Shown here: one piece after another, positions 1 to 64,000 of the stretch
Numbering within the stretch: the first letter of the stretch is position 1
Layout: every line of letters begins with the position of its first letter
From: Deltaproteobacteria bacterium
Lineage (GTDB): Bacteria > Desulfobacterota > Desulfuromonadia > Desulfuromonadales > BM103
Length of the DNA stretch: 64,000 nucleotides
Reading direction: 5' to 3'
NCBI GenBank assembly: GCA_024279915.1
Contig: JAJRRB010000073.1
Location: forward strand, 1-64,000
Made by a program: the position numbers and the translations under genes
The notes under the pieces: model-generated
The model's database searches: none
Told to the model about the DNA's origin: nothing
Seen by the model: only the letters and a program-made list of their open reading frames with translations

Positions 1-123
1 AAGATGCGAGCCAAGGTGGCGGCATGGAATACAGATCGAAACAACCGACAAACAAAAGTCGATTGGCAGTTTCGCACGAGTGATGCACGTATCAAGCTGA
101 AACGGCTATATCCGAAACTTTAG
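1..123 (+). CDS. IS630-family transposase, C-terminal fragment (cut by window edge)
   Basis: The first 40 codons are open from the window edge to a TAG at 121-123. They read as the tail of an IS630-type DDE transposase: an RNRQTKVDWQF segment followed by TSDARIKLKRLYPKL, which is the typical family ending. The rest of the gene lies left of the window, so intactness cannot be judged. The assignment rests on recognising the C-terminal motif only. The element lies against a truncated gene on its right, which suggests it disrupted that gene. Confidence 0.7.
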   Translation, partial: KMRAKVAAWNTDRNNRQTKVDWQFRTSDARIKLKRLYPKL

Positions 124-169
124 AATTTATGATGTACTAGGACCAATTCGGCCACAGTGTATATAGCTT
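1..169 (+). mobile_element. Right end of an IS630-like insertion sequence
   Basis: This covers the transposase tail and about 45 bases after its stop. The boundary near 165-169 is inferred, because the minus-strand reading of a SIR2-like N-terminus collapses there, next to a TA dinucleotide; IS630/Tc1 elements insert at TA. The terminal inverted repeat cannot be confirmed because the left end is outside the window. Confidence 0.5.
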
Positions 170-249
170 GCTATGCTGGCTCCCGCCCCTAATAAAACGA
201 CATGAGGTGAAAGATTAACGTTGCCATCAAGTCTAGGCATTGTGGTCAT
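170..249 (-). pseudogene. SIR2-like gene, N-terminal remnant truncated by IS630
   Basis: On the minus strand from an ATG at 249, about 27 codons read MTTMPRLDGNVNLSPHVVLL and then GAGASIAS. The hydrophobic strand followed by GAGAS is the NAD-binding Rossmann start of SIR2-family proteins, many of which are NADases in phage-defence systems. The similarity stops at the IS630 end and the frame runs on into element DNA. The fragment is very short, so the family call is tentative. Its position beside a Gabija-type pair fits a defence island. Confidence 0.4.
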
Positions 250-392
250 TTGTATTTTTCTTTCATGAGTTCTAACGGTTAAGATAACCGGCGGCAACGA
301 ATCGTTTCCGTTTATCACCGCAATTATAGATTTTGCTTTTTGTAAACCACAGAAGAATCATCCGTCCGGTTCATTATTTGGTTAGGCTTCTC

Positions 393-743
393 TTAGTAGT
401 CAAAAACTATTTTCCCTGATTCATTCTCTTTTAATTTTAAATTATGGCATTGAAGGCCTTCAGAACGATTTCTGCTGTCACCATCCAAGGTAGATATATG
501 GAGTAAATGGTTGCTGATGCGTGTTTTCCATTGGCTTTCATTTTTGATCTTAAAATTTGGGTTTGATTTTAGCTGTAAAACCATTTCATCAATTGAGCAA
601 TTTCCTTCAAGAACCATAATGTCAATTGATCCAGATTCCATATTTGCGAAATGCCCAAGCCAAGTTCTATTTGTAGTAATTGGATTAAAGTTCTTAAGCT
701 GAATTTTAGTATTTATTTCATCGTTTTTGTTGGCTTTGCTCAT
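393..743 (-). CDS. Hypothetical protein, 116 aa
   Basis: No family is recognised. The chosen start is the ATG at 743 (MSKANKNDEINTKIQLKNFN), seven codons inside the longest reading, because a GAGAGTGAG purine-rich stretch lies just upstream of it. The product is polar and lysine/asparagine-rich, with no membrane segment or signal peptide. The DNA is AT-rich compared with the genes to its right, which suits recently acquired accessory DNA. It lies between the truncated SIR2-like gene and a MITE. It could be an antitoxin or a small defence accessory protein, but nothing in the sequence shows this. Confidence 0.45.
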   Translation of the reverse strand: MSKANKNDEINTKIQLKNFNPITTNRTWLGHFANMESGSIDIMVLEGNCSIDEMVLQLKSNPNFKIKNESQWKTRISNHLLHISTLDGDSRNRSEGLQCHNLKLKENESGKIVFDY

Positions 744-774
744 ATTGCTCACTCTCTTTAACAACTGACCAACT

Positions 775-1021
775 GGGGTCGGACCAAGTCAAATATCTGA
801 AATCAATTGATTTTCACCCCTACAGAACGCCTACTTTTAGCTCTATGGCTCGATTTTTTGGGTCAAAAACAGCTCTATAAGCAGTTAATCCTTGAATAAA
901 CAATTGCATTAAAAGCGTATGGAGCTGATTTCGACCCCGAAAACAGGCCCATAACACGAAATCAGGGCATATTTTGGCATTAAATAGCTATAACTTCAAT
1001 AGGTTGACTTGGTCCGACCCC
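775..1021. mobile_element. MITE-like element with perfect 18-bp terminal inverted repeats
   Basis: GGGGTCGGACCAAGTCAA at 775-792 is matched exactly by its reverse complement at 1004-1021. The 211 bases between contain no plausible gene and include several smaller inverted stretches. GGGGTCGGACC-type ends resemble the REP sequences associated with RAYT (REP-associated tyrosine transposase) proteins, so mobilisation in trans is plausible. It lies just downstream of the gajB stop. Confidence 0.65.
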
Positions 1022-1120
1022 TGCCATTTCCATTTCTTTTAAACGGATTTCTCAACAATGGAATTTTCATGGAAGTCTCCCTCTCCTGATGGAAAGATGC
1101 AAAGGCATTCGCCAATGTCA

Positions 1121-3015
1121 TCAATTATCCAAATTCACTAGGTTCTCCTCACCAAACCATTCTTGTGCTTTAACGAGAACTGTCTCAGTCGGATTATGAT
1201 AGAAGACTACTAGTTCTTCCATTGCGCGAGTACAGCAAACATAGAATATCTTCGACGTCCGTTCGCGTACAGAATCGCTCCCGCCACCTTCGAAAAGATA
1301 CTTGAAATTGTAGTTGTTCCAACCACCATTATCGAGAATAACGAGAACCCGTGGGAACTCGCGACCCTTGGTCTTGTGTTGGGTAGAGAAAGGCGTGTGC
1401 CCTTCACGATAGTCATACAGGTGTTGAACTCCAAAAATGGAATGCTGGTGACGCGATTGTAAATGTACTCTTTCTGCTCTTGGAAGCGAATTAGCCGATC
1501 GTCTTTCTGTACCAAACCGGCCTTCGCAGCCTGCTCGATCGCACCGCCGATCGACATAGTAGTATCACTGGCTAGCACTGCAATCGCATCTCTGAGGGAC
1601 ACCTTGTCGCCAACTGATCGCAGGCGGAAATCAGTCAATCTGATGAACGCACTATACTGTTCGGTCTGGTACGCATGAATGCAGTTCTGGATACGACAGA
1701 GGTGTCGGATGAGCTCGTCGAGTTGTGACCTCGGTCGCGATGTGCCATCAGTTGCATCGTTCATATCATCTAACAGCTGATCCTTGCTGACGTAGAGACG
1801 GCTAATCAGCTCATACGGTGCCTCGCGGGCCGCCTGCAGGTCGGAAGGGTGCTCATCAATATATGCCTGCATCGCCGTTGTCGGGCTGACACGATTTAGA
1901 TCACCACCTGACTTGCCAGCCTGCAGGGCATCCACTACCACCCCGAAAGTCATCCCCTCAGGATCTATTTCCTCAGTATTGTTTTTTAGATAGTCCTTGA
2001 TACGTTTGACGAAAGCTAAAATTCTATCTCCGTCGTAAACCTCCATCAGCGCCCCAAAACCCGCCTGCGAAGCAATGAGGTTGTGAGTCAGATTGAGCTC
2101 CTTGCTGCCCTCAACATCCCAACCCAGTTGCTCGCGGACGGATTCTAGCGATGCTGAGGACGAATACATGAAGCGGATCACGCCCTCGCTGACATCACCG
2201 TCAATAATGTTGGGCGCCCCTGGATCGTCGGATGGATGCTGTACAAGCCCATCATTCCGAAGCTGATTGGCTAACTCGATAACTAGTCTAGGGTTTCGGC
2301 GGTTCTGTACCTTCTTGACCTCAGTTAGCTCTCCAGTCTCAACACGGTCGTGCAGACTTCCGACTGTCCCGGGGTAAATAGCCTGCATAGCATCACCGAA
2401 GAACCCCACTACACGATGGTTCGCAACGGCTCTAATGGAATCCAGTAGAATTGTGACCACAAGTGGGGATGTGTCCTGATATTCGTCAACAAAGATGTGG
2501 GTGTGAAGATCGCCCAAAATACGACAGAGCTTTGGATAACACTCGAACATTCGAGAAGCGAGTACCAACACTTCGTCATGGGAAATAATGCCGTCACCCA
2601 TTCGAACATATTCGCGATATTGGATACCCTCTTCTAAGTTATTGAATAGGTCGTCTTCGACTGGATCTCCGCTTGGAAGAACAAAGCGACTGTAGGCTGG
2701 GTCATCACTTCGGATCAGTTCACGCAACACATTTTTCAGTTCATTCTGGTGCCTTTTAATATGCTCCCACATAAAGTCGTGGATAGTTGATACCCAGAGT
2801 CTACTACTGTCAGCGCGCTCTCTGATATCGTTTGCAGCCACATTCGTATAGGTTATGCACGCAATTCTGCTTGAAGGCTCAAGTTGTGTCAGAGCTCGAA
2901 TGGTTTCCACCAGTGTATAGGTTTTCCCGCTCCCAGCACCTCCGCTAAGCAAAAAGCAGCGTTTCCCATTGGCCAGGTCGAGGATACGTTGAGCTTCATC
3001 GGTCAACTTAATCAT
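1121..3015 (-). pseudogene. gajB: Gabija GajB-like UvrD/Rep-family DNA helicase, frameshifted near 1433-1437
   Basis: This is a superfamily 1 helicase. Walker A (GGAGSGKT) is at about residues 25-32 and the DEYQD Walker B/Q motif region (FVDEYQDTSP) at about residue 174. The straight reading ends at 1210 with an unrelated tail. If one base is restored in the A5 run (T5 on the coding strand) at 1433-1437, the protein continues through QHKTKGREFPRVLVILDN and YVCCTRAMEELVVF, the expected motifs V and VI, to a TGA at 1121-1123, giving about 631 residues. The start overlaps the end of gajA by 8 bases, so the two are probably translationally coupled. Class 2 OLD nucleases paired with such a helicase define Gabija defence. 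The frameshift could be a sequencing error, phase variation, genuine decay or, less likely, programmed slippage. Confidence 0.8.
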
Positions 3016-5083
3016 CGGAATCCCCTCGTAACCACTTCAGCCCTTCCTCGATGTAGGCAGGTGTCTTCCAATTGCTAAAAGCATGCCCCTCGCCATCGTC
3101 CTCGCTGTTTAGAAGGATTTCAATCGCAAGCGACGGTTTGCTATTGACAGCTTTCTCTGCGAACTTAAGTGGCTCAACCTCATCCGCTACATACTTGTCG
3201 TACCACTTTTTTGTCAGGGACGGGAAACGTTCCTGTCCAAGGCTGAGGAGATCTTTATTTAGCGCGAAAAAGGCATCCTCAAAGCTTCGGCCATGATAAC
3301 CGTTATCTTCAGTTTGGTAGGCCGTGAAGACATGCCCGTCGGCTACTGATACCCATTCATCACCTTCACGTCTAGCACGTATCTTGTCTTTTTGCTCAAG
3401 CTGAACCAAGTAGTTGAGATCAGCTCTGGTCTTTCCATGGTAGAAGCACAGTGCTGAATTGGAAGTAAACTCGGCTCTGCCATCATCAGGGCAACAAGAA
3501 CGTGACTTCGTATCCTCCCCGACGATTTCCTTGTAACCGCTATCAATATCGGTGATGATCAAGGTTCTTAGCTTGAGGAAATCAATAAACTGCTCGTAAA
3601 TCTGTGAGTGTGCGCCCACTTCTACAACAGAAACATTTTGGGAAAGGAGAGGTGCGACATTGTCAGGAACACCAGCTTGGTCAAGCTTCCGCATCATAGC
3701 CGGCAGGAGGATGCGCTCAGTGTCCCCTTCAATCAGTACTATCCGATCCGCGAAGAACAGTTCCGCACGATGGAGTGTAAGATACTGTTTAAGGAAGCGA
3801 AACCGACGTTTCTCCTCATCATCTCCAGAGAAACGAGTTTCCAACTCCCGTAGATTCCTCGCATGAACCTGTTGGTCGAACCGTTGCAGATATTTAATGC
3901 TATCGAATTCGGCCTCAGCCACGATATGCGCTGAGTGCGTACTGATCACTGTCTGAAAATTAGACAGATTTTCTCCAGAAGTTGCGAGCAACTGCCGGAT
4001 GTTTTTGATGAAAACATACTGCATCTGGGGATGGGTGTGAGCTTCCGGCTCTTCTATGAAGAGAAGGTTCAAGGCGGCACCAGACCCTTCCCGTACTTTC
4101 TGAAACTCCTTCATGAGCAGATCAATTTCAAAGATCATACTGATCAAGTTCATGTACCCGAGGCCGTTGTGATGCTCCGGCAATTCGTGAGCAGCTTGCT
4201 CGTACATTACAGTCGTATTGCCTGCCAGAATGTCACGGTGCTGGAGGGTTGAGGCAATCTTGATATTAGATTCACCAACCTGTACGCCGCCAAATCTACG
4301 AACCTTTTCAATCAGTTCTCCGAAAATGCTCTTGTAGTTACCGCTGAAAGCGTCGTCTGCCTGTCGCAGGGTGGACTTAAATTCCTCAACGGAGGCATCA
4401 TTTTCCGGATCCCCCGATAAAGACTTGTAGAGCCTCGCCGTTTGGGCAGACAGTGTCTGGTCATTGTCCTTGTTTGTGACATCTCGGCGCGCACTTACAC
4501 ACTGGAAAGAGATGGTATCTTCCAACGAGATTTTCTCACTGTCCAAGTCAATGTCTTTGCAGCCATCTACAGTACCCTTGCTGCGTCTCCTCACCTTACC
4601 TAGCGCTTCGACCAAGTTCTGTCTCAGAAAATCATTCGAAGCGCCATCACCCGCCTCGCCATTTGCACGCCACTTACTGCGCAACTCATTCAACTGCTTT
4701 CCATCTAACTCATAGCAGAACTCTAGAATTATATGCTTATCATCTGGGTCTAAGTTCGTGATCAACTTCGCAACGCTCGATAGGTCATCTTCGTTGCCGT
4801 ACGTGATTGTTAGGTCAAGGCCTACAGAAAATACGATATCATTGTCCTCGACATCGTCAGCCCCCATGAGAAAAGTACGAATACAATCTCGACAATCCGT
4901 ACTGATATCGTCAAAAGAGAGGCGCCTGTTCTCCCTCGAACTGAGAAACTTACTTAAGGCAGTGAGTAGAGTGGTCTTCCCTGTATTGTTCTTTCCAATC
5001 ACGACCGAGAGGTCATCCTCAAGAAGAATCTTAAAGTCCTTCAGGAGTCTGAAATTCCGAATACCAATACTTGTTATCTTCAA
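3008..5083 (-). CDS. gajA: Gabija GajA-like OLD-family ATPase/TOPRIM nuclease
   Basis: The 691-residue protein has an SMC/ABC-type ATPase with Walker A GKNNTGKTT (about residues 30-38), Walker B LLFIEEPEAHTHPQM (about 340-355) and the STHSAH switch region. A C-terminal TOPRIM nuclease follows, with VLIEGDTERILLP (about 446) and IITDIDSG (about 508) carrying the acidic metal ligands. This order is the class 2 OLD layout. Together with the overlapping UvrD-like helicase gene it matches Gabija, in which GajA is a nucleotide-sensing DNA endonuclease and GajB a helicase/NTPase. It is longer than the best-studied GajA (about 580 residues), so it represents a larger variant. All key catalytic motifs appear intact, unlike its frameshifted partner. 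Confidence 0.85.
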   Translation of the reverse strand: MKITSIGIRNFRLLKDFKILLEDDLSVVIGKNNTGKTTLLTALSKFLSSRENRRLSFDDISTDCRDCIRTFLMGADDVEDNDIVFSVGLDLTITYGNEDDLSSVAKLITNLDPDDKHIILEFCYELDGKQLNELRSKWRANGEAGDGASNDFLRQNLVEALGKVRRRSKGTVDGCKDIDLDSEKISLEDTISFQCVSARRDVTNKDNDQTLSAQTARLYKSLSGDPENDASVEEFKSTLRQADDAFSGNYKSIFGELIEKVRRFGGVQVGESNIKIASTLQHRDILAGNTTVMYEQAAHELPEHHNGLGYMNLISMIFEIDLLMKEFQKVREGSGAALNLLFIEEPEAHTHPQMQYVFIKNIRQLLATSGENLSNFQTVISTHSAHIVAEAEFDSIKYLQRFDQQVHARNLRELETRFSGDDEEKRRFRFLKQYLTLHRAELFFADRIVLIEGDTERILLPAMMRKLDQAGVPDNVAPLLSQNVSVVEVGAHSQIYEQFIDFLKLRTLIITDIDSGYKEIVGEDTKSRSCCPDDGRAEFTSNSALCFYHGKTRADLNYLVQLEQKDKIRARREGDEWVSVADGHVFTAYQTEDNGYHGRSFEDAFFALNKDLLSLGQERFPSLTKKWYDKYVADEVEPLKFAEKAVNSKPSLAIEILLNSEDDGEGHAFSNWKTPAYIEEGLKWLRGDSDD

Positions 5084-5163
5084 TTACATTGCCCTCCAAA
5101 AAACCTGTTGAGTACTACACGCCGTACTACATCCAGTGACACCCCTAGATACAGAGGCACTTA

Positions 5164-5421
5164 TCATTGATCAAAGGCGACCCTCTTGGAAGTTGCCATC
5201 AATTTACCACCAACCATTTCAGCATAACCCCAACGTATAGCAACAAAGGCAGGATACGCCCCTTCATGTCGATTCGCGGCTTTAATCTCTCTGATAGACT
5301 GGCCAAGTATCTTTTCAAGCTGACTGCCTCGGTGTGAGGAAAATCCATACCCTTGTTCAACCCATGAATTTATTGCAACAGGGTTCCTCACGAGATCAAT
5401 TATTCCGACGTTAAGTGCCAT
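5164..5421 (-). CDS. Hypothetical protein, 85 aa
   Basis: A small soluble protein without a recognised family, starting MALNVGIIDLVRNPVAINSW. It follows the 227-residue upstream gene after 39 bases and precedes gajA by 80 bases in the same direction, so all could share a transcript. The ribosome-binding site is weak (GGGAATGAA just upstream). It has a mixed alpha/beta-like composition and no membrane segment. A small regulator or an accessory factor of the neighbouring defence genes is possible; the sequence does not decide. Confidence 0.45.
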   Translation of the reverse strand: MALNVGIIDLVRNPVAINSWVEQGYGFSSHRGSQLEKILGQSIREIKAANRHEGAYPAFVAIRWGYAEMVGGKLMATSKRVAFDQ

Positions 5422-5460
5422 ACTTCATTCCCACGCTGTGATGCACACAAAGCGGTAAGG

Positions 5461-6144
5461 CTATCTATCAAGATATCGCGCTGCACCTTTAGCCCAACCC
5501 AAACACAATTCAACCCCATTACGATCACCCACACCACCCAACGCCCCAATTTGCGCCACAACACCAAACAACTTCCAAAAGCTCGCGTAATCCTCAAACC
5601 ACTCGTTCGTCTGGCGGAAGGAATGAACAACCATAGCTGCCTTCGGAGCGTTACACCGCTTCGCCTCGATAACTGCCGATGCTGTCCGGTGCAATAACTG
5701 GTAACGAACATTCGGATCGAACTCTCCCGCAAGACCCAGCACCTCTTTGAGATAACTTAGCCGCTCATGTTTACCACTAGAAGCATCTGTGAGCCATTCA
5801 CCCACAGTCGGCCCGAAAGGCTCCGACACCTTCCCTTCAATAGCTATCGCAACCAGCTGCCTTGCAGCCTTCCCCAGAACAAACACGTCATTCTGCGACT
5901 GAGTGCTTCCACCTGGAAGAGGAACTTTATGCTCCGGTATCGCCAGAAGCAGTTCTATATCCTCAAGCCCATGTTCTGGAGCACTGGCAAACAATTCTTT
6001 GATCTCGGCGGGGAACCCTTCGGCCTCTTCCCAACTATAAGCAAGCGACTTGGCTGAATAACCCGTCTTCCAATGCTTCACTGGATCGGCCAGTAACGCT
6101 TGCCAGCTTTCAACGCCTGTGGTTGGAACGTAAATTCTGGGCAT
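5461..6144 (-). CDS. DUF6946-like protein, possible nuclease-fold accessory protein
   Basis: The 227-residue soluble protein starts MPRIYVPTTGVESWQALLAD. The ATG is preceded by TAGGAGTGAG, a good ribosome-binding site. The opening, including KHWKTGYSAKSLAYSWEEAEGFP, resembles what I recall as DUF6946. A segment DVFVLGKAARQLVAIAIEGKVSEPFG has the D...ExK spacing typical of PD-(D/E)XK nucleases, but that functional reading is inference. It heads a run of minus-strand genes leading into the Gabija pair, so a defence or mobile-DNA context is likely. Confidence 0.6.
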   Translation of the reverse strand: MPRIYVPTTGVESWQALLADPVKHWKTGYSAKSLAYSWEEAEGFPAEIKELFASAPEHGLEDIELLLAIPEHKVPLPGGSTQSQNDVFVLGKAARQLVAIAIEGKVSEPFGPTVGEWLTDASSGKHERLSYLKEVLGLAGEFDPNVRYQLLHRTASAVIEAKRCNAPKAAMVVHSFRQTNEWFEDYASFWKLFGVVAQIGALGGVGDRNGVELCLGWAKGAARYLDR

Positions 6145-6205
6145 AATGTGTGCTCACTCCTACTTTAGACAAGGGGTCTCCGTTTGACTCTTTTAAAAGG
6201 ATTTT

Positions 6206-6895
6206 CTACTGATACCCCACCACTTCCTCTTCCACCTTAAAACCAATAGTCTCCTTCTCAACCTCATCCGAACTCATAAGCTGTCGAATCGCATCAAACA
6301 CCACCCGAAACTGATCATCGTATTTCTCTTCCAACGACTCAAGCCGTTCAGCCAGATCAGCGTGAGAAGCGAGAATCCTGCGCAGCCGCACAAAGGTACG
6401 CATAATCTCAATATTGACCAGCACCGCTCGTGGGCTATGAAGAACACTGGAGAGCATCGCCACACCTTGAAAGTGACCCGTGTACCTAATCATGTCAGTC
6501 AATTCTGGACCTTTTGTCTTCTGCCAGCGTTCCCCCTCCTTGGTTTAACTAATGCTAGTCCTGCGTTGGGGCGCCTTGCCAGAAGCCAAAACTTCTCAGA
6601 ATTGACAGTCTGACACGATTAAGCACAAGGATCACAACGAAAAAGCATAAGGTGGTGTGCGCCTGCCACCCCACTGACTTGATGTCGCAAATTGCGATTT
6701 CAAACCTTTAAACTCCTGATTTGTCAGCTGAAACATGAAATCAGCCGGGAACCTATCAAGGTTCCTTTTCACAGAACGGATCAACTGCTTGTTTTCTACA
6801 CCGTAGAGTTCGGCAAGATCCTGATCCAGAATAACCTTATCTCCCCGAATGATACGAATCGAACGTTCCACACGAATTAAATCAATCTGTGACAT
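6206..6895 (-). pseudogene. ORF6N-domain protein gene interrupted by a MITE
   Basis: The N-terminal half starts at the ATG at 6895 behind GGAGGGGAAA and reads [20 protein letters not shown], then the ORF6N core ([31 protein letters not shown]) to [10 protein letters not shown] near 6645. The C-terminal half resumes at [10 protein letters not shown] near 6470 with [15 protein letters not shown] and ends at 6206 ([13 protein letters not shown]). Intact ORF6N proteins read ...PYAFTEQGVAML... without a break, so the roughly 170 bases between are an insertion. ORF6N proteins are DNA-binding proteins common in phages and accessory regions. The gene is almost certainly inactive as a single protein. 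Confidence 0.75.
6472..6640. mobile_element. MITE-like insertion inside the ORF6N gene
   Basis: The insert has imperfect inverted ends of about 35 bases. The left end begins TGACCCGTGTACCTAATCAT and the right end, read in reverse complement, begins TGATCCTTGTGCTTAATCGT; both continue into GTCAG...TCAATTCTG. No open reading frame of note lies inside. Boundaries are set by where the ORF6N reading stops and resumes, so they are good to only a few bases. Confidence 0.6.
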
Positions 6896-6932
6896 TTTCC
6901 CCTCCTTGAATACATGGATACATTTCATCAAT

Positions 6933-6959
6933 CTTGAGGTGCCAAATTGGCACCTCAAG
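6933..6959. promoter_or_regulatory. Palindromic operator candidate upstream of the ORF6N gene
   Basis: A 27-base palindrome with arms CTTGAGGTGCCAA and TTGGCACCTCAAG around a single central base lies 37 bases upstream of the ORF6N start. A closely related palindrome sits at 7249-7274 in the same position relative to a decayed copy of the same gene start. Conservation of the site with the gene suggests a binding site, possibly for autoregulation. Confidence 0.5.
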
Positions 6960-7157
6960 ATTACAAACTACTGATTTTTCACGCAAAGTCCGCAAGGTTC
7001 GCCAAGTTAAACCTTTAAGAATATGGTTAGAACAAAAACCTTTGCCCCACTTTGCGTACTTAGCGAACTTGAGTGTGTGCAACGGACGAGCGTGGAAACA
7101 AGATCTGACAAGAATCGGTGACACTAATCCCTGTCCCCAGTAAGTGCCACAAAAAAC

Positions 7158-7208
7158 CGAATGATACGGATTGAACGCTCTACACGAATCAAATCAACCT
7201 GCTACATA
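7158..7208 (-). pseudogene. Decayed duplicate of the ORF6N gene 5' end
   Basis: On the minus strand the ATG at 7208 is followed at once by TAG, then [15 protein letters not shown], nearly the same as residues 3-17 of the ORF6N gene starting at 6895. Homology ends abruptly after that. The leader, including the palindrome at 7249-7274 and the CCTCCTT ribosome-binding complement, is duplicated too. It is a non-coding remnant of a duplication or recombination. Confidence 0.7.
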
Positions 7209-7248
7209 ACCCCCTCCTTAAAAAACTATGTATACATTACATCATTTT

Positions 7249-7274
7249 TGAGGTTCCAATTTGGAACCTCAAGA
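7249..7274. promoter_or_regulatory. Second palindromic operator candidate
   Basis: Arms TTGAGGTTCCAA and TTGGAACCTCAA sit around the centre at 7261. It differs from the 6933-6959 palindrome by compensating changes in both arms (GGTGCC/GGCACC becomes GGTTCC/GGAACC). Paired changes of this kind suggest the symmetry itself is under selection. It precedes the ORF6N remnant. Confidence 0.45.
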
Positions 7275-7402
7275 TTGCAAGCCCTTGATATTAAATCAGT
7301 TTATATTTCCCAACTCCCCCCAACAATCTTTTATGCTTCACGATTACCTCACGATTTTCACTGATTTTAAATCTAAGCAATCAGCCCTTAATCATGAAGT
7401 AA

Positions 7403-8429
7403 TCACTCATCATCCGAGGCCACCTGAGCATCTACCTCATCCAACAAAACCCCCGCATCAGCAAAAAAACTCATCCGTACTCTGGCTGCCCACTAACTTA
7501 AACACCGGTGCCTTGAACGTCACGTCGTAGCTGGGCCTATATTCAAAATCACCCTGCTGCGACAAATGGAACATCGCCATCAAACCAATGAACACCGTCG
7601 ACACACCAAAAGCGCCTTTCAGTAATTGTTTTGGCAGAGCCAAGGAGGCGAAATGCAGGTGCAAATAGAGCATAACGCCAAGCAGCAGATAGCTGATGCC
7701 ATAGTTGAGCAGTGTATTGGCTTCATCAAAGCCGAAGGCAAAGGTGAAATAGGCAATCCACTCTTCACATAAATACTGGAGGAACAAAATTACGAAGGCA
7801 ACGCTGCAGTTACACCAGAAATTCCACCGGTGCAACATCACCCGGCTGGCAAACGACCAGAGCATTGCCCAAAAAATTACTACAACCAGCAGCACAACAA
7901 CTTCCGGGAATGCTTTCAGAATTTCATACTCGCGGGTTGTGCCGAGATAGTTGTTCAACAAAAGCAGACCGACCAACAAGAGAAATGTTGTGATCTGAAC
8001 CAGTGGACGAGTAAACAAGCTGATCATGGCCAGACTTTTGACGTCGATGCGAGTGGGAGCTACCGAGAAATGGGCACTGCGAAAACGTAGAGTAGTCCGA
8101 CCTATGCGTAGCTGTTCGCCACATTGCATTTCGTAAGGGGTTTCAGAGGACGCTCCATTCTCAACGTCTATGCCGTTGAGGCTTTGCCGATCTGTGACCT
8201 GAATCTTATCGTCCGTCCATTGGAGGGTTAAGTGATGCGGGCAAATGAACGGATCATCGATAATCAAATCGTTATCGTAAGCCCGGCCGACATGAACGCT
8301 TCGGCTCCTGCGTATCGAGAGGCGTTGGATCACCTTGCCGCCACGGTTGAGGACTTCCAGGTAGCCTACGGGTCGGTCGTCAGACAACGAGTTAACAGTT
8401 TTGGTTGTATTGAGTTTCAAGGCTTCCAT
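7403..8429 (-). CDS. FHA-domain membrane protein (apparent frameshift near 7463-7469)
   Basis: An N-terminal forkhead-associated domain (about residues 35-120: VHVGRAYDNDLIIDDPFICPHHL, then SLNGIDVENG) should bind phosphothreonine. Several transmembrane helices follow (about 140-300). The straight reading stops at 7458 in an A7 run (T7 on the coding strand). With six instead of seven Ts the protein continues as DEFFADAGVLLDEVDAQVAS to a TGA at 7403-7405, giving 341 residues, so the true end is probably there. The gene start overlaps the end of the upstream protease gene by 13 bases. An FHA protein coupled to a protease suggests a phosphorylation-linked envelope quality-control pair, which is inference. 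Confidence 0.75.
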
Positions 8430-9751
8430 TGGATTGCCTCTAGATAGGTTTGCGCAAAGCGTTGCGAGTTTTCTTTGCTGACACCAGCCAGACTAAGAGT
8501 TGTATGCAGGGCTTCGTCATTTTTCAGCAGCGTCGTGGCGGTGAGAAACACATCATAGAGGCCTTCGTACTTTTTGTAGCCACGCAGGCAAAAAACCACT
8601 TTGCCATCAACATCGCCGTGGGTGACAAAGTCGCTGCGACATTCATAGTTAGTAAAGTTCTCTTCTTTACCATTTAAAGTGAGATGCGGATTGTTAATAT
8701 GTTGTTCGAGAAAAGTGTAAAAACGGATCGGGTCGAGATCCTCGGTGGAAAAAAGTTCATGCTTGAAACTAACAATGCCGGTCACCTGTCGGGAGGAGAG
8801 GTAAATATCGTCGGAACTGGCGCAGCTTTGATAAACCTTTTCGTAAAGAACGTCTTGATTGGGCTTGGTGTCGCCCCAACATTTGATAAATGGAGCCAGT
8901 GCACCGGGGAGTTGGTAGTCACCTATTGGCACGGAAGCAAAGGGAGCCTCCTGCAACGTAGTCATGTAGCTGGCCTGATTGGCAAGCAATTGATCACGCA
9001 TTGAAGCAACCAAAGCTTCGGCACCGGGTGGATCGTTGGGAACATTGTTGAGCAGATTGATGACGTAACTGACCGGTACCAGGAAACTGATCTGATTGCC
9101 TGCGGTCGAAACATTGACGCCGACGACTTCGCCGTTACGGTTGAGAGTCGGGCCGCCACTCATACCCGGATTGATTGAGGCAGTGAAATGAATTTTTTCG
9201 TAGAGAGATTTTTCTAGCAGGCCGTTGTAAGTTCCCTGAACAATTGTTAAACCCAGATCGTGAGGGTTACCGAACGAGAAGAGCTCCTCGCCCATGGCTG
9301 GCTTGCCTTTGGCCAGATTGAGATAAGTACCACGAGGAGCAGCCAGCTTAAGAACTGCCAAGTCGTGAACGACATCGACGGCCAGCAAGGTGAGACCATC
9401 GGTTTCGCCGTTGCTGCCAACCAGTTCCGCGTAATAATTTTCCGGGCGACTGATCAGTTCTGCAATGACATGATAATTGGTAATGATCAGGCCATTGTCG
9501 CTGGCCGAAAACCCGGAGCCGATCGATGATTTGGAACCTGAGCCGCGATCGACGATTCTGACCTGCAAGATATTGTCCTGGTAGGAAGCATAGATCTTCT
9601 CGGCTGTATCATCCGCCATGCTGGCAGAAGCCAAAAGTAGCAGCAAACAACCGAAGAGCATGATGATTCTTACCGACAACAAAAAACCGTCACATCCACT
9701 GTTGGTGGAAATTGGTGGTTGATTATTGGCCTTGTTTTTGATGCAGGTCAT
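8417..9751 (-). CDS. Trypsin-like (S1C/HtrA-type) serine protease, membrane-anchored or secreted
   Basis: The 444-residue protein starts behind GGGGGAAT. A hydrophobic segment (about residues 29-47) acts as signal peptide or anchor, followed by a trypsin-like domain with the catalytic triad visible: His in TNYHVIAE, Asp in VHDLAVLKL and Ser in NPGMSGGPT. No PDZ domain is evident. The C-terminal roughly 200 residues are family-unassigned and contain five or so Cys that could form disulfides in the periplasm. The FHA-domain gene overlaps its 3' end by 13 bases, indicating coupled expression. Confidence 0.85.
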   Translation of the reverse strand: MTCIKNKANNQPPISTNSGCDGFLLSVRIIMLFGCLLLLLASASMADDTAEKIYASYQDNILQVRIVDRGSGSKSSIGSGFSASDNGLIITNYHVIAELISRPENYYAELVGSNGETDGLTLLAVDVVHDLAVLKLAAPRGTYLNLAKGKPAMGEELFSFGNPHDLGLTIVQGTYNGLLEKSLYEKIHFTASINPGMSGGPTLNRNGEVVGVNVSTAGNQISFLVPVSYVINLLNNVPNDPPGAEALVASMRDQLLANQASYMTTLQEAPFASVPIGDYQLPGALAPFIKCWGDTKPNQDVLYEKVYQSCASSDDIYLSSRQVTGIVSFKHELFSTEDLDPIRFYTFLEQHINNPHLTLNGKEENFTNYECRSDFVTHGDVDGKVVFCLRGYKKYEGLYDVFLTATTLLKNDEALHTTLSLAGVSKENSQRFAQTYLEAIQWKP

Positions 9752-10352
9752 ATTCCCCCTGTATAATCACAACACTTTAAAATCACATATGTTTTAGGTT
9801 TTTTCCCGAACATTGTCAAACAGACTTACCGGGACAAGTCTTTCCTACGAATGAATCGGGGTCTGGCTTGCAAATGAATCGGGGTCTGGCTTGCAAAGTT
9901 GCAAAGTTCCCGTGACCAACCAAACAAACCCCAAAACACAAAAAAGCGCCACCGACTAAAAAGCCGCTGACGCTCATATGATTGTAATTCTCTGCATTTA
10001 CGATCCCCCCTGGAATGAATGCGAATGACCTCTTATAACACTTTTTAACTATCAATCGTTAACAGAAAACTCCCACATGTCCCCATCCGCCCCATAACAC
10101 TCACCGGTCGATGGCCAAAGAGATCCCCGCAAAACCATTGACAGCCACCTTCCCAGAATTGGTTGGGTAAGCCCTTGACCGCGTTTGGTTATCAAAGGGT
10201 GAAGTCGGGAAATATTTATTATGAGGGGATCATGCTGAACTGAGCGCTGCTCACAACCGAACTGGGGACATCCAAAAATGGGTGTCCCGATTGGCTGTCT
10301 CCGGCTCTTGTTCAATAATATCTATCACTTCCTCTTGCTTGCAAAGCCTGAT
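9752..10352. other. 600-base non-coding stretch
   Basis: Apart from the 23-base tandem duplication at 9851-9896 and a GGGACA...TGTCCC-type relic around 10260-10285, nothing coding is convincing. Two minus-strand readings (9816-10055 and 10052-10315) lack ribosome-binding sites and protein-like composition. The stretch separates the protease gene from the divergently oriented vapBC. Confidence 0.4.
9851..9896. repeat. 23-bp direct tandem repeat, two copies
   Basis: The unit ATGAATCGGGGTCTGGCTTG plus CAA occurs exactly twice in succession. The core TCGGGGTCTGGCTTGCAA resembles the GGGGTC-type ends of REP/RAYT-related elements and the MITE ends at 775 and 1021. Confidence 0.8.
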
Positions 10353-10389
10353 CGATAGTGATACTGTAATACGATGCAACTATCGATGA
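10353..10389. promoter_or_regulatory. Inverted-repeat operator of vapBC
   Basis: ATCGATAGT (10353-10361) and ACTATCGAT (10381-10389) form a perfect 9-bp inverted repeat spaced by 19 bases immediately before the vapB ribosome-binding site (GGGAGGG). VapBC complexes usually repress their own promoter at such sites, so autoregulation is likely. Confidence 0.6.
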
Positions 10390-10399
10390 GGGAGGGATC

Positions 10400-10606
10400 A
10401 TGCAAACTGTTACAGTGTCACCCAAGTTTCAAGTCGTTATCCCACGAGAAGTACGAGAATCTTTAAATCTTCGTCCGGGACAAAAAATGCAAGTAATAGA
10501 ATACGAAGGGAGAATTGAATTTATCCTTGATCGGGACATTTCAGAACTCCGCGGTTTTCTCAAAGGGATCAATACCGATTTCGACCGGGAGAACGATAGA
10601 ATATGA
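10400..10606 (+). CDS. vapB: AbrB/SpoVT-type antitoxin VapB
   Basis: The 68-residue protein has an N-terminal swapped-hairpin AbrB fold, seen in VTVSPKFQVVIPREVRESLNL and RPGQKMQVIEY, which binds DNA. The C-terminal tail (DRDISELRGFLKGINTDFD) is of the kind that wraps around the toxin. The start follows GGGAGGG. It overlaps vapC by 4 bases (ATGA), the normal antitoxin-first arrangement. An inverted-repeat operator lies just upstream. Confidence 0.88.
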   Translation: MQTVTVSPKFQVVIPREVRESLNLRPGQKMQVIEYEGRIEFILDRDISELRGFLKGINTDFDRENDRI

Positions 10607-10995
10607 ATGTTGTCGACTCCTCAGCCTGGCTGGCTTACTTCGCCGATGAACCTTCTGCGAAAAACTTCCATACACCTATCCAGAATATCGACGCATTGAT
10701 TGTTCCGGTTGTCACCGTCTATGAAGTTTTCAAAGTTGTTTTACGTGAAGCGAGTGAGAATGAAGCACTTCAAGTCATTGCCGCTATGCAGAAAGGCTCG
10801 GTTATTAATCTGACGACTAAATTGGCGATTAGCGCATCCAAGCTGAGTTTACTGCATAAGCTGCCGATGGCTGATAGTTTCATTCTTGCAACGGCGAAAG
10901 AACATGATGCGGCCATTTGGACACATGATATTGATTTTAAAGGTATTCCCGGCGTTAATTATTTTCCGAAAACGAAGGCCGGGGTCAGCCCTTGA
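10603..10995 (+). CDS. vapC: PIN-domain toxin VapC
   Basis: The 130-residue PIN-domain ribonuclease has conserved acids in NVVDSSAW (Asp5), VYEVFK (Glu about 41), MADSFILATA (Asp about 90) and WTHDIDF (Asp about 108). These bind the metal ion, and members usually cleave tRNA or rRNA. It is the toxin of the module with vapB, whose product neutralises it. All catalytic positions are present, so the toxin looks active. A bidirectional terminator at 11041-11070 closes the transcript. Confidence 0.9.
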   Translation: MNVVDSSAWLAYFADEPSAKNFHTPIQNIDALIVPVVTVYEVFKVVLREASENEALQVIAAMQKGSVINLTTKLAISASKLSLLHKLPMADSFILATAKEHDAAIWTHDIDFKGIPGVNYFPKTKAGVSP

Positions 10996-11040
10996 CCTGG
11001 GACATTTGTTAATTTCAAAGTATACCGTCATAAAAACAAA

Positions 11041-11070
11041 CAGCCACCTACATTGCGTAGGTGGCTGTTT
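11041..11070. terminator. Bidirectional rho-independent terminator
   Basis: CAGCCACCTAC (11041-11051) pairs with GTAGGTGGCTG (11057-11067) around a short loop. On the plus strand it is followed by TTTTTA, closing vapBC. On the minus strand it is followed by TTTGTTTTT, closing the tRNA-Arg transcript. Confidence 0.8.
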
Positions 11071-11074
11071 TTAT

Positions 11075-11151
11075 TGGCGGCCCCGAGGCGATTCGAACGC
11101 CTGGCCTACCGCTTAGGAGGCGGTCGCTCTATCCAGCTGAGCTACGGGGCC
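11075..11151 (-). tRNA. tRNA-Arg(CCT)
   Basis: The cloverleaf is complete: acceptor GGCCCCG/CGGGGCC, D-arm GCTCAGCTGGATAGAGC, anticodon stem ACCGC/GCGGT with loop CTCCTAA (anticodon CCT), T-arm with GTTCGAATC, discriminator G and an encoded CCA. It is read on the minus strand, directly downstream of apt. Confidence 0.95.
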
Positions 11152-11168
11152 AGAACAACAAAAGAACT

Positions 11169-11683
11169 CTAAAAATTAAGAAGGCTGAAGACTTTCCCTT
11201 CTGGCAACCTTTCCGCCCTTCAAGGAAATCAAGCTCAGCCATGAATGCACATTCGATAATTTCGGCACCCAGACCCTCTACCAGCTCGACAACAGCTGAG
11301 ACGGTACCACCAGTAGCCAGCAAATCATCAGCGATAATGACCTTGTCGCCCTTATTGAAGGCGTCCTCGTGAATCTCCAGAGTATCGGTGCCGTATTCGA
11401 GATCGTAAGTAATCTGTCTCACTTTGTATGGCAACTTGCCCGGTGTACGAACCAGTGTCACGCCGACGCCGAGCTTGTAGGCCAGCGCCGAACCAAGTAT
11501 AAAACCGCGGGCTTCAACGCCGACAATTTTGTCAATATGCATACCGACGTAGCGGTGAGCGATCAGATCGATCATGCGATGGAAACTGCGACCATCAGAG
11601 AGTAAGGTGGTAATATCTTTAAAAATGATGCCCTTTTTAGGGAAATCAGGAATATCACGAATGATTTTCTTCAACTCTTCCAT
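11169..11683 (-). CDS. apt: Adenine phosphoribosyltransferase (apparent frameshift near the 3' end)
   Basis: Converts adenine and PRPP to AMP in purine salvage. The start [19 protein letters not shown], the PRPP-binding motif [13 protein letters not shown] and the family core are clear. The straight reading runs past LDFLEGRKG into the tRNA as an unrelated tail. Restoring one base near 11200-11212 gives [12 protein letters not shown] and a stop at 11169-11171, the usual APT ending, for exactly 171 residues, the normal family length. This is one of several single-base indels in the window and may be a sequencing error. It lies downstream of rpoS. Confidence 0.88.
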
Positions 11684-11724
11684 GCTTCAACTCCAGTGAA
11701 AACAATTAACTCTTAATCGTCTGC

Positions 11725-12693
11725 TTAAGACGGGTCTCGTTCTGCGAGAAGAGTGCGTAATTTGTCCAGGCTTTTGGCTTCAATCTGCCGAATTCGCTCG
11801 CGAGTGACGCCAAACTGACGGCCGATAGTATCAAGAGTCTGCGGGTCACGATCATCCAGACCAAAGCGCAGAGTGATGATTTCTTTTTCATTATCATTGA
11901 GAGTCGCCAGCAAATCTTCAATCAACTGATACTTGTTAAGCCATTCAGCAAGTTCGAGTGGGTTGACGACAGCAGAGTCTTCAATGGTGTCAATAAGGCT
12001 GTAGTCACTATTCTCACCCATGGGATGCTCAATTGAATAGGTCTTCTTAAGCAACACCATGAGCCGGCGAATATAAGCAGGTTCGACGCCCATTGCCTCG
12101 GCAACTTCTGCGATCTGCGGCTCACGATTATAGACACGCACCAGCTCACGAGAAATTTTTATCAGTTTGTTGATGTCATCAGAGACATGGACCGGCAAAC
12201 GAATTGTACGGCTCTGGTTGACCAGGGCACGTTCAATTGACTGACGAATCCACCAGGTGGCATAAGTTGAGAAACGACACTCTTTGCTAAGTTTAAAACG
12301 TTCAACGGCCTTGATCAGCCCGAGATTGCCTTCTTCGATAAGGTCAAGGAATGGCAAGCCACGATTCATATAGCGCTTGGCAATTTTGACGACCAGACGC
12401 AGGTTCGACTCGATCATTTGATCACGAGCAGCCATGTCGCCATCATCGATACGTCGAGCCAGAGCCCGCTCTTCTTGAGCTGTCAGCAGATTGGTTTTCT
12501 GAATATCTTTCAGATAGAGCTTGATTGCATCCATCGTGAAATCTTCAAAATCATCCGCAGATTCTTTCTCTTCTTCACGCGCGACTGCGGCCAGACTCGC
12601 TTTATCAGGCTCTTCTTCCGCGCCCGCCAGAGGGGTTTTCGGGGTCTCTTCCTCAAGTTCGACTTTTTCACTGTCCTGCAATGCATCATTCAT
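11725..12693 (-). CDS. rpoS: RNA polymerase sigma factor RpoS
   Basis: The 322-residue sigma-70 family protein has an acidic N-terminus, region 1.2 ([11 protein letters not shown]), region 2 ([20 protein letters not shown] and [17 protein letters not shown] for -10 recognition), region 3 and region 4 ([19 protein letters not shown] helix-turn-helix). It lacks the long 1.1 and non-conserved parts of RpoD. The nlpD-rpoS order next to surE and pcm is the classic rpoS context, so it is the stationary-phase/stress sigma rather than RpoD or RpoH. Confidence 0.93.
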
Positions 12694-12752
12694 AATAAAG
12701 ACACTTCCTATACAGGGTTTAAGATGGGCTTGAGTCTAAGTGAGCGACTCCT

Positions 12753-13517
12753 CTATGGCAAGTATAAAATCGGATTTACAGCTGACTTTCCTTTACGAAT
12801 TTCGAAATGAAGTCGGGCACTTTCTCCGTTTGGAGGCAAACCACTCAGAGCGATCTTTTCCCCTTGCCCGACATGATCGTCCATCTTTACCAAGGACTTT
12901 TGATTGAAGCCATAGACACTGAAATAGCTGTCGGAATGCTCAAGAATAACCAGGTTGCCATAACCTGAAATGGCATTACCGCTGTAGATCACCTTCCCGG
13001 ATGCTGCAGCAACGACCGCTGTTCCCTTTGGTGCACCTATTTCGATCCCTTTATAGACATTCTGGCCATGTTTCCCAAACTTATTCAGCAATTTCCCTTT
13101 GAGTGGCCAGATAAAAACGCCTTTGGCAGGCTTAGCGCTTCGGGTTGGTGCCTTTGCTGTTACTTTTTTTGCTGTAGATTTATGTGGGCTCGCTGCTTTT
13201 TTCTTTTGTATTGTGGCAGGAGTTGAGGACGTGCGTGGTGATGTGCGAGTGGAACTAACCGATGCCGTTACTGGAACTTTACGCTGCTGGGTAACACCTG
13301 GAATATAGAGCCTCTGCTCGGCTTTGAGCTGCCTGGGGTCCTTGATGTTATTGATGCTAGCCAACCGGGCTTCATCGATATCATAAGTTTTAGCAATGCG
13401 GTACAGGGTCTGCCCCGGTTGCACGGTATGATAAATGCCAGTTGGAGCACAGGCAACCATCAGCAACAGACAGCAGAGTAGAAGTATCAGACTATTTATC
13501 AGAACGGATCGCGACAT
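12753..13517 (-). CDS. nlpD: NlpD-like lipoprotein: LysM plus M23 peptidase domain
   Basis: The 254-residue protein has a lipoprotein signal ending in a lipobox (LLLMVAC). A LysM domain follows (YHTVQPGQTLYRIAKTYDID), then a basic Ser/Thr/Lys/Ala-rich linker (about residues 85-130) and a C-terminal M23 domain (about 135-250). The M23 zinc ligands look incomplete: a HFEIRKG segment is present, but the first HxxxD motif reads NKFGKHGQNVYKGIEIG. It is therefore probably a non-catalytic amidase activator like NlpD/EnvC. It sits directly upstream of rpoS and may host an rpoS promoter. Confidence 0.88.
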   Translation of the reverse strand: MSRSVLINSLILLLCCLLLMVACAPTGIYHTVQPGQTLYRIAKTYDIDEARLASINNIKDPRQLKAEQRLYIPGVTQQRKVPVTASVSSTRTSPRTSSTPATIQKKKAASPHKSTAKKVTAKAPTRSAKPAKGVFIWPLKGKLLNKFGKHGQNVYKGIEIGAPKGTAVVAAASGKVIYSGNAISGYGNLVILEHSDSYFSVYGFNQKSLVKMDDHVGQGEKIALSGLPPNGESARLHFEIRKGKSAVNPILYLP

Positions 13518-13610
13518 TGGATAGAGACAAAACCTGCATAAGAGTTAACACAATATACTGTTTGCCTACTCATCTTACAGCCCTACAACTTGCCACCACA
13601 GTGTCCTACA

Positions 13611-14204
13611 TCAGAGAACATATTTCAACACCAGGAAGCCGCCGAGTAACAACACCAGGAAAACAATACTGAGCAGATTAAAATAGCGGTCAATAAACCC
13701 ACGCATACCTGGTCCATATCGGCGCAACAACCAGGCAACCAGAAAAAAGCGCATACTGCGGCTGATCAGTGAAGCAATGACAAAGATGATCAGGTTGACC
13801 TGAAAAACACCAGAACCAATAGTAATGACTTTGTAGGGAATTGGTGTGAAACCCGCGGTAAAAACAACCCAGAAGTCATACTCAGCAAAAAGGTCCTGGA
13901 CTTTGGCAAAAACAGCCGGAGTAAAACCGGGGATATAATCGAAGAAAAAGCTATTCACCAGTGGCCAGGCTCCCCAGCCAATTCCGTAGCCGAGCAGACC
14001 ACCCAGAACAGAACCGACGGAAGCCAACAAAGCAAATCGCCAGGCCCGTGTCGGCAAAGAGATGCAAAGGGCGATCAAGAGTACATCTGGAGGGACAGGA
14101 AATATAGAGGACTCGATCAGGGCAAGCATAAAAAGAGCCGGACCACCGTACGGTGTTTCGGCCCAATGCAGAACCCAGTCATAAAGTTTACGTATTAATT
14201 GCAT
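13611..14204 (-). CDS. YqaA/DedA-family membrane protein
   Basis: The 197-residue integral membrane protein has about five hydrophobic segments and the VTT/SNARE-associated motif region (SVGSVLGGLLGYGIGW, then the FTPIPYKVITIGSGVFQ segment with the conserved F-TPIP-K signature). DedA/YqaA proteins are linked to lipid scrambling or transport. It sits 3 bases after pcm in the surE-pcm-yqaA-nlpD-rpoS block that recurs in Geobacter-type genomes. Confidence 0.85.
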   Translation of the reverse strand: MQLIRKLYDWVLHWAETPYGGPALFMLALIESSIFPVPPDVLLIALCISLPTRAWRFALLASVGSVLGGLLGYGIGWGAWPLVNSFFFDYIPGFTPAVFAKVQDLFAEYDFWVVFTAGFTPIPYKVITIGSGVFQVNLIIFVIASLISRSMRFFLVAWLLRRYGPGMRGFIDRYFNLLSIVFLVLLLGGFLVLKYVL

Positions 14205-14207
14205 GAC

Positions 14208-14861
14208 TCAGGCCTCAACCTGCCAACCATGATTACCGATTAATGGAACAAACCGGCATCCCAGCAGCTTCTCTTCTTTGTATTCTTGCTTTCCGGTACG
14301 CGTAATGCGCATAAGAATCTGGTCGTTCCGACTACCAACAGGGATAACCAGGCGTCCCCCTATAGCCAGTTGATTGAGATAGTCCTGTGGGACTTCTGGT
14401 GCTCCAGCAGTGACGACAATAGCGTCAAATGGTGACATGTCCCGCCAACCAAGCGTCCCATCCGCTACACGGATATTGACCTTACTGAAGCCACAACCAT
14501 CCAGAACTTTACGGGCACGACGCGCAAGCGCCGGAATTCGCTCCACAGAAAAGACCCGATCAGCAATTAACGCCAGTACAGCGGCCTGATAACCTGAGCC
14601 AGTCCCGACTTCAAGAACAGTCTCAGTGCCTTCTAAAACGAGCGCCTCACTCATAACCGCGACCATATACGGTTGGGAGATTGTCTGTTTTTCGCCAATC
14701 GGCAATGGAGCATCCTGGTAAGCCTGCGCTTCCAGAGCCTCTTCTACAAACTTATGGCGAGGCACCGTGAGCATGGCATCGATAACACGTTTGTCACTGA
14801 TTCCACGGCTGATCACTTGTCTTTCGACCATACGTCTTCGAGCTATCGAAAAATCTCTCAT
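14208..14861 (-). CDS. pcm: Protein-L-isoaspartate O-methyltransferase
   Basis: The 217-residue SAM-dependent methyltransferase repairs isoaspartyl residues in aged proteins. Family motifs: [33 protein letters not shown] (substrate region) and [16 protein letters not shown] (SAM-binding motif I), then [13 protein letters not shown]. The start overlaps the surE stop by 4 bases, so the two are translationally coupled, as in many proteobacteria. Both serve stress survival alongside rpoS. Confidence 0.95.
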
Positions 14862-15658
14862 GAAGACGACCCGGTAGGATCTGAAGCTAAAGGGGTGTCA
14901 GCAGAGTCCAAAGTGATCTCTTCGAGTTGCCACTGACGCAAACGATCCATAGCAGCGTAGTTGGTTAAATCGAGGTGCAAAGGAGTGACCGAAACATAAC
15001 CATTATTCACGGCATGAAAATCTGTCCCATCCAGATCTTGAAAACCAAGTTCTCCGGCACCAATCCAGTAATAAGAGCGGCCTCTTGGGTCAACATTTTC
15101 TACGACAGCATCTTCATAAACGCGCTTCCCCTGTCGGGTCAGACGGATACCAAGTGGCTTGCGAGCCGGGACATTGATGTTGATAAAGGTGTCGGCCGGT
15201 AAACCATGGTCAAGAACCGTTGTAGCAAGCTGCATGGCAACTCCTGAAGCGTCAGAGAAATCGTCGTAACTAAAGCTCTTCGCGGCGAGAGAAACCGCAA
15301 TTGCCGGGACGCCCATCAGTGTCGCTTCCATGGCTGCGGCAACAGTACCTGAGTAGGTCAGGTCGTCGCCCATATTGCCACCCTTGTTAATCCCGGAGAC
15401 AACCAGGTCTGGCGGCTCTTGCAAAAGGCTACAGATACCGAGACTGACAGCATCTGTTGGAGTCCCACTGACTGCCCAACAATCCTTACAAATCTCTTCT
15501 GCTCGCAAAGGTGCATGCAAGGTCAAAGCATGACCAATGGCACTTCGCTCACGGTCAGGAGCGACAACAACAACCCGACCGAGCGACTTAAATCGGTCGG
15601 CCAGCGCCTGTAAACCGGCGGAATGAATACCATCGTCATTAGTAAGTAAAATCAACAC
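14858..15658 (-). CDS. surE: 5'/3'-nucleotidase SurE
   Basis: The 266-residue stationary-phase survival nucleotidase dephosphorylates nucleoside monophosphates. The metal site is clear in [14 protein letters not shown] (residues 3-16, DD), with the S/N ligands in [13 protein letters not shown] and [25 protein letters not shown]. The C-terminal extension after about residue 245 ([17 protein letters not shown]) is short and disordered. It is the first gene of the surE-pcm-yqaA-nlpD-rpoS set. Confidence 0.95.
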
Positions 15659-15698
15659 AGGATTATTTCAGGTAGAAGTGATAGGAGGTTGTAACAGC

Positions 15699-16103
15699 TC
15701 AAGGTTTGGCATCCAGGCTCTTCTTGAGACGCAAAATGTCCTGACGTATTGCCTTGAGGATTTTCAAATCTAAAGATCCAGCGAGAGGCAAGGTTAACTG
15801 ACCAACAACCTCAGTAGCTGGTTCACTCTTTACAACAGGAGCATCAACAATTTTTGCCGGTTTCTCACGCAGTTTTTTGCGAGCACCAGCAATTGTAAAA
15901 CCTTGGCTGTAGAGGAGATCTTTCAGGCGCAGGATAAGATCTACATCCTGCTTTCGATAGAGCCGCTGATTGCTGCGACTCTTATTGGGACGTATAGACT
16001 TAAACTCAGTCTCCCAGTAACGCAGGACATGAGTTTTGATACCGGTGAATTTGGCAACTTCACCGATCTTGAAATATAGCTTATCCGGGATTTGAAAGTC
16101 CAT
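15699..16103 (-). CDS. MerR-family transcriptional regulator
   Basis: The 134-residue protein has an N-terminal MerR winged helix (LYFKIGEVAKFTGIKTHVLR, then YWETEFKSIRPNKS) and a dimerisation helix (LYSQGFTIAGARKKLREK). The C-terminus is short, without metal-binding Cys. A gene of this type directly downstream of ihfA is typical of deltaproteobacteria and many gammaproteobacteria. Its target is unknown. Confidence 0.88.
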   Translation of the reverse strand: MDFQIPDKLYFKIGEVAKFTGIKTHVLRYWETEFKSIRPNKSRSNQRLYRKQDVDLILRLKDLLYSQGFTIAGARKKLREKPAKIVDAPVVKSEPATEVVGQLTLPLAGSLDLKILKAIRQDILRLKKSLDAKP

Positions 16104-16145
16104 GCGCCGAGCTCCTGTAGATTGCGGAGCGAACCAGCCTTAGCT

Positions 16146-16424
16146 CTACGACCCGTTAATAGCAGCCTTGAGTACTTGGCTCGGCTTGAAGGTCAGGATT
16201 CGACGAGAAGAAATTTCAATCTCATCACCGGTCTGGGGATTACGACCGCGGCGTGTAGCCTTGTCCTTGACGACGAAATTCCCGAAGCCAGCGATTTTTA
16301 TCTTGTAACCGTCTTCAAGAGTAGTTTTCATGATATCAAAAACCATTTCGACAATCTCAGCGGACTCCTTTTTGGAGAATCCGGTCTTAAGATATACATT
16401 TTCGACAAGGTCCGCCTTCGTCAT
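16146..16424 (-). CDS. ihfA: Integration host factor subunit alpha
   Basis: The 92-residue HU/IHF family DNA-bending protein starts MTKADLVENVYLKTGFSKKE. The beta-arm carries the signature GFGNFVVKDKATRRGRNPQT, with the DNA-intercalating Pro in RNPQTG. Position directly after pheT is the conserved ihfA location, which separates it from ihfB and hup. It contributes to recombination and to bending at sigma-54 and other promoters. Confidence 0.93.
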   Translation of the reverse strand: MTKADLVENVYLKTGFSKKESAEIVEMVFDIMKTTLEDGYKIKIAGFGNFVVKDKATRRGRNPQTGDEIEISSRRILTFKPSQVLKAAINGS

Positions 16425-16506
16425 TTCAATCCACCTCCTGTTTGATATCTACGCGAATTTTCAAGCTTTTATAACACAGTCAAGACATGTCAAGCAACTG
16501 CTTTTT

Positions 16507-18921
16507 TCATCGAAGTTCAGCACCGAGCTCTCTTTCCATCGCCTTAATCAACTTACCATGCAGATTCTGGATAAGCTCATCCGTCAGAGTCCGATCCATG
16601 GCACGGTAACAAGCACGGATCGCCAGGCTCTTCTTACCAGCAGGAACACCTTCTCCAGCATATACATCAAAGAGCTCGATACTTTCCAGATCTTTGATTT
16701 TGACTTGGCCAAGCACGTCAAGAGCCTGCTGCGCAGAGATGTCACTATCGACCAGGAAGGCAGAGTCACGCTGGACGTCCGGGAAGCGAGACAACGGTTG
16801 AAACTGAACCGTGTCGTTGCTCAATTCAACAAGGGCCTCTACATCCAAATCACAAAGAATCGCGGACTGACCAAGATCAAAGTTATGCAGGACTTCAGGA
16901 TGGAGTTCACCCAGAGTACCAAGCAGGCGTTTGCCTTGATATAGTGCACAGGACTTTCCAGGATGGTAAAAAACCTCATCATGTTCTGTTTGCCACTTCA
17001 CATTGCTGATTCTCAAATGAGCTAAGAGTTGCTCTACAACACCCTTCATGTCGAAGAAGTCAGCATTTTGGGTCGATTGTGCCCAACCTTGCGGATCACG
17101 GCGGCCACAGAGAAGTGCCGTCAAGCGCAAACTTTCACAAGGCAGCTCGGAACCATTCTCAGGCTGAAACACAGGTCTGAGCTCGAAAATAGCCTGGTCC
17201 TCAGTACGATAAGCCCGATTACGGGAAGAGGTCTCAAGCAAACTGGGCACCAGGGTGGTACGCATACTGCCCTGCTCTTCTGTCAATGGATTGAGAATCT
17301 GGACATTCTGGCGACGTAGATCATCTCCAGAGAGTCTGATTTTGTCGAGACAATCTGCGTTAAAGAACGAGTAGTTAATGATTTCAGAATAGCCCATCTG
17401 CACCATCTGGTCACGCACTTGACGTTCCAGAGAAAGATGAGCTGGAAGCTGCTGACAGGTCAGCGTACTGACCGGCATGGTCACCGGGATATGATCGTAA
17501 CCAATCAGACGAGCGACTTCTTCAATCAGATCGATTTCACGCTCGAGGTCAGGTCGGAAATTAGGAATCTCAACACTGACCGCACCATCACGACGATCGA
17601 CCAGAAGTTCTGATTTCAGACCGATAGAGTTGAGCTTGGAACGAATATCATCAGCATCAATATCAAGGCCAAGGACTTGACCCGTGCGTGAGGCAGTAAT
17701 AATAACAACTTTGCGAATCAATTCTTCTGGGTAGATATCGATCACACCATTTGCAATCGCACCTTCAGCTAGTTCGGCAATCAGTGCTGCCGCACGATCA
17801 AGCGCAAATGGCACCATGTCAACATCAGTACCACGCTCAAAACGATGAGAAGATTCCGTGTGCAACCCCAACCGTTTACTGGTACGACGGATGGTCGTGG
17901 GATTGAAATAAGCGCTCTCCAGAAGAATGGCAGTCGTGTCATCATTGACTTCTGAGTTCCCACCGCCCATAACGCCAGCCAGGGCAACGGGTCCAACGCC
18001 ATCACAGATCACCAGATCGGAACCCATCAAAGTCCGGACCTGACCATCAAGCGTCGTAAACTGGTCACCATCCTGAGCGCGACGCACCACAATCCGGTGT
18101 TCGCGCAATAGATTGAAATCAAAGGCGTGCAGAGGCTGTCCCAGCTCCATCATGACAAAGTTGGTGATATCGACAACGTTATTAATTGATCGCATCCCGA
18201 CCGCTTCCAAACGTCGGGAGAGCCATTCAGGTGATGGCCCGATTTTGACATTTTCGATCAGGCGAGCAGCATAACGCGGACAAAGGTCGGCATCCTCAAT
18301 CACCACCGAAGTTTTCTCCGAGGCAGGAGAATCGCTTTCGATGATGACAGACTCTGGAAGCTGCAGTGTGGCATCAACCATAGCCGAAACTTCACGTGCG
18401 ACTCCAACGACGCTCAGGCAATCAGCTCGATTCGGCGTCAAGCCAATTTCGTACATGATATCTTTGAGACCAAGTTCCTTAAAAACCGGTTGTCCGATAG
18501 TCAGTTCAGACGACAGGATCATAATACCGTCAGACTCGTCTGCCAGGCCGAGTTCGCTGACGGAGCAGAGCATGCCGCACGACTCCTGACCACGAATTTT
18601 CGATTTTTTGATCTTGAAGTTACCTGGCAGCACTGTACCAACCTGAGCCAGAGCGACCAGATCACCAGTCTTGTGATTTTTAGCACCACAGACCACCTGC
18701 TGAGTCACGCTACCTGTTTCTACTTTGCAAACAGTGAGACGGTCTGCATCTGGATGCTGCTGTACATCGGCAAGACGGGCGACAATGACGCTGTCCAGGC
18801 CCTCACCAAGACGTTCCATGGCATCGACCTCCAGACCAGCCATAGTTAGGCGGTGAGAGAGATCGTCGGCAGAAAGGTCGCAATCAACATAATCCTTGAG
18901 CCAGTTCAAGGTGACTTTCAT
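16507..18921 (-). CDS. pheT: Phenylalanyl-tRNA synthetase beta chain
   Basis: The 804-residue beta subunit of the alpha2-beta2 enzyme charges tRNA-Phe. Domains in order: EMAP/tRNA-binding domain (about 40-150), B3/4 editing domain (about 215-390, TPNRADCLSVVGVAREV upstream of it), B5 (about 405-475), the catalytic-like core with FRPDLEREIDLIEEVARLIG, and a C-terminal ferredoxin-fold anticodon-binding domain ending in ELGAELR. Length is typical. It lies downstream of pheS and upstream of ihfA. Confidence 0.97.
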   Translation of the reverse strand: MKVTLNWLKDYVDCDLSADDLSHRLTMAGLEVDAMERLGEGLDSVIVARLADVQQHPDADRLTVCKVETGSVTQQVVCGAKNHKTGDLVALAQVGTVLPGNFKIKKSKIRGQESCGMLCSVSELGLADESDGIMILSSELTIGQPVFKELGLKDIMYEIGLTPNRADCLSVVGVAREVSAMVDATLQLPESVIIESDSPASEKTSVVIEDADLCPRYAARLIENVKIGPSPEWLSRRLEAVGMRSINNVVDITNFVMMELGQPLHAFDFNLLREHRIVVRRAQDGDQFTTLDGQVRTLMGSDLVICDGVGPVALAGVMGGGNSEVNDDTTAILLESAYFNPTTIRRTSKRLGLHTESSHRFERGTDVDMVPFALDRAAALIAELAEGAIANGVIDIYPEELIRKVVIITASRTGQVLGLDIDADDIRSKLNSIGLKSELLVDRRDGAVSVEIPNFRPDLEREIDLIEEVARLIGYDHIPVTMPVSTLTCQQLPAHLSLERQVRDQMVQMGYSEIINYSFFNADCLDKIRLSGDDLRRQNVQILNPLTEEQGSMRTTLVPSLLETSSRNRAYRTEDQAIFELRPVFQPENGSELPCESLRLTALLCGRRDPQGWAQSTQNADFFDMKGVVEQLLAHLRISNVKWQTEHDEVFYHPGKSCALYQGKRLLGTLGELHPEVLHNFDLGQSAILCDLDVEALVELSNDTVQFQPLSRFPDVQRDSAFLVDSDISAQQALDVLGQVKIKDLESIELFDVYAGEGVPAGKKSLAIRACYRAMDRTLTDELIQNLHGKLIKAMERELGAELR

Positions 18922-19025
18922 ACTTAAAGTCCTTTATGAATCTACAAGCTGTAAATAGTTAAAGTAAAACGTAAAAAACAAGTGTTGGTTAGCAGACTCT
19001 GGCCCAAAGGAGCCAGTCCCTGCGT

Positions 19026-20042
19026 CTAAAATTGCTTTAAAAATCGCAGGTCATTCTCAAAGAAGAGTCGCAAATCATTAACACCGTACTTGAGCATGGC
19101 GAGGCGTTCGATGCCCATACCAAAGGCGAAGCCGCTGTATTTTTCAGGATCGTAGTTAACCGACTTGAAAACCTCGGGATCAATCATGCCGCTACCAAGG
19201 ATTTCCAACCAACCAGTATGGCCACAAACCCGACATCCGCTACCGCCACAGATCACACATTGGATATCAACCTCTGCGCTCGGCTCAGTAAAAGGAAAGA
19301 ATGATGGCCGGAAACGGACATCAATATTTGACCCAAAAAACTCGGTGATAAAAGTTGTCAGAATCCCTTTAAGGTCACCAAAAGTCACCTTTTGATCAAC
19401 CAGGAAGCCTTCTATTTGATGAAACATGGGGCTGTGGGTGACGTCAGAATCGCGACGATAAACGGTACCGGGAGCAACGACACGTACTGGAGGCTCTTGC
19501 TCAAGCATGGTGCGAATCTGCACCGGCGATGTATGAGTGCGCAACACGACCTCTTCCGAGATATAAAAAGTGTCTTGCATGTCACGAGCCGGGTGATCTT
19601 TGGGAATATTCAGGGCTTCGAAGTTATAGAAGTCTTTTTCAATTTCAGGACCTTCAGCGACACCAAAGCCAAGTGCGGAAAAGATCGCAACGACCTCTTC
19701 GGTCACCTGGGTGATCGGGTGCTTGTAACCACGGCCCTGCTTGCGTCCGGGCAAAGTCACATCCAGGCTCTCATTGGCAAGTTTCTGCTGCATGAGCTCC
19801 TGACGCAAGTTCTCTTGTCGTGCCGTAAAAGCAGTTTCCAGGCGACCCTTGACTTCATTAGCGAGAGCACCAGCTAAAGGGCGCTCTTCAGGAGACAACT
19901 GCCCCATACCCTTCATGACTGCAGTGATTTCGCCTTTCCGGCCCAGGTAGCGCGCACGCACCTGCTGCAAGTCAACCTCAGTTGTAACCGCTGCGGCAGC
20001 TTGCAAGGCTTCTTCTTCGATCTTACTCAGTTTGTCTTTCAT
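19026..20042 (-). CDS. pheS: Phenylalanyl-tRNA synthetase alpha chain
   Basis: The 338-residue class II catalytic subunit includes [19 protein letters not shown], the motif 2 region ([12 protein letters not shown]...[13 protein letters not shown]) and motif 3 ([17 protein letters not shown]). The longest reading begins at 20120, but the first 26 residues have no family counterpart. [14 protein letters not shown] at 20042 matches the coiled-coil N-terminus of the family, and the hairpin and terminator at 20058-20124 would otherwise lie inside the gene. About 104 bases separate it from pheT. Confidence 0.95.
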
Positions 20043-20057
20043 AATATCCCAAAGAAT

Positions 20058-20089
20058 ATTACGGCCCAGCAGGAAAGCCAGGCCGTAAT
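20058..20089 (-). promoter_or_regulatory. Stem-loop in the pheS leader
   Basis: ATTACGGCC (20058-20066) pairs perfectly with GGCCGTAAT (20081-20089), about 16 bases upstream of the pheS start, after the rplT terminator. It could stabilise or regulate the pheS leader. No T-box or Phe-codon leader peptide is visible. Confidence 0.4.
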
Positions 20090-20090
20090 T

Positions 20091-20124
20091 TAAAAAAAAA
20101 GAGATGGGGGAAGGCCCCATCTCT
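20091..20124 (-). terminator. Rho-independent terminator after rplT
   Basis: On the minus strand AGAGATGGGG and CCCCATCTCT form a 10-bp stem with a 5-base loop, followed by a run of nine T. It lies 15 bases after the rplT stop and separates the infC-rpmI-rplT transcript from pheST. Confidence 0.88.
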
Positions 20125-20138
20125 TTAACTTTCGGCAG

Positions 20139-20495
20139 TTACTGAAGCTGGGATTTGGCTCTTTCAACAATGGAGCCAAAACCAGTTGGGTCGGTGACAG
20201 CCAGCTGAGCAAGGATTTTACGATCGATACCGATCTCTGCTAGCTTCAGACCGTGAATCAAACGGCTATAAGACAAGCCATTGTCTCGGGCTGCAGCATT
20301 AATTCGGGCAATCCAAAGGGCCCGAAAATCACGCTTGCGAACACGGCGGTCACGGTAGGCATAATTCAGGGCGCGGTCGACTGCTTCAGTTGCACTACGA
20401 AACAGTTTACTGCGGGCGCCACGATAACCTTTGGCCAGTTTAAGAACTTTGTTCCTTCTGCGCCTGGCTTTAAAGCCTCTTTTTACTCTTGCCAT
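20139..20495 (-). CDS. rplT: 50S ribosomal protein L20
   Basis: The 118-residue protein is needed early in 50S assembly. The start is the ATG at 20495 ([20 protein letters not shown]) behind GAGGAGAAA; a longer reading to 20537 adds 14 unrelated residues. L20 typically represses its own infC-rpmI-rplT operon by binding mRNA; no such site could be verified here. Confidence 0.97.
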
Positions 20496-20601
20496 ACATT
20501 TTCTCCTCGTGGGTCGGTTAGGCGGGTTGCCCCGCACCCGGATCTGCAGGGGGAGATGTTAAGCCCCACAGTTCACGAGTTGTTGATCTGCTGCCTACTT
20601 C

Positions 20602-20799
20602 CTAGAGATAAGGAATCAAGCAGCTGATGTTTTTGGCGTCGCATTTAGCAACCACAGTCGTCTGGCGCAGATCGCGCTTACGCTTGGTTGATTTCTTGGT
20701 CAGAATATGGCTGGTATAAGCCTTATTGCGACGGATTTTGCCAGTTCCGCTCTTGCGGAAACGCTTGGCAGCACCACGGTTGGTTTTGATCTTGGGCAT
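20602..20799 (-). CDS. rpmI: 50S ribosomal protein L35
   Basis: The 65-residue basic protein starts [20 protein letters not shown], with the [15 protein letters not shown] ending typical of the family. The start at 20799 is chosen over 20826 because family proteins begin MPKIKT and a GGAGAAAG site precedes it. It lies between infC and rplT. Confidence 0.96.
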
Positions 20800-20867
20800 C
20801 TTCTTTCTCCTTACCTTTTTTATCAATCTGCAACGGCCTGACCGGGTATCCCGAAAACCGTTAGCTA

Positions 20868-21383
20868 TTATTTTTTCAGAGGACTGATCACCATGCTCAT
20901 GAAACGTCCTGACATATTGGGCCAGCTTTCAACCTGGCCAAGTTCTTTTACATCGTTCGCAACTCTTTCAAGAAGCCTACGACCGAACTCAGGGTGAGTC
21001 ACCTCACGGCCACGGAACATGATGGTTATCTTGACCTTGTTGCCTTCTCCAAGGAAGCGCTTGGCGTTTTTCACCTTGAACTGATAATCGTGAATATCAG
21101 TTTTGGGGCGCATCTTAACTTCCTTAAGTTCAACCCGAACCTGCTTCTTTTTCGCCTCGGCAGCACGTTTGCTCTGCTGATACTTGTACTTACCGTAGTC
21201 CATAATCCGGCAAACTGGAGGCTTTGCAGTCGGTGAGACCTCGACTAGATCAAGGCCCTCTTCGGCTGCAGCCTGCAAGGCAGCATTCAGAGCCATAACG
21301 CCAAGCTGGTTATTTTCTTCATCAATAACGCGAACTTCACTGGCACGGATAGCCTGATTGATATTGGTTGTGTCCTTGCTTAT
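20868..21383 (-). CDS. infC: Translation initiation factor IF-3 with an ATA start codon
   Basis: The 171-residue IF-3 prevents subunit joining and proofreads start-codon choice. An ATG at 21296 would cut off the N-terminal domain. Reading upstream in frame gives [20 protein letters not shown], the normal IF-3 N-terminus, back to an ATA at 21381-21383, with AGGAGG six bases before it and no other start in frame. A non-canonical start matches the known autoregulation of infC, in which IF-3 discriminates against its own rare start (ATT in E. coli). It lies 10 bases after thrS. Confidence 0.93.
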
Positions 21384-21393
21384 GACGCACCTC

Positions 21394-23304
21394 CTAGTGA
21401 TACAGTTGACATTCTTCCTGAATAAACCGGATAAAATCCGCAGGAGTCATCGGCTCCAGGTTTTCACCTGTACGATGTCTTGCGGTCACGGTGCCGGCGG
21501 CCACTTCCTGATCGCCAATCACCAGCATATAGGGAATTTTTTCCATCTGGGCTTCGCGAATCTTGAAACCCAGCTTTTCATTACGTAAATCAGACTGCAC
21601 GCGAACTCCCTGTGAGCGTAACTCCTCACAAACCTGTTCGACATAAGCAGCCTGGTTATCTGTTACATTGAGAACCTTAACCTGAACCGGAGCAATCCAG
21701 AGTGGGAAGTTGCCAGCGTAATGTTCTATCAACACGCCGATAAAACGCTCAATGGCCCCCAGGATAACCCGGTGGACCATGACCGGCCGATGTTTCTCGC
21801 CGTCACTCCCAGTATAGTTGAGATCAAACCGCTCAGGGAGAGTAAAATCGCACTGAATAGTAGCACACTGCCACTTCCTGTCAAGAGCGTCTTTTATCTT
21901 AACATCTATCTTCGGACCATAGAAAGCACCATCACCTTCGTTAATTTCATAAGGGAGTCCGGTGTCGTCCAGAGCGCTTATCAGAGCATTGGTGGCACGC
22001 TCCCAATCTTCATCAGAACCAATCGCTTTCTCAGGACGGGTTGAGACTTCCAACTCGTACTCAAAGCCGAAAACACCCATAACGTCCTGGATGAATTTAA
22101 TAACGTTTTTTATCTCGCCATCAAGTTGCTCTGGCATGCAGAGGATATGCGCATCATCCTGAGTGAAACCGCGCACACGCAAAAGACCATGCAACACCCC
22201 ACTCTTCTCATGGCGATGAACTGTTCCCAACTCAAAATAGCGCAACGGCAGATCACGATAAGAACGTTTCTTCGACTTGTAGATGAGCATATGGGCCAGA
22301 CAGTTCATCGGTTTTATGCCGTAACTTTGCCCATCGATTTCAGTGAAGTACATGTTTTCGCGGTAATTATCGTAATGCCCGGAGGTCTTCCAGAGTTCAG
22401 TGCGTAAAATCTGCGGTCCCATGACGATATCGTAACCACGCTTGATGTGCTCGCGCTTTTCGAAATCTTCAATCAGCGTCCGCAGCATCGCACCCTTCGG
22501 ATGCCATATCACCAGACCAGCACCAGCCTCCTCGTTAAAAGAAAAGAGGTCGAGTTCGCGACCAAGCTTGCGATGATCGCGTTTTTTAGCTTCTTCGATA
22601 CGATACAGGTGTTGCTTGAGTTCTTTTTTATCAGTAAATGCCGTCGCGTAGATACGCTGCAGCATGGCATTCTTCTCATCACCACGCCAGTAGGCACCAG
22701 CGACGCTGGTCAACTTGAAAACTTTGAGTTTACCGGTGGACGGAAGATGCGGACCACGACAGAGGTCAACAAAGTTGCCCTGACGGTAGAGGGTCACTTC
22801 TTCTTCACCAAGGTCCTCAATCAGTTCGACCTTGTATGTTTCACCCAGTTCACGGAAGAGAGCGATCGCGTCAGTGCTCTTGACGACCTGACGTTCGATC
22901 GGCAGGTTGGCCTTGGCCAACTCCTTCATTTTTTGTTCTATTGTTGCAACCTCTTCAGGACTGAAGGTGTGTGTCTCTGTGTAAAAATCGTAATAGAAAC
23001 CAGACTCGATTGCAGGACCAATGGTCACCTGAACCTCACGGCCGTAAAGTTCTTTGACCGCATGAGCCATAAGGTGAGCGGTGGAGTGGCGGTAGATTTT
23101 CAGGCCATCAGGAGTATTAAGCGTCACCAAACGCAGATCAACGTCCGACTCAATAGGAGTCGATGCATCAACCAGAGTTTCGCCAAAGTATGCGGCGACG
23201 GTTTGTCGTGCAAGACCTTCACCGATAGATTTTGCAACATCTAGCGGCGTCGTTCCTGCTGCCACCTCTTTAACGGTTCCATCCGGCAATGTTACGTTCA
23301 GCAT
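21394..23304 (-). CDS. thrS: Threonyl-tRNA synthetase
   Basis: The 636-residue class II synthetase has, in order, a TGS domain ([20 protein letters not shown]), the editing domain with [16 protein letters not shown], the catalytic core ([46 protein letters not shown]) and a C-terminal anticodon-binding domain. The start at 23304 is preferred to 23349 because it matches the family start and CCAGGA lies at a suitable distance. It heads the thrS-infC-rpmI-rplT-pheST-ihfA-merR block. Confidence 0.97.
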
Positions 23305-23339
23305 TGACATCCTGGTTCCCTTTAACATCCCTTTAACGA

Positions 23340-23363
23340 AAAGAGGCATCCAAGGATGCCTCT
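23340..23363 (-). terminator. Rho-independent terminator after tRNA-Val
   Basis: On the minus strand AGAGGCATCC and GGATGCCTCT form a 10-bp stem with a two-base loop, followed by TTTT. It lies between the tRNA-Val(GAC) gene and thrS, so thrS must have its own promoter or depend on readthrough. Confidence 0.8.
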
Positions 23364-23382
23364 ATCTGCCCTAGTTGAATTT

Positions 23383-23457
23383 TGGTAGGCACGGTCAGGA
23401 TTGAACTGACGACCCCTACAGTGTCAGTGTAGTGCTCTCCCACTGAGCTACGCGCCT
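23383..23457 (-). tRNA. tRNA-Val(GAC)
   Basis: Acceptor AGGCGCG/CGTGCCT (one G-T pair), D-arm GCTCAGTGGGAGAGC, anticodon stem CTACA/TGTAG with loop CTGACAC (anticodon GAC), T-arm with GTTCAATC, discriminator A and encoded CCA. Minus strand, upstream of thrS. Confidence 0.94.
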
Positions 23458-23527
23458 GCATCCAAAATGCTGGATACATTTAACAAAGAGAGGGTAAGCT
23501 GTCAAGCCTTTTTATGCGCAATTTCCG

Positions 23528-23815
23528 CTATTTGTTCAACTTCTTCAGACATATTGAACACTCATCTACAAGGACACCAGAGAGTAACATCAGAGCTACC
23601 ATAAAGAGCCCTCCAACCGAAATACCAAGGCTGTAGAAAGGATGTGTAACGGGACCATGCTTGCATACTGTCCCGTGCCCATCACAAAGCCAACAAGTTG
23701 TGACTTTCGCAGTACTGACAACTCGACAGTTTTGAAACAACAGACTCCTAGAGTCTGTTCTGGTTTGACTGAAAAAACAGAATGGCCTCCGGGTGAGGGT
23801 GAAGATAGCCCTCAT
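23528..23815 (-). CDS. Possible small Cys-rich membrane protein (doubtful)
   Basis: A 95-codon reading overlaps the end of the TAXI gene by 68 bases. Its second half has a CWLCDGHGTVCKHG zinc-finger-like stretch, one clear hydrophobic helix (SLGISVGGLFMVALMLLSGV) and ECSIC near the end, which looks more protein-like than chance. However, the only ATG in frame before the Cys motif lies inside the upstream gene and no ribosome-binding site was seen. It could be real and coupled to the TAXI gene, or spurious. Confidence 0.3.
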   Translation of the reverse strand: MRAIFTLTRRPFCFFSQTRTDSRSLLFQNCRVVSTAKVTTCWLCDGHGTVCKHGPVTHPFYSLGISVGGLFMVALMLLSGVLVDECSICLKKLNK

Positions 23816-24743
23816 TAAGGATCTCTATGTCGACCGACTCTGCAAGAAAGGACGGGTGAGCAGTCTGCAGCTGTTTTGTTGCAGTTAGGATGGCCTCAAG
23901 GACAAGAGCAACCGTGTCACTGTCGGAATCCGCAGAGGTGATGAGCAGAGTTTCCAGCGACAGCGTATCGATATCGTTTTCATAGCCTGAATAAGTGTCA
24001 GAAGCTATCGCTTCCCTGTAAAAACCTGCCCCCCCTTCTATCAATTGACTAGCCGCCTGGCCGCCGACACCGACAATCTGCGTATGTCCATTTGCCAGAC
24101 TGCGTTCAAGTTTATCGTCAGGGTGCATCCCGATGTGAAGCATCGCTTGAACCGAGCCTGTGTGCAAGGCGATATAATCCTGAGAACTAGACTCTGACAG
24201 GTTTTGATAGAGCCTGAAAGTATCCTCCTGCCACCCTGTTGCGACCATGATTTCGCGAAAAACGACCTCCTGAAGACTCAACAGACGTCCGGCGTTGACA
24301 TTTTTGCCGACCAGGCCACCTAACGAGTTGATATGAGCATCCCGACGTACAATCAGTAAAATCGGAGTACGGTACAGAGGCATAAGCCATCTGAGTTGAT
24401 CGTAATCCAGAGAGACATACTCAAACTGTTTATCGCCATGAAATGCGTCGTAGATTGTCTTTGAATTAACCAGGGCCATATCCAGAGAACCGCCCTGAAC
24501 ATTGGTGAGGTTGTCAGTATAATTATCGGATGGTACAGGTCGGCAGGTTACGTCTTTATCAAACTTGTGGATGCTGCGACAGATGAGTTTTCCGGCATAA
24601 TAAGAAAAGGAGTCACGTTCTCCAGTTCCGATAAGCAGCTCGTAAGAAAAAGATGTTGACGGGAGCAAGACCATACATAGCAGAGCCGCAAAAAGGTACC
24701 TTGAGATACCGCATGTATCTCGGAGGTAAGTACTTTGACACAT
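23748..24743 (-). CDS. TAXI-family TRAP transporter substrate-binding protein
   Basis: The 331-residue protein has a signal peptide (ISRYLFAALLCMVLLPSTSFS) followed by the TAXI fold: LLIGTGERDSFSYYAGKLIC, DNYTDNLTNVQGGSLDMALV, LRWLMPLYRTPILLIVRRDA, LVGKNVNAG. These periplasmic proteins usually hand glutamate-like or other carboxylate ligands to a TRAP permease. No permease genes are adjacent, so it is an orphan here and may serve sensing. The ATG follows AGGGAGA. A TAG-centred palindrome (AGACTCCTAGAGTCT) covers its stop. Confidence 0.85.
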   Translation of the reverse strand: MCQSTYLRDTCGISRYLFAALLCMVLLPSTSFSYELLIGTGERDSFSYYAGKLICRSIHKFDKDVTCRPVPSDNYTDNLTNVQGGSLDMALVNSKTIYDAFHGDKQFEYVSLDYDQLRWLMPLYRTPILLIVRRDAHINSLGGLVGKNVNAGRLLSLQEVVFREIMVATGWQEDTFRLYQNLSESSSQDYIALHTGSVQAMLHIGMHPDDKLERSLANGHTQIVGVGGQAASQLIEGGAGFYREAIASDTYSGYENDIDTLSLETLLITSADSDSDTVALVLEAILTATKQLQTAHPSFLAESVDIEILNEGYLHPHPEAILFFQSNQNRL

Positions 24744-24846
24744 AACGAATTCTCCCTGAAGCGGACATACATCGCAACAGCTTTATTCACAAGTCTTAAT
24801 TGTACACGAAATATGAAAGCTTAAAAGAATCAGAGAGGATTTCGTT

Positions 24847-24888
24847 TTACAAAAAAACGGCCTGCCAGCTTTATTGCCAGAAGACCGT
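24847..24888 (-). terminator. Rho-independent terminator after tRNA-Val(CAC)
   Basis: On the minus strand ACGGTCTTCTGGC and GCTGGCAGGCCGT form a long stem with a few wobble or mismatched pairs, followed by TTTTTTT. It lies immediately downstream of the tRNA. Confidence 0.75.
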
Positions 24889-24894
24889 TCTATA

Positions 24895-24969
24895 TGGTGC
24901 AGGTAGTAAGGATCGAACTTACGGCATCTCGCGTGTGAGGCGAGCGCTCTCCCGCTGAGCTATACCTGC
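24895..24969 (-). tRNA. tRNA-Val(CAC)
   Basis: Acceptor GCAGGTA/TACCTGC, D-arm GCTCAGCGGGAGAGC, anticodon stem CTCGC/GCGAG with loop CTCACAC (anticodon CAC), T-arm with GTTCGATC, discriminator A and encoded CCA. It is a second valine isoacceptor about 1.4 kb from tRNA-Val(GAC), same strand. Confidence 0.95.
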
Positions 24970-25056
24970 ATTATCGTTGTGTCAGTACCGTTGAAACGGA
25001 GAATTTTTATAGCAACAAGCAGACGAAGAGTCAAAGGAAAAACCAACTGTAAGGTT

Positions 25057-25599
25057 TTAAGACTCTATCCCCACCCTCGCCGGCTGTCCATTATTGAAAT
25101 AATGCTTGATCTCACGCATTTCGGTCACCAAGTCATCCATTTCGACAACATCTGGGTGGGCATTACGACCAGTGATGACAAGTTCAGTATGCTCAGGTTT
25201 GGTGCGAATCAACTCTTTGACAGCACCAAGTTCCACCAGATCAAAATCAACGGCACAGTTTAGTTCATCGAGGACCACCAGGTCATAATCACCACTAGCG
25301 ACGATAACTTTCGCGCGCACCAAGGCCTTCTGAGCCATATCGTGGTCAACTTCTGTCTGCTTGCCCTCTTTGACAAACCCTGGCAGGCCAACTTGTTCTA
25401 TCGTCAAATTATCGGCAAACTGTTTGGCCGATTCAAGCTCGCCATAGATCGTCTGGCCCTTCATAAATTGCATCACGTGTATACGCAGACCGTGACCAAG
25501 AGCCCGGAAGACCAAGCCCAAAGACGCAGTCGTTTTCCCTTTACCATTGCCGGTATAAACCTGAACCAGCCCTCTGGCAAGTTTGTGCGATTCCGTCAT
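25057..25599 (-). CDS. cobO: Cob(I)yrinic acid a,c-diamide adenosyltransferase
   Basis: The 180-residue CobA/CobO/BtuR-family protein transfers the adenosyl group of ATP to cob(I)alamin precursors or salvaged corrinoids. The P-loop VYTGNGKGKTTASLG (about residues 14-28) and LDELNCAVDFDLV are diagnostic. The start overlaps the stop of the thioesterase gene by 4 bases. No other cobalamin genes are near, so it may act in salvage as well as de novo synthesis. Confidence 0.95.
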   Translation of the reverse strand: MTESHKLARGLVQVYTGNGKGKTTASLGLVFRALGHGLRIHVMQFMKGQTIYGELESAKQFADNLTIEQVGLPGFVKEGKQTEVDHDMAQKALVRAKVIVASGDYDLVVLDELNCAVDFDLVELGAVKELIRTKPEHTELVITGRNAHPDVVEMDDLVTEMREIKHYFNNGQPARVGIES

Positions 25600-26012
25600 G
25601 AGCCTTCCTGATACAAAATCTGTTGATATTTGATGGGCAGGGAGACCAGCTGACGTTCAGCATCAAGAATCAAATGACGGGTTCGCCCTTCAGCGACCAG
25701 CACACCATTTTGGTTGGTTGCCTTATAAGAGAAGACCAGCAAACGCCCCTTGCCTTTTTCCAGAGTGGTCGCAATCGTGATCTGATCCTCGTAAAAAGAG
25801 GGAGCGCGGTAATGGACTTCGGCCTTGGCGACAATGACGAAGAAACCGTCTCGCTCCATATCACTGTAAAAGCAACCCTTCTGACGCAAGAATTCGGAAC
25901 GCCCCTCCTCGAACCAGATCAGGTAGTTGGCGTGATGTACTACTCCCTGAGCGTCCGTTTCGGCGTAGCGCACTGTCAAAGTAAAATTGCGGGTCTGTGT
26001 CCCTTCAGACAT
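25596..26012 (-). CDS. YbgC/4HBT-family acyl-CoA thioesterase
   Basis: The 138-residue hot-dog-fold protein carries the YbgC signature VRYAETDAQGVVHHANYLIWFEEGR with the catalytic Asp (ETDAQG). It would hydrolyse acyl-CoA esters; the substrate is not evident. It overlaps cobO by 4 bases downstream and the HD gene by 37 bases upstream, so the three form a tight operon. It is not next to tol-pal genes. Confidence 0.88.
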   Translation of the reverse strand: MSEGTQTRNFTLTVRYAETDAQGVVHHANYLIWFEEGRSEFLRQKGCFYSDMERDGFFVIVAKAEVHYRAPSFYEDQITIATTLEKGKGRLLVFSYKATNQNGVLVAEGRTRHLILDAERQLVSLPIKYQQILYQEGS

Positions 26013-26554
26013 CGTCTATGACTCTCCGTATCCTGAATGAATATTCTGCTAGCAATCCGGAACCCGGCTTCTGTTTCCATATGATCCTGCAAGATGTTTT
26101 CGATCTGTTCTTTGCTTTTTTCCGGCAAAACTTCAGCGAAATTCACCAGGGCATCAGCATCCCAGATAACACGGAACTCAGGAGAGTCAACACCACAGGA
26201 AGTGTGATGGTGGCCAACAATGTCGGCAACCTGCTCAACAAAGGACGGCTCTGAACCAAGCCTTGCGAGGAGATCCCGCGTGACGGGCGGCCCTTCAAGC
26301 TCCTGCCAGTTTCCTGCGTTTGAACCGTGCTTACGCTCCGCCTCAGGGATACCTATATCGTGCAGGTACGCAGACGTTAACGTCAGCACTGGATCAGCTT
26401 CGATATAAGCCAGTATCTCCTCCGCATAACGGGTGACCTGCAGAGCGTGATCGATACGTCTCTGGTCTTCACCGAAGTATTGCTCCATAGCAAGACGAAC
26501 TTTGGCCAGGAACGCTTTTTGTTCAGGGGATGTATTCACAAGAAGATTGAGCAT
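25976..26554 (-). CDS. HD-domain phosphohydrolase
   Basis: The 192-residue HD superfamily protein has metal-binding motifs visible at RIDHALQVTRYAEEIL, LTSAYLHDIGIPEAERKHG (the HD pair), GHHHTS and IWDADALVNF. It probably acts on nucleotides or phosphate esters. The final 15 or so residues overlap the following thioesterase gene and look unconstrained. It is first in the operon with the thioesterase and cobO. Confidence 0.88.
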   Translation of the reverse strand: MLNLLVNTSPEQKAFLAKVRLAMEQYFGEDQRRIDHALQVTRYAEEILAYIEADPVLTLTSAYLHDIGIPEAERKHGSNAGNWQELEGPPVTRDLLARLGSEPSFVEQVADIVGHHHTSCGVDSPEFRVIWDADALVNFAEVLPEKSKEQIENILQDHMETEAGFRIASRIFIQDTESHRRCLKGHRPAILL

Positions 26555-26656
26555 AATTTTTCATTCTTTGGAAGTTGAGGAATATCAAGCAGCCAGTCGA
26601 ACAATCAATGCGCTGATTGCTAGAAAAGATTAGCGGTCAGCCATCAGAATGTCCAG

Positions 26657-26693
26657 ACGAAAAAGAGCCGCCGATGTTAATCGGCAGCCCGAG
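26657..26693 (-). terminator. Rho-independent terminator after the giant surface-protein gene
   Basis: On the minus strand GGGCTGCCGAT and ATCGGCGGCTC pair around TAAC, followed by TTTTTCGTCTGG. The hairpin at 42818-42853 has the same architecture and the same flanking TCGTCTGG, so the two are related copies. Confidence 0.75.
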
Positions 26694-26757
26694 ACTAATC
26701 AAGGAGCTCTTCCCGTCCAGAAACAGCCCTACAATCATTAAGCGAATCCATAGCCAT

Positions 26758-29700
26758 TCACGGCAAAGGATAGCAAGTTCCATCACCATGACTCAACAGA
26801 GGAGTCGCATCAGCATTATTACTGTAGGGGGACTTATCGTCACCACGGAATGGACGCACGCGGTAGACATAAGTTTCCCCAACGTTAATACCGACCGTGT
26901 CAACAAAACGAGCTTCGACACCATCAATATATGTTGGGTTTTCTTTGATCAACTCTTCGGCCCGAATCACCTGTCCGGTACTGACAAATTGTCCGTTCCA
27001 GATCTGCACTTCAATTTCGTAACCTTCCTCGTCTGAGGCGTTCTCCTTCCAGACCAATTCTATCATTCGCGAGCTTACGGGGACTGCTGTCAGCAAAGTA
27101 GCCCTTGCGGAGAAAGTTAGATCCTGCTCCGGGACGCAATACGCACTATCCCAAGAATATGTCGTCGTCTTATAAGCCCTCACTCGATATCGATAGTATG
27201 TTTCAGGTTCAATTTCAAAAGTGTCGTAATACGAGTCCTCATTCGCCGAGGTTATGCCTATTTGAGTAAAACCTGAGCATCCACTGCCCTCACAACGTTC
27301 GACCTTGAATCCAGTCTCATCAGCAGTCCCATCTGTCCATTTCAAACTTACCCCTTTATCACTGTCCGCCATAACGATTAAACCGCTCGGTGCTACTGGC
27401 GCCGGTGTGGTCAACGTTGCGATGTTGCTTTCTACACCGGGCCAAGGAAAGCCAAAGTCGGTTCGCACATTAACAACCTCACCGCCAAGAGTTGCAGGCA
27501 GAGGTGTCGGGGTGACAGTCATGCTTTTGATTGTTGCATTATGAGAGGATTGACCAATGGCAACCCGCATCACCTGGTCTACATTATTATCAAGTGTTTT
27601 GAGGAGGGTCCAGTCAGGAGTTGAACCGTCGCGCAGATAGTATTCTGCACCTGTAGGCGTCAGGACAGCCCTGCTTTCGTAATCAGTACTATTTACATAT
27701 CTCCGTACATAAACGTTGGAGCCTTTCTCATAAGTCCTTAAATAAGTATTATCCCAGTAAAGACTGTGCACGAATTGAACTGGACTAGTGAAGGTCGTCT
27801 GGTCGAGCAGCCAGCCCAGCGCAAAACGGTTTGCAGCCGAACCGTTAGTGTCGGCGTCGATCGTCAAATCTGCATACAGCTCCCATTGGAAGCGACGATC
27901 ATAAGTTTTTTGTGAGATCAGTGCTTTGTTCCAGGAAGAATTGGAGGAGGTCTTTATTATCAGTCCGTCACTTTGTTCAATAGCATCATATGCGTCAATC
28001 TCGGCCCATTCACTTGAATCAATGACTGTCCCAGAAAAATCGTATTTATCATAGAAAACGTCTGCACTACCGACATAGCCAACCTCAGGGTTGCCATAAT
28101 ACATATTGATTGCGTTATGACCGCGAATCTTGATCAAGACCGTGGCCGAAGTGCCGGTCACGGACTCCTTTACCCAGTAAGGCAACTGCCGCTGCGCTGT
28201 TTCATCATAAAAACGCAGGTCACCGAAATCATCTTGCATCTGACTATTGTGGGTGACAGTGAGTTGATAATAACCATTAGCGACAAAGGGGCTAATGACC
28301 ACGGGAGCGTAATGTGACCAAGTGCCACCTCCGTAACTTGACAGACCTTCATTTCTGGCAACAACCTTGTACCAGTAATCCGTTTCCTTAGCGACATCAA
28401 CATCGCGATAAGTCGCAATATTCGGGCCGACCTCATCGATTTTCACAAAACCGGATTTCTCTGGCTCTTCGCAAACGGCTAAAAGTCCGTCGCAACGTCG
28501 CCATACCTCCGTACCGGTTTCCGTTTCGGTGTTATCAGACCAGGTCAAAACAACTTCAGTCGGATTGATTGCTTCAGCGCTCAGGTCAGAAGGAGCCACA
28601 ACATCAGTCGCCACAGTCGCAATATTTGAGGGGCCGGCCGGCCAACTATTAACCCCTTCAACAGCAGTTTTGTAGGTGTTAACTCGGTAACGATAAGTAG
28701 CGCCAGGGAGCAATTCTGAATCACTATCCGTATATATCACCGTGCTTGGCGTCACCATTTTAATATTGGCAATAAATATATTGCGGTCAAGATTGTAATG
28801 AAAGAATCGCAATATAGGGCTTGAAAGCATATCCGCATGTCCACTATTAAAAGCGATGCGGAACTGTTTTGGCGTTGGGCTGACCAGGTGCTGGAACTCT
28901 GGCAAAGTATCTGGATGCAGATCGTTTTGTACGTTGATCGCAGGACCATCGTCACTCCAGGCTTCGAAGGTCACAACATAATTAGTATCCGTATTGAGCG
29001 TCATCGGGAGTGAGGTCGATCCTGGTGCAGGATGACCGGTAAAAGGCAAACGCAGAGCGCGAACGGTCGACCCGGTTAACGGGTGGATGACCCACAAGTC
29101 TAAATCAGTGAAGGACCCATTAATATTGGGACCGGCAGCCAGAGTCGTCGTTACCGGAGCACCGTCACCATTAACAACATCGATTTCAACAAAATCAGTT
29201 CCATTACATAGCTCACCAGCACAACGCTCTATTCTGTAACCGGTCTCGTCATTGTTGCTGTCGTCCCAGGATAATTCGATTTGGGCCTCGGATATGCGGG
29301 TTGCAACAAGATTCCCTGGGGCCAGTTTGTCCCAAGTTTTTGCAGTTTCAGGACCAACCCAATCTGTGCCCCACTCTTTCACTCCAGTGATCCATCTTTC
29401 AGCCCGAACCCGGTAACTATAAGTTCTACCTTCCACAGCACTTAGATCGCTATAAAATTGTGTGTCAGGAACTTCTATCACGGCCAAATCATCGGTCAGA
29501 AGCAAGGCATCGTCGTCGGGGTCATCCGTAAAACAGTTCAATCCTTCACAACGCTGAACTCTGTAGGCAGTTTCCGCGCCGCTATTATCGACCCAGTTAA
29601 TGTCAACCTGGGTTGTATTGATTGTAGTCACCTTCAATTCAGTTGGAGGCGGAGGAGACATCGTAGTTTCTGATTGCAAGGCCCACTCTATCGGCCAGTC

Positions 29701-32700
29701 GCAGCCATCTTCTACTTCCTTGCTTGCCCTTAACCGATAGAAATATTCGGTTGAAGGGGTCAATCCTGTATCCAGATTACTGGTAGATAGATTGATCTCG
29801 TCGTTATAAAGTGCAAGGACTTCCGTAGAGCTCAAAGCCTCATCAAAGATCAGAGCATCATCAAGCCAGCCACCAAGGTTATAGGCGGCCGCGGTATTGC
29901 CGTCATCACGACCTATCTCCAGATAACCGGTGTCTGCTTTGATGGTTCCTGGGTAGGTCGCCTGCCCCTTGAATATTCCGTCGACGTAGAGGATAAGATT
30001 TATGCCATCATAAACTGCAGTATATTGGTGCCACTGGGTAATGTCGACGCCAGGATTGACAGCTTTACCTTGCCAGTTATCGCCATCGCGGAATATATGG
30101 AATCGAACATTGCCGGTTCCCAGAACAGGGCCCAGGATAAAGGCGTTTCTTTTGCTCATAACAGAGTAATCACTGTCCCATGTTGCCCCTGACGATTTGG
30201 CCCAGACAGATACAGTGATTGATTGACTCGGATTTATCCCGGCGTAATGATTGACTTGGAGATAGTCACCTGAACCATCAAAATATCCGACGTTCCCACG
30301 TTCGGAATCAGTGACTATTTTGGCATTCCCCCTCCTGCTCGCGTTATTGCCGCCTGGGGCACTATTTACTGGAGTTCCCCATGAGGTCTCATCCATCTTG
30401 AACCAAAGGGTCGGGAAAATTGTTGTGTCCATATTTTCAAAAGTTGATTGATCGTCGACTGCATCAACGGGACAGTCCACCGCGACATTAGTATTGAGAC
30501 ATCGTTGTAAAATGTAGGTGTCTTCATCCGTATTGTTATCAGCCCAAGTTAAAGAGATTTCTGACTCAGACAAGACCTCCGAAGCAAAGCTGTCCGTGGC
30601 CGACTTGTCTTTGGCATGAACCTCAGCAGTGCCAACAGTCCAGGTCGTCACCCAGGTATTAACCGCTTCACTTACCCAATCCTTCTCAGCACGGACCTGA
30701 TATCGATAATCATGTCCTTCACAGACGGCATCATCAAGATAGTCTTGAGCATTCGCTCCAAGTGTCGTCGAGTTGACCGTAGGTGAAGCCGGGAAGGTAC
30801 ACCCCGTCCCTTCGCACCACTGGATGCGGTAATCCGTTTCTGAGGTCGCCTTATCTAGCCAAGTGGCTTTGATATTAGTTGTGTCAACAACAGAGAAAGA
30901 CAGATCGGTCGGTGGTGGCGGTGCCAGAGTAGCTGTACTCTTCACAGTGGAGAAGCTACTCTCCCAGTTGCAACCTGGGACAGGATAATCTTTGTAAGCC
31001 TTTACCCTGTAGCTGTAGGGAGTTGCGACCGGCAAACCAGAATCGACATAACGCAAAGGCCGTTGATAGCGTGCCAGGACCTCTGCAGTAGACAAAACCC
31101 GATTGTAGACGACCACTTCATCTATCCCGCCAACAAAATGGTTGGCAGAACTGGCAGTATTCCCCATGCGACCAATCGTTACATAATCATTGCCAGCAGA
31201 ATTAGTGTCGTAACCAATCGCTGATGTCGCCAGGACTCCACTTCCATTCTTGTAGAACCTGACCCCTACCCCCGGCTGAAAGACTGCAACAATGTGCTGC
31301 CAGGCGTTAAGGCTGACGGCAACCCCGGTATCAATATAGTTGCTACCGTTCATCACATACCAGTTGGAGTTGCGCTGATAAATACTCCAGTCGTAACCAC
31401 CGTTCTCTGTACTGATAACAAATTTATAAGAGGAATTGTTCGCCGTAGGATAAACCCATGCCTCGAAAGTCACCCCCGGCGTAGTAGCGGACTGGTCGAT
31501 GATCAGTGGAGTGCGAATGTAATCATCGATACCGTTAAAAGAACCACCGCGGCCGTATTTACCTCCGCCGGTATTCATACCGCCATAACTCGTACCATGA
31601 TTGCCGTGGCCCGAAGAATCGGCAACTTCACTGGTTCTGCCGTCCAAGGCTGGTTCATCCATGTGCATTAACAGCTGACTTCCCGCAGGGGTAACAATGA
31701 GGTTTTCCGGTGCAGCAAAGTTTCCGCTGTCGGCACAGAAGGTTGCATCCCCGTCGCATCGTGAAAACAGGAATCCGGTCAAATCCGTAGAGGTGTAGTT
31801 CAGGTTGAGAGTGATAATATCTTCCGACCTGCTGACAACGCTCAGGGTTGGCGAGGTTCCAGTTTTCTTGAGAACCGCCTGACTGCTGTTGCTCGGCAGG
31901 GAGCTCCAGTCAGCGTCTTTAATGGCCGTCACCCGATAGTTGAAAGGGAGATCGACGTTGAGGTCGGCACAGACTTCAGTGTCAGCGTAAAAAGTGATGT
32001 CTGGTCCTACAGTCGTTAATTCAGTGAAATTACTACAGCCACTCCCCTGACAGCGGTCAATACGGAAGCTGGTCTCGGAGGTGGTGTTATCGGTCCATTT
32101 CAGGGTAACTTGATCGCTGTCAGGAGAGAAAGCAATCAGGCCCGATGGTGCTGGTGGATTTGTGGTTAGCTGGATAATGTTGGAAGGTAGCGAGGTGGCG
32201 TCGCAGAAGGCATCCTTAGATGTGCTGACCTGATAATTATAAATCGTTGAATGAACAACCGTTCGATCGTTGTATCGACCCAGACCATGCTCAAACAGAA
32301 TTCCGGCTTCAACGGCAGTCAGAGGGCGATTAAATATTGCAACTTCATCCATGCGGCCATTGAAAAACTCCGAGTTGTAGCTGCCACGCCGCCCGAAGTG
32401 CACTGTGGCAGTGCTGTCTTCAAAAGCAATGGATGCATTGCTCCAGGTTACCGTTCCGCTTTCATCACTTTTATAAAGCTTCACTCCCGAAACCGGGTCA
32501 AAAACAAGCGTCATATGTTGACAGGCATTCATTGTCGCGACAATGCCGGTATAAACACGAGTCGTGCCATTGGCAATATACCAGTATCCGTTTCTAAGGA
32601 TTAAGCCCCAATCGTAGCCATTATTGTCAGTGCTTATTACATAACGATAGACATTATCTGTAAGCTCTGGATTCACCCAGGCCGAAAATGTTGCCCCGGT

Positions 32701-35700
32701 GCTGGTAGCCACAGACTGGTCAATCAACAACGAAGTGGCAACATAGGAGCTGGTACCGTTGAATTGTCCCGCACTGGCATATCTGCCAGAAGTTGTCGTA
32801 GTTGCAGACCCATAAGCACGACCGTGGTTGCCCTCAGGTGACAGGTCAATCACCTCGTCTGCGGTATTGTTCCAAGAGATTTCATCCATGCGCATGTGAA
32901 GAACAGAGTCTGGCACACTGGTAATAGTCACCGGCGTATAATCAGAAAAGTTACTACAACCGCTGCCAACACAACGCTCGACAACAAAACCCGTCTCTTC
33001 AACGGAGTTATCTACCCATGTCAGCTCTGCCCATGCTTCAGAAACCCAATCACTCTTCAACGTTGAAGGAGATGGCAGGGTTAAAGGCGCAGCATCTGAA
33101 GTTGGCAGGCTATAATCGCTTGCCCAATACTCCTTCTTCTCAGAATTGATTCGGTAGCGGTAGATTTCACCCTCACAAACTTCAGAATCGACATAACTTA
33201 TGGATTCTGCTGGAAGTTCAATGGGGGTAGCACTTGAGGGATCACAGCCCGACCCCATACAGCGTTGCAGGTTGAAATTAGTTTCACCAATGGTCGTGTC
33301 GTTCCACTCCAGCAAGATTTCTGTGGTGCTTAGTGCTGATGCACGCAGATCACTTGGTGGCTCAGCAGCAACCGTTACTACATTAAGTTCAGACCAGCGG
33401 GACTTTTCACCCAAGGCATTGGAGGCTTGTACACGAAAGCAGTAGGGGCTGCCGGGGGTTAATCCGGAGACAAGGTGTTCGGTTTGATCAGCTCCCTTAA
33501 AAGTTTCAATGGCCCATGACCCGGTATCACTGCATGCGCCGGTTTTTCCCTCTACGATAAAACCGATCTCGTCCAGAGAGTTATCTGACCAGGAGAGATT
33601 CGCCTCGGTATAAAGCAAGGTCGCGGTTAAAGGTGATGGAGCCGGCATAACCGTTGATGTCGTTTTGAAAACGATATAATCCGTATTGTTATCGGCGTTC
33701 ATCGTCACGCCAGCGACAAATGCTTCACCATAAGCGTTAAAGACGACGTCAACCGGATAATCAAGACCACCTGCAACGCCAGCCATGACATTTGCACCGA
33801 CGATCAGACCATTGTGATCGAACATTACGGCGACGATATCATCACCACTGCCACTATCTGTTGCACCGATAATGCAAACAACACCAGAACGGTCAATTGA
33901 CATTGCTGCTGCCGCTTCGTCACTTCCAGTAAAATCGAGGAATTTAGTCCAAACCTCTGTCCCATCGGAAGAATAACGCACTACGACAACATCATGGTTG
34001 CCCGGCCCAACAGATGTTGTGCCAGCAACAACAATATCGTTGTTGATTGGGTCGATAACAATAGAGACCCCGGTATCATAAGATCCACCATCGTAGATCT
34101 TCGGCCATCCCGAGACAACGTTACCGGTCGCTCCATCATACTTTAGAGTAACAATATCCCCGGTAGCACTACTACCGACAGAGTAACCGGTCACATACAA
34201 GTCACCGACACTATCGACGGCGAGAGAGTTCGCGTAGTCACTGGAATTACCCGCACCGTTATAAAAGCGTGGCAACCCACTCCAGGCAAGGCTACCGTCA
34301 TCACCATTGTACTTGGCAACAAAGTAGTCAAAGTCATTACCATTCCAGCTTTTCCCAGCAACAAACACATCACCGTTCAGATCGTAAGCCACTGCAGCAG
34401 GTTGGTCATCACCACCACCCACAGGGCGAGGCAATCGATCGTAGGGGGTCGCTGCCCACAATGGACTTTCAGAGGGACCAGTCGCAGAGTATTTGATGAC
34501 ATAAATATCGTTATCGAGCGTCGCATTCTTACCGTAACCGACCACGACAACATTGTCGGAACCATCAACGGCTGTAGCTACCGATGTAGAGCGATCATCG
34601 TTACCAGAAGGACCATTGTACTGATCTGTCCAGGTTGGCGTGGAACCGCCCGAGGGGTAGCCGAGAGTGAAGATATCATTAGTGTTGCCATCGGCCCCGG
34701 GAAGAGAAGAAAAACCACTAACCACGGCTCGGTTACTGCTGTCTACAGCAACGGATGTCGCATAATCCGATTCGTTATCACCATCGTTGTAACGAGCGCT
34801 CCACTGTTCTGTTGAGGCATCGGTACGGTCCAACTTGATCGTGTAGTAATCATAACCACCTTCAAACTCGAAACTGAAACCTGTAACAACAGGATGATTA
34901 TCCGGCCCTACGGCAATTGCCGCAGGTTCATCGTCACCGGCATCAACACCTGCATAGGTGTGCTGCCACGTTGGTTGTTCATAGCTGACGATGGTTGTCC
35001 GCGCATCAGCCTCGTTACTCCAGGGCGAGTTACCATCATCGGTATTGATGGCTTTGACTCGATAGTAATAACGATGATCCTGAGTCAGTCCTGTATCGTT
35101 GAAGCTGACGGTATTATTGACGAGAGTAGAAACAATGGCCCAGTCCGTGGCGCCATTTTTGCGTTCAACAACAAAGCTCTCTTCGTTGTCAGAATTGTCT
35201 GACCAGGAAAGAGCGATTTCGCTTATGGAAACAGTTGTCGCACTCAAAGACGTTGGGGGATCAAGCATGCCGGCGTTATATTTCACCGCAATATAGTCGA
35301 AGTCATTTAATGGTGTGTCAGACCAACCGGCCACAATCGGGTGGCCATCCGGCGCCAAGCTCAAACCGATCGGATTATCGTCATTTGAGGCCGTGCCATA
35401 AGTTGCAGTCCAGAGCATATTGCCATGCTCCTTGCAGACCTTGTAGGTATGGATATCGTTAAAACCGCCGCCATTGTCGTTGGTAACACTGACTACGAAG
35501 ATATCTCCGGAATTATCACCAACGATATCAACCCCGACATCACTGTTACCATTTTCAGTATTGTATTCAAAGTGCCATCCGTCAGGAGCTGTGTCCTTAC
35601 CACTTGAGGCAGCATAGCGTGTTACAGACAGGTCCTTGCTGGTGACAGGATTTAAGAGAGTGCCCGTAACATAGACATTATCTGCACTGTCCAGCCAAAG

Positions 35701-36675
35701 CGCACGGCCACTATCATCGGCACCATGATCTTTGATCTTTTCCCACTTAAATGCTCCTTCATTTGAAGGATATTTAACGGTGTAATGATCCAGGTCACTG
35801 ACCGCGAGAGTGCCATTATCAACATAGCCGGTAGCAATGACAGCACCTGATTTATCCATCGCCACATCAAGACCTTTGCCATCACCAATGTCGTTATAGC
35901 GCTTATCCCAGCTTTTAATATGAGCAGAGTTGTACTTAACAACGACAAAATCAAAATCCCCAGCAGCATTCTGAGATTCGCCAGTAACAGCAATGTCATT
36001 ATTCTCGGCGGCAATACCATCAGCCCCGACAGCAATAGCTGTTAAACGGTCATGTCCATCGAACTGACTGTTATAATTTACTGACCAGGTCGGTGCACCG
36101 TTAGGAGTTCCATCCGCAATAGGCCCGGTTGGATCGTACTTAATGACAACAAAATCATCCTTTGCGCTAGCATCCTGCATGGTGCCACCGACGTAGATAT
36201 TGTCATTATGATCTACAATAATAGCCGCAGCAAAATCATCTCCGTGACCAGTCCCATCAAATGAGTGTTGCCAGAGAATTGAGCCATCCAAGCCGCTATA
36301 TTTGATGGTATGAATGTCGAAATCAGTGCCATTATCTGCGTAACCAGTAACGATGATATCGTCGTTACCATCGACAACTACAGCCATAGCCACATCTTCG
36401 GCCCCTGCTAAATCGAAGGTTTGTTCCGGCCAGGCCAGGCCGGAACCATCAGACGAGACCTTAATCATACGATAATCTTTGGTGGCGTTGACTGTGAAAC
36501 CAACCAGAATCGTATTCCCCATTGAATCAACAGCCATAGCCTTGGTTTCTTGCTTATTGATTACAGCTGTGTTGTATAGCCATTCGATCGTTCCGCCTGT
36601 GGCAAAGACGGTTGATGGAATACATGTAAACATGAGGGCAGTAAATACCAACAGCCTGCATGCCTTGAATTTCAT
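26758..36675 (-). CDS. Giant secreted protein: beta-propeller, FN3, LamG and DUF2341 domains
   Basis: About 3,300 residues. The reading is open to 36771, but MKFKACRLLVFTALMFTCIP at 36675 gives a textbook signal peptide, so that start is preferred (no strong ribosome-binding site; a GGGGGGAG lies further upstream). Numbering from 36771: propeller repeats of the SBBP type (about 60-490, 600-1040; GDDFAAAIIVDHNDNIYVGG-like units), FN3 modules with SWxDNSxxExxFxVERCxGSGC signatures throughout, three LamG-like domains (about 1290-1490, 1700-1910, 2125-2320; HMDE...DYIRTPL, FEAWV) and a DUF2341 domain (about 2825-3095). It is probably extracellular and able to bind glycans or minerals. It lies directly downstream of the giant cytochrome gene, which suggests a joint role at the cell surface. 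Confidence 0.88.
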   Translation of the reverse strand: MKFKACRLLVFTALMFTCIPSTVFATGGTIEWLYNTAVINKQETKAMAVDSMGNTILVGFTVNATKDYRMIKVSSDGSGLAWPEQTFDLAGAEDVAMAVVVDGNDDIIVTGYADNGTDFDIHTIKYSGLDGSILWQHSFDGTGHGDDFAAAIIVDHNDNIYVGGTMQDASAKDDFVVIKYDPTGPIADGTPNGAPTWSVNYNSQFDGHDRLTAIAVGADGIAAENNDIAVTGESQNAAGDFDFVVVKYNSAHIKSWDKRYNDIGDGKGLDVAMDKSGAVIATGYVDNGTLAVSDLDHYTVKYPSNEGAFKWEKIKDHGADDSGRALWLDSADNVYVTGTLLNPVTSKDLSVTRYAASSGKDTAPDGWHFEYNTENGNSDVGVDIVGDNSGDIFVVSVTNDNGGGFNDIHTYKVCKEHGNMLWTATYGTASNDDNPIGLSLAPDGHPIVAGWSDTPLNDFDYIAVKYNAGMLDPPTSLSATTVSISEIALSWSDNSDNEESFVVERKNGATDWAIVSTLVNNTVSFNDTGLTQDHRYYYRVKAINTDDGNSPWSNEADARTTIVSYEQPTWQHTYAGVDAGDDEPAAIAVGPDNHPVVTGFSFEFEGGYDYYTIKLDRTDASTEQWSARYNDGDNESDYATSVAVDSSNRAVVSGFSSLPGADGNTNDIFTLGYPSGGSTPTWTDQYNGPSGNDDRSTSVATAVDGSDNVVVVGYGKNATLDNDIYVIKYSATGPSESPLWAATPYDRLPRPVGGGDDQPAAVAYDLNGDVFVAGKSWNGNDFDYFVAKYNGDDGSLAWSGLPRFYNGAGNSSDYANSLAVDSVGDLYVTGYSVGSSATGDIVTLKYDGATGNVVSGWPKIYDGGSYDTGVSIVIDPINNDIVVAGTTSVGPGNHDVVVVRYSSDGTEVWTKFLDFTGSDEAAAAMSIDRSGVVCIIGATDSGSGDDIVAVMFDHNGLIVGANVMAGVAGGLDYPVDVVFNAYGEAFVAGVTMNADNNTDYIVFKTTSTVMPAPSPLTATLLYTEANLSWSDNSLDEIGFIVEGKTGACSDTGSWAIETFKGADQTEHLVSGLTPGSPYCFRVQASNALGEKSRWSELNVVTVAAEPPSDLRASALSTTEILLEWNDTTIGETNFNLQRCMGSGCDPSSATPIELPAESISYVDSEVCEGEIYRYRINSEKKEYWASDYSLPTSDAAPLTLPSPSTLKSDWVSEAWAELTWVDNSVEETGFVVERCVGSGCSNFSDYTPVTITSVPDSVLHMRMDEISWNNTADEVIDLSPEGNHGRAYGSATTTTSGRYASAGQFNGTSSYVATSLLIDQSVATSTGATFSAWVNPELTDNVYRYVISTDNNGYDWGLILRNGYWYIANGTTRVYTGIVATMNACQHMTLVFDPVSGVKLYKSDESGTVTWSNASIAFEDSTATVHFGRRGSYNSEFFNGRMDEVAIFNRPLTAVEAGILFEHGLGRYNDRTVVHSTIYNYQVSTSKDAFCDATSLPSNIIQLTTNPPAPSGLIAFSPDSDQVTLKWTDNTTSETSFRIDRCQGSGCSNFTELTTVGPDITFYADTEVCADLNVDLPFNYRVTAIKDADWSSLPSNSSQAVLKKTGTSPTLSVVSRSEDIITLNLNYTSTDLTGFLFSRCDGDATFCADSGNFAAPENLIVTPAGSQLLMHMDEPALDGRTSEVADSSGHGNHGTSYGGMNTGGGKYGRGGSFNGIDDYIRTPLIIDQSATTPGVTFEAWVYPTANNSSYKFVISTENGGYDWSIYQRNSNWYVMNGSNYIDTGVAVSLNAWQHIVAVFQPGVGVRFYKNGSGVLATSAIGYDTNSAGNDYVTIGRMGNTASSANHFVGGIDEVVVYNRVLSTAEVLARYQRPLRYVDSGLPVATPYSYRVKAYKDYPVPGCNWESSFSTVKSTATLAPPPPTDLSFSVVDTTNIKATWLDKATSETDYRIQWCEGTGCTFPASPTVNSTTLGANAQDYLDDAVCEGHDYRYQVRAEKDWVSEAVNTWVTTWTVGTAEVHAKDKSATDSFASEVLSESEISLTWADNNTDEDTYILQRCLNTNVAVDCPVDAVDDQSTFENMDTTIFPTLWFKMDETSWGTPVNSAPGGNNASRRGNAKIVTDSERGNVGYFDGSGDYLQVNHYAGINPSQSITVSVWAKSSGATWDSDYSVMSKRNAFILGPVLGTGNVRFHIFRDGDNWQGKAVNPGVDITQWHQYTAVYDGINLILYVDGIFKGQATYPGTIKADTGYLEIGRDDGNTAAAYNLGGWLDDALIFDEALSSTEVLALYNDEINLSTSNLDTGLTPSTEYFYRLRASKEVEDGCDWPIEWALQSETTMSPPPPTELKVTTINTTQVDINWVDNSGAETAYRVQRCEGLNCFTDDPDDDALLLTDDLAVIEVPDTQFYSDLSAVEGRTYSYRVRAERWITGVKEWGTDWVGPETAKTWDKLAPGNLVATRISEAQIELSWDDSNNDETGYRIERCAGELCNGTDFVEIDVVNGDGAPVTTTLAAGPNINGSFTDLDLWVIHPLTGSTVRALRLPFTGHPAPGSTSLPMTLNTDTNYVVTFEAWSDDGPAINVQNDLHPDTLPEFQHLVSPTPKQFRIAFNSGHADMLSSPILRFFHYNLDRNIFIANIKMVTPSTVIYTDSDSELLPGATYRYRVNTYKTAVEGVNSWPAGPSNIATVATDVVAPSDLSAEAINPTEVVLTWSDNTETETGTEVWRRCDGLLAVCEEPEKSGFVKIDEVGPNIATYRDVDVAKETDYWYKVVARNEGLSSYGGGTWSHYAPVVISPFVANGYYQLTVTHNSQMQDDFGDLRFYDETAQRQLPYWVKESVTGTSATVLIKIRGHNAINMYYGNPEVGYVGSADVFYDKYDFSGTVIDSSEWAEIDAYDAIEQSDGLIIKTSSNSSWNKALISQKTYDRRFQWELYADLTIDADTNGSAANRFALGWLLDQTTFTSPVQFVHSLYWDNTYLRTYEKGSNVYVRRYVNSTDYESRAVLTPTGAEYYLRDGSTPDWTLLKTLDNNVDQVMRVAIGQSSHNATIKSMTVTPTPLPATLGGEVVNVRTDFGFPWPGVESNIATLTTPAPVAPSGLIVMADSDKGVSLKWTDGTADETGFKVERCEGSGCSGFTQIGITSANEDSYYDTFEIEPETYYRYRVRAYKTTTYSWDSAYCVPEQDLTFSARATLLTAVPVSSRMIELVWKENASDEEGYEIEVQIWNGQFVSTGQVIRAEELIKENPTYIDGVEARFVDTVGINVGETYVYRVRPFRGDDKSPYSNNADATPLLSHGDGTCYPLP

Positions 36676-36752
36676 ATAGCCACATTTACAATTCACAGTG
36701 GTCTCTCCAAAACGAACCAAACCAATAATCGATCTCAACATCTCCCCCCTTT

Positions 36753-39700
36753 TCATGGCGTCACCGGCCAAGGCGTTACCTCATTCCATTCCTGTTCATC
36801 CCATGCACCACCTTTAGCTCCAGCAGAGTCATGACACGCCGTTGGGTTGTTCTCATAAAATCTGTACATCCTGGGATATTGACCATAGTCATTTGCACTG
36901 TAGAAGTATTGGTAGGGGACGCCACCACTCTCGATCTGGCCTTTGTGTTGAACATCCAGGCAGTTCGTGCGCATTAAGCGACCAAGACCAGAGCTGTGAG
37001 CATTGTGACATTTGGCACAGGGGAAGGAATGTTCGGTGTTGCTCCCCCACCCTTTGACAGTTTGATGAACTCGCTCCACACTCTGCCAAACGGGCTTTTC
37101 TGTTGGTGAAACGTACTCGTCGGTCAGGTGCTCTTTGGGATGACAACGCAGGCAGAGACCACCAAAAGTTTCGGCATCCTCGGTAACACCTGTATTATTA
37201 TTTCCAAAGGTACTGCGATCGATCTCCACCAGTCTGGTCTTATTTCTCGTGTAATAAGTTGACGCCAAAGGTTGCGCCACATCATCCTTGTAAGGTGATG
37301 TCAGCCAGGTCCCTTTAAGCAACGGTACAGCATAAGCTTTACCATCACCGAGAGACGGGCTGACACCATGCGGATCGTGGCAACCAGAGCAAAGCCCGTT
37401 AATCGGATATAAGGCGTCTACGGTAAGATTTTCGGAGGCCTTGAGATGCCCACCAAGACTATTCATCCCGGAGCGGTAACCAAAGCGATCTTTGTGCCCG
37501 GTCCGACCACCGGCGAAACTTAAGCTGTCGCGATAACTTTGAATTGGCAACTGGGCACCAAAGGTTGAGTTATAGCCCCACGGCTTGGCGCCACGTGCAT
37601 ATGTCTCATGGCAATCGAAGCATTGTGCTGCACCCGGATTCATCGGGTTAACAGCACCCCCTTCATCTTTGACCGCAACAGCCTGGTAGGTAACGTCGTA
37701 ACCGCCTTTTCCAGCCTGTGTCTCTTTCAGATTAGCGCCGCGATAAGTATTATCAAAAGTCTGATAGCTGCTGGTGATGCCACTGGTGTAGGATCCGTGA
37801 GAGTTATGACAGTCGTAACACTGGACATTCACACCACCCTGATCACCATTTGGCAGAGTTCCATCTTCGCCAGTCGCAGTATCCCAGCCACGTTTATTCT
37901 CTACAGCATTACCATGAGCTGAGAAGGCTTTGGTCTGAATTTTCTTAGCGGCATTGGCGATACCTGTGTATTTGCCCCAGTTCGTGGTCCCTTCATCAAG
38001 ATAGCGTTCAGCAATACTAGTTCTATCCCAGGCATACTGACGTGGCGTTTTGCAATCACCGAACACATCGGTATCATTATGCTGCTTACTGTGACAGCCG
38101 AGACAGTGAAGGGTCACATCTTCAACATTTTCTCTTTCTTCCGAAGTGCCAATTGAGGACGTGTTGAAAGTGATCGCCGTCACACCGAGTTCGTGTCTGT
38201 CCGGACGGCCACTTGCGTCCCAAATGACCATGTCATTCTGTCCCTTGGACACAGTTTCGTGAGTCTTGTAGTTGTAGCCAATGTGGTAATCATTATTAAT
38301 TAAACCAAACTCAGTCGCCTCCCAGTGGCATTTGTAACAATGCTCGTTGGTGACATCGATGCCCTGAACATGATGTGACTGGCCACGGAACTGACGCATG
38401 ATGTCTGTGCGTTTGTTGATGACGCCGTCATGACACTTGGTGCAGTCACGCGGTTGGCCAAAACCGAGATGGTTCGGCACAGGTTTCTGCTCATGGCAAT
38501 CCGCACAACCACCGCCCGAACCGTGCCCTTCGGCAAAACCGTGGTTATGGCAGGTGGTACAGCGTCGTCCGGAGCGATGGGTGTCACCATCATCTTTGCG
38601 ATAGTGATCGACATTGGTATGGCAGACATTGCATATACCATTGAACGGGAAGCTGTCTTTGGCGTAATCACGGCCGCTGATTGTCCGTGTAAAAGATACC
38701 GCAGCGCGTTCCAATGGCTTGCCGAACAGGCCGTCGGTCGTAACCGAAATCTCATCCTGAATCATATAGATATTGGTGTCGCCATGTGGATCATGGCAAT
38801 CCCAACAGAATTTCCCACCCTTCCAGACTGTGCCGAGTATTTTATAGGTCGACTCATCTGCCACACTCTCAGGGTAATAGCCTTTGACCGTGACACTGTT
38901 GTAACTGTTAACCAGGATTGGCCGGATTTCACCGTTTAATGGGCCACTGGTCAACTGGAACGACTTGCCAACAAGTTCATCATCGACCCAGCTTTTAGAG
39001 CCATCGGTGAGATGCGTCACGACATGTTTCTGGTCTTCTTTTGAAGCCGTGCTCGTTGTACCCGTGTAATCAACTACAGAAAGGCTCTCCTCATAACCTT
39101 CAAAATGTTTAAAACCAAAATGAGTGGAACTGGCCTTACTGGACCCTGAATGGAATCCGGTTCCGGGGTCATAGCCCAGACGATAGGGATTGTTCTCCTC
39201 ATCGTCTTCAGGCCATGTGTGACAGCTGTTACAACGATCACTGTCATCGTTATCGTGACACTGGAGACAGACTCCCATCATCACATACTGGTTCTTGACA
39301 TCATCTGTTTGATCATCGGTCCAGATTCCGGCACCGGTATTATGGATATGTGCATCTGCCGTATGACAGCCCGTTGGCGGCCACTCTTGAGAGGTCGACA
39401 TACATGAAACGTTCGATTTTGAACCCGTTGAGCTGAATTCGATGTGATCGACAGAATAGGGTGATTCGGTCATACCGACCCTAATTTCACTGATGACATA
39501 AGTCTTGCCACCAGGCCTCGTCCGGACCAGAGAATCATCGAGTTGCACAGCACCACTGGGGTGAGCCGGGTTCTCGTGGCAGGTGCTACACTCGCTGGCG
39601 GCCTGCGGCAGGTGACAGTCGGACGTCAGGCAGGTTTGATTGTTGCCAGCATAGCCGTCATGGTTGATATCGGTGAGATTGGAGAGCTGGAAATCAGTAG

Positions 39701-42467
39701 AAAGGCTATTTGGGTCATCGTGGCACTTCCAGCATTCCTCATCTTTTTGCTCCATGTGACAGTAGACACATTCTTTCTCGAAGCGCTTTTCAAACTGTGG
39801 ATGTTCCTTGAGCCGGTATGGATTGGTCACATTGTCGTGTAAGACCTCATTGTCGTGACAGTACCAGCAGGGGTTGCCGGGGAAATCAGCTGGAGGGTTG
39901 CCACTTGGATAGTTACCCTCCGAGGCCATCCGACCATGTCCACTGGTCTTCCACTCAACCATGTTGATCTTGGCTCTGATTCCATTAAATGCACCATAAT
40001 CATCTACATCTGTTACCTGGTCACCATGACAGGTCAGACAGAGAATCTCCCCGTTGCGACTATCACCCCACTTTGGCAGAGGATCGGGATGGCCATGACA
40101 GGCGGTATCGGAACAGGTTTTGTTCAAACGATCGTAATCACCACCATCTTTGAAAATCACATCTTTTTCAGTGTTTACGTGAAATTCAGGAATAATATGA
40201 CCGACTTCTGACATCAGCCCGTCGGGTATCTCACCATCATGACATCCGACTGTATTACAAGATCCAACAACCGTCTCCCGATGGCAGTTTTCGCAGGCAA
40301 ACTCTGTTTCAAGGTGGCGCATATGAGAATTTGCCCGATCTGTACCTGGACCGGTGTTTTCATACATCGGCGTCGCCATCTTCCACTGATTCTCAGGGGT
40401 GACGACGGGCACAGTGTCTGGATGACAGCTTGCAGCTGAACAATTGTCGTCCTGCTCATGACCATGACAGGAATCACACCGGGCTTTGCCACTATCCCAT
40501 GGAAAATCTCTAACTTGCGGGACCTTGGTGCCATCACTGTGACAATAAATGTTTAAGCACGTCATTTCGACATCGTTATAGCTCGGGGGAGGATAGCCTA
40601 AGATGTTCGATTTTGGGCCGAAAGAGACATCTACCTTCTCATTGACATGAGTTCCACTATCAAACTTGAGCTCGCTAAATTCATCAGTCGTCTGATAATG
40701 GCACTCATAGCATTCGTACTTACGTATCCAGTGATCGTTAGCCAAGCGAAAGTGCCCGTTAGAATCCATCTGGGTATATTTTTCCTCACTTCCAGGACAG
40801 TCATCTTCCTCAAAACAGTCTTTGTTGCCTGGACGCCCTTTGTGACATGAAGAACAATCGTAGCTATCAACATCTGACCAGTCAGGAATTCTCGGAATAC
40901 TGGTTGTCTGGTTTCCCAGGCTCTCTTCAATACCGTCGTCATTCAGGTCAGCGTAATGACAGCTGAACTCTTCATTGGCATCACAGGATGGTGAGGTGTC
41001 TGCTCCGGCACGCCCATCTGTATGACAATAAATATTTGAACATTCATTCGTGGTCGCGTTGTAGACACCAGTAACGTTGAGCGTGACGTCTTTTGTCAGA
41101 TTGATGTGAAGGGCAGGATTTGAAATTGTGTCGCTACCAGAGACTGTGTCGGCGTGACATTTCTCACAAGCATAGGCATAAGCCGCCGGATCAATATGCC
41201 GACCATGCGGTGCACTCATTGCCTGACTACCACCCGCAGGATCATGACAGGAATCACACTGCATTCCGGCCCCGCCCCAGGTCGGCTGGCTGTAAGCATT
41301 GGTTCCAGCTAAAGGGTCAGCATTGCTGTGACAATAGAGGTTGTTGCAGGTTCCATAGACGGGAGTATCACAATAGTCCGTTTCCTCATCGTAGCAACTG
41401 GCCTCATCCCCACCTTCTTCACTGTAGGTGGCGCTGCTGACGATGGGGTTGCTTGCATCAAAACGGATTTCCGACAGGCTGTTTCTGTGGATGGATGTCT
41501 CGTGACAGGTTCTACAGGCAAAATCCAGAGTCAGTATAGCAGAGTTGAAATGTTCATCATGGCTGGCGACTGCGGGCTCTTCAGGATGGCACCCACCACA
41601 ACTCGCCTTGAAGCCCTGATTGTGCGTGTGACATCCGATGCAATCATCGCGGTTATAATGATCAAAGCCGCCCGTATTGTTGGCCGAGGCATTGTAATTA
41701 TGGAATTTGTTCGAGGTATGGCAGGATTCGCAAATATTGGTCGATTCGTTGTCCGGCACCCGTTTGTCATTACCAAAATCGGATTCACCCTTTTGGGTTG
41801 ATAGGAATGAAACACTGCCGTGGCCCTCAATCGGGAAGCTGTCTGTTGATTCCGAGTCGGTGACCTCAATGTCTGTTTTGATGCGTTTGATGTTTCCGGT
41901 TTGCTTAGCGTGACAGGTGCTACAAGAGAATTCACCATACTTTGAGTTCGGTACACCCCAGCCGTTTTCTTCGTTCCATTTCAACGATCCCGTTGTGTAC
42001 GAGTTGTGAAGCAGGCGATTGTAAGGGACCACAGATGCGACGATCTGTTCCTGCAAGCCGTTGTTGGTCACCAGGTCATCAATAAAAGTCACCTTGACCT
42101 GATATGTTGTAAAGTTTTGCAGACCTTCAATTTGATAAGTAAACGTACTGACCTGATGATCGAGAACAACTGTTTCGACGCTCTGATCCGTCCAGTCTGT
42201 CCCGCTTTGCGCCCAGGCAACTATCAGGGTACAGTTATTATCGCTGTCTTCTGAATAAGGAGCATGGAGTGCCAGGGTCTCATGGCCGGGGATAATGTTG
42301 ATCTCAGCAGGGGTTACTTCATCTAACGCCAGGGCGTGAGTAGGAGCCAGGAGAAGTAAAGCGCTGCCGATCAATAAAAGAGTACTGAAGAGATAGCTGG
42401 CAAAACTTGCCACACAAGATCTGTCTCCTCCAGCTGTCTTCGATGAAAATACATTTTCCCCAATCAT
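36753..42467 (-). CDS. Giant multiheme c-type cytochrome, about 37 heme motifs
   Basis: About 1,904 residues from the ATG at 42467, chosen because GGGGGAAAG precedes it; a GTG reading extends to 42506. A signal sequence (SYLFSTLLLIGSALLLLAPT) and an FN3-like region come first. I count 30 CX2CH and 7 CX4CH motifs (such as CNNLYCH, CSNIYCH, CSAASCH). Alternating CX4CH...CX2CH pairs are the Geobacter domain described as GSu_C4xC__C2xCH. Two further cysteines with longer spacing to CH (CX7CH, CX11CH) may or may not bind heme. It would be exported and matured by the Ccm/Ccs system and act in extracellular electron transfer. Its 3' end overlaps the longest reading of the giant FN3/LamG gene. Confidence 0.93.
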   Translation of the reverse strand: MIGENVFSSKTAGGDRSCVASFASYLFSTLLLIGSALLLLAPTHALALDEVTPAEINIIPGHETLALHAPYSEDSDNNCTLIVAWAQSGTDWTDQSVETVVLDHQVSTFTYQIEGLQNFTTYQVKVTFIDDLVTNNGLQEQIVASVVPYNRLLHNSYTTGSLKWNEENGWGVPNSKYGEFSCSTCHAKQTGNIKRIKTDIEVTDSESTDSFPIEGHGSVSFLSTQKGESDFGNDKRVPDNESTNICESCHTSNKFHNYNASANNTGGFDHYNRDDCIGCHTHNQGFKASCGGCHPEEPAVASHDEHFNSAILTLDFACRTCHETSIHRNSLSEIRFDASNPIVSSATYSEEGGDEASCYDEETDYCDTPVYGTCNNLYCHSNADPLAGTNAYSQPTWGGAGMQCDSCHDPAGGSQAMSAPHGRHIDPAAYAYACEKCHADTVSGSDTISNPALHINLTKDVTLNVTGVYNATTNECSNIYCHTDGRAGADTSPSCDANEEFSCHYADLNDDGIEESLGNQTTSIPRIPDWSDVDSYDCSSCHKGRPGNKDCFEEDDCPGSEEKYTQMDSNGHFRLANDHWIRKYECYECHYQTTDEFSELKFDSGTHVNEKVDVSFGPKSNILGYPPPSYNDVEMTCLNIYCHSDGTKVPQVRDFPWDSGKARCDSCHGHEQDDNCSAASCHPDTVPVVTPENQWKMATPMYENTGPGTDRANSHMRHLETEFACENCHRETVVGSCNTVGCHDGEIPDGLMSEVGHIIPEFHVNTEKDVIFKDGGDYDRLNKTCSDTACHGHPDPLPKWGDSRNGEILCLTCHGDQVTDVDDYGAFNGIRAKINMVEWKTSGHGRMASEGNYPSGNPPADFPGNPCWYCHDNEVLHDNVTNPYRLKEHPQFEKRFEKECVYCHMEQKDEECWKCHDDPNSLSTDFQLSNLTDINHDGYAGNNQTCLTSDCHLPQAASECSTCHENPAHPSGAVQLDDSLVRTRPGGKTYVISEIRVGMTESPYSVDHIEFSSTGSKSNVSCMSTSQEWPPTGCHTADAHIHNTGAGIWTDDQTDDVKNQYVMMGVCLQCHDNDDSDRCNSCHTWPEDDEENNPYRLGYDPGTGFHSGSSKASSTHFGFKHFEGYEESLSVVDYTGTTSTASKEDQKHVVTHLTDGSKSWVDDELVGKSFQLTSGPLNGEIRPILVNSYNSVTVKGYYPESVADESTYKILGTVWKGGKFCWDCHDPHGDTNIYMIQDEISVTTDGLFGKPLERAAVSFTRTISGRDYAKDSFPFNGICNVCHTNVDHYRKDDGDTHRSGRRCTTCHNHGFAEGHGSGGGCADCHEQKPVPNHLGFGQPRDCTKCHDGVINKRTDIMRQFRGQSHHVQGIDVTNEHCYKCHWEATEFGLINNDYHIGYNYKTHETVSKGQNDMVIWDASGRPDRHELGVTAITFNTSSIGTSEERENVEDVTLHCLGCHSKQHNDTDVFGDCKTPRQYAWDRTSIAERYLDEGTTNWGKYTGIANAAKKIQTKAFSAHGNAVENKRGWDTATGEDGTLPNGDQGGVNVQCYDCHNSHGSYTSGITSSYQTFDNTYRGANLKETQAGKGGYDVTYQAVAVKDEGGAVNPMNPGAAQCFDCHETYARGAKPWGYNSTFGAQLPIQSYRDSLSFAGGRTGHKDRFGYRSGMNSLGGHLKASENLTVDALYPINGLCSGCHDPHGVSPSLGDGKAYAVPLLKGTWLTSPYKDDVAQPLASTYYTRNKTRLVEIDRSTFGNNNTGVTEDAETFGGLCLRCHPKEHLTDEYVSPTEKPVWQSVERVHQTVKGWGSNTEHSFPCAKCHNAHSSGLGRLMRTNCLDVQHKGQIESGGVPYQYFYSANDYGQYPRMYRFYENNPTACHDSAGAKGGAWDEQEWNEVTPWPVTP

Positions 42468-42817
42468 CAACACTTTCCCCCATAATGTCTGTTCCAGCCT
42501 TAACACGTTTTCTGCAACGCTATCTCAACATGGACTTACCTACGTATGTCTCCAACAATTCACAAAAAAACATCGTCACACGCCTAAACCATTAACAAGC
42601 AACAATTAATTTAATCTAACACTAAGCTTGTCACGAATTAGCTGTGTTGATGACCTGCAATCAGTGCAATATGAATGCCGACTAATTTGCTATGGTTAAT
42701 TTTTATTTGTCATATAATAGAACCAGCCGAACAATGTGGTAAGGGTCGTCAGAATAATGAACAGAGGGGATTTCTAACTGAGATGATGTAAACGAAAAAC
42801 TAACCAGCAGGGCCAGA
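42468..42817. other. Non-coding stretch upstream of the giant cytochrome
   Basis: AT-rich and without a convincing gene. It should hold the promoter of the cytochrome operon. I looked for a GEMM (c-di-GMP) riboswitch, which often precedes Geobacter cytochromes, and did not find its conserved core. Confidence 0.4.
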
Positions 42818-42853
42818 CGAAAAAAGCCGCCGGTTAATACCGACGGCTTTAAG
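42818..42853 (-). terminator. Rho-independent terminator after the ferredoxin gene
   Basis: On the minus strand AAAGCCGTCGGT and ACCGGCGGCTTT pair around ATTA, followed by a run of T and CGTCTGG. It lies 30 bases after the ferredoxin stop. Confidence 0.85.
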
Positions 42854-42882
42854 ACTAGGGATAAGAATCCGGACAAGACTCC

Positions 42883-43659
42883 TTACTTCTTATCTCCACG
42901 AATACCGATACAGACCGTTTCAAAAGGGATATCCCGGCCACTATTGGCAAGCGCCTGCTTGGCCATCATGACCAAACCGTTGCAGCAAGGGACTTCCATG
43001 TGAGCCACGGTCAGACTCTTGATATTGCTCTGCGTAATCATTGCAGTCAGCTTTTCAACATAAGGTTCGGTATTATCCAGCTTCGGACAGGCAATCGCCA
43101 GAGCCTTGCCCTTAAGCAACTCTTCCTGGAAATCTGCGTAGGCAAAAGGGACACAATCCGCAGTCAGAAGCACGTCGGCATTCTGGAAAAAGGGTGCAGT
43201 CGGCGGTACCAGGTGTAATTGAATAGGCCATTGGGCCAGGCGTGAGGGACGGGAAGCATCATCGGCAGAGTCGTCAGATGCTGGCTTTTCTAGGTTCATT
43301 ACCCGCGCCGAAGGGCAACCACCAGCAGCTGGTGCAGCAAAGCTTTTCACAGCAGCTGAGGGACAACCACCTGTAGCCGGAGCCGTTGGCTCTTCGTAAT
43401 GAGAGAGCGGCGCACGGCCAATCTCTTTGAGATGATCATCCACAGCAGTCTCATCGTACTCATCGGCTTCGCGTTCTACAACAGAAATGGCACCGAGCGG
43501 GCAATCACCGAGGCACGCACCCAGTCCGTCACAGAGGTTATCGGAAATCAATTTTGCCTTGCCATCGATTATTTGAATTGCACCTTCTGCACATGACGGT
43601 ACACAGTCACCGCAGCCGTTGCACTTTTCTTCATCAATTTCGACCATTTGTCTGATCAT
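42883..43659 (-). CDS. 2x[4Fe-4S] ferredoxin-domain protein with GGCPSA repeats
   Basis: The 258-residue protein has an N-terminal dicluster ferredoxin (CNGCGDCVPSCAEGAI and CDGLGACLGDCPLGAI). The linker carries two copies of GGCPSAxV (GGCPSAAVKSF and GGCPSARVMNL). The C-terminal domain (about 150-258) has Cys in LLTADCVPFAY, IACPKLDN and VPCCNGLVMMA. ATG follows GGAGACG. It is probably a cytoplasmic redox partner; the C-terminal domain is a known but uncharacterised ferredoxin companion. An FNR-type box at 43730-43743 lies in its promoter, so it seems co-regulated with the cytochrome/lipoprotein operon immediately upstream. Confidence 0.85.
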   Translation of the reverse strand: MIRQMVEIDEEKCNGCGDCVPSCAEGAIQIIDGKAKLISDNLCDGLGACLGDCPLGAISVVEREADEYDETAVDDHLKEIGRAPLSHYEEPTAPATGGCPSAAVKSFAAPAAGGCPSARVMNLEKPASDDSADDASRPSRLAQWPIQLHLVPPTAPFFQNADVLLTADCVPFAYADFQEELLKGKALAIACPKLDNTEPYVEKLTAMITQSNIKSLTVAHMEVPCCNGLVMMAKQALANSGRDIPFETVCIGIRGDKK

Positions 43660-43729
43660 CTGTACGTCTCCATATATGTAGGTTCCGTTATTGTGAAAAT
43701 AACTCTACACACTCAGAGTCAATCTTACT

Positions 43730-43743
43730 TTGACTGAGGTCAA
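43730..43743 (-). promoter_or_regulatory. FNR-like box upstream of the ferredoxin gene
   Basis: TTGACTGAGGTCAA is a perfect dyad of the TTGAN6TCAA type, centred about 77 bases before the ferredoxin start. A hexamer resembling -10 (TAGAGT, 43707-43702) begins 22 bases after the box, the spacing of a class II FNR-activated promoter (box at -41.5). Confidence 0.6.
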
Positions 43744-44124
43744 TCAGAAGAAATAATGCCAGAGTAGATCCAATCGACCACGCATGATCAGATACTGGCC
43801 GGAAAAACGCATAATTTCACGAACCTTTTCGCGGTATTCCGGCTTGTAGCAATGCACAGAACAATGCTTGCAGAGCGGTTTCTCTTCAAGTGGACAATGC
43901 AGGCGACGTTCAAAAGCATAGAGAAGAAACTCACAACATTCTTTACAGACAGGATATTTCTGCAGTGACAATTGATGGAACTCGGACTCGTCAGTGGTGA
44001 TGATCGACCTGTCGTCTTTATGTTTCTCTCGACAGTAGACCGCAGTGAATTGCAGCAGCACCTTGAGATCCTTGATCTCTTTTGGTGTCAGTGGCTGGAA
44101 GGGTTTCATCGATTCTTTAGTCAT
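43744..44124 (-). CDS. ygbA: YgbA_NO (nitrous oxide-stimulated promoter) family protein
   Basis: The 126-residue Cys-rich protein has family motifs KVLLQFTAVYCREKHK, YPVCKECCEFLLYAFERRLHCP and KPLCKHCSVHCYKPEYREKV. The Cys set may bind a metal or cluster. Members are induced by reactive nitrogen species (NsrR-controlled ygbA in E. coli) and aid recovery from nitrosative stress. The gene overlaps the HAO-like cytochrome gene by 8 bases, tying the two together. The function of the family is still poorly defined. Confidence 0.85.
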   Translation of the reverse strand: MTKESMKPFQPLTPKEIKDLKVLLQFTAVYCREKHKDDRSIITTDESEFHQLSLQKYPVCKECCEFLLYAFERRLHCPLEEKPLCKHCSVHCYKPEYREKVREIMRFSGQYLIMRGRLDLLWHYFF

Positions 44125-45418
44125 TATTGTCTGGCAACTTTTCCAGCAATGTCTGTTTACGCTGGCTGTATTCTTCGGCGGTAATCGCGCCTCGATCCCG
44201 TTTGCGTTTCAAAACCTGTAATTCTTCCTCTAAAGGTTGGTAAGCACTCCCCTCTTCCCTCAAGGACACCTCACTTCGACTCACTTCACTTTTTTGCAAG
44301 CGTGCCGCTTCAGCCTTGATATCTACCAAGGTCATTTTCATTTCAGCATTACCGTACCAGTGCGTATAAGCCGGATTCTGATGAAAGGCGCCTTTGACCG
44401 TCTTGGCAAAATCGTATTTTTTCATTTTGAAAAAGAGGCGCTCTACATGGGAGATATCCTCATAAAGCATCTGGCCATCGAGAACCAGTTCCTGACCACG
44501 CAACGGATGTTCTGGACGATTCTGCAAAGATGGCACAAGTAGATCGCGATCAGCAAGATCCAGGATAATAGCTTCAGCTTCCTTAATCAGCTCTCGACTC
44601 TGTTCAAGAATGACATCGGCACTCTCCAGTTCACGCTCTGCAAATGAGAGTGCATGACATTGGGTACAGATGCTGATCATTTCCTGGCGACGACCGGCTC
44701 GCTCCTCAATAGGTGGCTGTATCATCGCCGGAGACATCGTGATGCCAAAAGAGACATCGTGCGAGCCCCCTGTCATATGGCAACTTTGGCAGGTCGGACC
44801 GACACTTTCGCCAAGGGCGTCGAAAAGCACACCATGGCGCGAGGTCTGCCACATCTCCCACTGTGGATGATCGGGCCCCATATGACAGGTCGCGCAACTT
44901 GCCGGGCTACGCACAACGGCGAGATCGGTAATGTGATTGGTATGACAGGAGGCGCAGGAGTTCTCCACCTGATGGCAACGATTGCAACCAAGAGCCGCCA
45001 TCTCGGATGTCTGGGTCAAAAAACGAGCACATTGTATTGAAGTTTTCGGCTGCGTACTGCCCTCTTCATGGCAGAAACGGCACTCACGCGGATCACGACT
45101 CTCGAGATTACGCGTACAACCCCAGCCGGTGTGCAGTCCCAGACCATGCTTACTTGAGACATGTTCGTGATAAGCCTTTTCATGGCAACGACCACAGACT
45201 TTGGCATCGGCAGGCGCGTCTCCTTTGAGAATGGCCTCATGATCTGTGCCGTGACACGCAGAGCAGCCAATAGCGGGCGCATGCGAACTCGCCTGCCACT
45301 GTTTAACGGCGGCAGGGGTTTCCATTTGATGACATTCAAGACACTCATCAGCAAAAGCTATCGTTGAGAAGAAGAGGGACAGACAACATAAACAGAACAG
45401 GCGCAGTAAACGGTTCAT
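44117..45418 (-). CDS. Multiheme cytochrome c, hydroxylamine oxidoreductase-like, with SHOCT tail
   Basis: The 433-residue exported protein has a signal peptide (LLRLFCLCCLSLFFSTIAFA) and nine CX2CH motifs: CLECH, CSACH, CGRCH, CRFCH, CNRCH, CASCH, CATCH, CQSCH, CTQCH. The stretch CATCHMGPDHPQWEMWQTSRHG is the HAO-family signature. Octaheme HAO relatives oxidise hydroxylamine or reduce nitrite/NO/hydroxylamine; the direction cannot be told here. A SHOCT domain (LQVLKRKRDRGAITAEEYSQ, about 400-425) sits at the C-terminus, which is unusual for this family. It overlaps the lipoprotein gene by 4 bases and ygbA by 8. Confidence 0.88.
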   Translation of the reverse strand: MNRLLRLFCLCCLSLFFSTIAFADECLECHQMETPAAVKQWQASSHAPAIGCSACHGTDHEAILKGDAPADAKVCGRCHEKAYHEHVSSKHGLGLHTGWGCTRNLESRDPRECRFCHEEGSTQPKTSIQCARFLTQTSEMAALGCNRCHQVENSCASCHTNHITDLAVVRSPASCATCHMGPDHPQWEMWQTSRHGVLFDALGESVGPTCQSCHMTGGSHDVSFGITMSPAMIQPPIEERAGRRQEMISICTQCHALSFAERELESADVILEQSRELIKEAEAIILDLADRDLLVPSLQNRPEHPLRGQELVLDGQMLYEDISHVERLFFKMKKYDFAKTVKGAFHQNPAYTHWYGNAEMKMTLVDIKAEAARLQKSEVSRSEVSLREEGSAYQPLEEELQVLKRKRDRGAITAEEYSQRKQTLLEKLPDNND

Positions 45419-46497
45419 CGATTTTCCTCTCGCAGGAGTTTCTGGTATTCATCCGCTGTAATCAGACCCTCAAAACGCCAACGACGCAAGGTCCACGCTC
45501 TTTCACTATAAGCCTCCTGTGGTTCACTCCGGAGTCCATTGCCACGCCACAGGATATTATTCACTGCTAGCAAAAAACTTCCGTCAGGAAGAATCTGCAG
45601 CTGCGCATCTCCCCCCCAGTCAGCTAACAATTCATAACCATCATAAAGACGTCCGTTTACAAATCGATAATGATCAGCTACAGGTCGACTGGCAACTTCT
45701 TCCACCGTTGGCCAGAGGTCAAGTTTCTGCACACTATCCGCAGTACGAACCGCAACGGACTGTGCAGAGTTATCCCAGGCAACCTGTACTCTCTGCAGCG
45801 GCATCTCTTGTAGAGAACGCCCGCTGCCAACTTGCCAATTTTTATAAAGAAGCTTCAGATAGGGTGAAAACTGTGGTGGTTCATGTAAGTGAACATAAAC
45901 CAGCTCGTCGCCGGTTGGAGAAAAAGCCACCGGCAAAACATCTCGCATAATTCCCGCCAGTTTTTTCACTGTGGACACTCTCAAAGTGGTATCGGAGAGG
46001 ACGGTTGCTATGACATCTTCCCCAACCACCTTGTAGAGGATCTGTTGCAGGTCAGCACCAAAAGAGAAGATTTTGAGGGCAAACCCCATAACCAGGAGAT
46101 CGCCACGATCACTCCATGTCATCTGGTTGAATGCAACAGGCAGCAAAACTTCGTGCAACAATTCACCTTGAATGGAATAAAGAGTCAGGCGGGTTTCATA
46201 ATCTGCGACAGGGAAAGCCACGGCCAAAGTTAAACCATCAGCGCTCCAGGCCAGAGCAACAGGATGATCAGGGGAGAGATTTTTAGAGGAACTGGACTCA
46301 AGATCATGAAGGTACAAGCCATTTCTGGCTAGAGCAATTTTGTCACCTTCCTGATTCGCAGCGAAGGTTCCAGCCTTATTGATAGCAGCAACGCGAATCA
46401 ACGGATTGTCATTGATCGATTGTGGCGGTGGACCAGCAATACAACCAAACAAGAGGATGCTGAGAGGCAGGACAACAGCAGTAAGAAAAGTTTTCAT
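45415..46497 (-). CDS. Beta-propeller lipoprotein with C-terminal SHOCT domain
   Basis: The 360-residue protein has a lipobox (LSILLFGC, Cys19) for lipid anchoring and WD40/TolB-like propeller repeats (VALAWSADGLTLAVAF, NQMTWSDRGDLLVMGF, PVAFSPTGDELVYVH). A final SHOCT-type segment (RAWTLRRWRFEGLITADEYQ) resembles the tail of the adjacent HAO-like cytochrome. Shared tails and a 4-base gene overlap suggest the two proteins assemble together at the membrane. No ribosome-binding site precedes the ATG, and the predicted promoter places transcription start at or next to it, so the message may be leaderless. Confidence 0.8.
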   Translation of the reverse strand: MKTFLTAVVLPLSILLFGCIAGPPPQSINDNPLIRVAAINKAGTFAANQEGDKIALARNGLYLHDLESSSSKNLSPDHPVALAWSADGLTLAVAFPVADYETRLTLYSIQGELLHEVLLPVAFNQMTWSDRGDLLVMGFALKIFSFGADLQQILYKVVGEDVIATVLSDTTLRVSTVKKLAGIMRDVLPVAFSPTGDELVYVHLHEPPQFSPYLKLLYKNWQVGSGRSLQEMPLQRVQVAWDNSAQSVAVRTADSVQKLDLWPTVEEVASRPVADHYRFVNGRLYDGYELLADWGGDAQLQILPDGSFLLAVNNILWRGNGLRSEPQEAYSERAWTLRRWRFEGLITADEYQKLLREENR

Positions 46498-46531
46498 GTG
46501 AACAAGATAGCAGATTTAAGAATGCAATGGA

Positions 46532-46545
46532 TTGACGAGCATCAA
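46532..46545 (-). promoter_or_regulatory. FNR-like box upstream of the lipoprotein/cytochrome operon
   Basis: TTGACGAGCATCAA (plus strand) matches TTGATN4ATCAA at nine of ten positions. On the minus strand a TATCTT -10-like hexamer (46509-46504) starts exactly 22 bases after it, the class II FNR geometry. The neighbouring Crp/Fnr gene is the likely source of its regulator. Confidence 0.65.
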
Positions 46546-46609
46546 ATATTGTTACGTGAAGCAGTAGTCAAGCCTGGTTGCTCTTGCTACGCGCCATACG
46601 CTACAACTT

Positions 46610-47287
46610 CTATCCCTCCTTACACTTCTCAGCAAGCTCTTCCAGACGGCTAAAATCGAGAATCTCAACTTTTTTCCCCGACACAGCGATCAAATCATCC
46701 TCGGAGAGTTTACGCAGAGTGCGTGAAAGAGTTTCACCAACAGTGCCCAGATTAGAGGCCAACTGGCTTTTGGAGATCGGTAGTTCGACGGTCTGCTTTG
46801 TACCGTGGGATAATTCCATCAGGTAACGAGCCAAGCGAGAAGGAACATCCTTAAAGGTCAGATCCTCGATCTGATTGGCGAACTGACGGAGGAATCTTGA
46901 GAGACCAGCAATCATATTGATTGCAATCCGACCATTGTCCATCAGCAGGCCAAGGAACCCATCCTTGGGTAGAAAAAACAATTTTGAAACCTGAAGCGGT
47001 TCAGCATAAGCTGGGTACAAACCATCACCAAAGATAGCCGCTTCAGCGAATGTTCCTCCGGGATGAATAACATGTAGAATGCGCTCTTTCCCATCCGGGG
47101 AGAGTTTATAGACTTTGACCTTACCATCCAACACAACAAAAAAACCGGCGGCCTCTTCACCATCAGAAAAGAGCAGTTCTCCACGTGGATGCTCGCGAAT
47201 GCGGGCAATGCCCATCAAAGCGTCAAGATCTTGATCAGAAAGGCCAGCAAAAAAGGGACTATGTTTCAGTATCTGACGATAATTCAT
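46610..47287 (-). CDS. Crp/Fnr-family transcriptional regulator
   Basis: The 225-residue protein has an N-terminal cyclic-nucleotide-type sensor domain (about 15-120, with PRGELLFSDGEEAAGFFVVL) and a C-terminal winged helix. The recognition helix reads TVGETLSRTLRKL, with the E..SR arrangement of FNR-type proteins that bind TTGAN6TCAA. The FNR cluster cysteines are absent (a single Cys near the C-terminus), so it does not sense oxygen as FNR does; a heme/NO-type or ligand-free sensor like Dnr/NnrR is possible. Two matching boxes flank the neighbouring genes. ATG follows AAGGTG. Confidence 0.9.
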   Translation of the reverse strand: MNYRQILKHSPFFAGLSDQDLDALMGIARIREHPRGELLFSDGEEAAGFFVVLDGKVKVYKLSPDGKERILHVIHPGGTFAEAAIFGDGLYPAYAEPLQVSKLFFLPKDGFLGLLMDNGRIAINMIAGLSRFLRQFANQIEDLTFKDVPSRLARYLMELSHGTKQTVELPISKSQLASNLGTVGETLSRTLRKLSEDDLIAVSGKKVEILDFSRLEELAEKCKEG

Positions 47288-47446
47288 TATGCACCTTTGC
47301 TTAGAATGGTTAAATTTACTGAATCATTCTAACTGGTTTGACAATTTCAGCAAGCAGGAAATGACAAAGGCCTAAACTTAACAAGCAAAGTCGGACAAAT
47401 ATGGTAATATTTATGCAAATTGACTTTTAATGCACAGGAGGACAAC

Positions 47447-47553
47447 ATGAGATCTCTGAGGATTTGTATGAAGGGATACACGCTATCGGTAACAGCCTTA
47501 ACTCATTGATCGGTTATCAGACTCAAGGTTACGCTCTGGTACCTATGAATTAG
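47447..47553 (+). pseudogene. Small protein gene, about 35 aa, with an apparent one-base deletion
   Basis: A perfect AGGAGG stands six bases before the ATG at 47447, but that frame ends after 20 codons. One frame over, starting right after the ATG, the sequence reads ISEDLYEGIHAIGNSLNSLI and then GYQTQGYALVPMN to a TAG at 47551-47553. The length (107 bases) is one short of a multiple of three, as expected for one lost base just after the start codon. No family is recognised. It lies divergently to the Crp/Fnr gene. Confidence 0.55.
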
Positions 47554-48178
47554 ATTGAGCAGCGTAGAACAGTCCCCAATTCCAAGCCATCACCGGTTGC
47601 TTGCCAGACAACGGGAATATCTGGACATCCATAGCGGGTAGAGTCAAAATCGCACAGGTGTGATTAAACAGGGTACTCCCAGGGTTAATGACCAGGACAT
47701 GGCCCAACTGTTCTGCGAAGACCTGATGGGTATGTCCAACAATCAGTACGTCAAAGGAGAAGGCTTTTAAATGGTCGCTCCAGCAAGTCTTTTGATCTTG
47801 CAACAACACAGCATTCTCGTCTAACAGTTTAACCCCTTTAAAGAGGGATTCAGGTGGACTAGCGTGAACCATATGGATTTTTTTGTTTTCAATAGAGGTC
47901 TCAATCACATAGGGTAAGGCTCGCAGATATTCCTCAACAAGTCCGCCTTTCCCATCTTCACAACGATCCAGCCACCACAAATCATGGTTACCCAGAACAG
48001 CTTGGCAGCCACTATCAATCAGCAAATCAACAGTCTCTTCAAGCCGACTCCCGTATCCAGCGATATCTCCTGCACAAAGAATTGTGTCAACTCCTTCGCG
48101 TTGAAAGACCGCCAGCGCCTCAGATACAGGTGTAGGAGTTGCATGCACATCACTGATCAAGCCGATTTTTACGGTCAC
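47543..48178 (-). CDS. YfcE/MJ0936-type metallophosphoesterase
   Basis: The 211-residue calcineurin-like phosphoesterase has metal-binding motifs in order: GLISDVHATP (DxH), CAGDIAGYG (GDxxxYG), LGNHDLWWL (GNHD), HASP and GHTHQVF (GHTH). The substrate is unknown; relatives act on phosphodiesters or dinucleotides. It overlaps the upstream GIY-YIG gene by 4 bases, so the two are coupled. Confidence 0.9.
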   Translation of the reverse strand: MTVKIGLISDVHATPTPVSEALAVFQREGVDTILCAGDIAGYGSRLEETVDLLIDSGCQAVLGNHDLWWLDRCEDGKGGLVEEYLRALPYVIETSIENKKIHMVHASPPESLFKGVKLLDENAVLLQDQKTCWSDHLKAFSFDVLIVGHTHQVFAEQLGHVLVINPGSTLFNHTCAILTLPAMDVQIFPLSGKQPVMAWNWGLFYAAQSNS

Positions 48179-48723
48179 AAAGAACCTCTTCTAGTGCTAC
48201 TCTGGGGGTCTATTCCCAGTTTTTCGAAAACAGTCAAACCAAGTAATGGACAGAGACTAAGAATATGGCCAAGAAACAATTCTGTATCGGCTAATTCTGT
48301 TGCAGAGAGCTCTGGAAGTTGAGGATTGTTTAAATTGTCGAGATTGGCACTTTTAGCTTCTTGAATCAGTCGCGTCAAACGTGTTTCAAAATATTGCATC
48401 TGAGACGGATTAAGACTGTCATCTTTGGATGCAAAGACGACGACCCAGCTCCAGAAGTCTTTTTGGGCATCATATTGTTCCAGAGCGCAATAGACAGGGT
48501 CGGCTGAGCCTATATGGATAGTTGGCAGTTTGCCTTCTTTGGAGGAACCGACCAGAATGTAAAGACCCGGAGCGTTGAGCTCCTTGCGATCTATCTCTTT
48601 TGGTAATGATGACCTGGGAATTACCAGAGCACGACCGGGCCATTTAGATTTCGCGATAATTTTGACGCCATCGGCATGACCGTCCTGCAGAAAAATTCGT
48701 ACTGAAAATGATTTTGGGACCAT
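48175..48723 (-). CDS. GIY-YIG nuclease-family protein
   Basis: The 182-residue protein has a GIY-YIG-like core: NAPGLYILVGSS (first strand) and TIHIGSADPV (second strand), with SWVVVFASKDD and an acidic residue in QMQYFETRLTRLI corresponding to the catalytic Glu region. The N-terminal 45 residues resemble the adjoining region of GIY-YIG proteins with a companion DUF. ATG follows GAGGTAGGTGC. Coupling to a metallophosphoesterase suggests a small nucleic-acid-processing pair, which is inference. Confidence 0.75.
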   Translation of the reverse strand: MVPKSFSVRIFLQDGHADGVKIIAKSKWPGRALVIPRSSLPKEIDRKELNAPGLYILVGSSKEGKLPTIHIGSADPVYCALEQYDAQKDFWSWVVVFASKDDSLNPSQMQYFETRLTRLIQEAKSANLDNLNNPQLPELSATELADTELFLGHILSLCPLLGLTVFEKLGIDPQSSTRRGSL

Positions 48724-48946
48724 GCACCTACCTCACTCACTAGGTTGACAGAAGAGACAATCAGATTATAGCGTATAGATTCTATTTTACAGCCTTACAG
48801 CTCCAACATCTTATCGCCCATAAACCATCCCGAAAGCTTTTACCGATAAAATTCCTCAAGACAGAGGTACCCTTTACGGTAAATTTGTTTATAGTGTCTG
48901 TAATGCATGTAAGCAGTGTAACGATCCTTTATCGTCAGGAAGAACC

Positions 48947-51454
48947 ATGGACGTCAAAACATTACAAAAAGACTTCGAAGCGAGCTTGACCGACTTACCT
49001 CCCCTCGGTATGGACGTACACAGCCTGGTGGAGGATTTTCGACGCTACTATTCCCACACTCTGGGTCGCGACCGACACTCTCGATCGGCCCACTATGCCT
49101 ACCAGGCGCTGGTGTTAAGCATTCGTGACCGACTGATGGAGCGATGGCAGCACACCCGCTATGCCTACGATGAAGTTGACGCCAGTCATGCCTACTACCT
49201 TTCGCTGGAATTCCTGATGGGCCGCGCCCTGGGCAATGCAGCGCTCAATCTCGGGCTCGATGAGGCGACCGAACTTACCGTACGCTGTCTCGGTATGGAG
49301 TTGGAAGAATTGGCTGAAAGTGAGCAGGATGCCGGTCTTGGCAACGGGGGTCTGGGCCGTCTTGCCGCCTGTTTTCTCGATAGCTGCGCCACTTTGCAGT
49401 TACCGGTCACCGGCTACGGCATGCGCTACGAGTACGGCATGTTTCGCCAGGTCATTACCGCAGGAGAGCAGATCGAGGAACCCGACCACTGGCTGCGCGA
49501 GGGCAATCCATGGGAGTTGGAGCGCCCGGAGTATACTCAGCGAGTACGCTTCGGTGGACGTATCGAATGGCAACACAATAATCAGGGGAAGCAGCAGCCA
49601 CGCTGGGTGGAAACTCACGATGTGCTAGCGGTCCCCTACGATGTGCCGATACCGGGATACCGTAACGGCACCGTCAACACCTTGCGTCTCTGGCAAGCCA
49701 GTGCAACCGACGAATTCAACCTTGGCGAATTCAATGCCGGTTTCTACCCTGAATCGGTAGCGGCCAAAACCTCGGCAGAACAGATCACACTGGTCCTCTA
49801 TCCGAATGACGCTAGTGAAAGCGGCAAGGAGCTGCGCCTGCGTCAACAATACTTCCTCGCCTCGGCAAGCCTTCAGGACATAATCGCCCGATGGATCGGC
49901 ATTCATGGCCATGACTTTACCAACTTCGCAGAAAAGAACCGTTTTCAGCTTAACGACACTCATCCGAGTTGTGCCGTCCCTGAGTTGATGCGTCTACTCA
50001 TGGATGAACACAGCATGGGCTGGGACGAAGCCTGGCGGATCACCTCCACCACTATGGCCTATACCAACCACACCCTGCTCCCCGAAGCTCTGGAGCGCTG
50101 GTCAGTGCCGACCTTTAAGCGACTTTTGCCACGACTGCTCGACATCATCTATGAGATCAATGCCAGATTCCTGGCCGTGGTCGCCCAGCGTTGGCCCGGT
50201 GACATCGCACGCCAGCGCCGCATGTCGATCATCGAAGAAGGCTCAACCCCGCAGGTGCGTATGGCTTACCTGGCTATCGCCGGGAGTTTTTCCGTCAACG
50301 GCGTCGCCGCCCTCCACTCGAAGCTGCTCACCGAGGGACTCTTCAACGACTTTTTTGCACTGTGGCCGGAGAAATTCAACAACAAGACCAACGGCGTCAC
50401 CCCACGCCGCTGGCTTGCCTTGTGTAATCCAACACTCTCCCGATTGATCACCGACACAATTGGTGAAGGCTGGGTGGCCGACCTCTCACAGCTTACCGAA
50501 CTGGCCCAATATGCCAACAATCCAGATTTTTGTAATCGTTGGCAAAAGGTTAAATTGCTGAACAAGCAACGACTGGCAGAGATGGTAGAAGCTGACTGTG
50601 GCGTAAGCTTTAATCTGGAAGCGATCTTTGACGTACAAGTCAAGCGTATTCATGAATACAAGCGACAACTACTCAACGTTCTGCACGTCATTCACCTCTA
50701 CGACCGCCTTAAACGAGGAGACAGCGACGATTGGACACCACGTTGCGTCCTCATCGGTGGCAAAGCAGCTCCCGGCTATTTTATAGCCAAACGCATCATC
50801 AAGTTGATCAACAACGTGGCGGCCGTCATCAATGCCGATCCGATCACGACAGACCGCCTGCGTCTTGCCTTTCTACCCAATTACCGGGTGACAACTATGG
50901 AGATCATCGCCCCTGGCAGTGATCTCTCTGAGCAGGTCTCCACAGCGGGCAAAGAGGCCTCCGGAACCGGCAACATGAAGTTTATGATGAACGGTGCCCT
51001 GACTATCGGCACTCTCGACGGGGCCAATATAGAGATTCGTGAAGAAGTAGGTGAGGAGAACTTCTTCCTCTTTGGGATGTCCGCTGCTGAGGTGAATGTC
51101 ATGCGCAGCCACTATGATCCAGCAGCGATCATCGCTGCAGACGAGGATTTGCTTCGAGTGATGCAGTTATTGAGGTGCGGTCACTTTAATCAGTTCGAGC
51201 CTGGCATCTTCGACCCACTTCTGCATGCCATCACCAACCCCGATGACTTGTGGATGACAGCAGCCGACTTCCGCAGCTACGTTGACACACAGCAACGTGT
51301 CGCCGAGGCCTTCAGGGACAAAGAACGTGTGACTCGCATGAGCATCCTGAACACAGCGACCAGTGGTCGTTTCTCCTCGGATCGCACGATTTCTGAGTAC
51401 AATCGAGATATCTGGAAGCTTAAATCAGTGGCTCCGGTGACAGTAGAAGAATAA
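48947..51454 (+). CDS. glgP: Glycogen/alpha-glucan phosphorylase
   Basis: The 835-residue PLP enzyme releases glucose-1-phosphate from glycogen. Signatures: AYYLSLEFLMGRAL near the N-terminus, GLGNGGLGRLAACFLDS, KNRFQLNDTHPSCAVPEL, VQVKRIHEYKRQLLN, and the PLP-lysine region EASGTGNMKFMMNGALTIGT. AGGAAGAACC precedes the ATG. It stands alone, without glg neighbours, and its base composition is visibly more GC-rich than that of flanking genes, which may reflect high expression or different ancestry. Confidence 0.97.
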   Translation: MDVKTLQKDFEASLTDLPPLGMDVHSLVEDFRRYYSHTLGRDRHSRSAHYAYQALVLSIRDRLMERWQHTRYAYDEVDASHAYYLSLEFLMGRALGNAALNLGLDEATELTVRCLGMELEELAESEQDAGLGNGGLGRLAACFLDSCATLQLPVTGYGMRYEYGMFRQVITAGEQIEEPDHWLREGNPWELERPEYTQRVRFGGRIEWQHNNQGKQQPRWVETHDVLAVPYDVPIPGYRNGTVNTLRLWQASATDEFNLGEFNAGFYPESVAAKTSAEQITLVLYPNDASESGKELRLRQQYFLASASLQDIIARWIGIHGHDFTNFAEKNRFQLNDTHPSCAVPELMRLLMDEHSMGWDEAWRITSTTMAYTNHTLLPEALERWSVPTFKRLLPRLLDIIYEINARFLAVVAQRWPGDIARQRRMSIIEEGSTPQVRMAYLAIAGSFSVNGVAALHSKLLTEGLFNDFFALWPEKFNNKTNGVTPRRWLALCNPTLSRLITDTIGEGWVADLSQLTELAQYANNPDFCNRWQKVKLLNKQRLAEMVEADCGVSFNLEAIFDVQVKRIHEYKRQLLNVLHVIHLYDRLKRGDSDDWTPRCVLIGGKAAPGYFIAKRIIKLINNVAAVINADPITTDRLRLAFLPNYRVTTMEIIAPGSDLSEQVSTAGKEASGTGNMKFMMNGALTIGTLDGANIEIREEVGEENFFLFGMSAAEVNVMRSHYDPAAIIAADEDLLRVMQLLRCGHFNQFEPGIFDPLLHAITNPDDLWMTAADFRSYVDTQQRVAEAFRDKERVTRMSILNTATSGRFSSDRTISEYNRDIWKLKSVAPVTVEE

Positions 51455-51484
51455 GGAGGGAGAGATATTGGGCTATCTAGCAGC

Positions 51485-51988
51485 CTATTTGTTACTAAGG
51501 CTGATAGTTGCAAATTCAGTATTCGACGAGACCTTAATCAAATAAATTTTTGCGGTCGGGAAATCCCACAGATAAACTGTTTGACGGATATCTTCACCAT
51601 TATAATTTCTGAAGGTCCTTGATTTGTCTTCCCCTACCCCCATAGTTTGCTGGATACTTCGCAACACATTTCCAAAAGAATCAGGCGAAACTCTGGCAAC
51701 TATTTTGTACACATTTTCGTTCTCGAAGCTCACCTGTAATTTCATGACGACGCCATCAATATAGACACGATCAGGTGAAGTGTAGAAAGTTGAAGTATTC
51801 TCAATATTATTTTTAAAAGATTGTTCGTAATTAAAGGGTCTGACCTCGGTAACCTCCTGGTGTGACATACCCAGCCGATACCCAGCCAAAGTCACATCAA
51901 GGCTGACGAGTGCCGACGAATTCGCTTCTCCTGCAGTGGGCCAGGAAAAGATTAAAAGAATCAGGCCAATTAGAAATTTATGAGACAT
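51485..51988 (-). CDS. Hypothetical secreted protein
   Basis: About 167 residues from the ATG at 51988, where MSHKFLIGLILLIFSWPTAG forms a signal peptide; the reading is open to 52051. The mature part contains LAGYRLGMSHQEVTEVRPFN and a repeat-like VSFENENVYKIVARV / VYLWDFPTAKIYLIKVSS pattern, resembling small periplasmic beta-sheet proteins. No family is recognised. It is convergent with glgP, 30 bases apart. Confidence 0.65.
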   Translation of the reverse strand: MSHKFLIGLILLIFSWPTAGEANSSALVSLDVTLAGYRLGMSHQEVTEVRPFNYEQSFKNNIENTSTFYTSPDRVYIDGVVMKLQVSFENENVYKIVARVSPDSFGNVLRSIQQTMGVGEDKSRTFRNYNGEDIRQTVYLWDFPTAKIYLIKVSSNTEFATISLSNK

Positions 51989-52167
51989 AACTGCCCGCTT
52001 GAGAGTAATAGCCGTATCTATTGGTAGAAAAGGAGCTGAAATGTGAGCCAAACAGCTGGATTTGCAGCCGGATCATGGATAGTCAACGACCTTCTAGCTT
52101 TGATAATACACGAGCAATCTCAAAAATCTCTCACCGCACAAAAAAAGTCCATTCATCGTTCGCTTAA

Positions 52168-52197
52168 ATGACCACCAGCGACAAAACTGGTGGCCAT
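52168..52197. repeat. Palindromic repeat (ATGRCCACCAG...CTGGTGGCCAT)
   Basis: ATGACCACCAG (52168-52178) and CTGGTGGCCAT (52187-52197) form a stem with an 8-base loop CGACAAAA. Related hairpins occur at 63915-63946 and, more weakly, at 63812-63839. There is no T-run on either strand, so a dispersed REP-like element is more likely than a terminator. Confidence 0.5.
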
Positions 52198-52260
52198 TCG
52201 CGGATTCAGAGTTGAGGAATCTCCGATTTGGAACAGAACTGGCCGCTGATTTGAACGTTA

Positions 52261-52716
52261 TTATCTCAAGTAATATCCAGCCACCTGCCATTGGTTGTTA
52301 TCGCCGAGCATCAAGGTGATTGTTTCAGTCACACTGTCCTTGAGTTCAAACTTTGAAATGAACGTCATAATCACGTATTCGCCTGGCGGCACGTCGGGTG
52401 CCGAATTAGTATATGAAATATCGTGATGAATTCGCTCGATGATCGGACCCAGAAAAGACCTTAACTCGGCTATCTGTTCATTCCAGGCATTCTGCGTCAA
52501 TATCTGCTTCAGGTTCTCTGAGGTGACTTCCCAACTTCTTGCATATTCTTCGGTATCAACTAAAAAAAGAAATTGCGCAGCTGCAAAGCCTGATTGCTCT
52601 GCAACTTGCTGCGTTGGCATTTTATTCAAAATCGGGATAGCGATCAGAAGGAAAAACGTGAAGAGTAAGAACAGGTGAATTTGAACGTGTTGTGAAATTG
52701 CTTGTATTTTCATCAT
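52261..52716 (-). CDS. Hypothetical membrane-anchored protein (DUF4019-like)
   Basis: The 151-residue protein starts at the ATG at 52716 because AAGGAGG lies at ideal distance (the reading extends to 52734). An N-terminal transmembrane anchor (IHLFLLFTFFLLIAIPIL) is followed by a periplasmic domain: AAQFLFLVDTEEYARSWEVT, PPGEYVIMTFISKFELKDSV and WQVAGYYLR at the end. This pattern recalls DUF4019-type proteins; function unknown. Confidence 0.65.
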   Translation of the reverse strand: MMKIQAISQHVQIHLFLLFTFFLLIAIPILNKMPTQQVAEQSGFAAAQFLFLVDTEEYARSWEVTSENLKQILTQNAWNEQIAELRSFLGPIIERIHHDISYTNSAPDVPPGEYVIMTFISKFELKDSVTETITLMLGDNNQWQVAGYYLR

Positions 52717-52734
52717 GGTGTCCTCCTTATACAA

Positions 52735-53063
52735 ACAAGAGGAAAATAGTCACTACACCTCAATTCTAATCCCAACGCTATACTGCGGCAACTTGTGGGA
52801 CTGATTTTGTCCCAAAAAACGTAATTTGATAAACTACCACTTCACGCAGAGAGGACAGGATTCGAGAGGTAAAACCTGGCCTCTCATTTTAAAACACAAC
52901 CTTGGCCTTCCTCTAGTGAGTACGTTTCTAATTTGGAAACCAGCAATTTTTCGCAAGGTCAAGGAAATCAAGCATTTGAGCGGAGGCGTAGTACTTTACG
53001 CCGCACAATCAAATGTGCAGATTGACGCAGAGATTGCGGAAAAGGGCGGTTTCCAGGCAGAAA
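52735..53063. other. 330-base non-coding stretch
   Basis: I see no supported gene or RNA. A 98-codon plus-strand reading (52826-53122) lacks a ribosome-binding site, runs into the exonuclease gene on the other strand, and has a composition unlike a protein. Confidence 0.35.
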
Positions 53064-53738
53064 CTAGCCAAACAATTCCCCCTGCTGCCACAGAGGCTTC
53101 TCGTCATTACCACGATCGATAATTTTACGAGCAGACAACCAGAGTTCCCGGGTCAGCTCGATATCGTACTGTGAATCATGCAGGCGGCTATCATCGACTT
53201 TTATGCCAGAGTGACGAGCAACTGTAGCCAGTTTGAAGTTAGACAGATCGCCACGACAAGGCTGAAGGATTTGTGCCCAAACCAACATAACGTCAAGGCA
53301 CGGATACCAGAACCAGCTACCGAAGAAACGATCACCGTTCTTCTCCCAGAATCGACGCATGAATGGCATGTCGAAGCTGTGGGCATTGTAGCCAACGAAC
53401 TGGAACTTGTCGGTTTTATCGTACTGGCCGACATATTTACCGAACATGACGGCCATGCGGGCATAGATAACACGGGGGTCTTCGAACTCCTGCCCTGGCA
53501 CGGCAAGATGGTCGGGATGATCAGACGGGAGGAACTGCCGGCGATCCATACCGGTCACCTCAAGGGCAGCATCTTCAATCACATCCTGCGGATAAGGCCG
53601 CACAAAATAATCAAATGACTCCATGACCTCATCACCGATCTGTATGCAGCCGGAGATCTGGGTCAGTCCATTACACTCAGGATTGGTGCCGGTTGTTTCT
53701 ACATCGATAAAAACCAGTTTCTCTTTGGATGTCTGCAT
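53064..53738 (-). CDS. DnaQ-like DEDDh 3'-5' exonuclease
   Basis: The 224-residue protein starts at the ATG at 53738 (AAGGTGA site); the longer reading to 53777 adds 13 unrelated residues. Exonuclease motifs: ExoI LVFIDVETTGTNPECNG (D, E), ExoII VGYNAHSFDMPFM (D), ExoIII RLHDSQYDIELT (H, D). It is a stand-alone proofreading-type or oligonucleotide exonuclease, not linked to a polymerase gene. Confidence 0.88.
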   Translation of the reverse strand: MQTSKEKLVFIDVETTGTNPECNGLTQISGCIQIGDEVMESFDYFVRPYPQDVIEDAALEVTGMDRRQFLPSDHPDHLAVPGQEFEDPRVIYARMAVMFGKYVGQYDKTDKFQFVGYNAHSFDMPFMRRFWEKNGDRFFGSWFWYPCLDVMLVWAQILQPCRGDLSNFKLATVARHSGIKVDDSRLHDSQYDIELTRELWLSARKIIDRGNDEKPLWQQGELFG

Positions 53739-53815
53739 AATCACCTTAGCGTTAAAAAATAACTGACCTCTGGCCACCGACGGAAAACGATCAATTACAT
53801 ACTCTGCTTAAATCA

Positions 53816-54271
53816 CTACAAGAGACTTGAGCCGGTAACACTCAAGAAATTTTCAGTCAAAATCCCCCGAGGCAAGATCTTTTCGCCATACAACACTTTG
53901 TTCCCATACTTAATATAAATTTCAACATCCGGATTGCCATCTTGAAATGGAAGTTTGATAGCAAAGACCCTGTAGCGTTCCGGAAGCTCATCAAGAGGGG
54001 CTTCTGCATTCATGCGCCTGAAGGCATTGACCAAGCCGAGGGCAGTATCGCTTTTGGCTTCTGAGACACCCTGAACACCAGCCCTGATACACGCCATAAG
54101 GTAGTTTTTGGTAACATTCTTGGTGTTTTTGGATCGGGTAAGATTTCCGGCTGTCATTTCGATATTGTCAAAGGCAGAATCTATTTCACCACTCTCAACC
54201 GCATCGATGACGTCAGAGACAAGAGCATTCAGATCGGCAGACTTCCAGTTTTCTGAGTTGATAGTTTTCAT
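53816..54271 (-). CDS. Hypothetical protein, 151 aa
   Basis: A soluble protein of no recognised family. The N-terminal two thirds look alpha-helical (ADLNALVSDVIDAVESGEID, YLMACIRAGVQGVSEAKSD). The C-terminal part is strand-rich (RYRVFAIKLPFQDGNPDVEI). No signal peptide. It lies 41 bases downstream of the chemoreceptor gene and may be co-transcribed with it. Confidence 0.6.
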   Translation of the reverse strand: MKTINSENWKSADLNALVSDVIDAVESGEIDSAFDNIEMTAGNLTRSKNTKNVTKNYLMACIRAGVQGVSEAKSDTALGLVNAFRRMNAEAPLDELPERYRVFAIKLPFQDGNPDVEIYIKYGNKVLYGEKILPRGILTENFLSVTGSSLL

Positions 54272-54312
54272 GGTGAGATATTAACTGAGAAGATAGCAAA
54301 GGCAAAGCAGAA

Positions 54313-55959
54313 TCACCGACTTAACTGATGCTGGTCACCCCTCTGCTCAAAGACAAAGAAAGCAACCAGATCGGCCAACTGTTCGGACTGGCTGGACAGC
54401 TCTTCGGCAGTTGAAGCCATCTCCTCGGATGCAGAAGCGTTCTGCTGGATAACGCTGTCAAGTTGTTGGACGCTACGTTGGATCTGATCTGCCCCAGCAT
54501 CCTGCTCTTTGCTGGCAGCACTGATCTCCTGAATCAATTCTGCGGTTTTTTGAATATTCGGCACAATAACAGTGAGCAGCTCTCCGGCACGTTCGGCGAC
54601 TTCAACACTACTGGTGGACAATTCATTGATTTCCCCGGCCGCAACTTGACTTCTTTCTGCCAATTTTCGCACTTCTGCGGCCACCACGGCAAACCCCTTG
54701 CCTTGCTCTCCGGCACGTGCAGCCTCAATAGCAGCATTGAGCGCGAGCAGATTGGTCTGTCGAGCAATCTCTTCTATGATCATGATCTTCTCGGCAATCT
54801 CCTTCATCGCCGCAACCGTTTGGCGAACAGCGACACCGCCTTCCTGTGCATCCTTGGCCGCCTCGTGAGCGATCTTCTCGGTCTGCATTGCGTTGTCGGC
54901 ATTCTGACGGATATTGGCGGTCATTTGTTCAATACTGCTTGCTGCTTCTTCAGCAGCGGCAGCCTGTTGGCTGGCACCATTTGACATAACATCAGCCGTA
55001 TCTCGCATCGCCTGGCTGCCGGTCGTCACATGATTGACTGCGAGCTTGACACCACCTACCACTTCCTTGAGTTTTGCAGTCATCTCAGCCAGCGCCTGCA
55101 TCAGCTCATCCTGATCGGATCGCTTGCGTATATCTATATCAAGACGTCCTTCGGCAATCTCCGCCGCTATTCCGGTGACGATTTTAGTTGCACCCACCAT
55201 CTTGCGCATTGATACCAGCAACTGACCGGTTTCATCACGACCGCCTCCGGAGATCTCAACCTGCAGATTACCAACGGACAAACTGTCGGAGACATGGACA
55301 GCATGTTTGAGCGGTCGACTGATACTGCGGGAAATCCAGTAAGCAGCGACCCCAAGCAGAATTACGATTACGACAATTATCAGGCCGAACTTGATCGTTG
55401 CGTCATAAAAGGCCACATCGACATCATCAACATAAATACCGGAACCGACAACCCAACCCCAGGGTGCGAAGCCTTTCACGTAGGAAGTTTTTGGCGCCAG
55501 AGTCTTGCTATCACCCTTTTGCCAGACGTAGTCGACAAAGCCTCCCCCATTGGCCCGCACAACGCTGACCATATTCATAAACAAGCGCGTACCGTTCGGA
55601 TCCTCGAAGGAGGAAAGATCCTGGCCCTCAAGTTTCTTCACATATGGATGCATAATCATCTTGGGCTGCATGTCGTTAATCCAGAAATAATCCTTCTCGT
55701 TATAACGCATACCTTCGATGACCTGCATGGCCGTCTGTTGTGCTTCGGTTTCTGAGAGTTCGCCGGATTCTACTTTCGCTTGATAATGCTCAAGGACCCC
55801 GTAGGTACTCTCCACGAGGTTACGCGTCTTATCCTTACGGTCTTCGAGCATGACATCCTTCTGTAGGGTGAGGAAGACACCGGTGATAGCCACCACTGTA
55901 ACCAGAGAGCCTACGACCATCAATGCCAGTTTCTGACCGACTCTAAGATTTTCAATCAT
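54313..55959 (-). CDS. Methyl-accepting chemotaxis protein with sCache domain
   Basis: The 548-residue receptor starts at the ATG at 55959 behind GGAGGT. TM1 (about 7-28) is followed by a periplasmic single-Cache domain ([40 protein letters not shown]), TM2 (about 190-210), a HAMP domain and the cytoplasmic signalling hairpin with the conserved tip [20 protein letters not shown]. sCache domains often bind small carboxylates. Glu/Gln-rich methylation helices are present. No che genes are nearby. Confidence 0.95.
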
Positions 55960-56109
55960 GGTAAACCTCCAAACCGCATACATGAGTGACCAATTTCACA
56001 ACCAGTACCTTTTTAAATACTATAACATTCAAATAACGACATAAAGGAAAAGTGTGAGATTAAACTCTGAACCAGACTTTTAAAAATATTTATGGCAGAA
56101 TGATTTGCT

Positions 56110-58596
56110 ATGCCAGTTCCTATTCCACAACTCCCCGTAGAAACGATTCTGCCCGAACTTGACCAGGCCCTTGCAACCTCCAGAACCGTCGTGCTTCAAG
56201 CCCCTCCCGGCTCTGGCAAGACCACCCGTGTCCCACTAGCCTTACTCGATGCTTCCTGGCTGAAAAACCATCGTATTCTGATGCTCGAACCGCGCCGGCT
56301 TGCAGCGACTAACGCTGCACGCTATATGGCATCACTGCGCAATGAACCGGTCGGTGACACAATCGGTTATGCGATCCGTTATGAGCGTAAAGTCGGACCG
56401 AGCACCAGACTCGAAGTCATCACTGAAGGCTTGTTGATCAGACGCATGCAGAGCGACCCGGAGCTCGCCGGAGTCGGGCTGGTGATTTTTGACGAATTTC
56501 ACGAACGCAGCCTGCAGGCCGATCTCGCCCTGGCACTCTGCCGAGATATCCAACAAGGTCTGCGTGATGATCTTCACATCCTCATCATGTCGGCGACTCT
56601 TGATGCCGAGCCATTGGCACGTTTGCTCAACAATTGTCCCATTGTAACCACTACAGGCCGATCCTTCCCGGTTGCCATCGACCATCTTGCTGAGGCAAAC
56701 CGATACAAAATTGCCGAGGCAACAGCACAGGGAATCCGTCACGCATTAAAAGAAACCAGCGGAGACGTGTTGGCGTTCTTACCTGGTGTTGGCGAAATTC
56801 ACCGCTGCCACAATCTGTTGCTGGATATCTCCTCGCAAATCGCCTTGCGACCTCTCTACGGTGGGCTGCCCTTTGCTGATCAGGAAGCCGCAATTCTGCC
56901 AGGCAAGCAGCGGCGGGTCGTACTATCGACCAACGTCGCTGAGACCAGCCTGACCATAGAAGGGATTGAAACCGTTGTCGATAGCGGCTGGGAACGACGA
57001 CCACACTTTGATGCAACACGCGGCATGACCCGTCTGGAGACAGTACGCATTTCACGGGCCAGTGCAGAGCAACGGTCAGGACGGGCCGGACGCCTTGGAC
57101 CTGGTCGATGTTTCAGACTCTGGACGAAAGGGACTCATGGTGCCTTGCTCCCCTTTGCACCACCCGAGATTCGTCAGGCTGACCTGGCACCACTGGCTTT
57201 CGAACTCGCCCAATGGGGCGTGCAGGATGCCACCACTCTGACGTGGGTTGATGTACCACCAAATGGACATTTGACCGCAGCACGTCGTTTACTGGTGGAC
57301 CTTGGAGCATTCGATAAAGAGGGCAGACAGACCAGATTGGGAGATGAAATGGCCAGGTTCCCAACCCATCCGCGTCTAGCCAGGCTTCTGGTCACAGCGA
57401 TTACTGATGACTGTCCTGGTCTTGGCAGTGATCTGGTCGCATTGCTGACAGAACGTGATCTGCTGACAAGGTCTCGACAAGAAGCACGTGCGACAGGTCC
57501 AAGCGATCTACTTGAACGTCTTGAAATTCTGCACCGCGATAAGTCGCCACGCAGCGGCTCGGTCCGTCGTGCAGCAGCCTTCTGGAGGAAACGAACCAAA
57601 GCCGGACAAGAACCGCATCCCGACCCGGAATCCATAGGTCGCCTGTTGGCCTGTGCTTATCCCGATCAGGTCGGCTTGAGAAGAAAACCAGGAAGCCAGC
57701 GTTACCTGCTACGTAACGGCCAGGGCGTCACTCTCGCGTCCAGTTCGGTGGTTCATGATGTGGAGTGGCTGGTGGCAGTTGAAACTGTTGAACGCAACGG
57801 CGGTGAAAACGAAATCCGTCTAGCGAATGTACTCACCCGTGCAACAGTCGAAGAATTATTCGGAGACAATCTGGAATGGCAGCGTGAATCGAGTTGGGAC
57901 GACAAGGCGAATCGGGTCGTTGCCCGGGAAGTACGAAGACTCGGCGCGATCATCATGCAGGAACGACCGGTAGCGGCAACACTAAACGACACCCTCCCCG
58001 CCTTGATCGACCTGATTCGTCGCCAGGGTCTCGACATTCTTCCCTGGACACGCGATACCCGGCAAATACAGGCCAGAGCCAGCTTTTTGCATCAACATCT
58101 CGCAAAGTATGGCTGGCGTGATTGGTCAGACACGACATTAATGGATGACCTGGAGAGCTGGCTGTCTGCCTGGTTATCTCATGTGAAGAATCGACATGAC
58201 CTGAACAGGATCGAGCTGAAAGCAGCTCTCAAAGCACGACTCGGCTGGAAGCAACTCAAAGAGCTTGATCATTTGGCCCCTGAAAGATTGGAAGTGCCAA
58301 GCGGTTCGTGTATCAAGCTTGACTACACTGGAGAAGAGTTGCCGGTTCTGGCTGTCAAACTGCAGGAGATGTTTGGTCTCGCCGAAACGCCATGTCTGGT
58401 TGACAGCCGCGTTCCAGTCCTGATCCATCTGCTTTCCCCGGCAGGGCGGCCGCTGGCCGTGACACGCGATTTAAAGAGTTTCTGGGATACGGTTTATCCG
58501 GAAGTTCAGAAAGAAATGAAAGGTCGCTATCCCAAACACCCCTGGCCTGATGATCCATGGAACGCGATAGCAACGAAAAGAACGAAGAGACGCTGA
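56110..58596 (+). CDS. hrpB: ATP-dependent helicase HrpB
   Basis: The 828-residue DEAH/RHA helicase has Walker A APPGSGKTT, motif II DEFHERS (with His of DExH), motif III SATLDAEP, motif V STNVAETSLTIEGI and motif VI QRSGRAGR. A helicase-associated domain and the HrpB-specific C-terminus follow (ending WDTVYPEVQKEMKGRYPKHP, the family signature). Family members bind nucleic acid, but the cellular role is unclear. Length is normal. It is convergent with yaeQ, 16 bases apart. Confidence 0.95.
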   Translation: MPVPIPQLPVETILPELDQALATSRTVVLQAPPGSGKTTRVPLALLDASWLKNHRILMLEPRRLAATNAARYMASLRNEPVGDTIGYAIRYERKVGPSTRLEVITEGLLIRRMQSDPELAGVGLVIFDEFHERSLQADLALALCRDIQQGLRDDLHILIMSATLDAEPLARLLNNCPIVTTTGRSFPVAIDHLAEANRYKIAEATAQGIRHALKETSGDVLAFLPGVGEIHRCHNLLLDISSQIALRPLYGGLPFADQEAAILPGKQRRVVLSTNVAETSLTIEGIETVVDSGWERRPHFDATRGMTRLETVRISRASAEQRSGRAGRLGPGRCFRLWTKGTHGALLPFAPPEIRQADLAPLAFELAQWGVQDATTLTWVDVPPNGHLTAARRLLVDLGAFDKEGRQTRLGDEMARFPTHPRLARLLVTAITDDCPGLGSDLVALLTERDLLTRSRQEARATGPSDLLERLEILHRDKSPRSGSVRRAAAFWRKRTKAGQEPHPDPESIGRLLACAYPDQVGLRRKPGSQRYLLRNGQGVTLASSSVVHDVEWLVAVETVERNGGENEIRLANVLTRATVEELFGDNLEWQRESSWDDKANRVVAREVRRLGAIIMQERPVAATLNDTLPALIDLIRRQGLDILPWTRDTRQIQARASFLHQHLAKYGWRDWSDTTLMDDLESWLSAWLSHVKNRHDLNRIELKAALKARLGWKQLKELDHLAPERLEVPSGSCIKLDYTGEELPVLAVKLQEMFGLAETPCLVDSRVPVLIHLLSPAGRPLAVTRDLKSFWDTVYPEVQKEMKGRYPKHPWPDDPWNAIATKRTKRR

Positions 58597-58612
58597 TTGG
58601 GGAAGAGCTGGT

Positions 58613-59158
58613 TCAGTCTTTGGACATACGAACCAGAGGTAGGACACCGACCGTCTGATCACCACAATTCAACCAGATCTCACCATCCTGGATCGTGCAC
58701 TGCAACTGCATACTGCGCTGCACGAGATTCGCCATTTCGGTACTCGCCACTTCGGGTATTTCAATCACACTGAGGTTTTTAAAACGTTGCAGTTTGTTGG
58801 CGTTACGCTGCCACCACATATCCGCATTTCGACCGCCATAGAGGTAAAGGCAGACCTGCGAGCCACGACTGCAGGCTTGACGCACCCGACGCTCATCAGG
58901 CAAACCGACATCGATCCATAGTTCGATCTCGTCACTTAAGCTCTTCTGCCAGAGAGCAGGCTCTTCATCGTCACACAATCCCTTGGTAAAGCTCAGATGC
59001 TCATCAGCATGCAGGACAAAGGCAAGTAAACGCACCATCATCCGTTCATCAGTCTCCGACGGATGACGCGCCAAAGTCAGTTGATGCTCCTCATAATAGT
59101 GACGATCCATGTCGGAGATCTGCAGATTGGCTTTAAAGATGGTCGAGTTCAGTGCCAT
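58613..59158 (-). CDS. yaeQ: YaeQ family protein
   Basis: The 181-residue protein starts at the ATG at 59158 (MALNSTIFKANLQISDMDRH, the family start); the reading is open to 59284 but that would run into ybiT. Motifs: HPSETDERMMVRLLAFVLHA, LWIDVGLPDERRVRQACSRG, GRNADMWW. YaeQ has a PD-(D/E)XK-like fold of unsettled function. Confidence 0.93.
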   Translation of the reverse strand: MALNSTIFKANLQISDMDRHYYEEHQLTLARHPSETDERMMVRLLAFVLHADEHLSFTKGLCDDEEPALWQKSLSDEIELWIDVGLPDERRVRQACSRGSQVCLYLYGGRNADMWWQRNANKLQRFKNLSVIEIPEVASTEMANLVQRSMQLQCTIQDGEIWLNCGDQTVGVLPLVRMSKD

Positions 59159-59204
59159 CGGGTGGTCCTTTTGGTTGGCAGGTAATTCGTATTCAATCTT
59201 CGAA

Positions 59205-60839
59205 TTAAAGCTTCGATTCCGCACCATCAGAAGACAACTCTTTACGTAATGCATTAATATCTGCACTTTCCAGATACTCGTCAAAACTCATCACTCGGTC
59301 GATCACTCCGCCCGGAGTCAGCTCAACAATCCGGTTGGCGACTGTGGAAACAAACTTATGGTCGTGAGAGGCAAAAAGGATCACTTCGGAAAAGTTAATC
59401 AGACTGTTATTAAGCGCAGTAATTGATTCCAGGTCAAGATGGTTGGTCGGCTCATCGAACATCAGAACATTGGCGTTGGTCAGCATCATTCGCGCCAGCA
59501 TACAACGCACTTTCTCGCCACCACTAAGCACATTGGTCATTTTGGTCGCCTCGTCGCCTGAAAAGAGCATGCGGCCGAGAAAACCGCGGGCAAAACTCTC
59601 CCCTTCATGGGGCGGATACTGGCAGAGCCATTCGATAAGATTCAAGTCGTTGGCGAAATAAGCACTGTTTTCCTTGGGAAAGTAGGTATTGGTAATCGTC
59701 ACACCCCAGCGATAACTGCCGCTGTCAGGTTCTATTTCCCCAGCAAGAATCTGCAATAGCGTGGTTTTTGAGAGACTGTTGCCGCCGACAAAAGCAATCT
59801 TCTCGCCTTTGTTAACAACCATACTGAAATCATTCAGCACCTTGACACCATCAATGGTTTTGCAAAGGTCCGTGATTTCAAGAATGATGTCACCGCAAGG
59901 GCGCTCAGGCTTGAAGACGACAAAGGGATACTTGCGTGATGATACCGGCAACTCTTCAATATCCAGCTTCTCCAACAACCTTTTACGTGAAGTTGCCTGC
60001 TTGGCCTTGGAGGCGTTGGAACTGAAGCGGGCGATAAAATCTTTAAGCTCGGCGGCTTTGTCACTGGCTTTTTTGTTGGCGTCCTGTTTCTGTTTCAAAA
60101 CCATCTCGCTGGCTTCATACCAGAAATCATAGTTACCTACGTAGGTACGGATAGAACCAAAGTCGATATCGGCAATATGAGTGCAAGCCTGGTTGAGGAA
60201 GTGACGGTCATGGGAAACGACAATCACGGTATTCTGAAAACGACCGAGAAATTCTTCGAGCCATTGAATCGATTTAAGATCAAGGTTGTTGGTTGGCTCG
60301 TCAAGGAGCAAGACCTCCGGGTTGCCGAACAGTGCTTGGGCCAGCAACACACGGACTTTATCGCCACCTTCCAGCTCTTTCATCTTTTTCTGACGCAGCT
60401 TTTCCGGGATCCCCAACCCGTTCAGCAAAACGGCGGCCTCAGATTCGACTTCGTAACCGTTCATATCGGAGAATTCAGCTTCCAATTCCCCGGAACGAAC
60501 ACCATCTTCTTCGGTAAATTCACCTTTGGAATAGATTGCCTCGCGCTCGACCATGACTTCGTAAAGCCGTCTATGCCCCATGACAACGGTATTAAAGACG
60601 GTTTCTTCATCAAAGGCAAAGTGGTCCTGGCGCAGTACGGCCAGACGCAACCCTTTGCCAATCGACACTTCACCTTTATCAGCGTCGGAATCTCCCGACA
60701 GGATCTTAAGAAAGGTCGATTTCCCGGCACCGTTGGCACCGATAAGCCCGTAGCAGTTACCGGGAGTGAACTTGATGTTAACGTTTTTGAACATAGTCCG
60801 TTTGCCGTAAGCTAAACAGATATTGGATGCACTGATCAT
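59205..60839 (-). CDS. ybiT: ABC-F family ATPase YbiT
   Basis: The 544-residue protein has two ABC cassettes and no membrane domain. Walker A GLIGANGAGKSTF (about 33) and FVGGNSLSKTTLL (second, with Ser in place of the first Gly-Lys-type residue), signature regions LEGGDKVRV and LSGGEKVRCML, Walker B LLLDEPTNN and LMFDEPTNH, and the linker between. VLRQDHFAFDEETVFNTVVM matches YbiT. ABC-F proteins act on ribosomes. Start at 60839 chosen by family alignment. The second Walker A reading GGNSLSKTT is unusual: GxNGxGKST is expected, so ATPase site 2 may be altered. Confidence 0.92.
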   Translation of the reverse strand: MISASNICLAYGKRTMFKNVNIKFTPGNCYGLIGANGAGKSTFLKILSGDSDADKGEVSIGKGLRLAVLRQDHFAFDEETVFNTVVMGHRRLYEVMVEREAIYSKGEFTEEDGVRSGELEAEFSDMNGYEVESEAAVLLNGLGIPEKLRQKKMKELEGGDKVRVLLAQALFGNPEVLLLDEPTNNLDLKSIQWLEEFLGRFQNTVIVVSHDRHFLNQACTHIADIDFGSIRTYVGNYDFWYEASEMVLKQKQDANKKASDKAAELKDFIARFSSNASKAKQATSRKRLLEKLDIEELPVSSRKYPFVVFKPERPCGDIILEITDLCKTIDGVKVLNDFSMVVNKGEKIAFVGGNSLSKTTLLQILAGEIEPDSGSYRWGVTITNTYFPKENSAYFANDLNLIEWLCQYPPHEGESFARGFLGRMLFSGDEATKMTNVLSGGEKVRCMLARMMLTNANVLMFDEPTNHLDLESITALNNSLINFSEVILFASHDHKFVSTVANRIVELTPGGVIDRVMSFDEYLESADINALRKELSSDGAESKL

Positions 60840-60871
60840 GGGTGAGTCATTCCTTAGCAATTCATCTTCTT

Positions 60872-60919
60872 AAAAAATAAAAAACCACGGGGGCACCCCC
60901 CGCAGTCTTCACTACTGCG
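60872..60919 (-). promoter_or_regulatory. Possible transcription attenuator in the ybiT leader
   Basis: On the minus strand a hairpin (CGCAGT...ACTGCG, 60919-60901) partly overlaps a second, GC-rich hairpin (CGGGGGGTGCCCCCG, about 60903-60889) followed by TTTTTTATTTTTT, about 30 bases before the ybiT ATG. Mutually exclusive hairpins ending in a T-run before a coding region are the layout of attenuation, used by several ABC-F genes. It could instead be a plain terminator for an upstream transcript. Confidence 0.5.
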
Positions 60920-61370
60920 AACCTATAGCACTCTTCATCTGGCCAGGCAATGCTTTTCGATAATATACTTTTAAAGATAAGCAAACAAACTTGGATGCAA
61001 GTTGATTATGGAACCATTTAAAGTTTCAGAGACTTCAAAGTGGATTGATGAATGTGAAAAGAAAATTGATCCGAGCAGAAAGCTGGCAGACTAACATTAG
61101 ATGTAATAGGTCAGACATATCCCTAGGTCATGTAAGAAAGAGTTGCAACAGGATTTATATTAAGCCTACATGCGGTCAATCACTCTTCTTAAAAATTGTG
61201 ATTTTTGAGAGAAAATGGGTGTCCTACAAGTCCTTAGGTAATATAGGAACTGCTGCTGGAATAACTGGTAGGACAATCAACGAAAAGAGTCCTATACACC
61301 AAGGTGTTGACACAGTTGAGGTCGATAATGATCGGGGAAGGGCTGAGTGGTTTCAGTGTGTCAAGAGCTT
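60920..61370. other. 450-base stretch without a supported gene
   Basis: A 122-codon plus-strand reading (61045-61413) is basic, lacks a convincing ribosome-binding site and ends inside a repeat, so I do not call it. The stretch contains one copy (61176-61222) of a repeat found again at 63879-63923. Confidence 0.35.
61176..61222 (+). repeat. Dispersed repeat, copy 1
   Basis: The core ATCACTCTTCTTAAAAATTG, then TG...GAGAAAATGG, is shared with 63879-63923 (about 45 bases, small differences) in the same orientation. No coding content. Confidence 0.55.
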
Positions 61371-61417
61371 GGTCCTGACACACCCTCAAAACTGTTTCAG
61401 CGGATGGTGTTGAGACA
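61371..61417. repeat. Imperfect palindromic repeat, copy A
   Basis: TGACACACCCTCAAAACTGT followed by TTCAGCGGATGGTGTTGAGACA. The ends TGACACACC and GGTGTTGAGACA are roughly complementary. Related copies are at 61848-61895 and 62621-62668, bracketing two minus-strand genes. Confidence 0.55.
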
Positions 61418-61423
61418 TCAAAT

Positions 61424-61813
61424 CTATTCATGCTCTGGTAGCGTGAAGAGAAAAGTATGGGGGGAGTCCCCGTGCACAAGATCGTGGGCACGAACGAGGA
61501 CCTGACTTACCCCTTCAGGTATTTCCACACCGCTCAGAGAACGAGTAAATGGTTGTTCCTCTACGTGTGGGTGAGCCAGGCTCCGGGTGTCGAGTAGAAT
61601 TTTTCCATCTGGAGTCCAGACCTCCCAACGGTCGGCAAAATGATTCCAGTCTTCGTCGTTATGTTCAAGGGTCACAACAAACAAATAACTGTCACCAAAA
61701 AAACCTATTTCCCGTTTCGCTGTTACATCCAGAATTTTAACTTCGTTAGCCTCCACAAGTTGACTTCCGAAAAAAACAGAGACAATCACACATAACGCAA
61801 TCGCAAGTTTCAT
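61424..61813 (-). CDS. Hypothetical secreted protein, 129 aa
   Basis: A signal peptide (MKLAIALCVIVSVFFGSQLVEA) precedes a small domain: VKILDVTAKREIGFFGDSYL, FVVTLEHNDEDWNHFADRWE, VWTPDGKILLDTRSLAHPHV, and FTRSLSGVEIPEGVSQVLVR. The His-rich LAHPHVEEQPF and the strand pattern suggest a beta-sandwich that could bind metal. Homologues of this kind are annotated only as hypothetical. ATG follows AGGAGAAGGC. Confidence 0.75.
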   Translation of the reverse strand: MKLAIALCVIVSVFFGSQLVEANEVKILDVTAKREIGFFGDSYLFVVTLEHNDEDWNHFADRWEVWTPDGKILLDTRSLAHPHVEEQPFTRSLSGVEIPEGVSQVLVRAHDLVHGDSPHTFLFTLPEHE

Positions 61814-61847
61814 CTTTGCCTTCTCCTTGACCTGTCTCGTTCACCTC

Positions 61848-61895
61848 GGTCCTGACACACCCGATTTCACGTCTCAGTGGCGTGGTTTATGAGAC
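61848..61895. repeat. Imperfect palindromic repeat, copy B
   Basis: GGTCCTGACACACCCGATTT, then CACGTCTCAGTGGCGTGGTT and TATGAGACA. It shares its first 15 bases with copy A and the general fold with copies A and C. Confidence 0.5.
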
Positions 61896-62593
61896 AAATT
61901 TCTCTGTAACCTCAGTCTTTACAGCATGGGCATTAGCTCTGTCATTCTCGCTGACCAAACTATAAAAACGAAAAGAAGTAATAATAATCAACGCCCCAAT
62001 TATATGTGTAATGGAATCAATTATTATCGACGATATATATATGCTCTCAAGTACGGAAGAAATACTAGGAGAGACGAGTCCTACGAAAAGACCAATCGGG
62101 ATCATGAAAATTAAAGTGCAACCCATTATCTGCCATTGATGGGGTCTTGTTTTTTCAAAACTTACCACCAAAGCATCAACAGGTTTAAGGTTGTCCAGCG
62201 TCGTATAAATATCAGCTAAAAATAGCCTTGTGAATAAATATATGCCTGGGATAACCAGTAATGCAAACCCGATACTGACTGAAATGCCAACAATTAAGGT
62301 AACAAAAACATTCTAGGCCACACCTTCAAGCTACCTAGAAAACAGGAAGATATAGTTACCTCTTTGCCGCTTACTTTGTTTGAAATGAAGAGGATCAACG
62401 CACCCAAATAAATTGGCATGAGAAGGAATCCGGCCACATTACTCGTAACCACGAAAAACATACCCGAGAAATAGTTAAGAACTACTCCGTACTTAAGTGC
62501 TGCCAATGGAACCGCTACTGGCAAGACAATCATACAAATTGCCAAGAAGTTATTTATGTAGAATTGCAATACTTGTTTACACAGCGCAGTCAT
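61887..62593 (-). CDS. YciC-like/GlpQ-membrane-domain-type integral membrane protein, frameshifted
   Basis: Two readings, 62294-62593 and 61887-62171, belong to one gene. Restoring one base near 62305-62312 joins SSCFLGSLKVWP to NVFVTLIVGISVSIGFALLV, then IPGIYLFTRLFLADIYTTLD and the second reading (VVSFEKTRPHQWQIMG). The result is a 235-residue protein with about six transmembrane helices; SLKVWP, IPGIYL..R and SxxxT are features of YciC/DUF975-like proteins. The total length is one short of a multiple of three, consistent with a single lost base. Confidence 0.65.
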
Positions 62594-62620
62594 ATGTCTC
62601 TATTTGTCCTAAATACCCCG

Positions 62621-62668
62621 TCGTTGACACACGCCCAAAACCGTTTCAGGGGCGTCCGGCTGACACAT
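62621..62668. repeat. Imperfect palindromic repeat, copy C
   Basis: TTGACACACGCCCAAAACCG, then TTTCAGGGGCGTCCGGCTGACACA. It is closest to copy A in the CAAAAC(C/T)GTTTCAG centre. It lies just upstream of the YciC-like gene. Confidence 0.55.
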
Positions 62669-62715
62669 AAGCTGTAGCATTGGATACAATTCTTCAAAAC
62701 AGGAATATCGACCAG

Positions 62716-63132
62716 TTAATATGCTAGAGAATCCTTGACCAATTTTTGCAGTTGATTCCTCAAGCAACTATCAAGCAGGCCGTCGAGTTTATCAAAACTT
62801 ATTGGTTTCTGGATGAGGGTGCATCCCAATCTGTTTGCTCTTTCATGGTCAGCCATTTCTATGTTTCCAGACATTACAAATTTGTTTTTCAATATGCCTT
62901 TGCATCCTTTTTCGGTCATTTTTTCGATAAAGTCTAAAGCGTTGCACCCCGTCAGGAAATAATTAACAAAAAGCACATCTCCACAAGGTGTGTCTTTTGT
63001 GCAGTCATGGTCATTGAACACATCACACCCGATCGGCGAGTCTACTGTGACGACATCATGGCCTTTCTCCTCAAGATGCCATTTGAATGTATCTCTAATG
63101 CAAGCTTCATCATCAATCACAACTATACGCAT
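62716..63132 (-). CDS. Stand-alone receiver domain protein with Asn at the phospho-acceptor site
   Basis: The 138-residue protein starts at the ATG at 63132 behind GGGGGC (the reading is open to 63264). It is a CheY-like domain: MRIVVIDDEACIRDTFKWHL (acidic DD pair), VMSGN (Ser/Thr position) and IQKPIS (Lys) are present. The acceptor position reads VLFVNYFLTGCNALDF, where the usual sequence is VLLDxxLPGMNGLEF, so Asp is replaced by Asn. No output domain is present. It may be a phosphorylation-independent or pseudo-receiver. A terminator-like hairpin lies upstream. Confidence 0.75.
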   Translation of the reverse strand: MRIVVIDDEACIRDTFKWHLEEKGHDVVTVDSPIGCDVFNDHDCTKDTPCGDVLFVNYFLTGCNALDFIEKMTEKGCKGILKNKFVMSGNIEMADHERANRLGCTLIQKPISFDKLDGLLDSCLRNQLQKLVKDSLAY

Positions 63133-63228
63133 TTCAAGCCCCCTTAAGCCCCACATAAGAATGAAGACTAAACATTTAAGTCTTAAATCACTCTTTGGGC
63201 TACTTACTCTCCTAACTGAAAAAACAAA

Positions 63229-63254
63229 AAGCCACCCGCAGTCGTGCAGATGGC
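63229..63254 (-). terminator. Terminator-like hairpin 1 in the gene-poor right end
   Basis: On the minus strand GCCATCTGCA and TGCGGGTGGC pair around CGAC, followed by TTTTTGTTTTTT. No coding gene ends just upstream on this strand. Confidence 0.65.
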
Positions 63255-63569
63255 CTGTAGTCATTGTTCAACATTCTCCCTAGATTCCTATTCACCTAGC
63301 AACTGGCACACTCGGCAATTTACAGCAATCAGCTCAAAACGTCAAAATGGCAGGTGTCTCATAAGTTATGTCAGCAACTTATTCTGTCAACGAATGACCT
63401 ATTGTCGGTGGACAATTCCTAGAAACCCTGCGACATAAGACACTGCTAATCTATAGCAATCGAATGGTAAGGTCAAAGAGGTGTATTTGTTATTTACCCT
63501 CTCGCATTGCTTGGCGGGTGTGGAAATGGCAAAAGCTCTAAATTCTTATCACCTCTGACAAATAATAAA
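63255..63569. other. 315-base stretch without a supported gene
   Basis: Only short readings without ribosome-binding sites are found. It ends at the next terminator-like hairpin and could hold a small RNA on the minus strand. Confidence 0.3.
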
Positions 63570-63606
63570 AAAAGCCCCACAGTCAGGAGGGGGAGGAGAC
63601 CATGGG
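63570..63606 (-). terminator. Terminator-like hairpin 2
   Basis: On the minus strand GCCCCATGG and CTGTGGGGC close a larger loop (TCTCCTCCCCCTCCTGA), followed by TTTTTTT. Again no coding gene lies immediately upstream. Confidence 0.55.
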
Positions 63607-63811
63607 GCAAAGGTTTTCTGCCTGAAGGAGGCTATCTCAGACCCACCTGTAACAGCAAATCTTCGATAGTCGTTAAGATATCTGGTTACTCAAGAAAAAC
63701 AAACGTGAGGTCTCGTATAAATTTAATCACCACTCCACAAAAACCAACTACGCAAATGAGCACACAAAGCTCTAGTCACAATCGCCTCAGCTTTATCCTG
63801 CATAACAAAAC

Positions 63812-63839
63812 AGCCACCCGGTGATCGCACCAGATGGCC
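63812..63839 (-). terminator. Terminator-like hairpin 3
   Basis: On the minus strand GCCATCTGGTG and CACCGGGTGGC pair around CGAT, followed by TGTTTTGTT. It resembles hairpin 1 in sequence. Confidence 0.5.
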
Positions 63840-63878
63840 ATAGTTTTGTCTTCCTAAATGTCTCTATCAAGAAGAAGC

Positions 63879-63923
63879 CGATCACTCTTCTTTAAAATTG
63901 TGAATGACAAGAAAATGGCCACC
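63879..63923 (+). repeat. Dispersed repeat, copy 2
   Basis: ATCACTCTTCTTTAAAATTG, then TG...AAGAAAATGG, matching 61176-61222. It runs directly into the palindrome at 63915. Confidence 0.55.
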
Positions 63924-63946
63924 TGACGATCAAAACCGGTGGCCAT
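63915..63946. repeat. Palindromic repeat (ATGGCCACC...GGTGGCCAT)
   Basis: Perfect 9-bp arms ATGGCCACC (63915-63923) and GGTGGCCAT (63938-63946). The loop contains CGATCAAAAC, similar to CGACAAAAC in the copy at 52168-52197. Confidence 0.6.
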
Positions 63947-64000
63947 AATTCTGCATCTTATATTTTATAGCCCGACGGGCTTCTAGAGTCCTTGTGCACC

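Follow-up and report, generated by a model that had tools for sequence, protein, structure and literature searches.

Gene content and regulation of the locus

Five genes, all on the minus strand, occupy positions 42883-47287 of the window, by which we mean the whole 64 kb stretch of DNA that was analyzed. They encode a regulator, a lipoprotein (LIP), a cytochrome (CYT), a YgbA_NO protein and a ferredoxin (FDX), and the overlaps of 4 and 8 bases given in a first-pass annotation of this DNA were confirmed. The genes and associated features are as follows.

46610..47287, minus strand: regulator gene, DNR-like, CRP/FNR family, 225 aa (Pfam, PDB sequence match)
46532..46545, no strand: HcpR/DNR-type palindrome TTGACGAGCATCAA, 34 nt 5' of the lipoprotein start
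45415..46497, minus strand: LIP, beta-propeller lipoprotein; SHOCT-type tail near aa 332-359 (45421-45504)
44117..45418, minus strand: CYT, HAO-family cytochrome with nine CxxCH motifs; SHOCT tail at aa 398-425 (44144-44227)
45014..45130, minus strand: CYT insert, about aa 97-135; ninth heme motif C113-x-x-C-H117 at 45068-45082
43744..44124, minus strand: YgbA_NO protein gene, 126 aa (PF11756, NF007714)
43730..43743, no strand: perfect HcpR-type palindrome TTGACTGAGGTCAA, 70 nt 5' of the ferredoxin start
42883..43659, minus strand: FDX, 2x[4Fe-4S] ferredoxin with a C-terminal domain, 258 aa (Pfam)

A gene for a protein with 30 CxxCH motifs lies 0.4 kb from the ferredoxin gene. The regulator matches cNMP_binding and HTH_Crp_2 in Pfam, and its best PDB sequence match is the DNR protein 3dkw (E 6e-34). 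It has a single Cys, near the C-terminus, and thus no FNR-type cysteine cluster. The YgbA protein was identified by PF11756 YgbA_NO (E 5e-19; 69.2 bits, cut-off 25) and by NF007714 (E 9e-34, over the cut-off).

The palindromes upstream of the lipoprotein and ferredoxin genes are the only two of their type in the window. Among Desulfuromonadales, a perfect TTGAYNNNNRTCAA palindrome was found upstream of the lipoprotein gene in 20 of 28 orthologues and upstream of the ferredoxin gene in 15 of 21, operator counts that are inflated by near-identical relatives; the expectation for perfect sites in these LIP and FDX promoters was 0.000 by mononucleotide shuffle. A second set, mostly from Geobacterales and Nitrospirota, had a perfect operator in 15 of 62 lipoprotein promoters, with 8 of the 15 repeating loci of the 20/28 count. 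TTGAYNNNNRTCAA equals the published HcpR consensus of Geobacter/Desulfuromonas, wyTTGACnnnnGTCAArw, which the available portion of that work places at hcp and frdX (PMC1274295), and FDX is possibly FrdX. The TTGAYNNNNRTCAA motif lay upstream of hcp in all seven loci examined, and the HcpR-regulon palindrome TTGACnnnnGTCAA occurs upstream of hcp and ferredoxin. There is no genome-wide excess of palindromes in the host, where six exact TTGACNNNNGTCAA sites (one being the site at 43730) compare with seven for a reversed control, so only the placement of sites is informative. The four exact sites other than the window pair lie inside long open frames, and no exact TTGACNNNNGTCAA was found in the nar region examined.

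The neighboring regulator, DNR-like by its best solved match and possibly an HcpR, probably acts through TTGAYNNNNRTCAA, switching the genes on. Autoregulation of the regulator gene was rejected, with a site at one mismatch or fewer in none of 19 regulator promoters. An arrangement in which hcp adjoins the ferredoxin gene was also rejected, as no homologue of FDX, FNR or YGBA was found at E<=1e-5 in seven hcp stretches. Because FDX is preceded by a separate operator that resembles the one at hcp, Hcp is its likelier partner, and the earlier suggestion that the ferredoxin serves the cytochrome was not borne out.

A cytochrome with nine heme motifs on an HAO frame

CYT matches the Multi-haem_cyto family PF13447 (Pfam, E 3e-22) and the HAO, KsHAOr and HDH chains of the PDB (phmmer, E 1e-36 to 3e-25). 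Structures were predicted as single chains. The CYT model (pLDDT 87) gave 11 significant Foldseek matches, of which 10 were HAO/HDH entries (E 4.6e-14 to 2.2e-12; query TM 0.62-0.66 against the ten chains), while its fold matches to NrfA were weak (E 0.2 or worse). A signal peptide, read by eye, suggests that CYT is exported.

The cytochrome had first been described as an octaheme protein, a framing that has to be revised given its nine CxxCH motifs. Eight of these align with HAO in HAO order and the ninth lies in the insert, between HAO hemes 3 and 4, in 33/33 nonaheme rows and 0/17 octaheme rows of the alignment. C101 and C130 of the insert are also invariant, and the five insert residues formed by the ninth motif and these two cysteines show the same distribution (33/33 and 0/17). 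From the nine invariant motifs, CYT is predicted to bind nine c-type hemes. The nonaheme rows form one side of a branch with SH-aLRT support of 99, or 83 when the insert and tail are left out. Nine-CxxCH proteins of the Rokubacteria type were set aside as different, since in the three full frames compared (L119, L122 and L130) the extra motif precedes the HAO set by about 80 residues.

Residues D267-H268 of NeHAO correspond to D183-H184 of CYT and are invariant in all 33 nonaheme and all 17 octaheme rows. The position of the cross-link tyrosine, Y467 of NeHAO, is occupied by His (H353 in CYT) in 33/33 nonaheme rows by alignment. The printed HMMER alignment to KsHAO runs in another register that places Y355 opposite the KsHAO Tyr; Y355 was set aside as a cross-link Tyr, since 4 of 28 orthologues have I or L there and the Gly-minus-3 register leads to H353. 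For Y334 of NeHAO, no conserved counterpart was found in the alignment and consensus of the CYT orthologues.

Geobacterales and Desulfuromonadales abound in multiheme cytochromes, and CYT could serve general electron transfer in extracellular or metal respiration, having the HAO fold without nitrogen chemistry. The nearby 30-CxxCH protein and the lack of an HcpR-type operator at most Geobacterales copies fit such a role, but the invariant catalytic Asp-His and the hcp-type operator in Desulfuromonadales speak against it, and we consider it quite improbable. An oxidative enzyme, acting on hydroxylamine or hydrazine as those of nitrifiers and anammox bacteria do, would agree with family membership and fold, and among NCBIfam models hydrazine dehydrogenase comes nearest, though at 96.8 bits CYT falls far below its cut-off of 900. 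The His in place of the cross-link Tyr (by alignment) argues against oxidation, as does having a regulon motif in common with Hcp, which two studies, in the portions available, name a hydroxylamine or NO reductase (PMC11633192, PMC3701875), leaving this reading a very small chance of being correct.

The lipoprotein partner and the SHOCT tails

Upstream sequence of at least 1300 nt was available for 65 distinct loci, and in all of them the lipoprotein gene lies directly upstream of the cytochrome gene, at a spacing of 150 nt or less in 64 loci and 161 nt in one. An apparent fusion of the two in locus L041 was rejected, the 855-aa frame being an out-of-frame overlapping extension next to a separate lipoprotein gene. 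Among 68 distinct loci, YgbA was present in 26, the ferredoxin in 23 and the regulator in 19. Of 134 Desulfuromonadales genomes, 95 have YgbA, far above the number of cytochrome carriers. The conserved core is thus the lipoprotein with the cytochrome, and YgbA, ferredoxin and regulator are accessory. The five genes had been proposed as one module; in the neighborhood check suggested at the time, the lipoprotein and cytochrome stayed together throughout, whereas the other three did not.

LIP has a lipobox, seen by eye, and its AlphaFold2 model (pLDDT 91.5) finds propellers in Foldseek. The tail of CYT (aa 398-425) matches SHOCT PF09851 (E 1.1e-7; 31.8 bits, cut-off 27), as do 22 of 28 cytochrome members at E<=0.01. 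The LIP tail of the window copy is below Pfam detection, and SHOCT was found at E<=1 in 6 of 29 aligned members. Profile-profile comparison nevertheless shows that the two tails are homologous, as first proposed (hhalign, probability 95.6%, E 1.3e-8). Among lipoprotein tails, 31 of 71 scored above all shuffled tails, and among cytochrome tails 38 of 65 did so, against none of 47 octaheme C-termini. With the other family's model and a cut at 1% of shuffles, 52/67 lipoprotein and 60/68 cytochrome tails from distinct loci passed, two of the eight low-scoring cytochrome rows being broken or masked genes. The CYT tail is the sole PF09851 match at E<=0.1 in the 3.83 Mb host genome, and no other SHOCT was found there.

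The pairing of lipoprotein and cytochrome is borne out by its conservation across loci and by the homologous tails. Docking of one tail on the other, as the first-pass annotation envisaged, is not, as four genomes (G028, G088, G090 and G093) have a lipoprotein with a SHOCT-like tail adjoining ygbA and no cytochrome, and with the cytochrome-tail model all four tails outscore every shuffled tail. The description of SHOCT as an oligomerization-type module was likewise not supported by a published test, as far as the available text of that work goes (PMC3581485). These same observations favor another purpose for the tails, such as localization or binding of a third protein, which is compatible with the other readings of the locus. 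Against it stand the passing of most tails with the other family's model, the failure of the octaheme C-termini and the lack of a further SHOCT in the host, and the cytochrome losses in the four genomes may be recent. On balance, another purpose has an even chance.

Nitrogen genes of the carriers, proposed function and known systems

The host genome, 98.45% complete, contains NarG and Hcp, whereas searches for NrfA, NapA and NirS found none of them; the sole PF02239 match covers 112 positions of a 3963-aa frame and was rejected as NirS. Across 134 genomes of the order, and without phylogenetic or multiple-test correction, nitrate reductase was present in 15 of 27 cytochrome carriers versus 30 of 107 others (p 0.011), and NrfA was rarer in carriers (6/27 vs 49/107, p 0.03). 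The NrfA difference weakens to p 0.054 with two contig-edge carriers added, to 0.13 with any PF02335 match counted, and to 0.11 among nitrate reducers alone (3/15 carriers vs 14/30). With the models used, both NarG and NapA are missing from 12 of 27 carriers, so nitrite respiration cannot be the sole role of the cytochrome. Hcp is present in 119 of the 134 genomes.

Reactive-nitrogen chemistry, as first suggested for this locus, is supported by the HAO family and fold, the DNR-like regulator, YgbA in the operon, the HcpR-type operator shared with hcp and the enrichment of nitrate reductase genes in carriers. We hypothesize, with about equal chances of being right or wrong, that CYT is a reductive HAO-type periplasmic nitrogen-oxide reductase that works with Hcp in a reverse-HURM-like manner. 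The exported cytochrome would reduce nitrite, NO or hydroxylamine at an HAO-type catalytic heme beside Asp183-His184. Because the Tyr cross-link that favors oxidation is missing by alignment, electrons would run inward along the hemes, with the ninth heme as an additional point of electron entry or exit. The strict pairing suggests that the propeller lipoprotein is a dedicated membrane partner, in the simplest case anchoring the cytochrome or serving as a platform for assembly. In Desulfuromonadales, TTGAYNNNNRTCAA would switch on the lipoprotein-cytochrome-ygbA operon and the ferredoxin gene together with hcp. In a nitrate reducer such as the host, NarG would supply nitrite, and partial reduction of the nitrite would supply NO and hydroxylamine; the cytochrome outside and Hcp inside, the latter probably fed by the ferredoxin, would take these down to ammonium.

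The cytochrome may instead serve detoxification only, removing periplasmic NO or hydroxylamine under nitrosative stress and taking no part in nitrite respiration. The hcp-type operator, YgbA inside the operon, the carriers without NarG or NapA and the commonness of Hcp in the order all agree with this, but the enrichment of nitrate reductase and the rarity of NrfA in carriers, the latter weaker under other definitions, do not, and we judge it somewhat unlikely. The fullest form of the reductase reading is unlikely as a whole, namely that a nonaheme HAO branch, bound SHOCT to SHOCT to the propeller lipoprotein, is the missing nitrite-to-hydroxylamine/ammonium reductase of nitrate-reducing Desulfuromonadales without NrfA and completes an NO-regulated reverse-HURM with Hcp. 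If true, SHOCT would gain a defined function in an enzyme complex outside the cytoplasm.

Members of the Geobacteraceae reduce nitrate to ammonium and produce N2O as well, and Hcp-Hcr has been proposed as the main route of NO reduction; the nonaheme cytochrome is unmentioned in the available portion of that nitrate study (PMC11633192). Cultured members of the group carry it (Geomonas, Geomesophilobacter and Geobacter sp. OR-1), so its role is directly testable, and it is a candidate for an overlooked step from nitrite to ammonium. The combination of a ninth heme motif that is fixed within a single HAO branch, a lipoprotein partner and matching tails offers a handle on changes of direction and location in this family and on SHOCT function.

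Among known systems, reverse-HURM of Nautilia profundicola and some Campylobacter combines HaoA, Har/Hcp and a 4Fe-4S protein (PMC3701875). The system described here resembles it in that the HAO homologue lacks the critical Tyr, the genome encodes Hcp and a nitrate reductase, a 4Fe-4S protein is a candidate for passing electrons to Hcp, and no NrfA was found in the nearly complete host genome. It differs in having nine CxxCH motifs where HaoA is octaheme, and a SHOCT tail, propeller lipoprotein and HcpR-type operators, which the accessible part of that report does not mention (PMC3701875). KsHAOr of Kuenenia (kustc0457/0458; PDB 6h5l) shares the HAO fold and, as judged for CYT by alignment, the lack of a Tyr cross-link and is reductive, converting nitrite to NO, but it is octaheme with the redox partner Kustc0457, according to the portion available (PMC12485887); its chain aligns to about 10 residues from its end, without a SHOCT tail. 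Classical octaheme HAO/HDH (1fgj, 4n4j, 6hif) have eight of the nine heme motifs, the Asp-His and the fold in common with CYT, which differs in a His in place of the cross-link Tyr, an extra heme motif, a SHOCT tail and its operon. NrfA, the pentaheme nitrite reductase, belongs to another family and is a possible functional counterpart in the nitrate reducers of the order. The HcpR/FrdX/Hcp regulon has the same consensus at hcp and a ferredoxin gene, and its hypothetical members include cytochrome c-like genes, although the present cytochrome and lipoprotein are unnamed in the part of that work at hand (PMC1274295).

A strict pair of propeller lipoprotein and HAO-family cytochrome

The locus carries genes for a DNR-like regulator of the CRP/FNR family, a propeller lipoprotein (LIP), an HAO-family cytochrome with nine CxxCH motifs (CYT), YgbA and a ferredoxin (FDX). 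Features of the window are as follows:

42883-47287, minus strand: five-gene set of regulator, LIP, CYT, YgbA and FDX
36753-42506, minus strand: 1917-aa multiheme protein directly adjoining the module, with 30 CxxCH motifs and matches to GSu_C4xC__C2xCH and Cytochrome_C7
26758-36771, minus strand: 3337-aa open frame (scanned from 26761 to 36741) with Laminin_G_3, fn3 and DUF2341 matches, overlapping the 30-CxxCH frame; its product may partner that cytochrome at the surface
7458-9751, minus strand: FHA-domain protein adjoining a trypsin-like protease

The overlaps claimed in the first-pass annotation, 4 bases between LIP and CYT and 8 between CYT and YgbA, were borne out. CYT matches Multi-haem_cyto (PF13447) and, by eye, its N-terminus resembles a signal peptide; the LIP lipobox cysteine, also located by eye, is the nearly invariant C19. 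At E ≤ 1e-60, the order Desulfuromonadales had CYT in 28 of 136 genomes and the class Desulfuromonadia in 56 of 277 (29 of 82 genera). A scan of named genomes (best 80 loci) added Geomonas, Geomesophilobacter and Geobacter sp. OR-1 as carriers, together with a Desulfobulbaceae MAG, Nitrospirota MAGs and one MAG labelled Myxococcales.

Neighborhoods were compared across 68 distinct nonaheme loci, an uneven sample of bacteria. LIP lay directly upstream of CYT on the same strand in all 65 that had at least 1300 nt of upstream sequence, within 150 nt in 64 and at 161 nt in one. YgbA was present in at least 26/68, FDX in at least 23/68 and, under a strict threshold, the regulator in at least 19/68, these counts being lower bounds because some loci end at contig edges. 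In the stretches examined around 47 octaheme loci (L109-L155), LIP had no match at E < 1e-5. Because LIP adjoins CYT wherever enough upstream sequence is present while the other three genes are only partially represented, and because no LIP match was seen in those octaheme stretches, LIP and CYT constitute the core. The five-gene module proposed in the first-pass annotation therefore holds for this pair and not for YgbA, FDX and the regulator as fixed members; these are accessory genes, carried by Desulfuromonadales and a small number of others. LIP may anchor CYT.

In four genomes (G028, G088, G090 and G093; loci L170, L171, L172 and L173), LIP stands beside YgbA across gaps of 44-208 nt with no CYT between, and no CYT was detected genome-wide at E ≤ 1e-60, G088 and G093 being 86% and 80% complete, respectively. 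The LIP tails remain SHOCT-like in all four. Thus, either LIP is useful without CYT or the loss of CYT was recent. YgbA is much more widespread than CYT, with 95 of 134 Desulfuromonadales genomes carrying it. Separately, a close FDX homologue (E 4e-102) was seen from position 2969 of a Bacteroidota MAG locus (L126), near two octaheme HAO-like genes, which hints at a wider link of FDX to HAO-like proteins.

Heme motifs and active site of the cytochrome

Each of the 28 CYT orthologues aligned from the order has nine CxxCH motifs, eight of which align with HAO hemes; all nine hemes are probably filled. The extra motif (C113, C116, H117) sits within an insert that holds two further invariant cysteines, C101 and C130. 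These five residues occur in 33/33 nonaheme rows and 0/17 octaheme rows of a broader alignment; H86, a candidate distal heme ligand, occurs in 33/33 and 2/17, respectively. A branch with SH-aLRT support of 99, or 83 without insert and tail, set the nonaheme rows apart in quick trees of 36 nonaheme rows with 37 or 34 octaheme rows. The CYT model (pLDDT 87) gave eleven Foldseek matches at E ≤ 0.001, of which ten were HAO/HDH chains (6hif, 6h5l, 4n4j, 6t5e, 4n4n, 4n4m, 1fgj and 4fas) and the eleventh was 4qo5, titled 'hypothetical multiheme protein'. The heme insert was less well predicted, with blocks of 61-68.

No NCBIfam model reaching its cut-off names the window CYT, the nearest being hydrazine dehydrogenase at 96.8 of 900 bits. 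Among the open-access matches listed, no title or abstract start describes the nonaheme, SHOCT-tailed branch, an absence that is not proof. Desulfobacterota HAOs fall into large clades surrounding some anammox HAOs in a 2025 study (PMC12758564), whose text, as far as accessible, has no match for nonaheme or SHOCT.

Other HAO-like proteins were observed. Those of Rokubacteria, Gemmatimonadetes and Dadabacteria (L119, L122, L123, L124, L128-L133) have a hydrophobic C-terminal stretch in addition to nine CxxCH motifs, the extra motif being N-terminal in the three that were inspected. The genome holding the window (the host) encodes a second HAO-like protein (L213, 1090-2634; G000:C91) with eight motifs that is 35% identical in part.

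The numbers and roles of the HAO residues agree with the aligned positions. D267-H268 of NeHAO correspond to CYT D183-H184, which are invariant in 50/50 rows. The cross-linking Tyr467 of NeHAO aligns with CYT H353, a histidine in 33/33 nonaheme rows. In printed alignments the NeHAO tyrosine stands three residues before a conserved glycine, those of KsHAO and HDH are likewise placed, and H353 precedes G356 by the same three residues. A HMMER alignment to KsHAO instead sets CYT Y355 opposite the tyrosine, so we infer, rather than observe, the correspondence with H353. CYT thus appears to lack the cross-linking tyrosine and to have a histidine instead. NeHAO Tyr334 has no conserved counterpart in CYT. 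In the parts of the literature consulted, both KsHAOr and the Nautilia proposal pair loss of the cross-link with a reductive role (PMC12485887, PMC3701875, PMC8940962). The CYT enzyme is probably reductive, and its substrate would be a nitrogen oxide or hydroxylamine.

Related SHOCT-type tails

The first-pass annotation had described LIP and CYT as both SHOCT-tailed. CYT residues 398-425 exceed the Pfam SHOCT cut-off, and helices 394-408 and 414-426 are well predicted at the C-terminus of the model. The LIP model (pLDDT 91.5) is a beta-propeller followed by two helices, a SHOCT-like pair; its 50 listed Foldseek matches were generic propellers with no telling relative. Profile comparison of the two tails (probability 95.6%, E 1.3e-8) upheld the description, and on this sequence evidence the tails are homologous.

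Every shuffled tail was outscored by 31/71 LIP tails, 38/65 CYT tails and 0/47 C-termini of octaheme relatives. Across the distinct nonaheme loci, 52/67 LIP and 60/68 CYT tails passed with the other family's model at the score reached by 1% of shuffles; the remainder fell under this cut, two being broken or masked genes. The Pfam SHOCT model matched 22/28 CYT members at E ≤ 0.01 and 6/29 LIP members at E ≤ 1. Since the CYT tail is the sole SHOCT match at E ≤ 0.1 in the 3.83-Mb host genome, finding a pair of these tails within a single operon is not explained by background.

Operators and metabolic setting

Only two TTGAYNNNNRTCAA sites occur in the 64-kb window, at 43730 before FDX and at 46532 before LIP. 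Within the order, the 200 nt upstream of the gene held a perfect site for 20/28 LIP orthologues (33-36 nt away in 16 of them), 15/21 FDX, 5/25 YgbA, 0/19 regulator and 0/29 CYT orthologues, counts that are not independent, several genomes being close kin; mononucleotide shuffles expect 0.000 to 0.001. Beyond the order, most LIP genes lack the site (it precedes 15/62 in a wider set, and 8 of those 15 repeat order loci). Of the proteins with solved structures, DNR, a sensor of NO, is nearest in sequence to the regulator, which may bind the predicted sites.

Exact TTGACNNNNGTCAA occurs six times in the host genome, versus seven for the reversed control. Of the six, one lies before FDX, one about 160-180 nt before hcp and four inside long open frames. 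A TTGAYNNNNRTCAA site also lies upstream of hcp in six chosen relatives. The consensus published for HcpR in Geobacter and Desulfuromonas is, in the part of the source consulted, the same motif (PMC1274295). Judged by motif, the LIP and FDX operators are of the type found at hcp, and FDX is probably linked to Hcp.

The host genome (98.45% complete) contains NarG and Hcp, whereas searches of it for NrfA (PF02335, E ≤ 1e-20), NapA (E ≤ 1e-50) and NirS found none. In a comparison of 134 genomes from the order, 15/27 CYT carriers had nitrate reductase vs 30/107 of the others (Fisher p 0.011); for NrfA (E < 1e-100) the figures were 6/27 vs 49/107 (p 0.03), the p values being uncorrected for shared descent or multiple tests. 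Adding two contig-edge carriers gave p 0.002 and 0.054, respectively; accepting any PF02335 match gave p 0.13 for NrfA, and within nitrate reducers NrfA occurred in 3/15 carriers vs 14/30 others (p 0.11). The likeness that we draw to reverse-HURM is one of host gene content and not an assignment of the locus to that pathway: with nitrate reductase, an HAO without the tyrosine, Hcp, a 4Fe-4S protein and no NrfA, the host gene layout would work like reverse-HURM.
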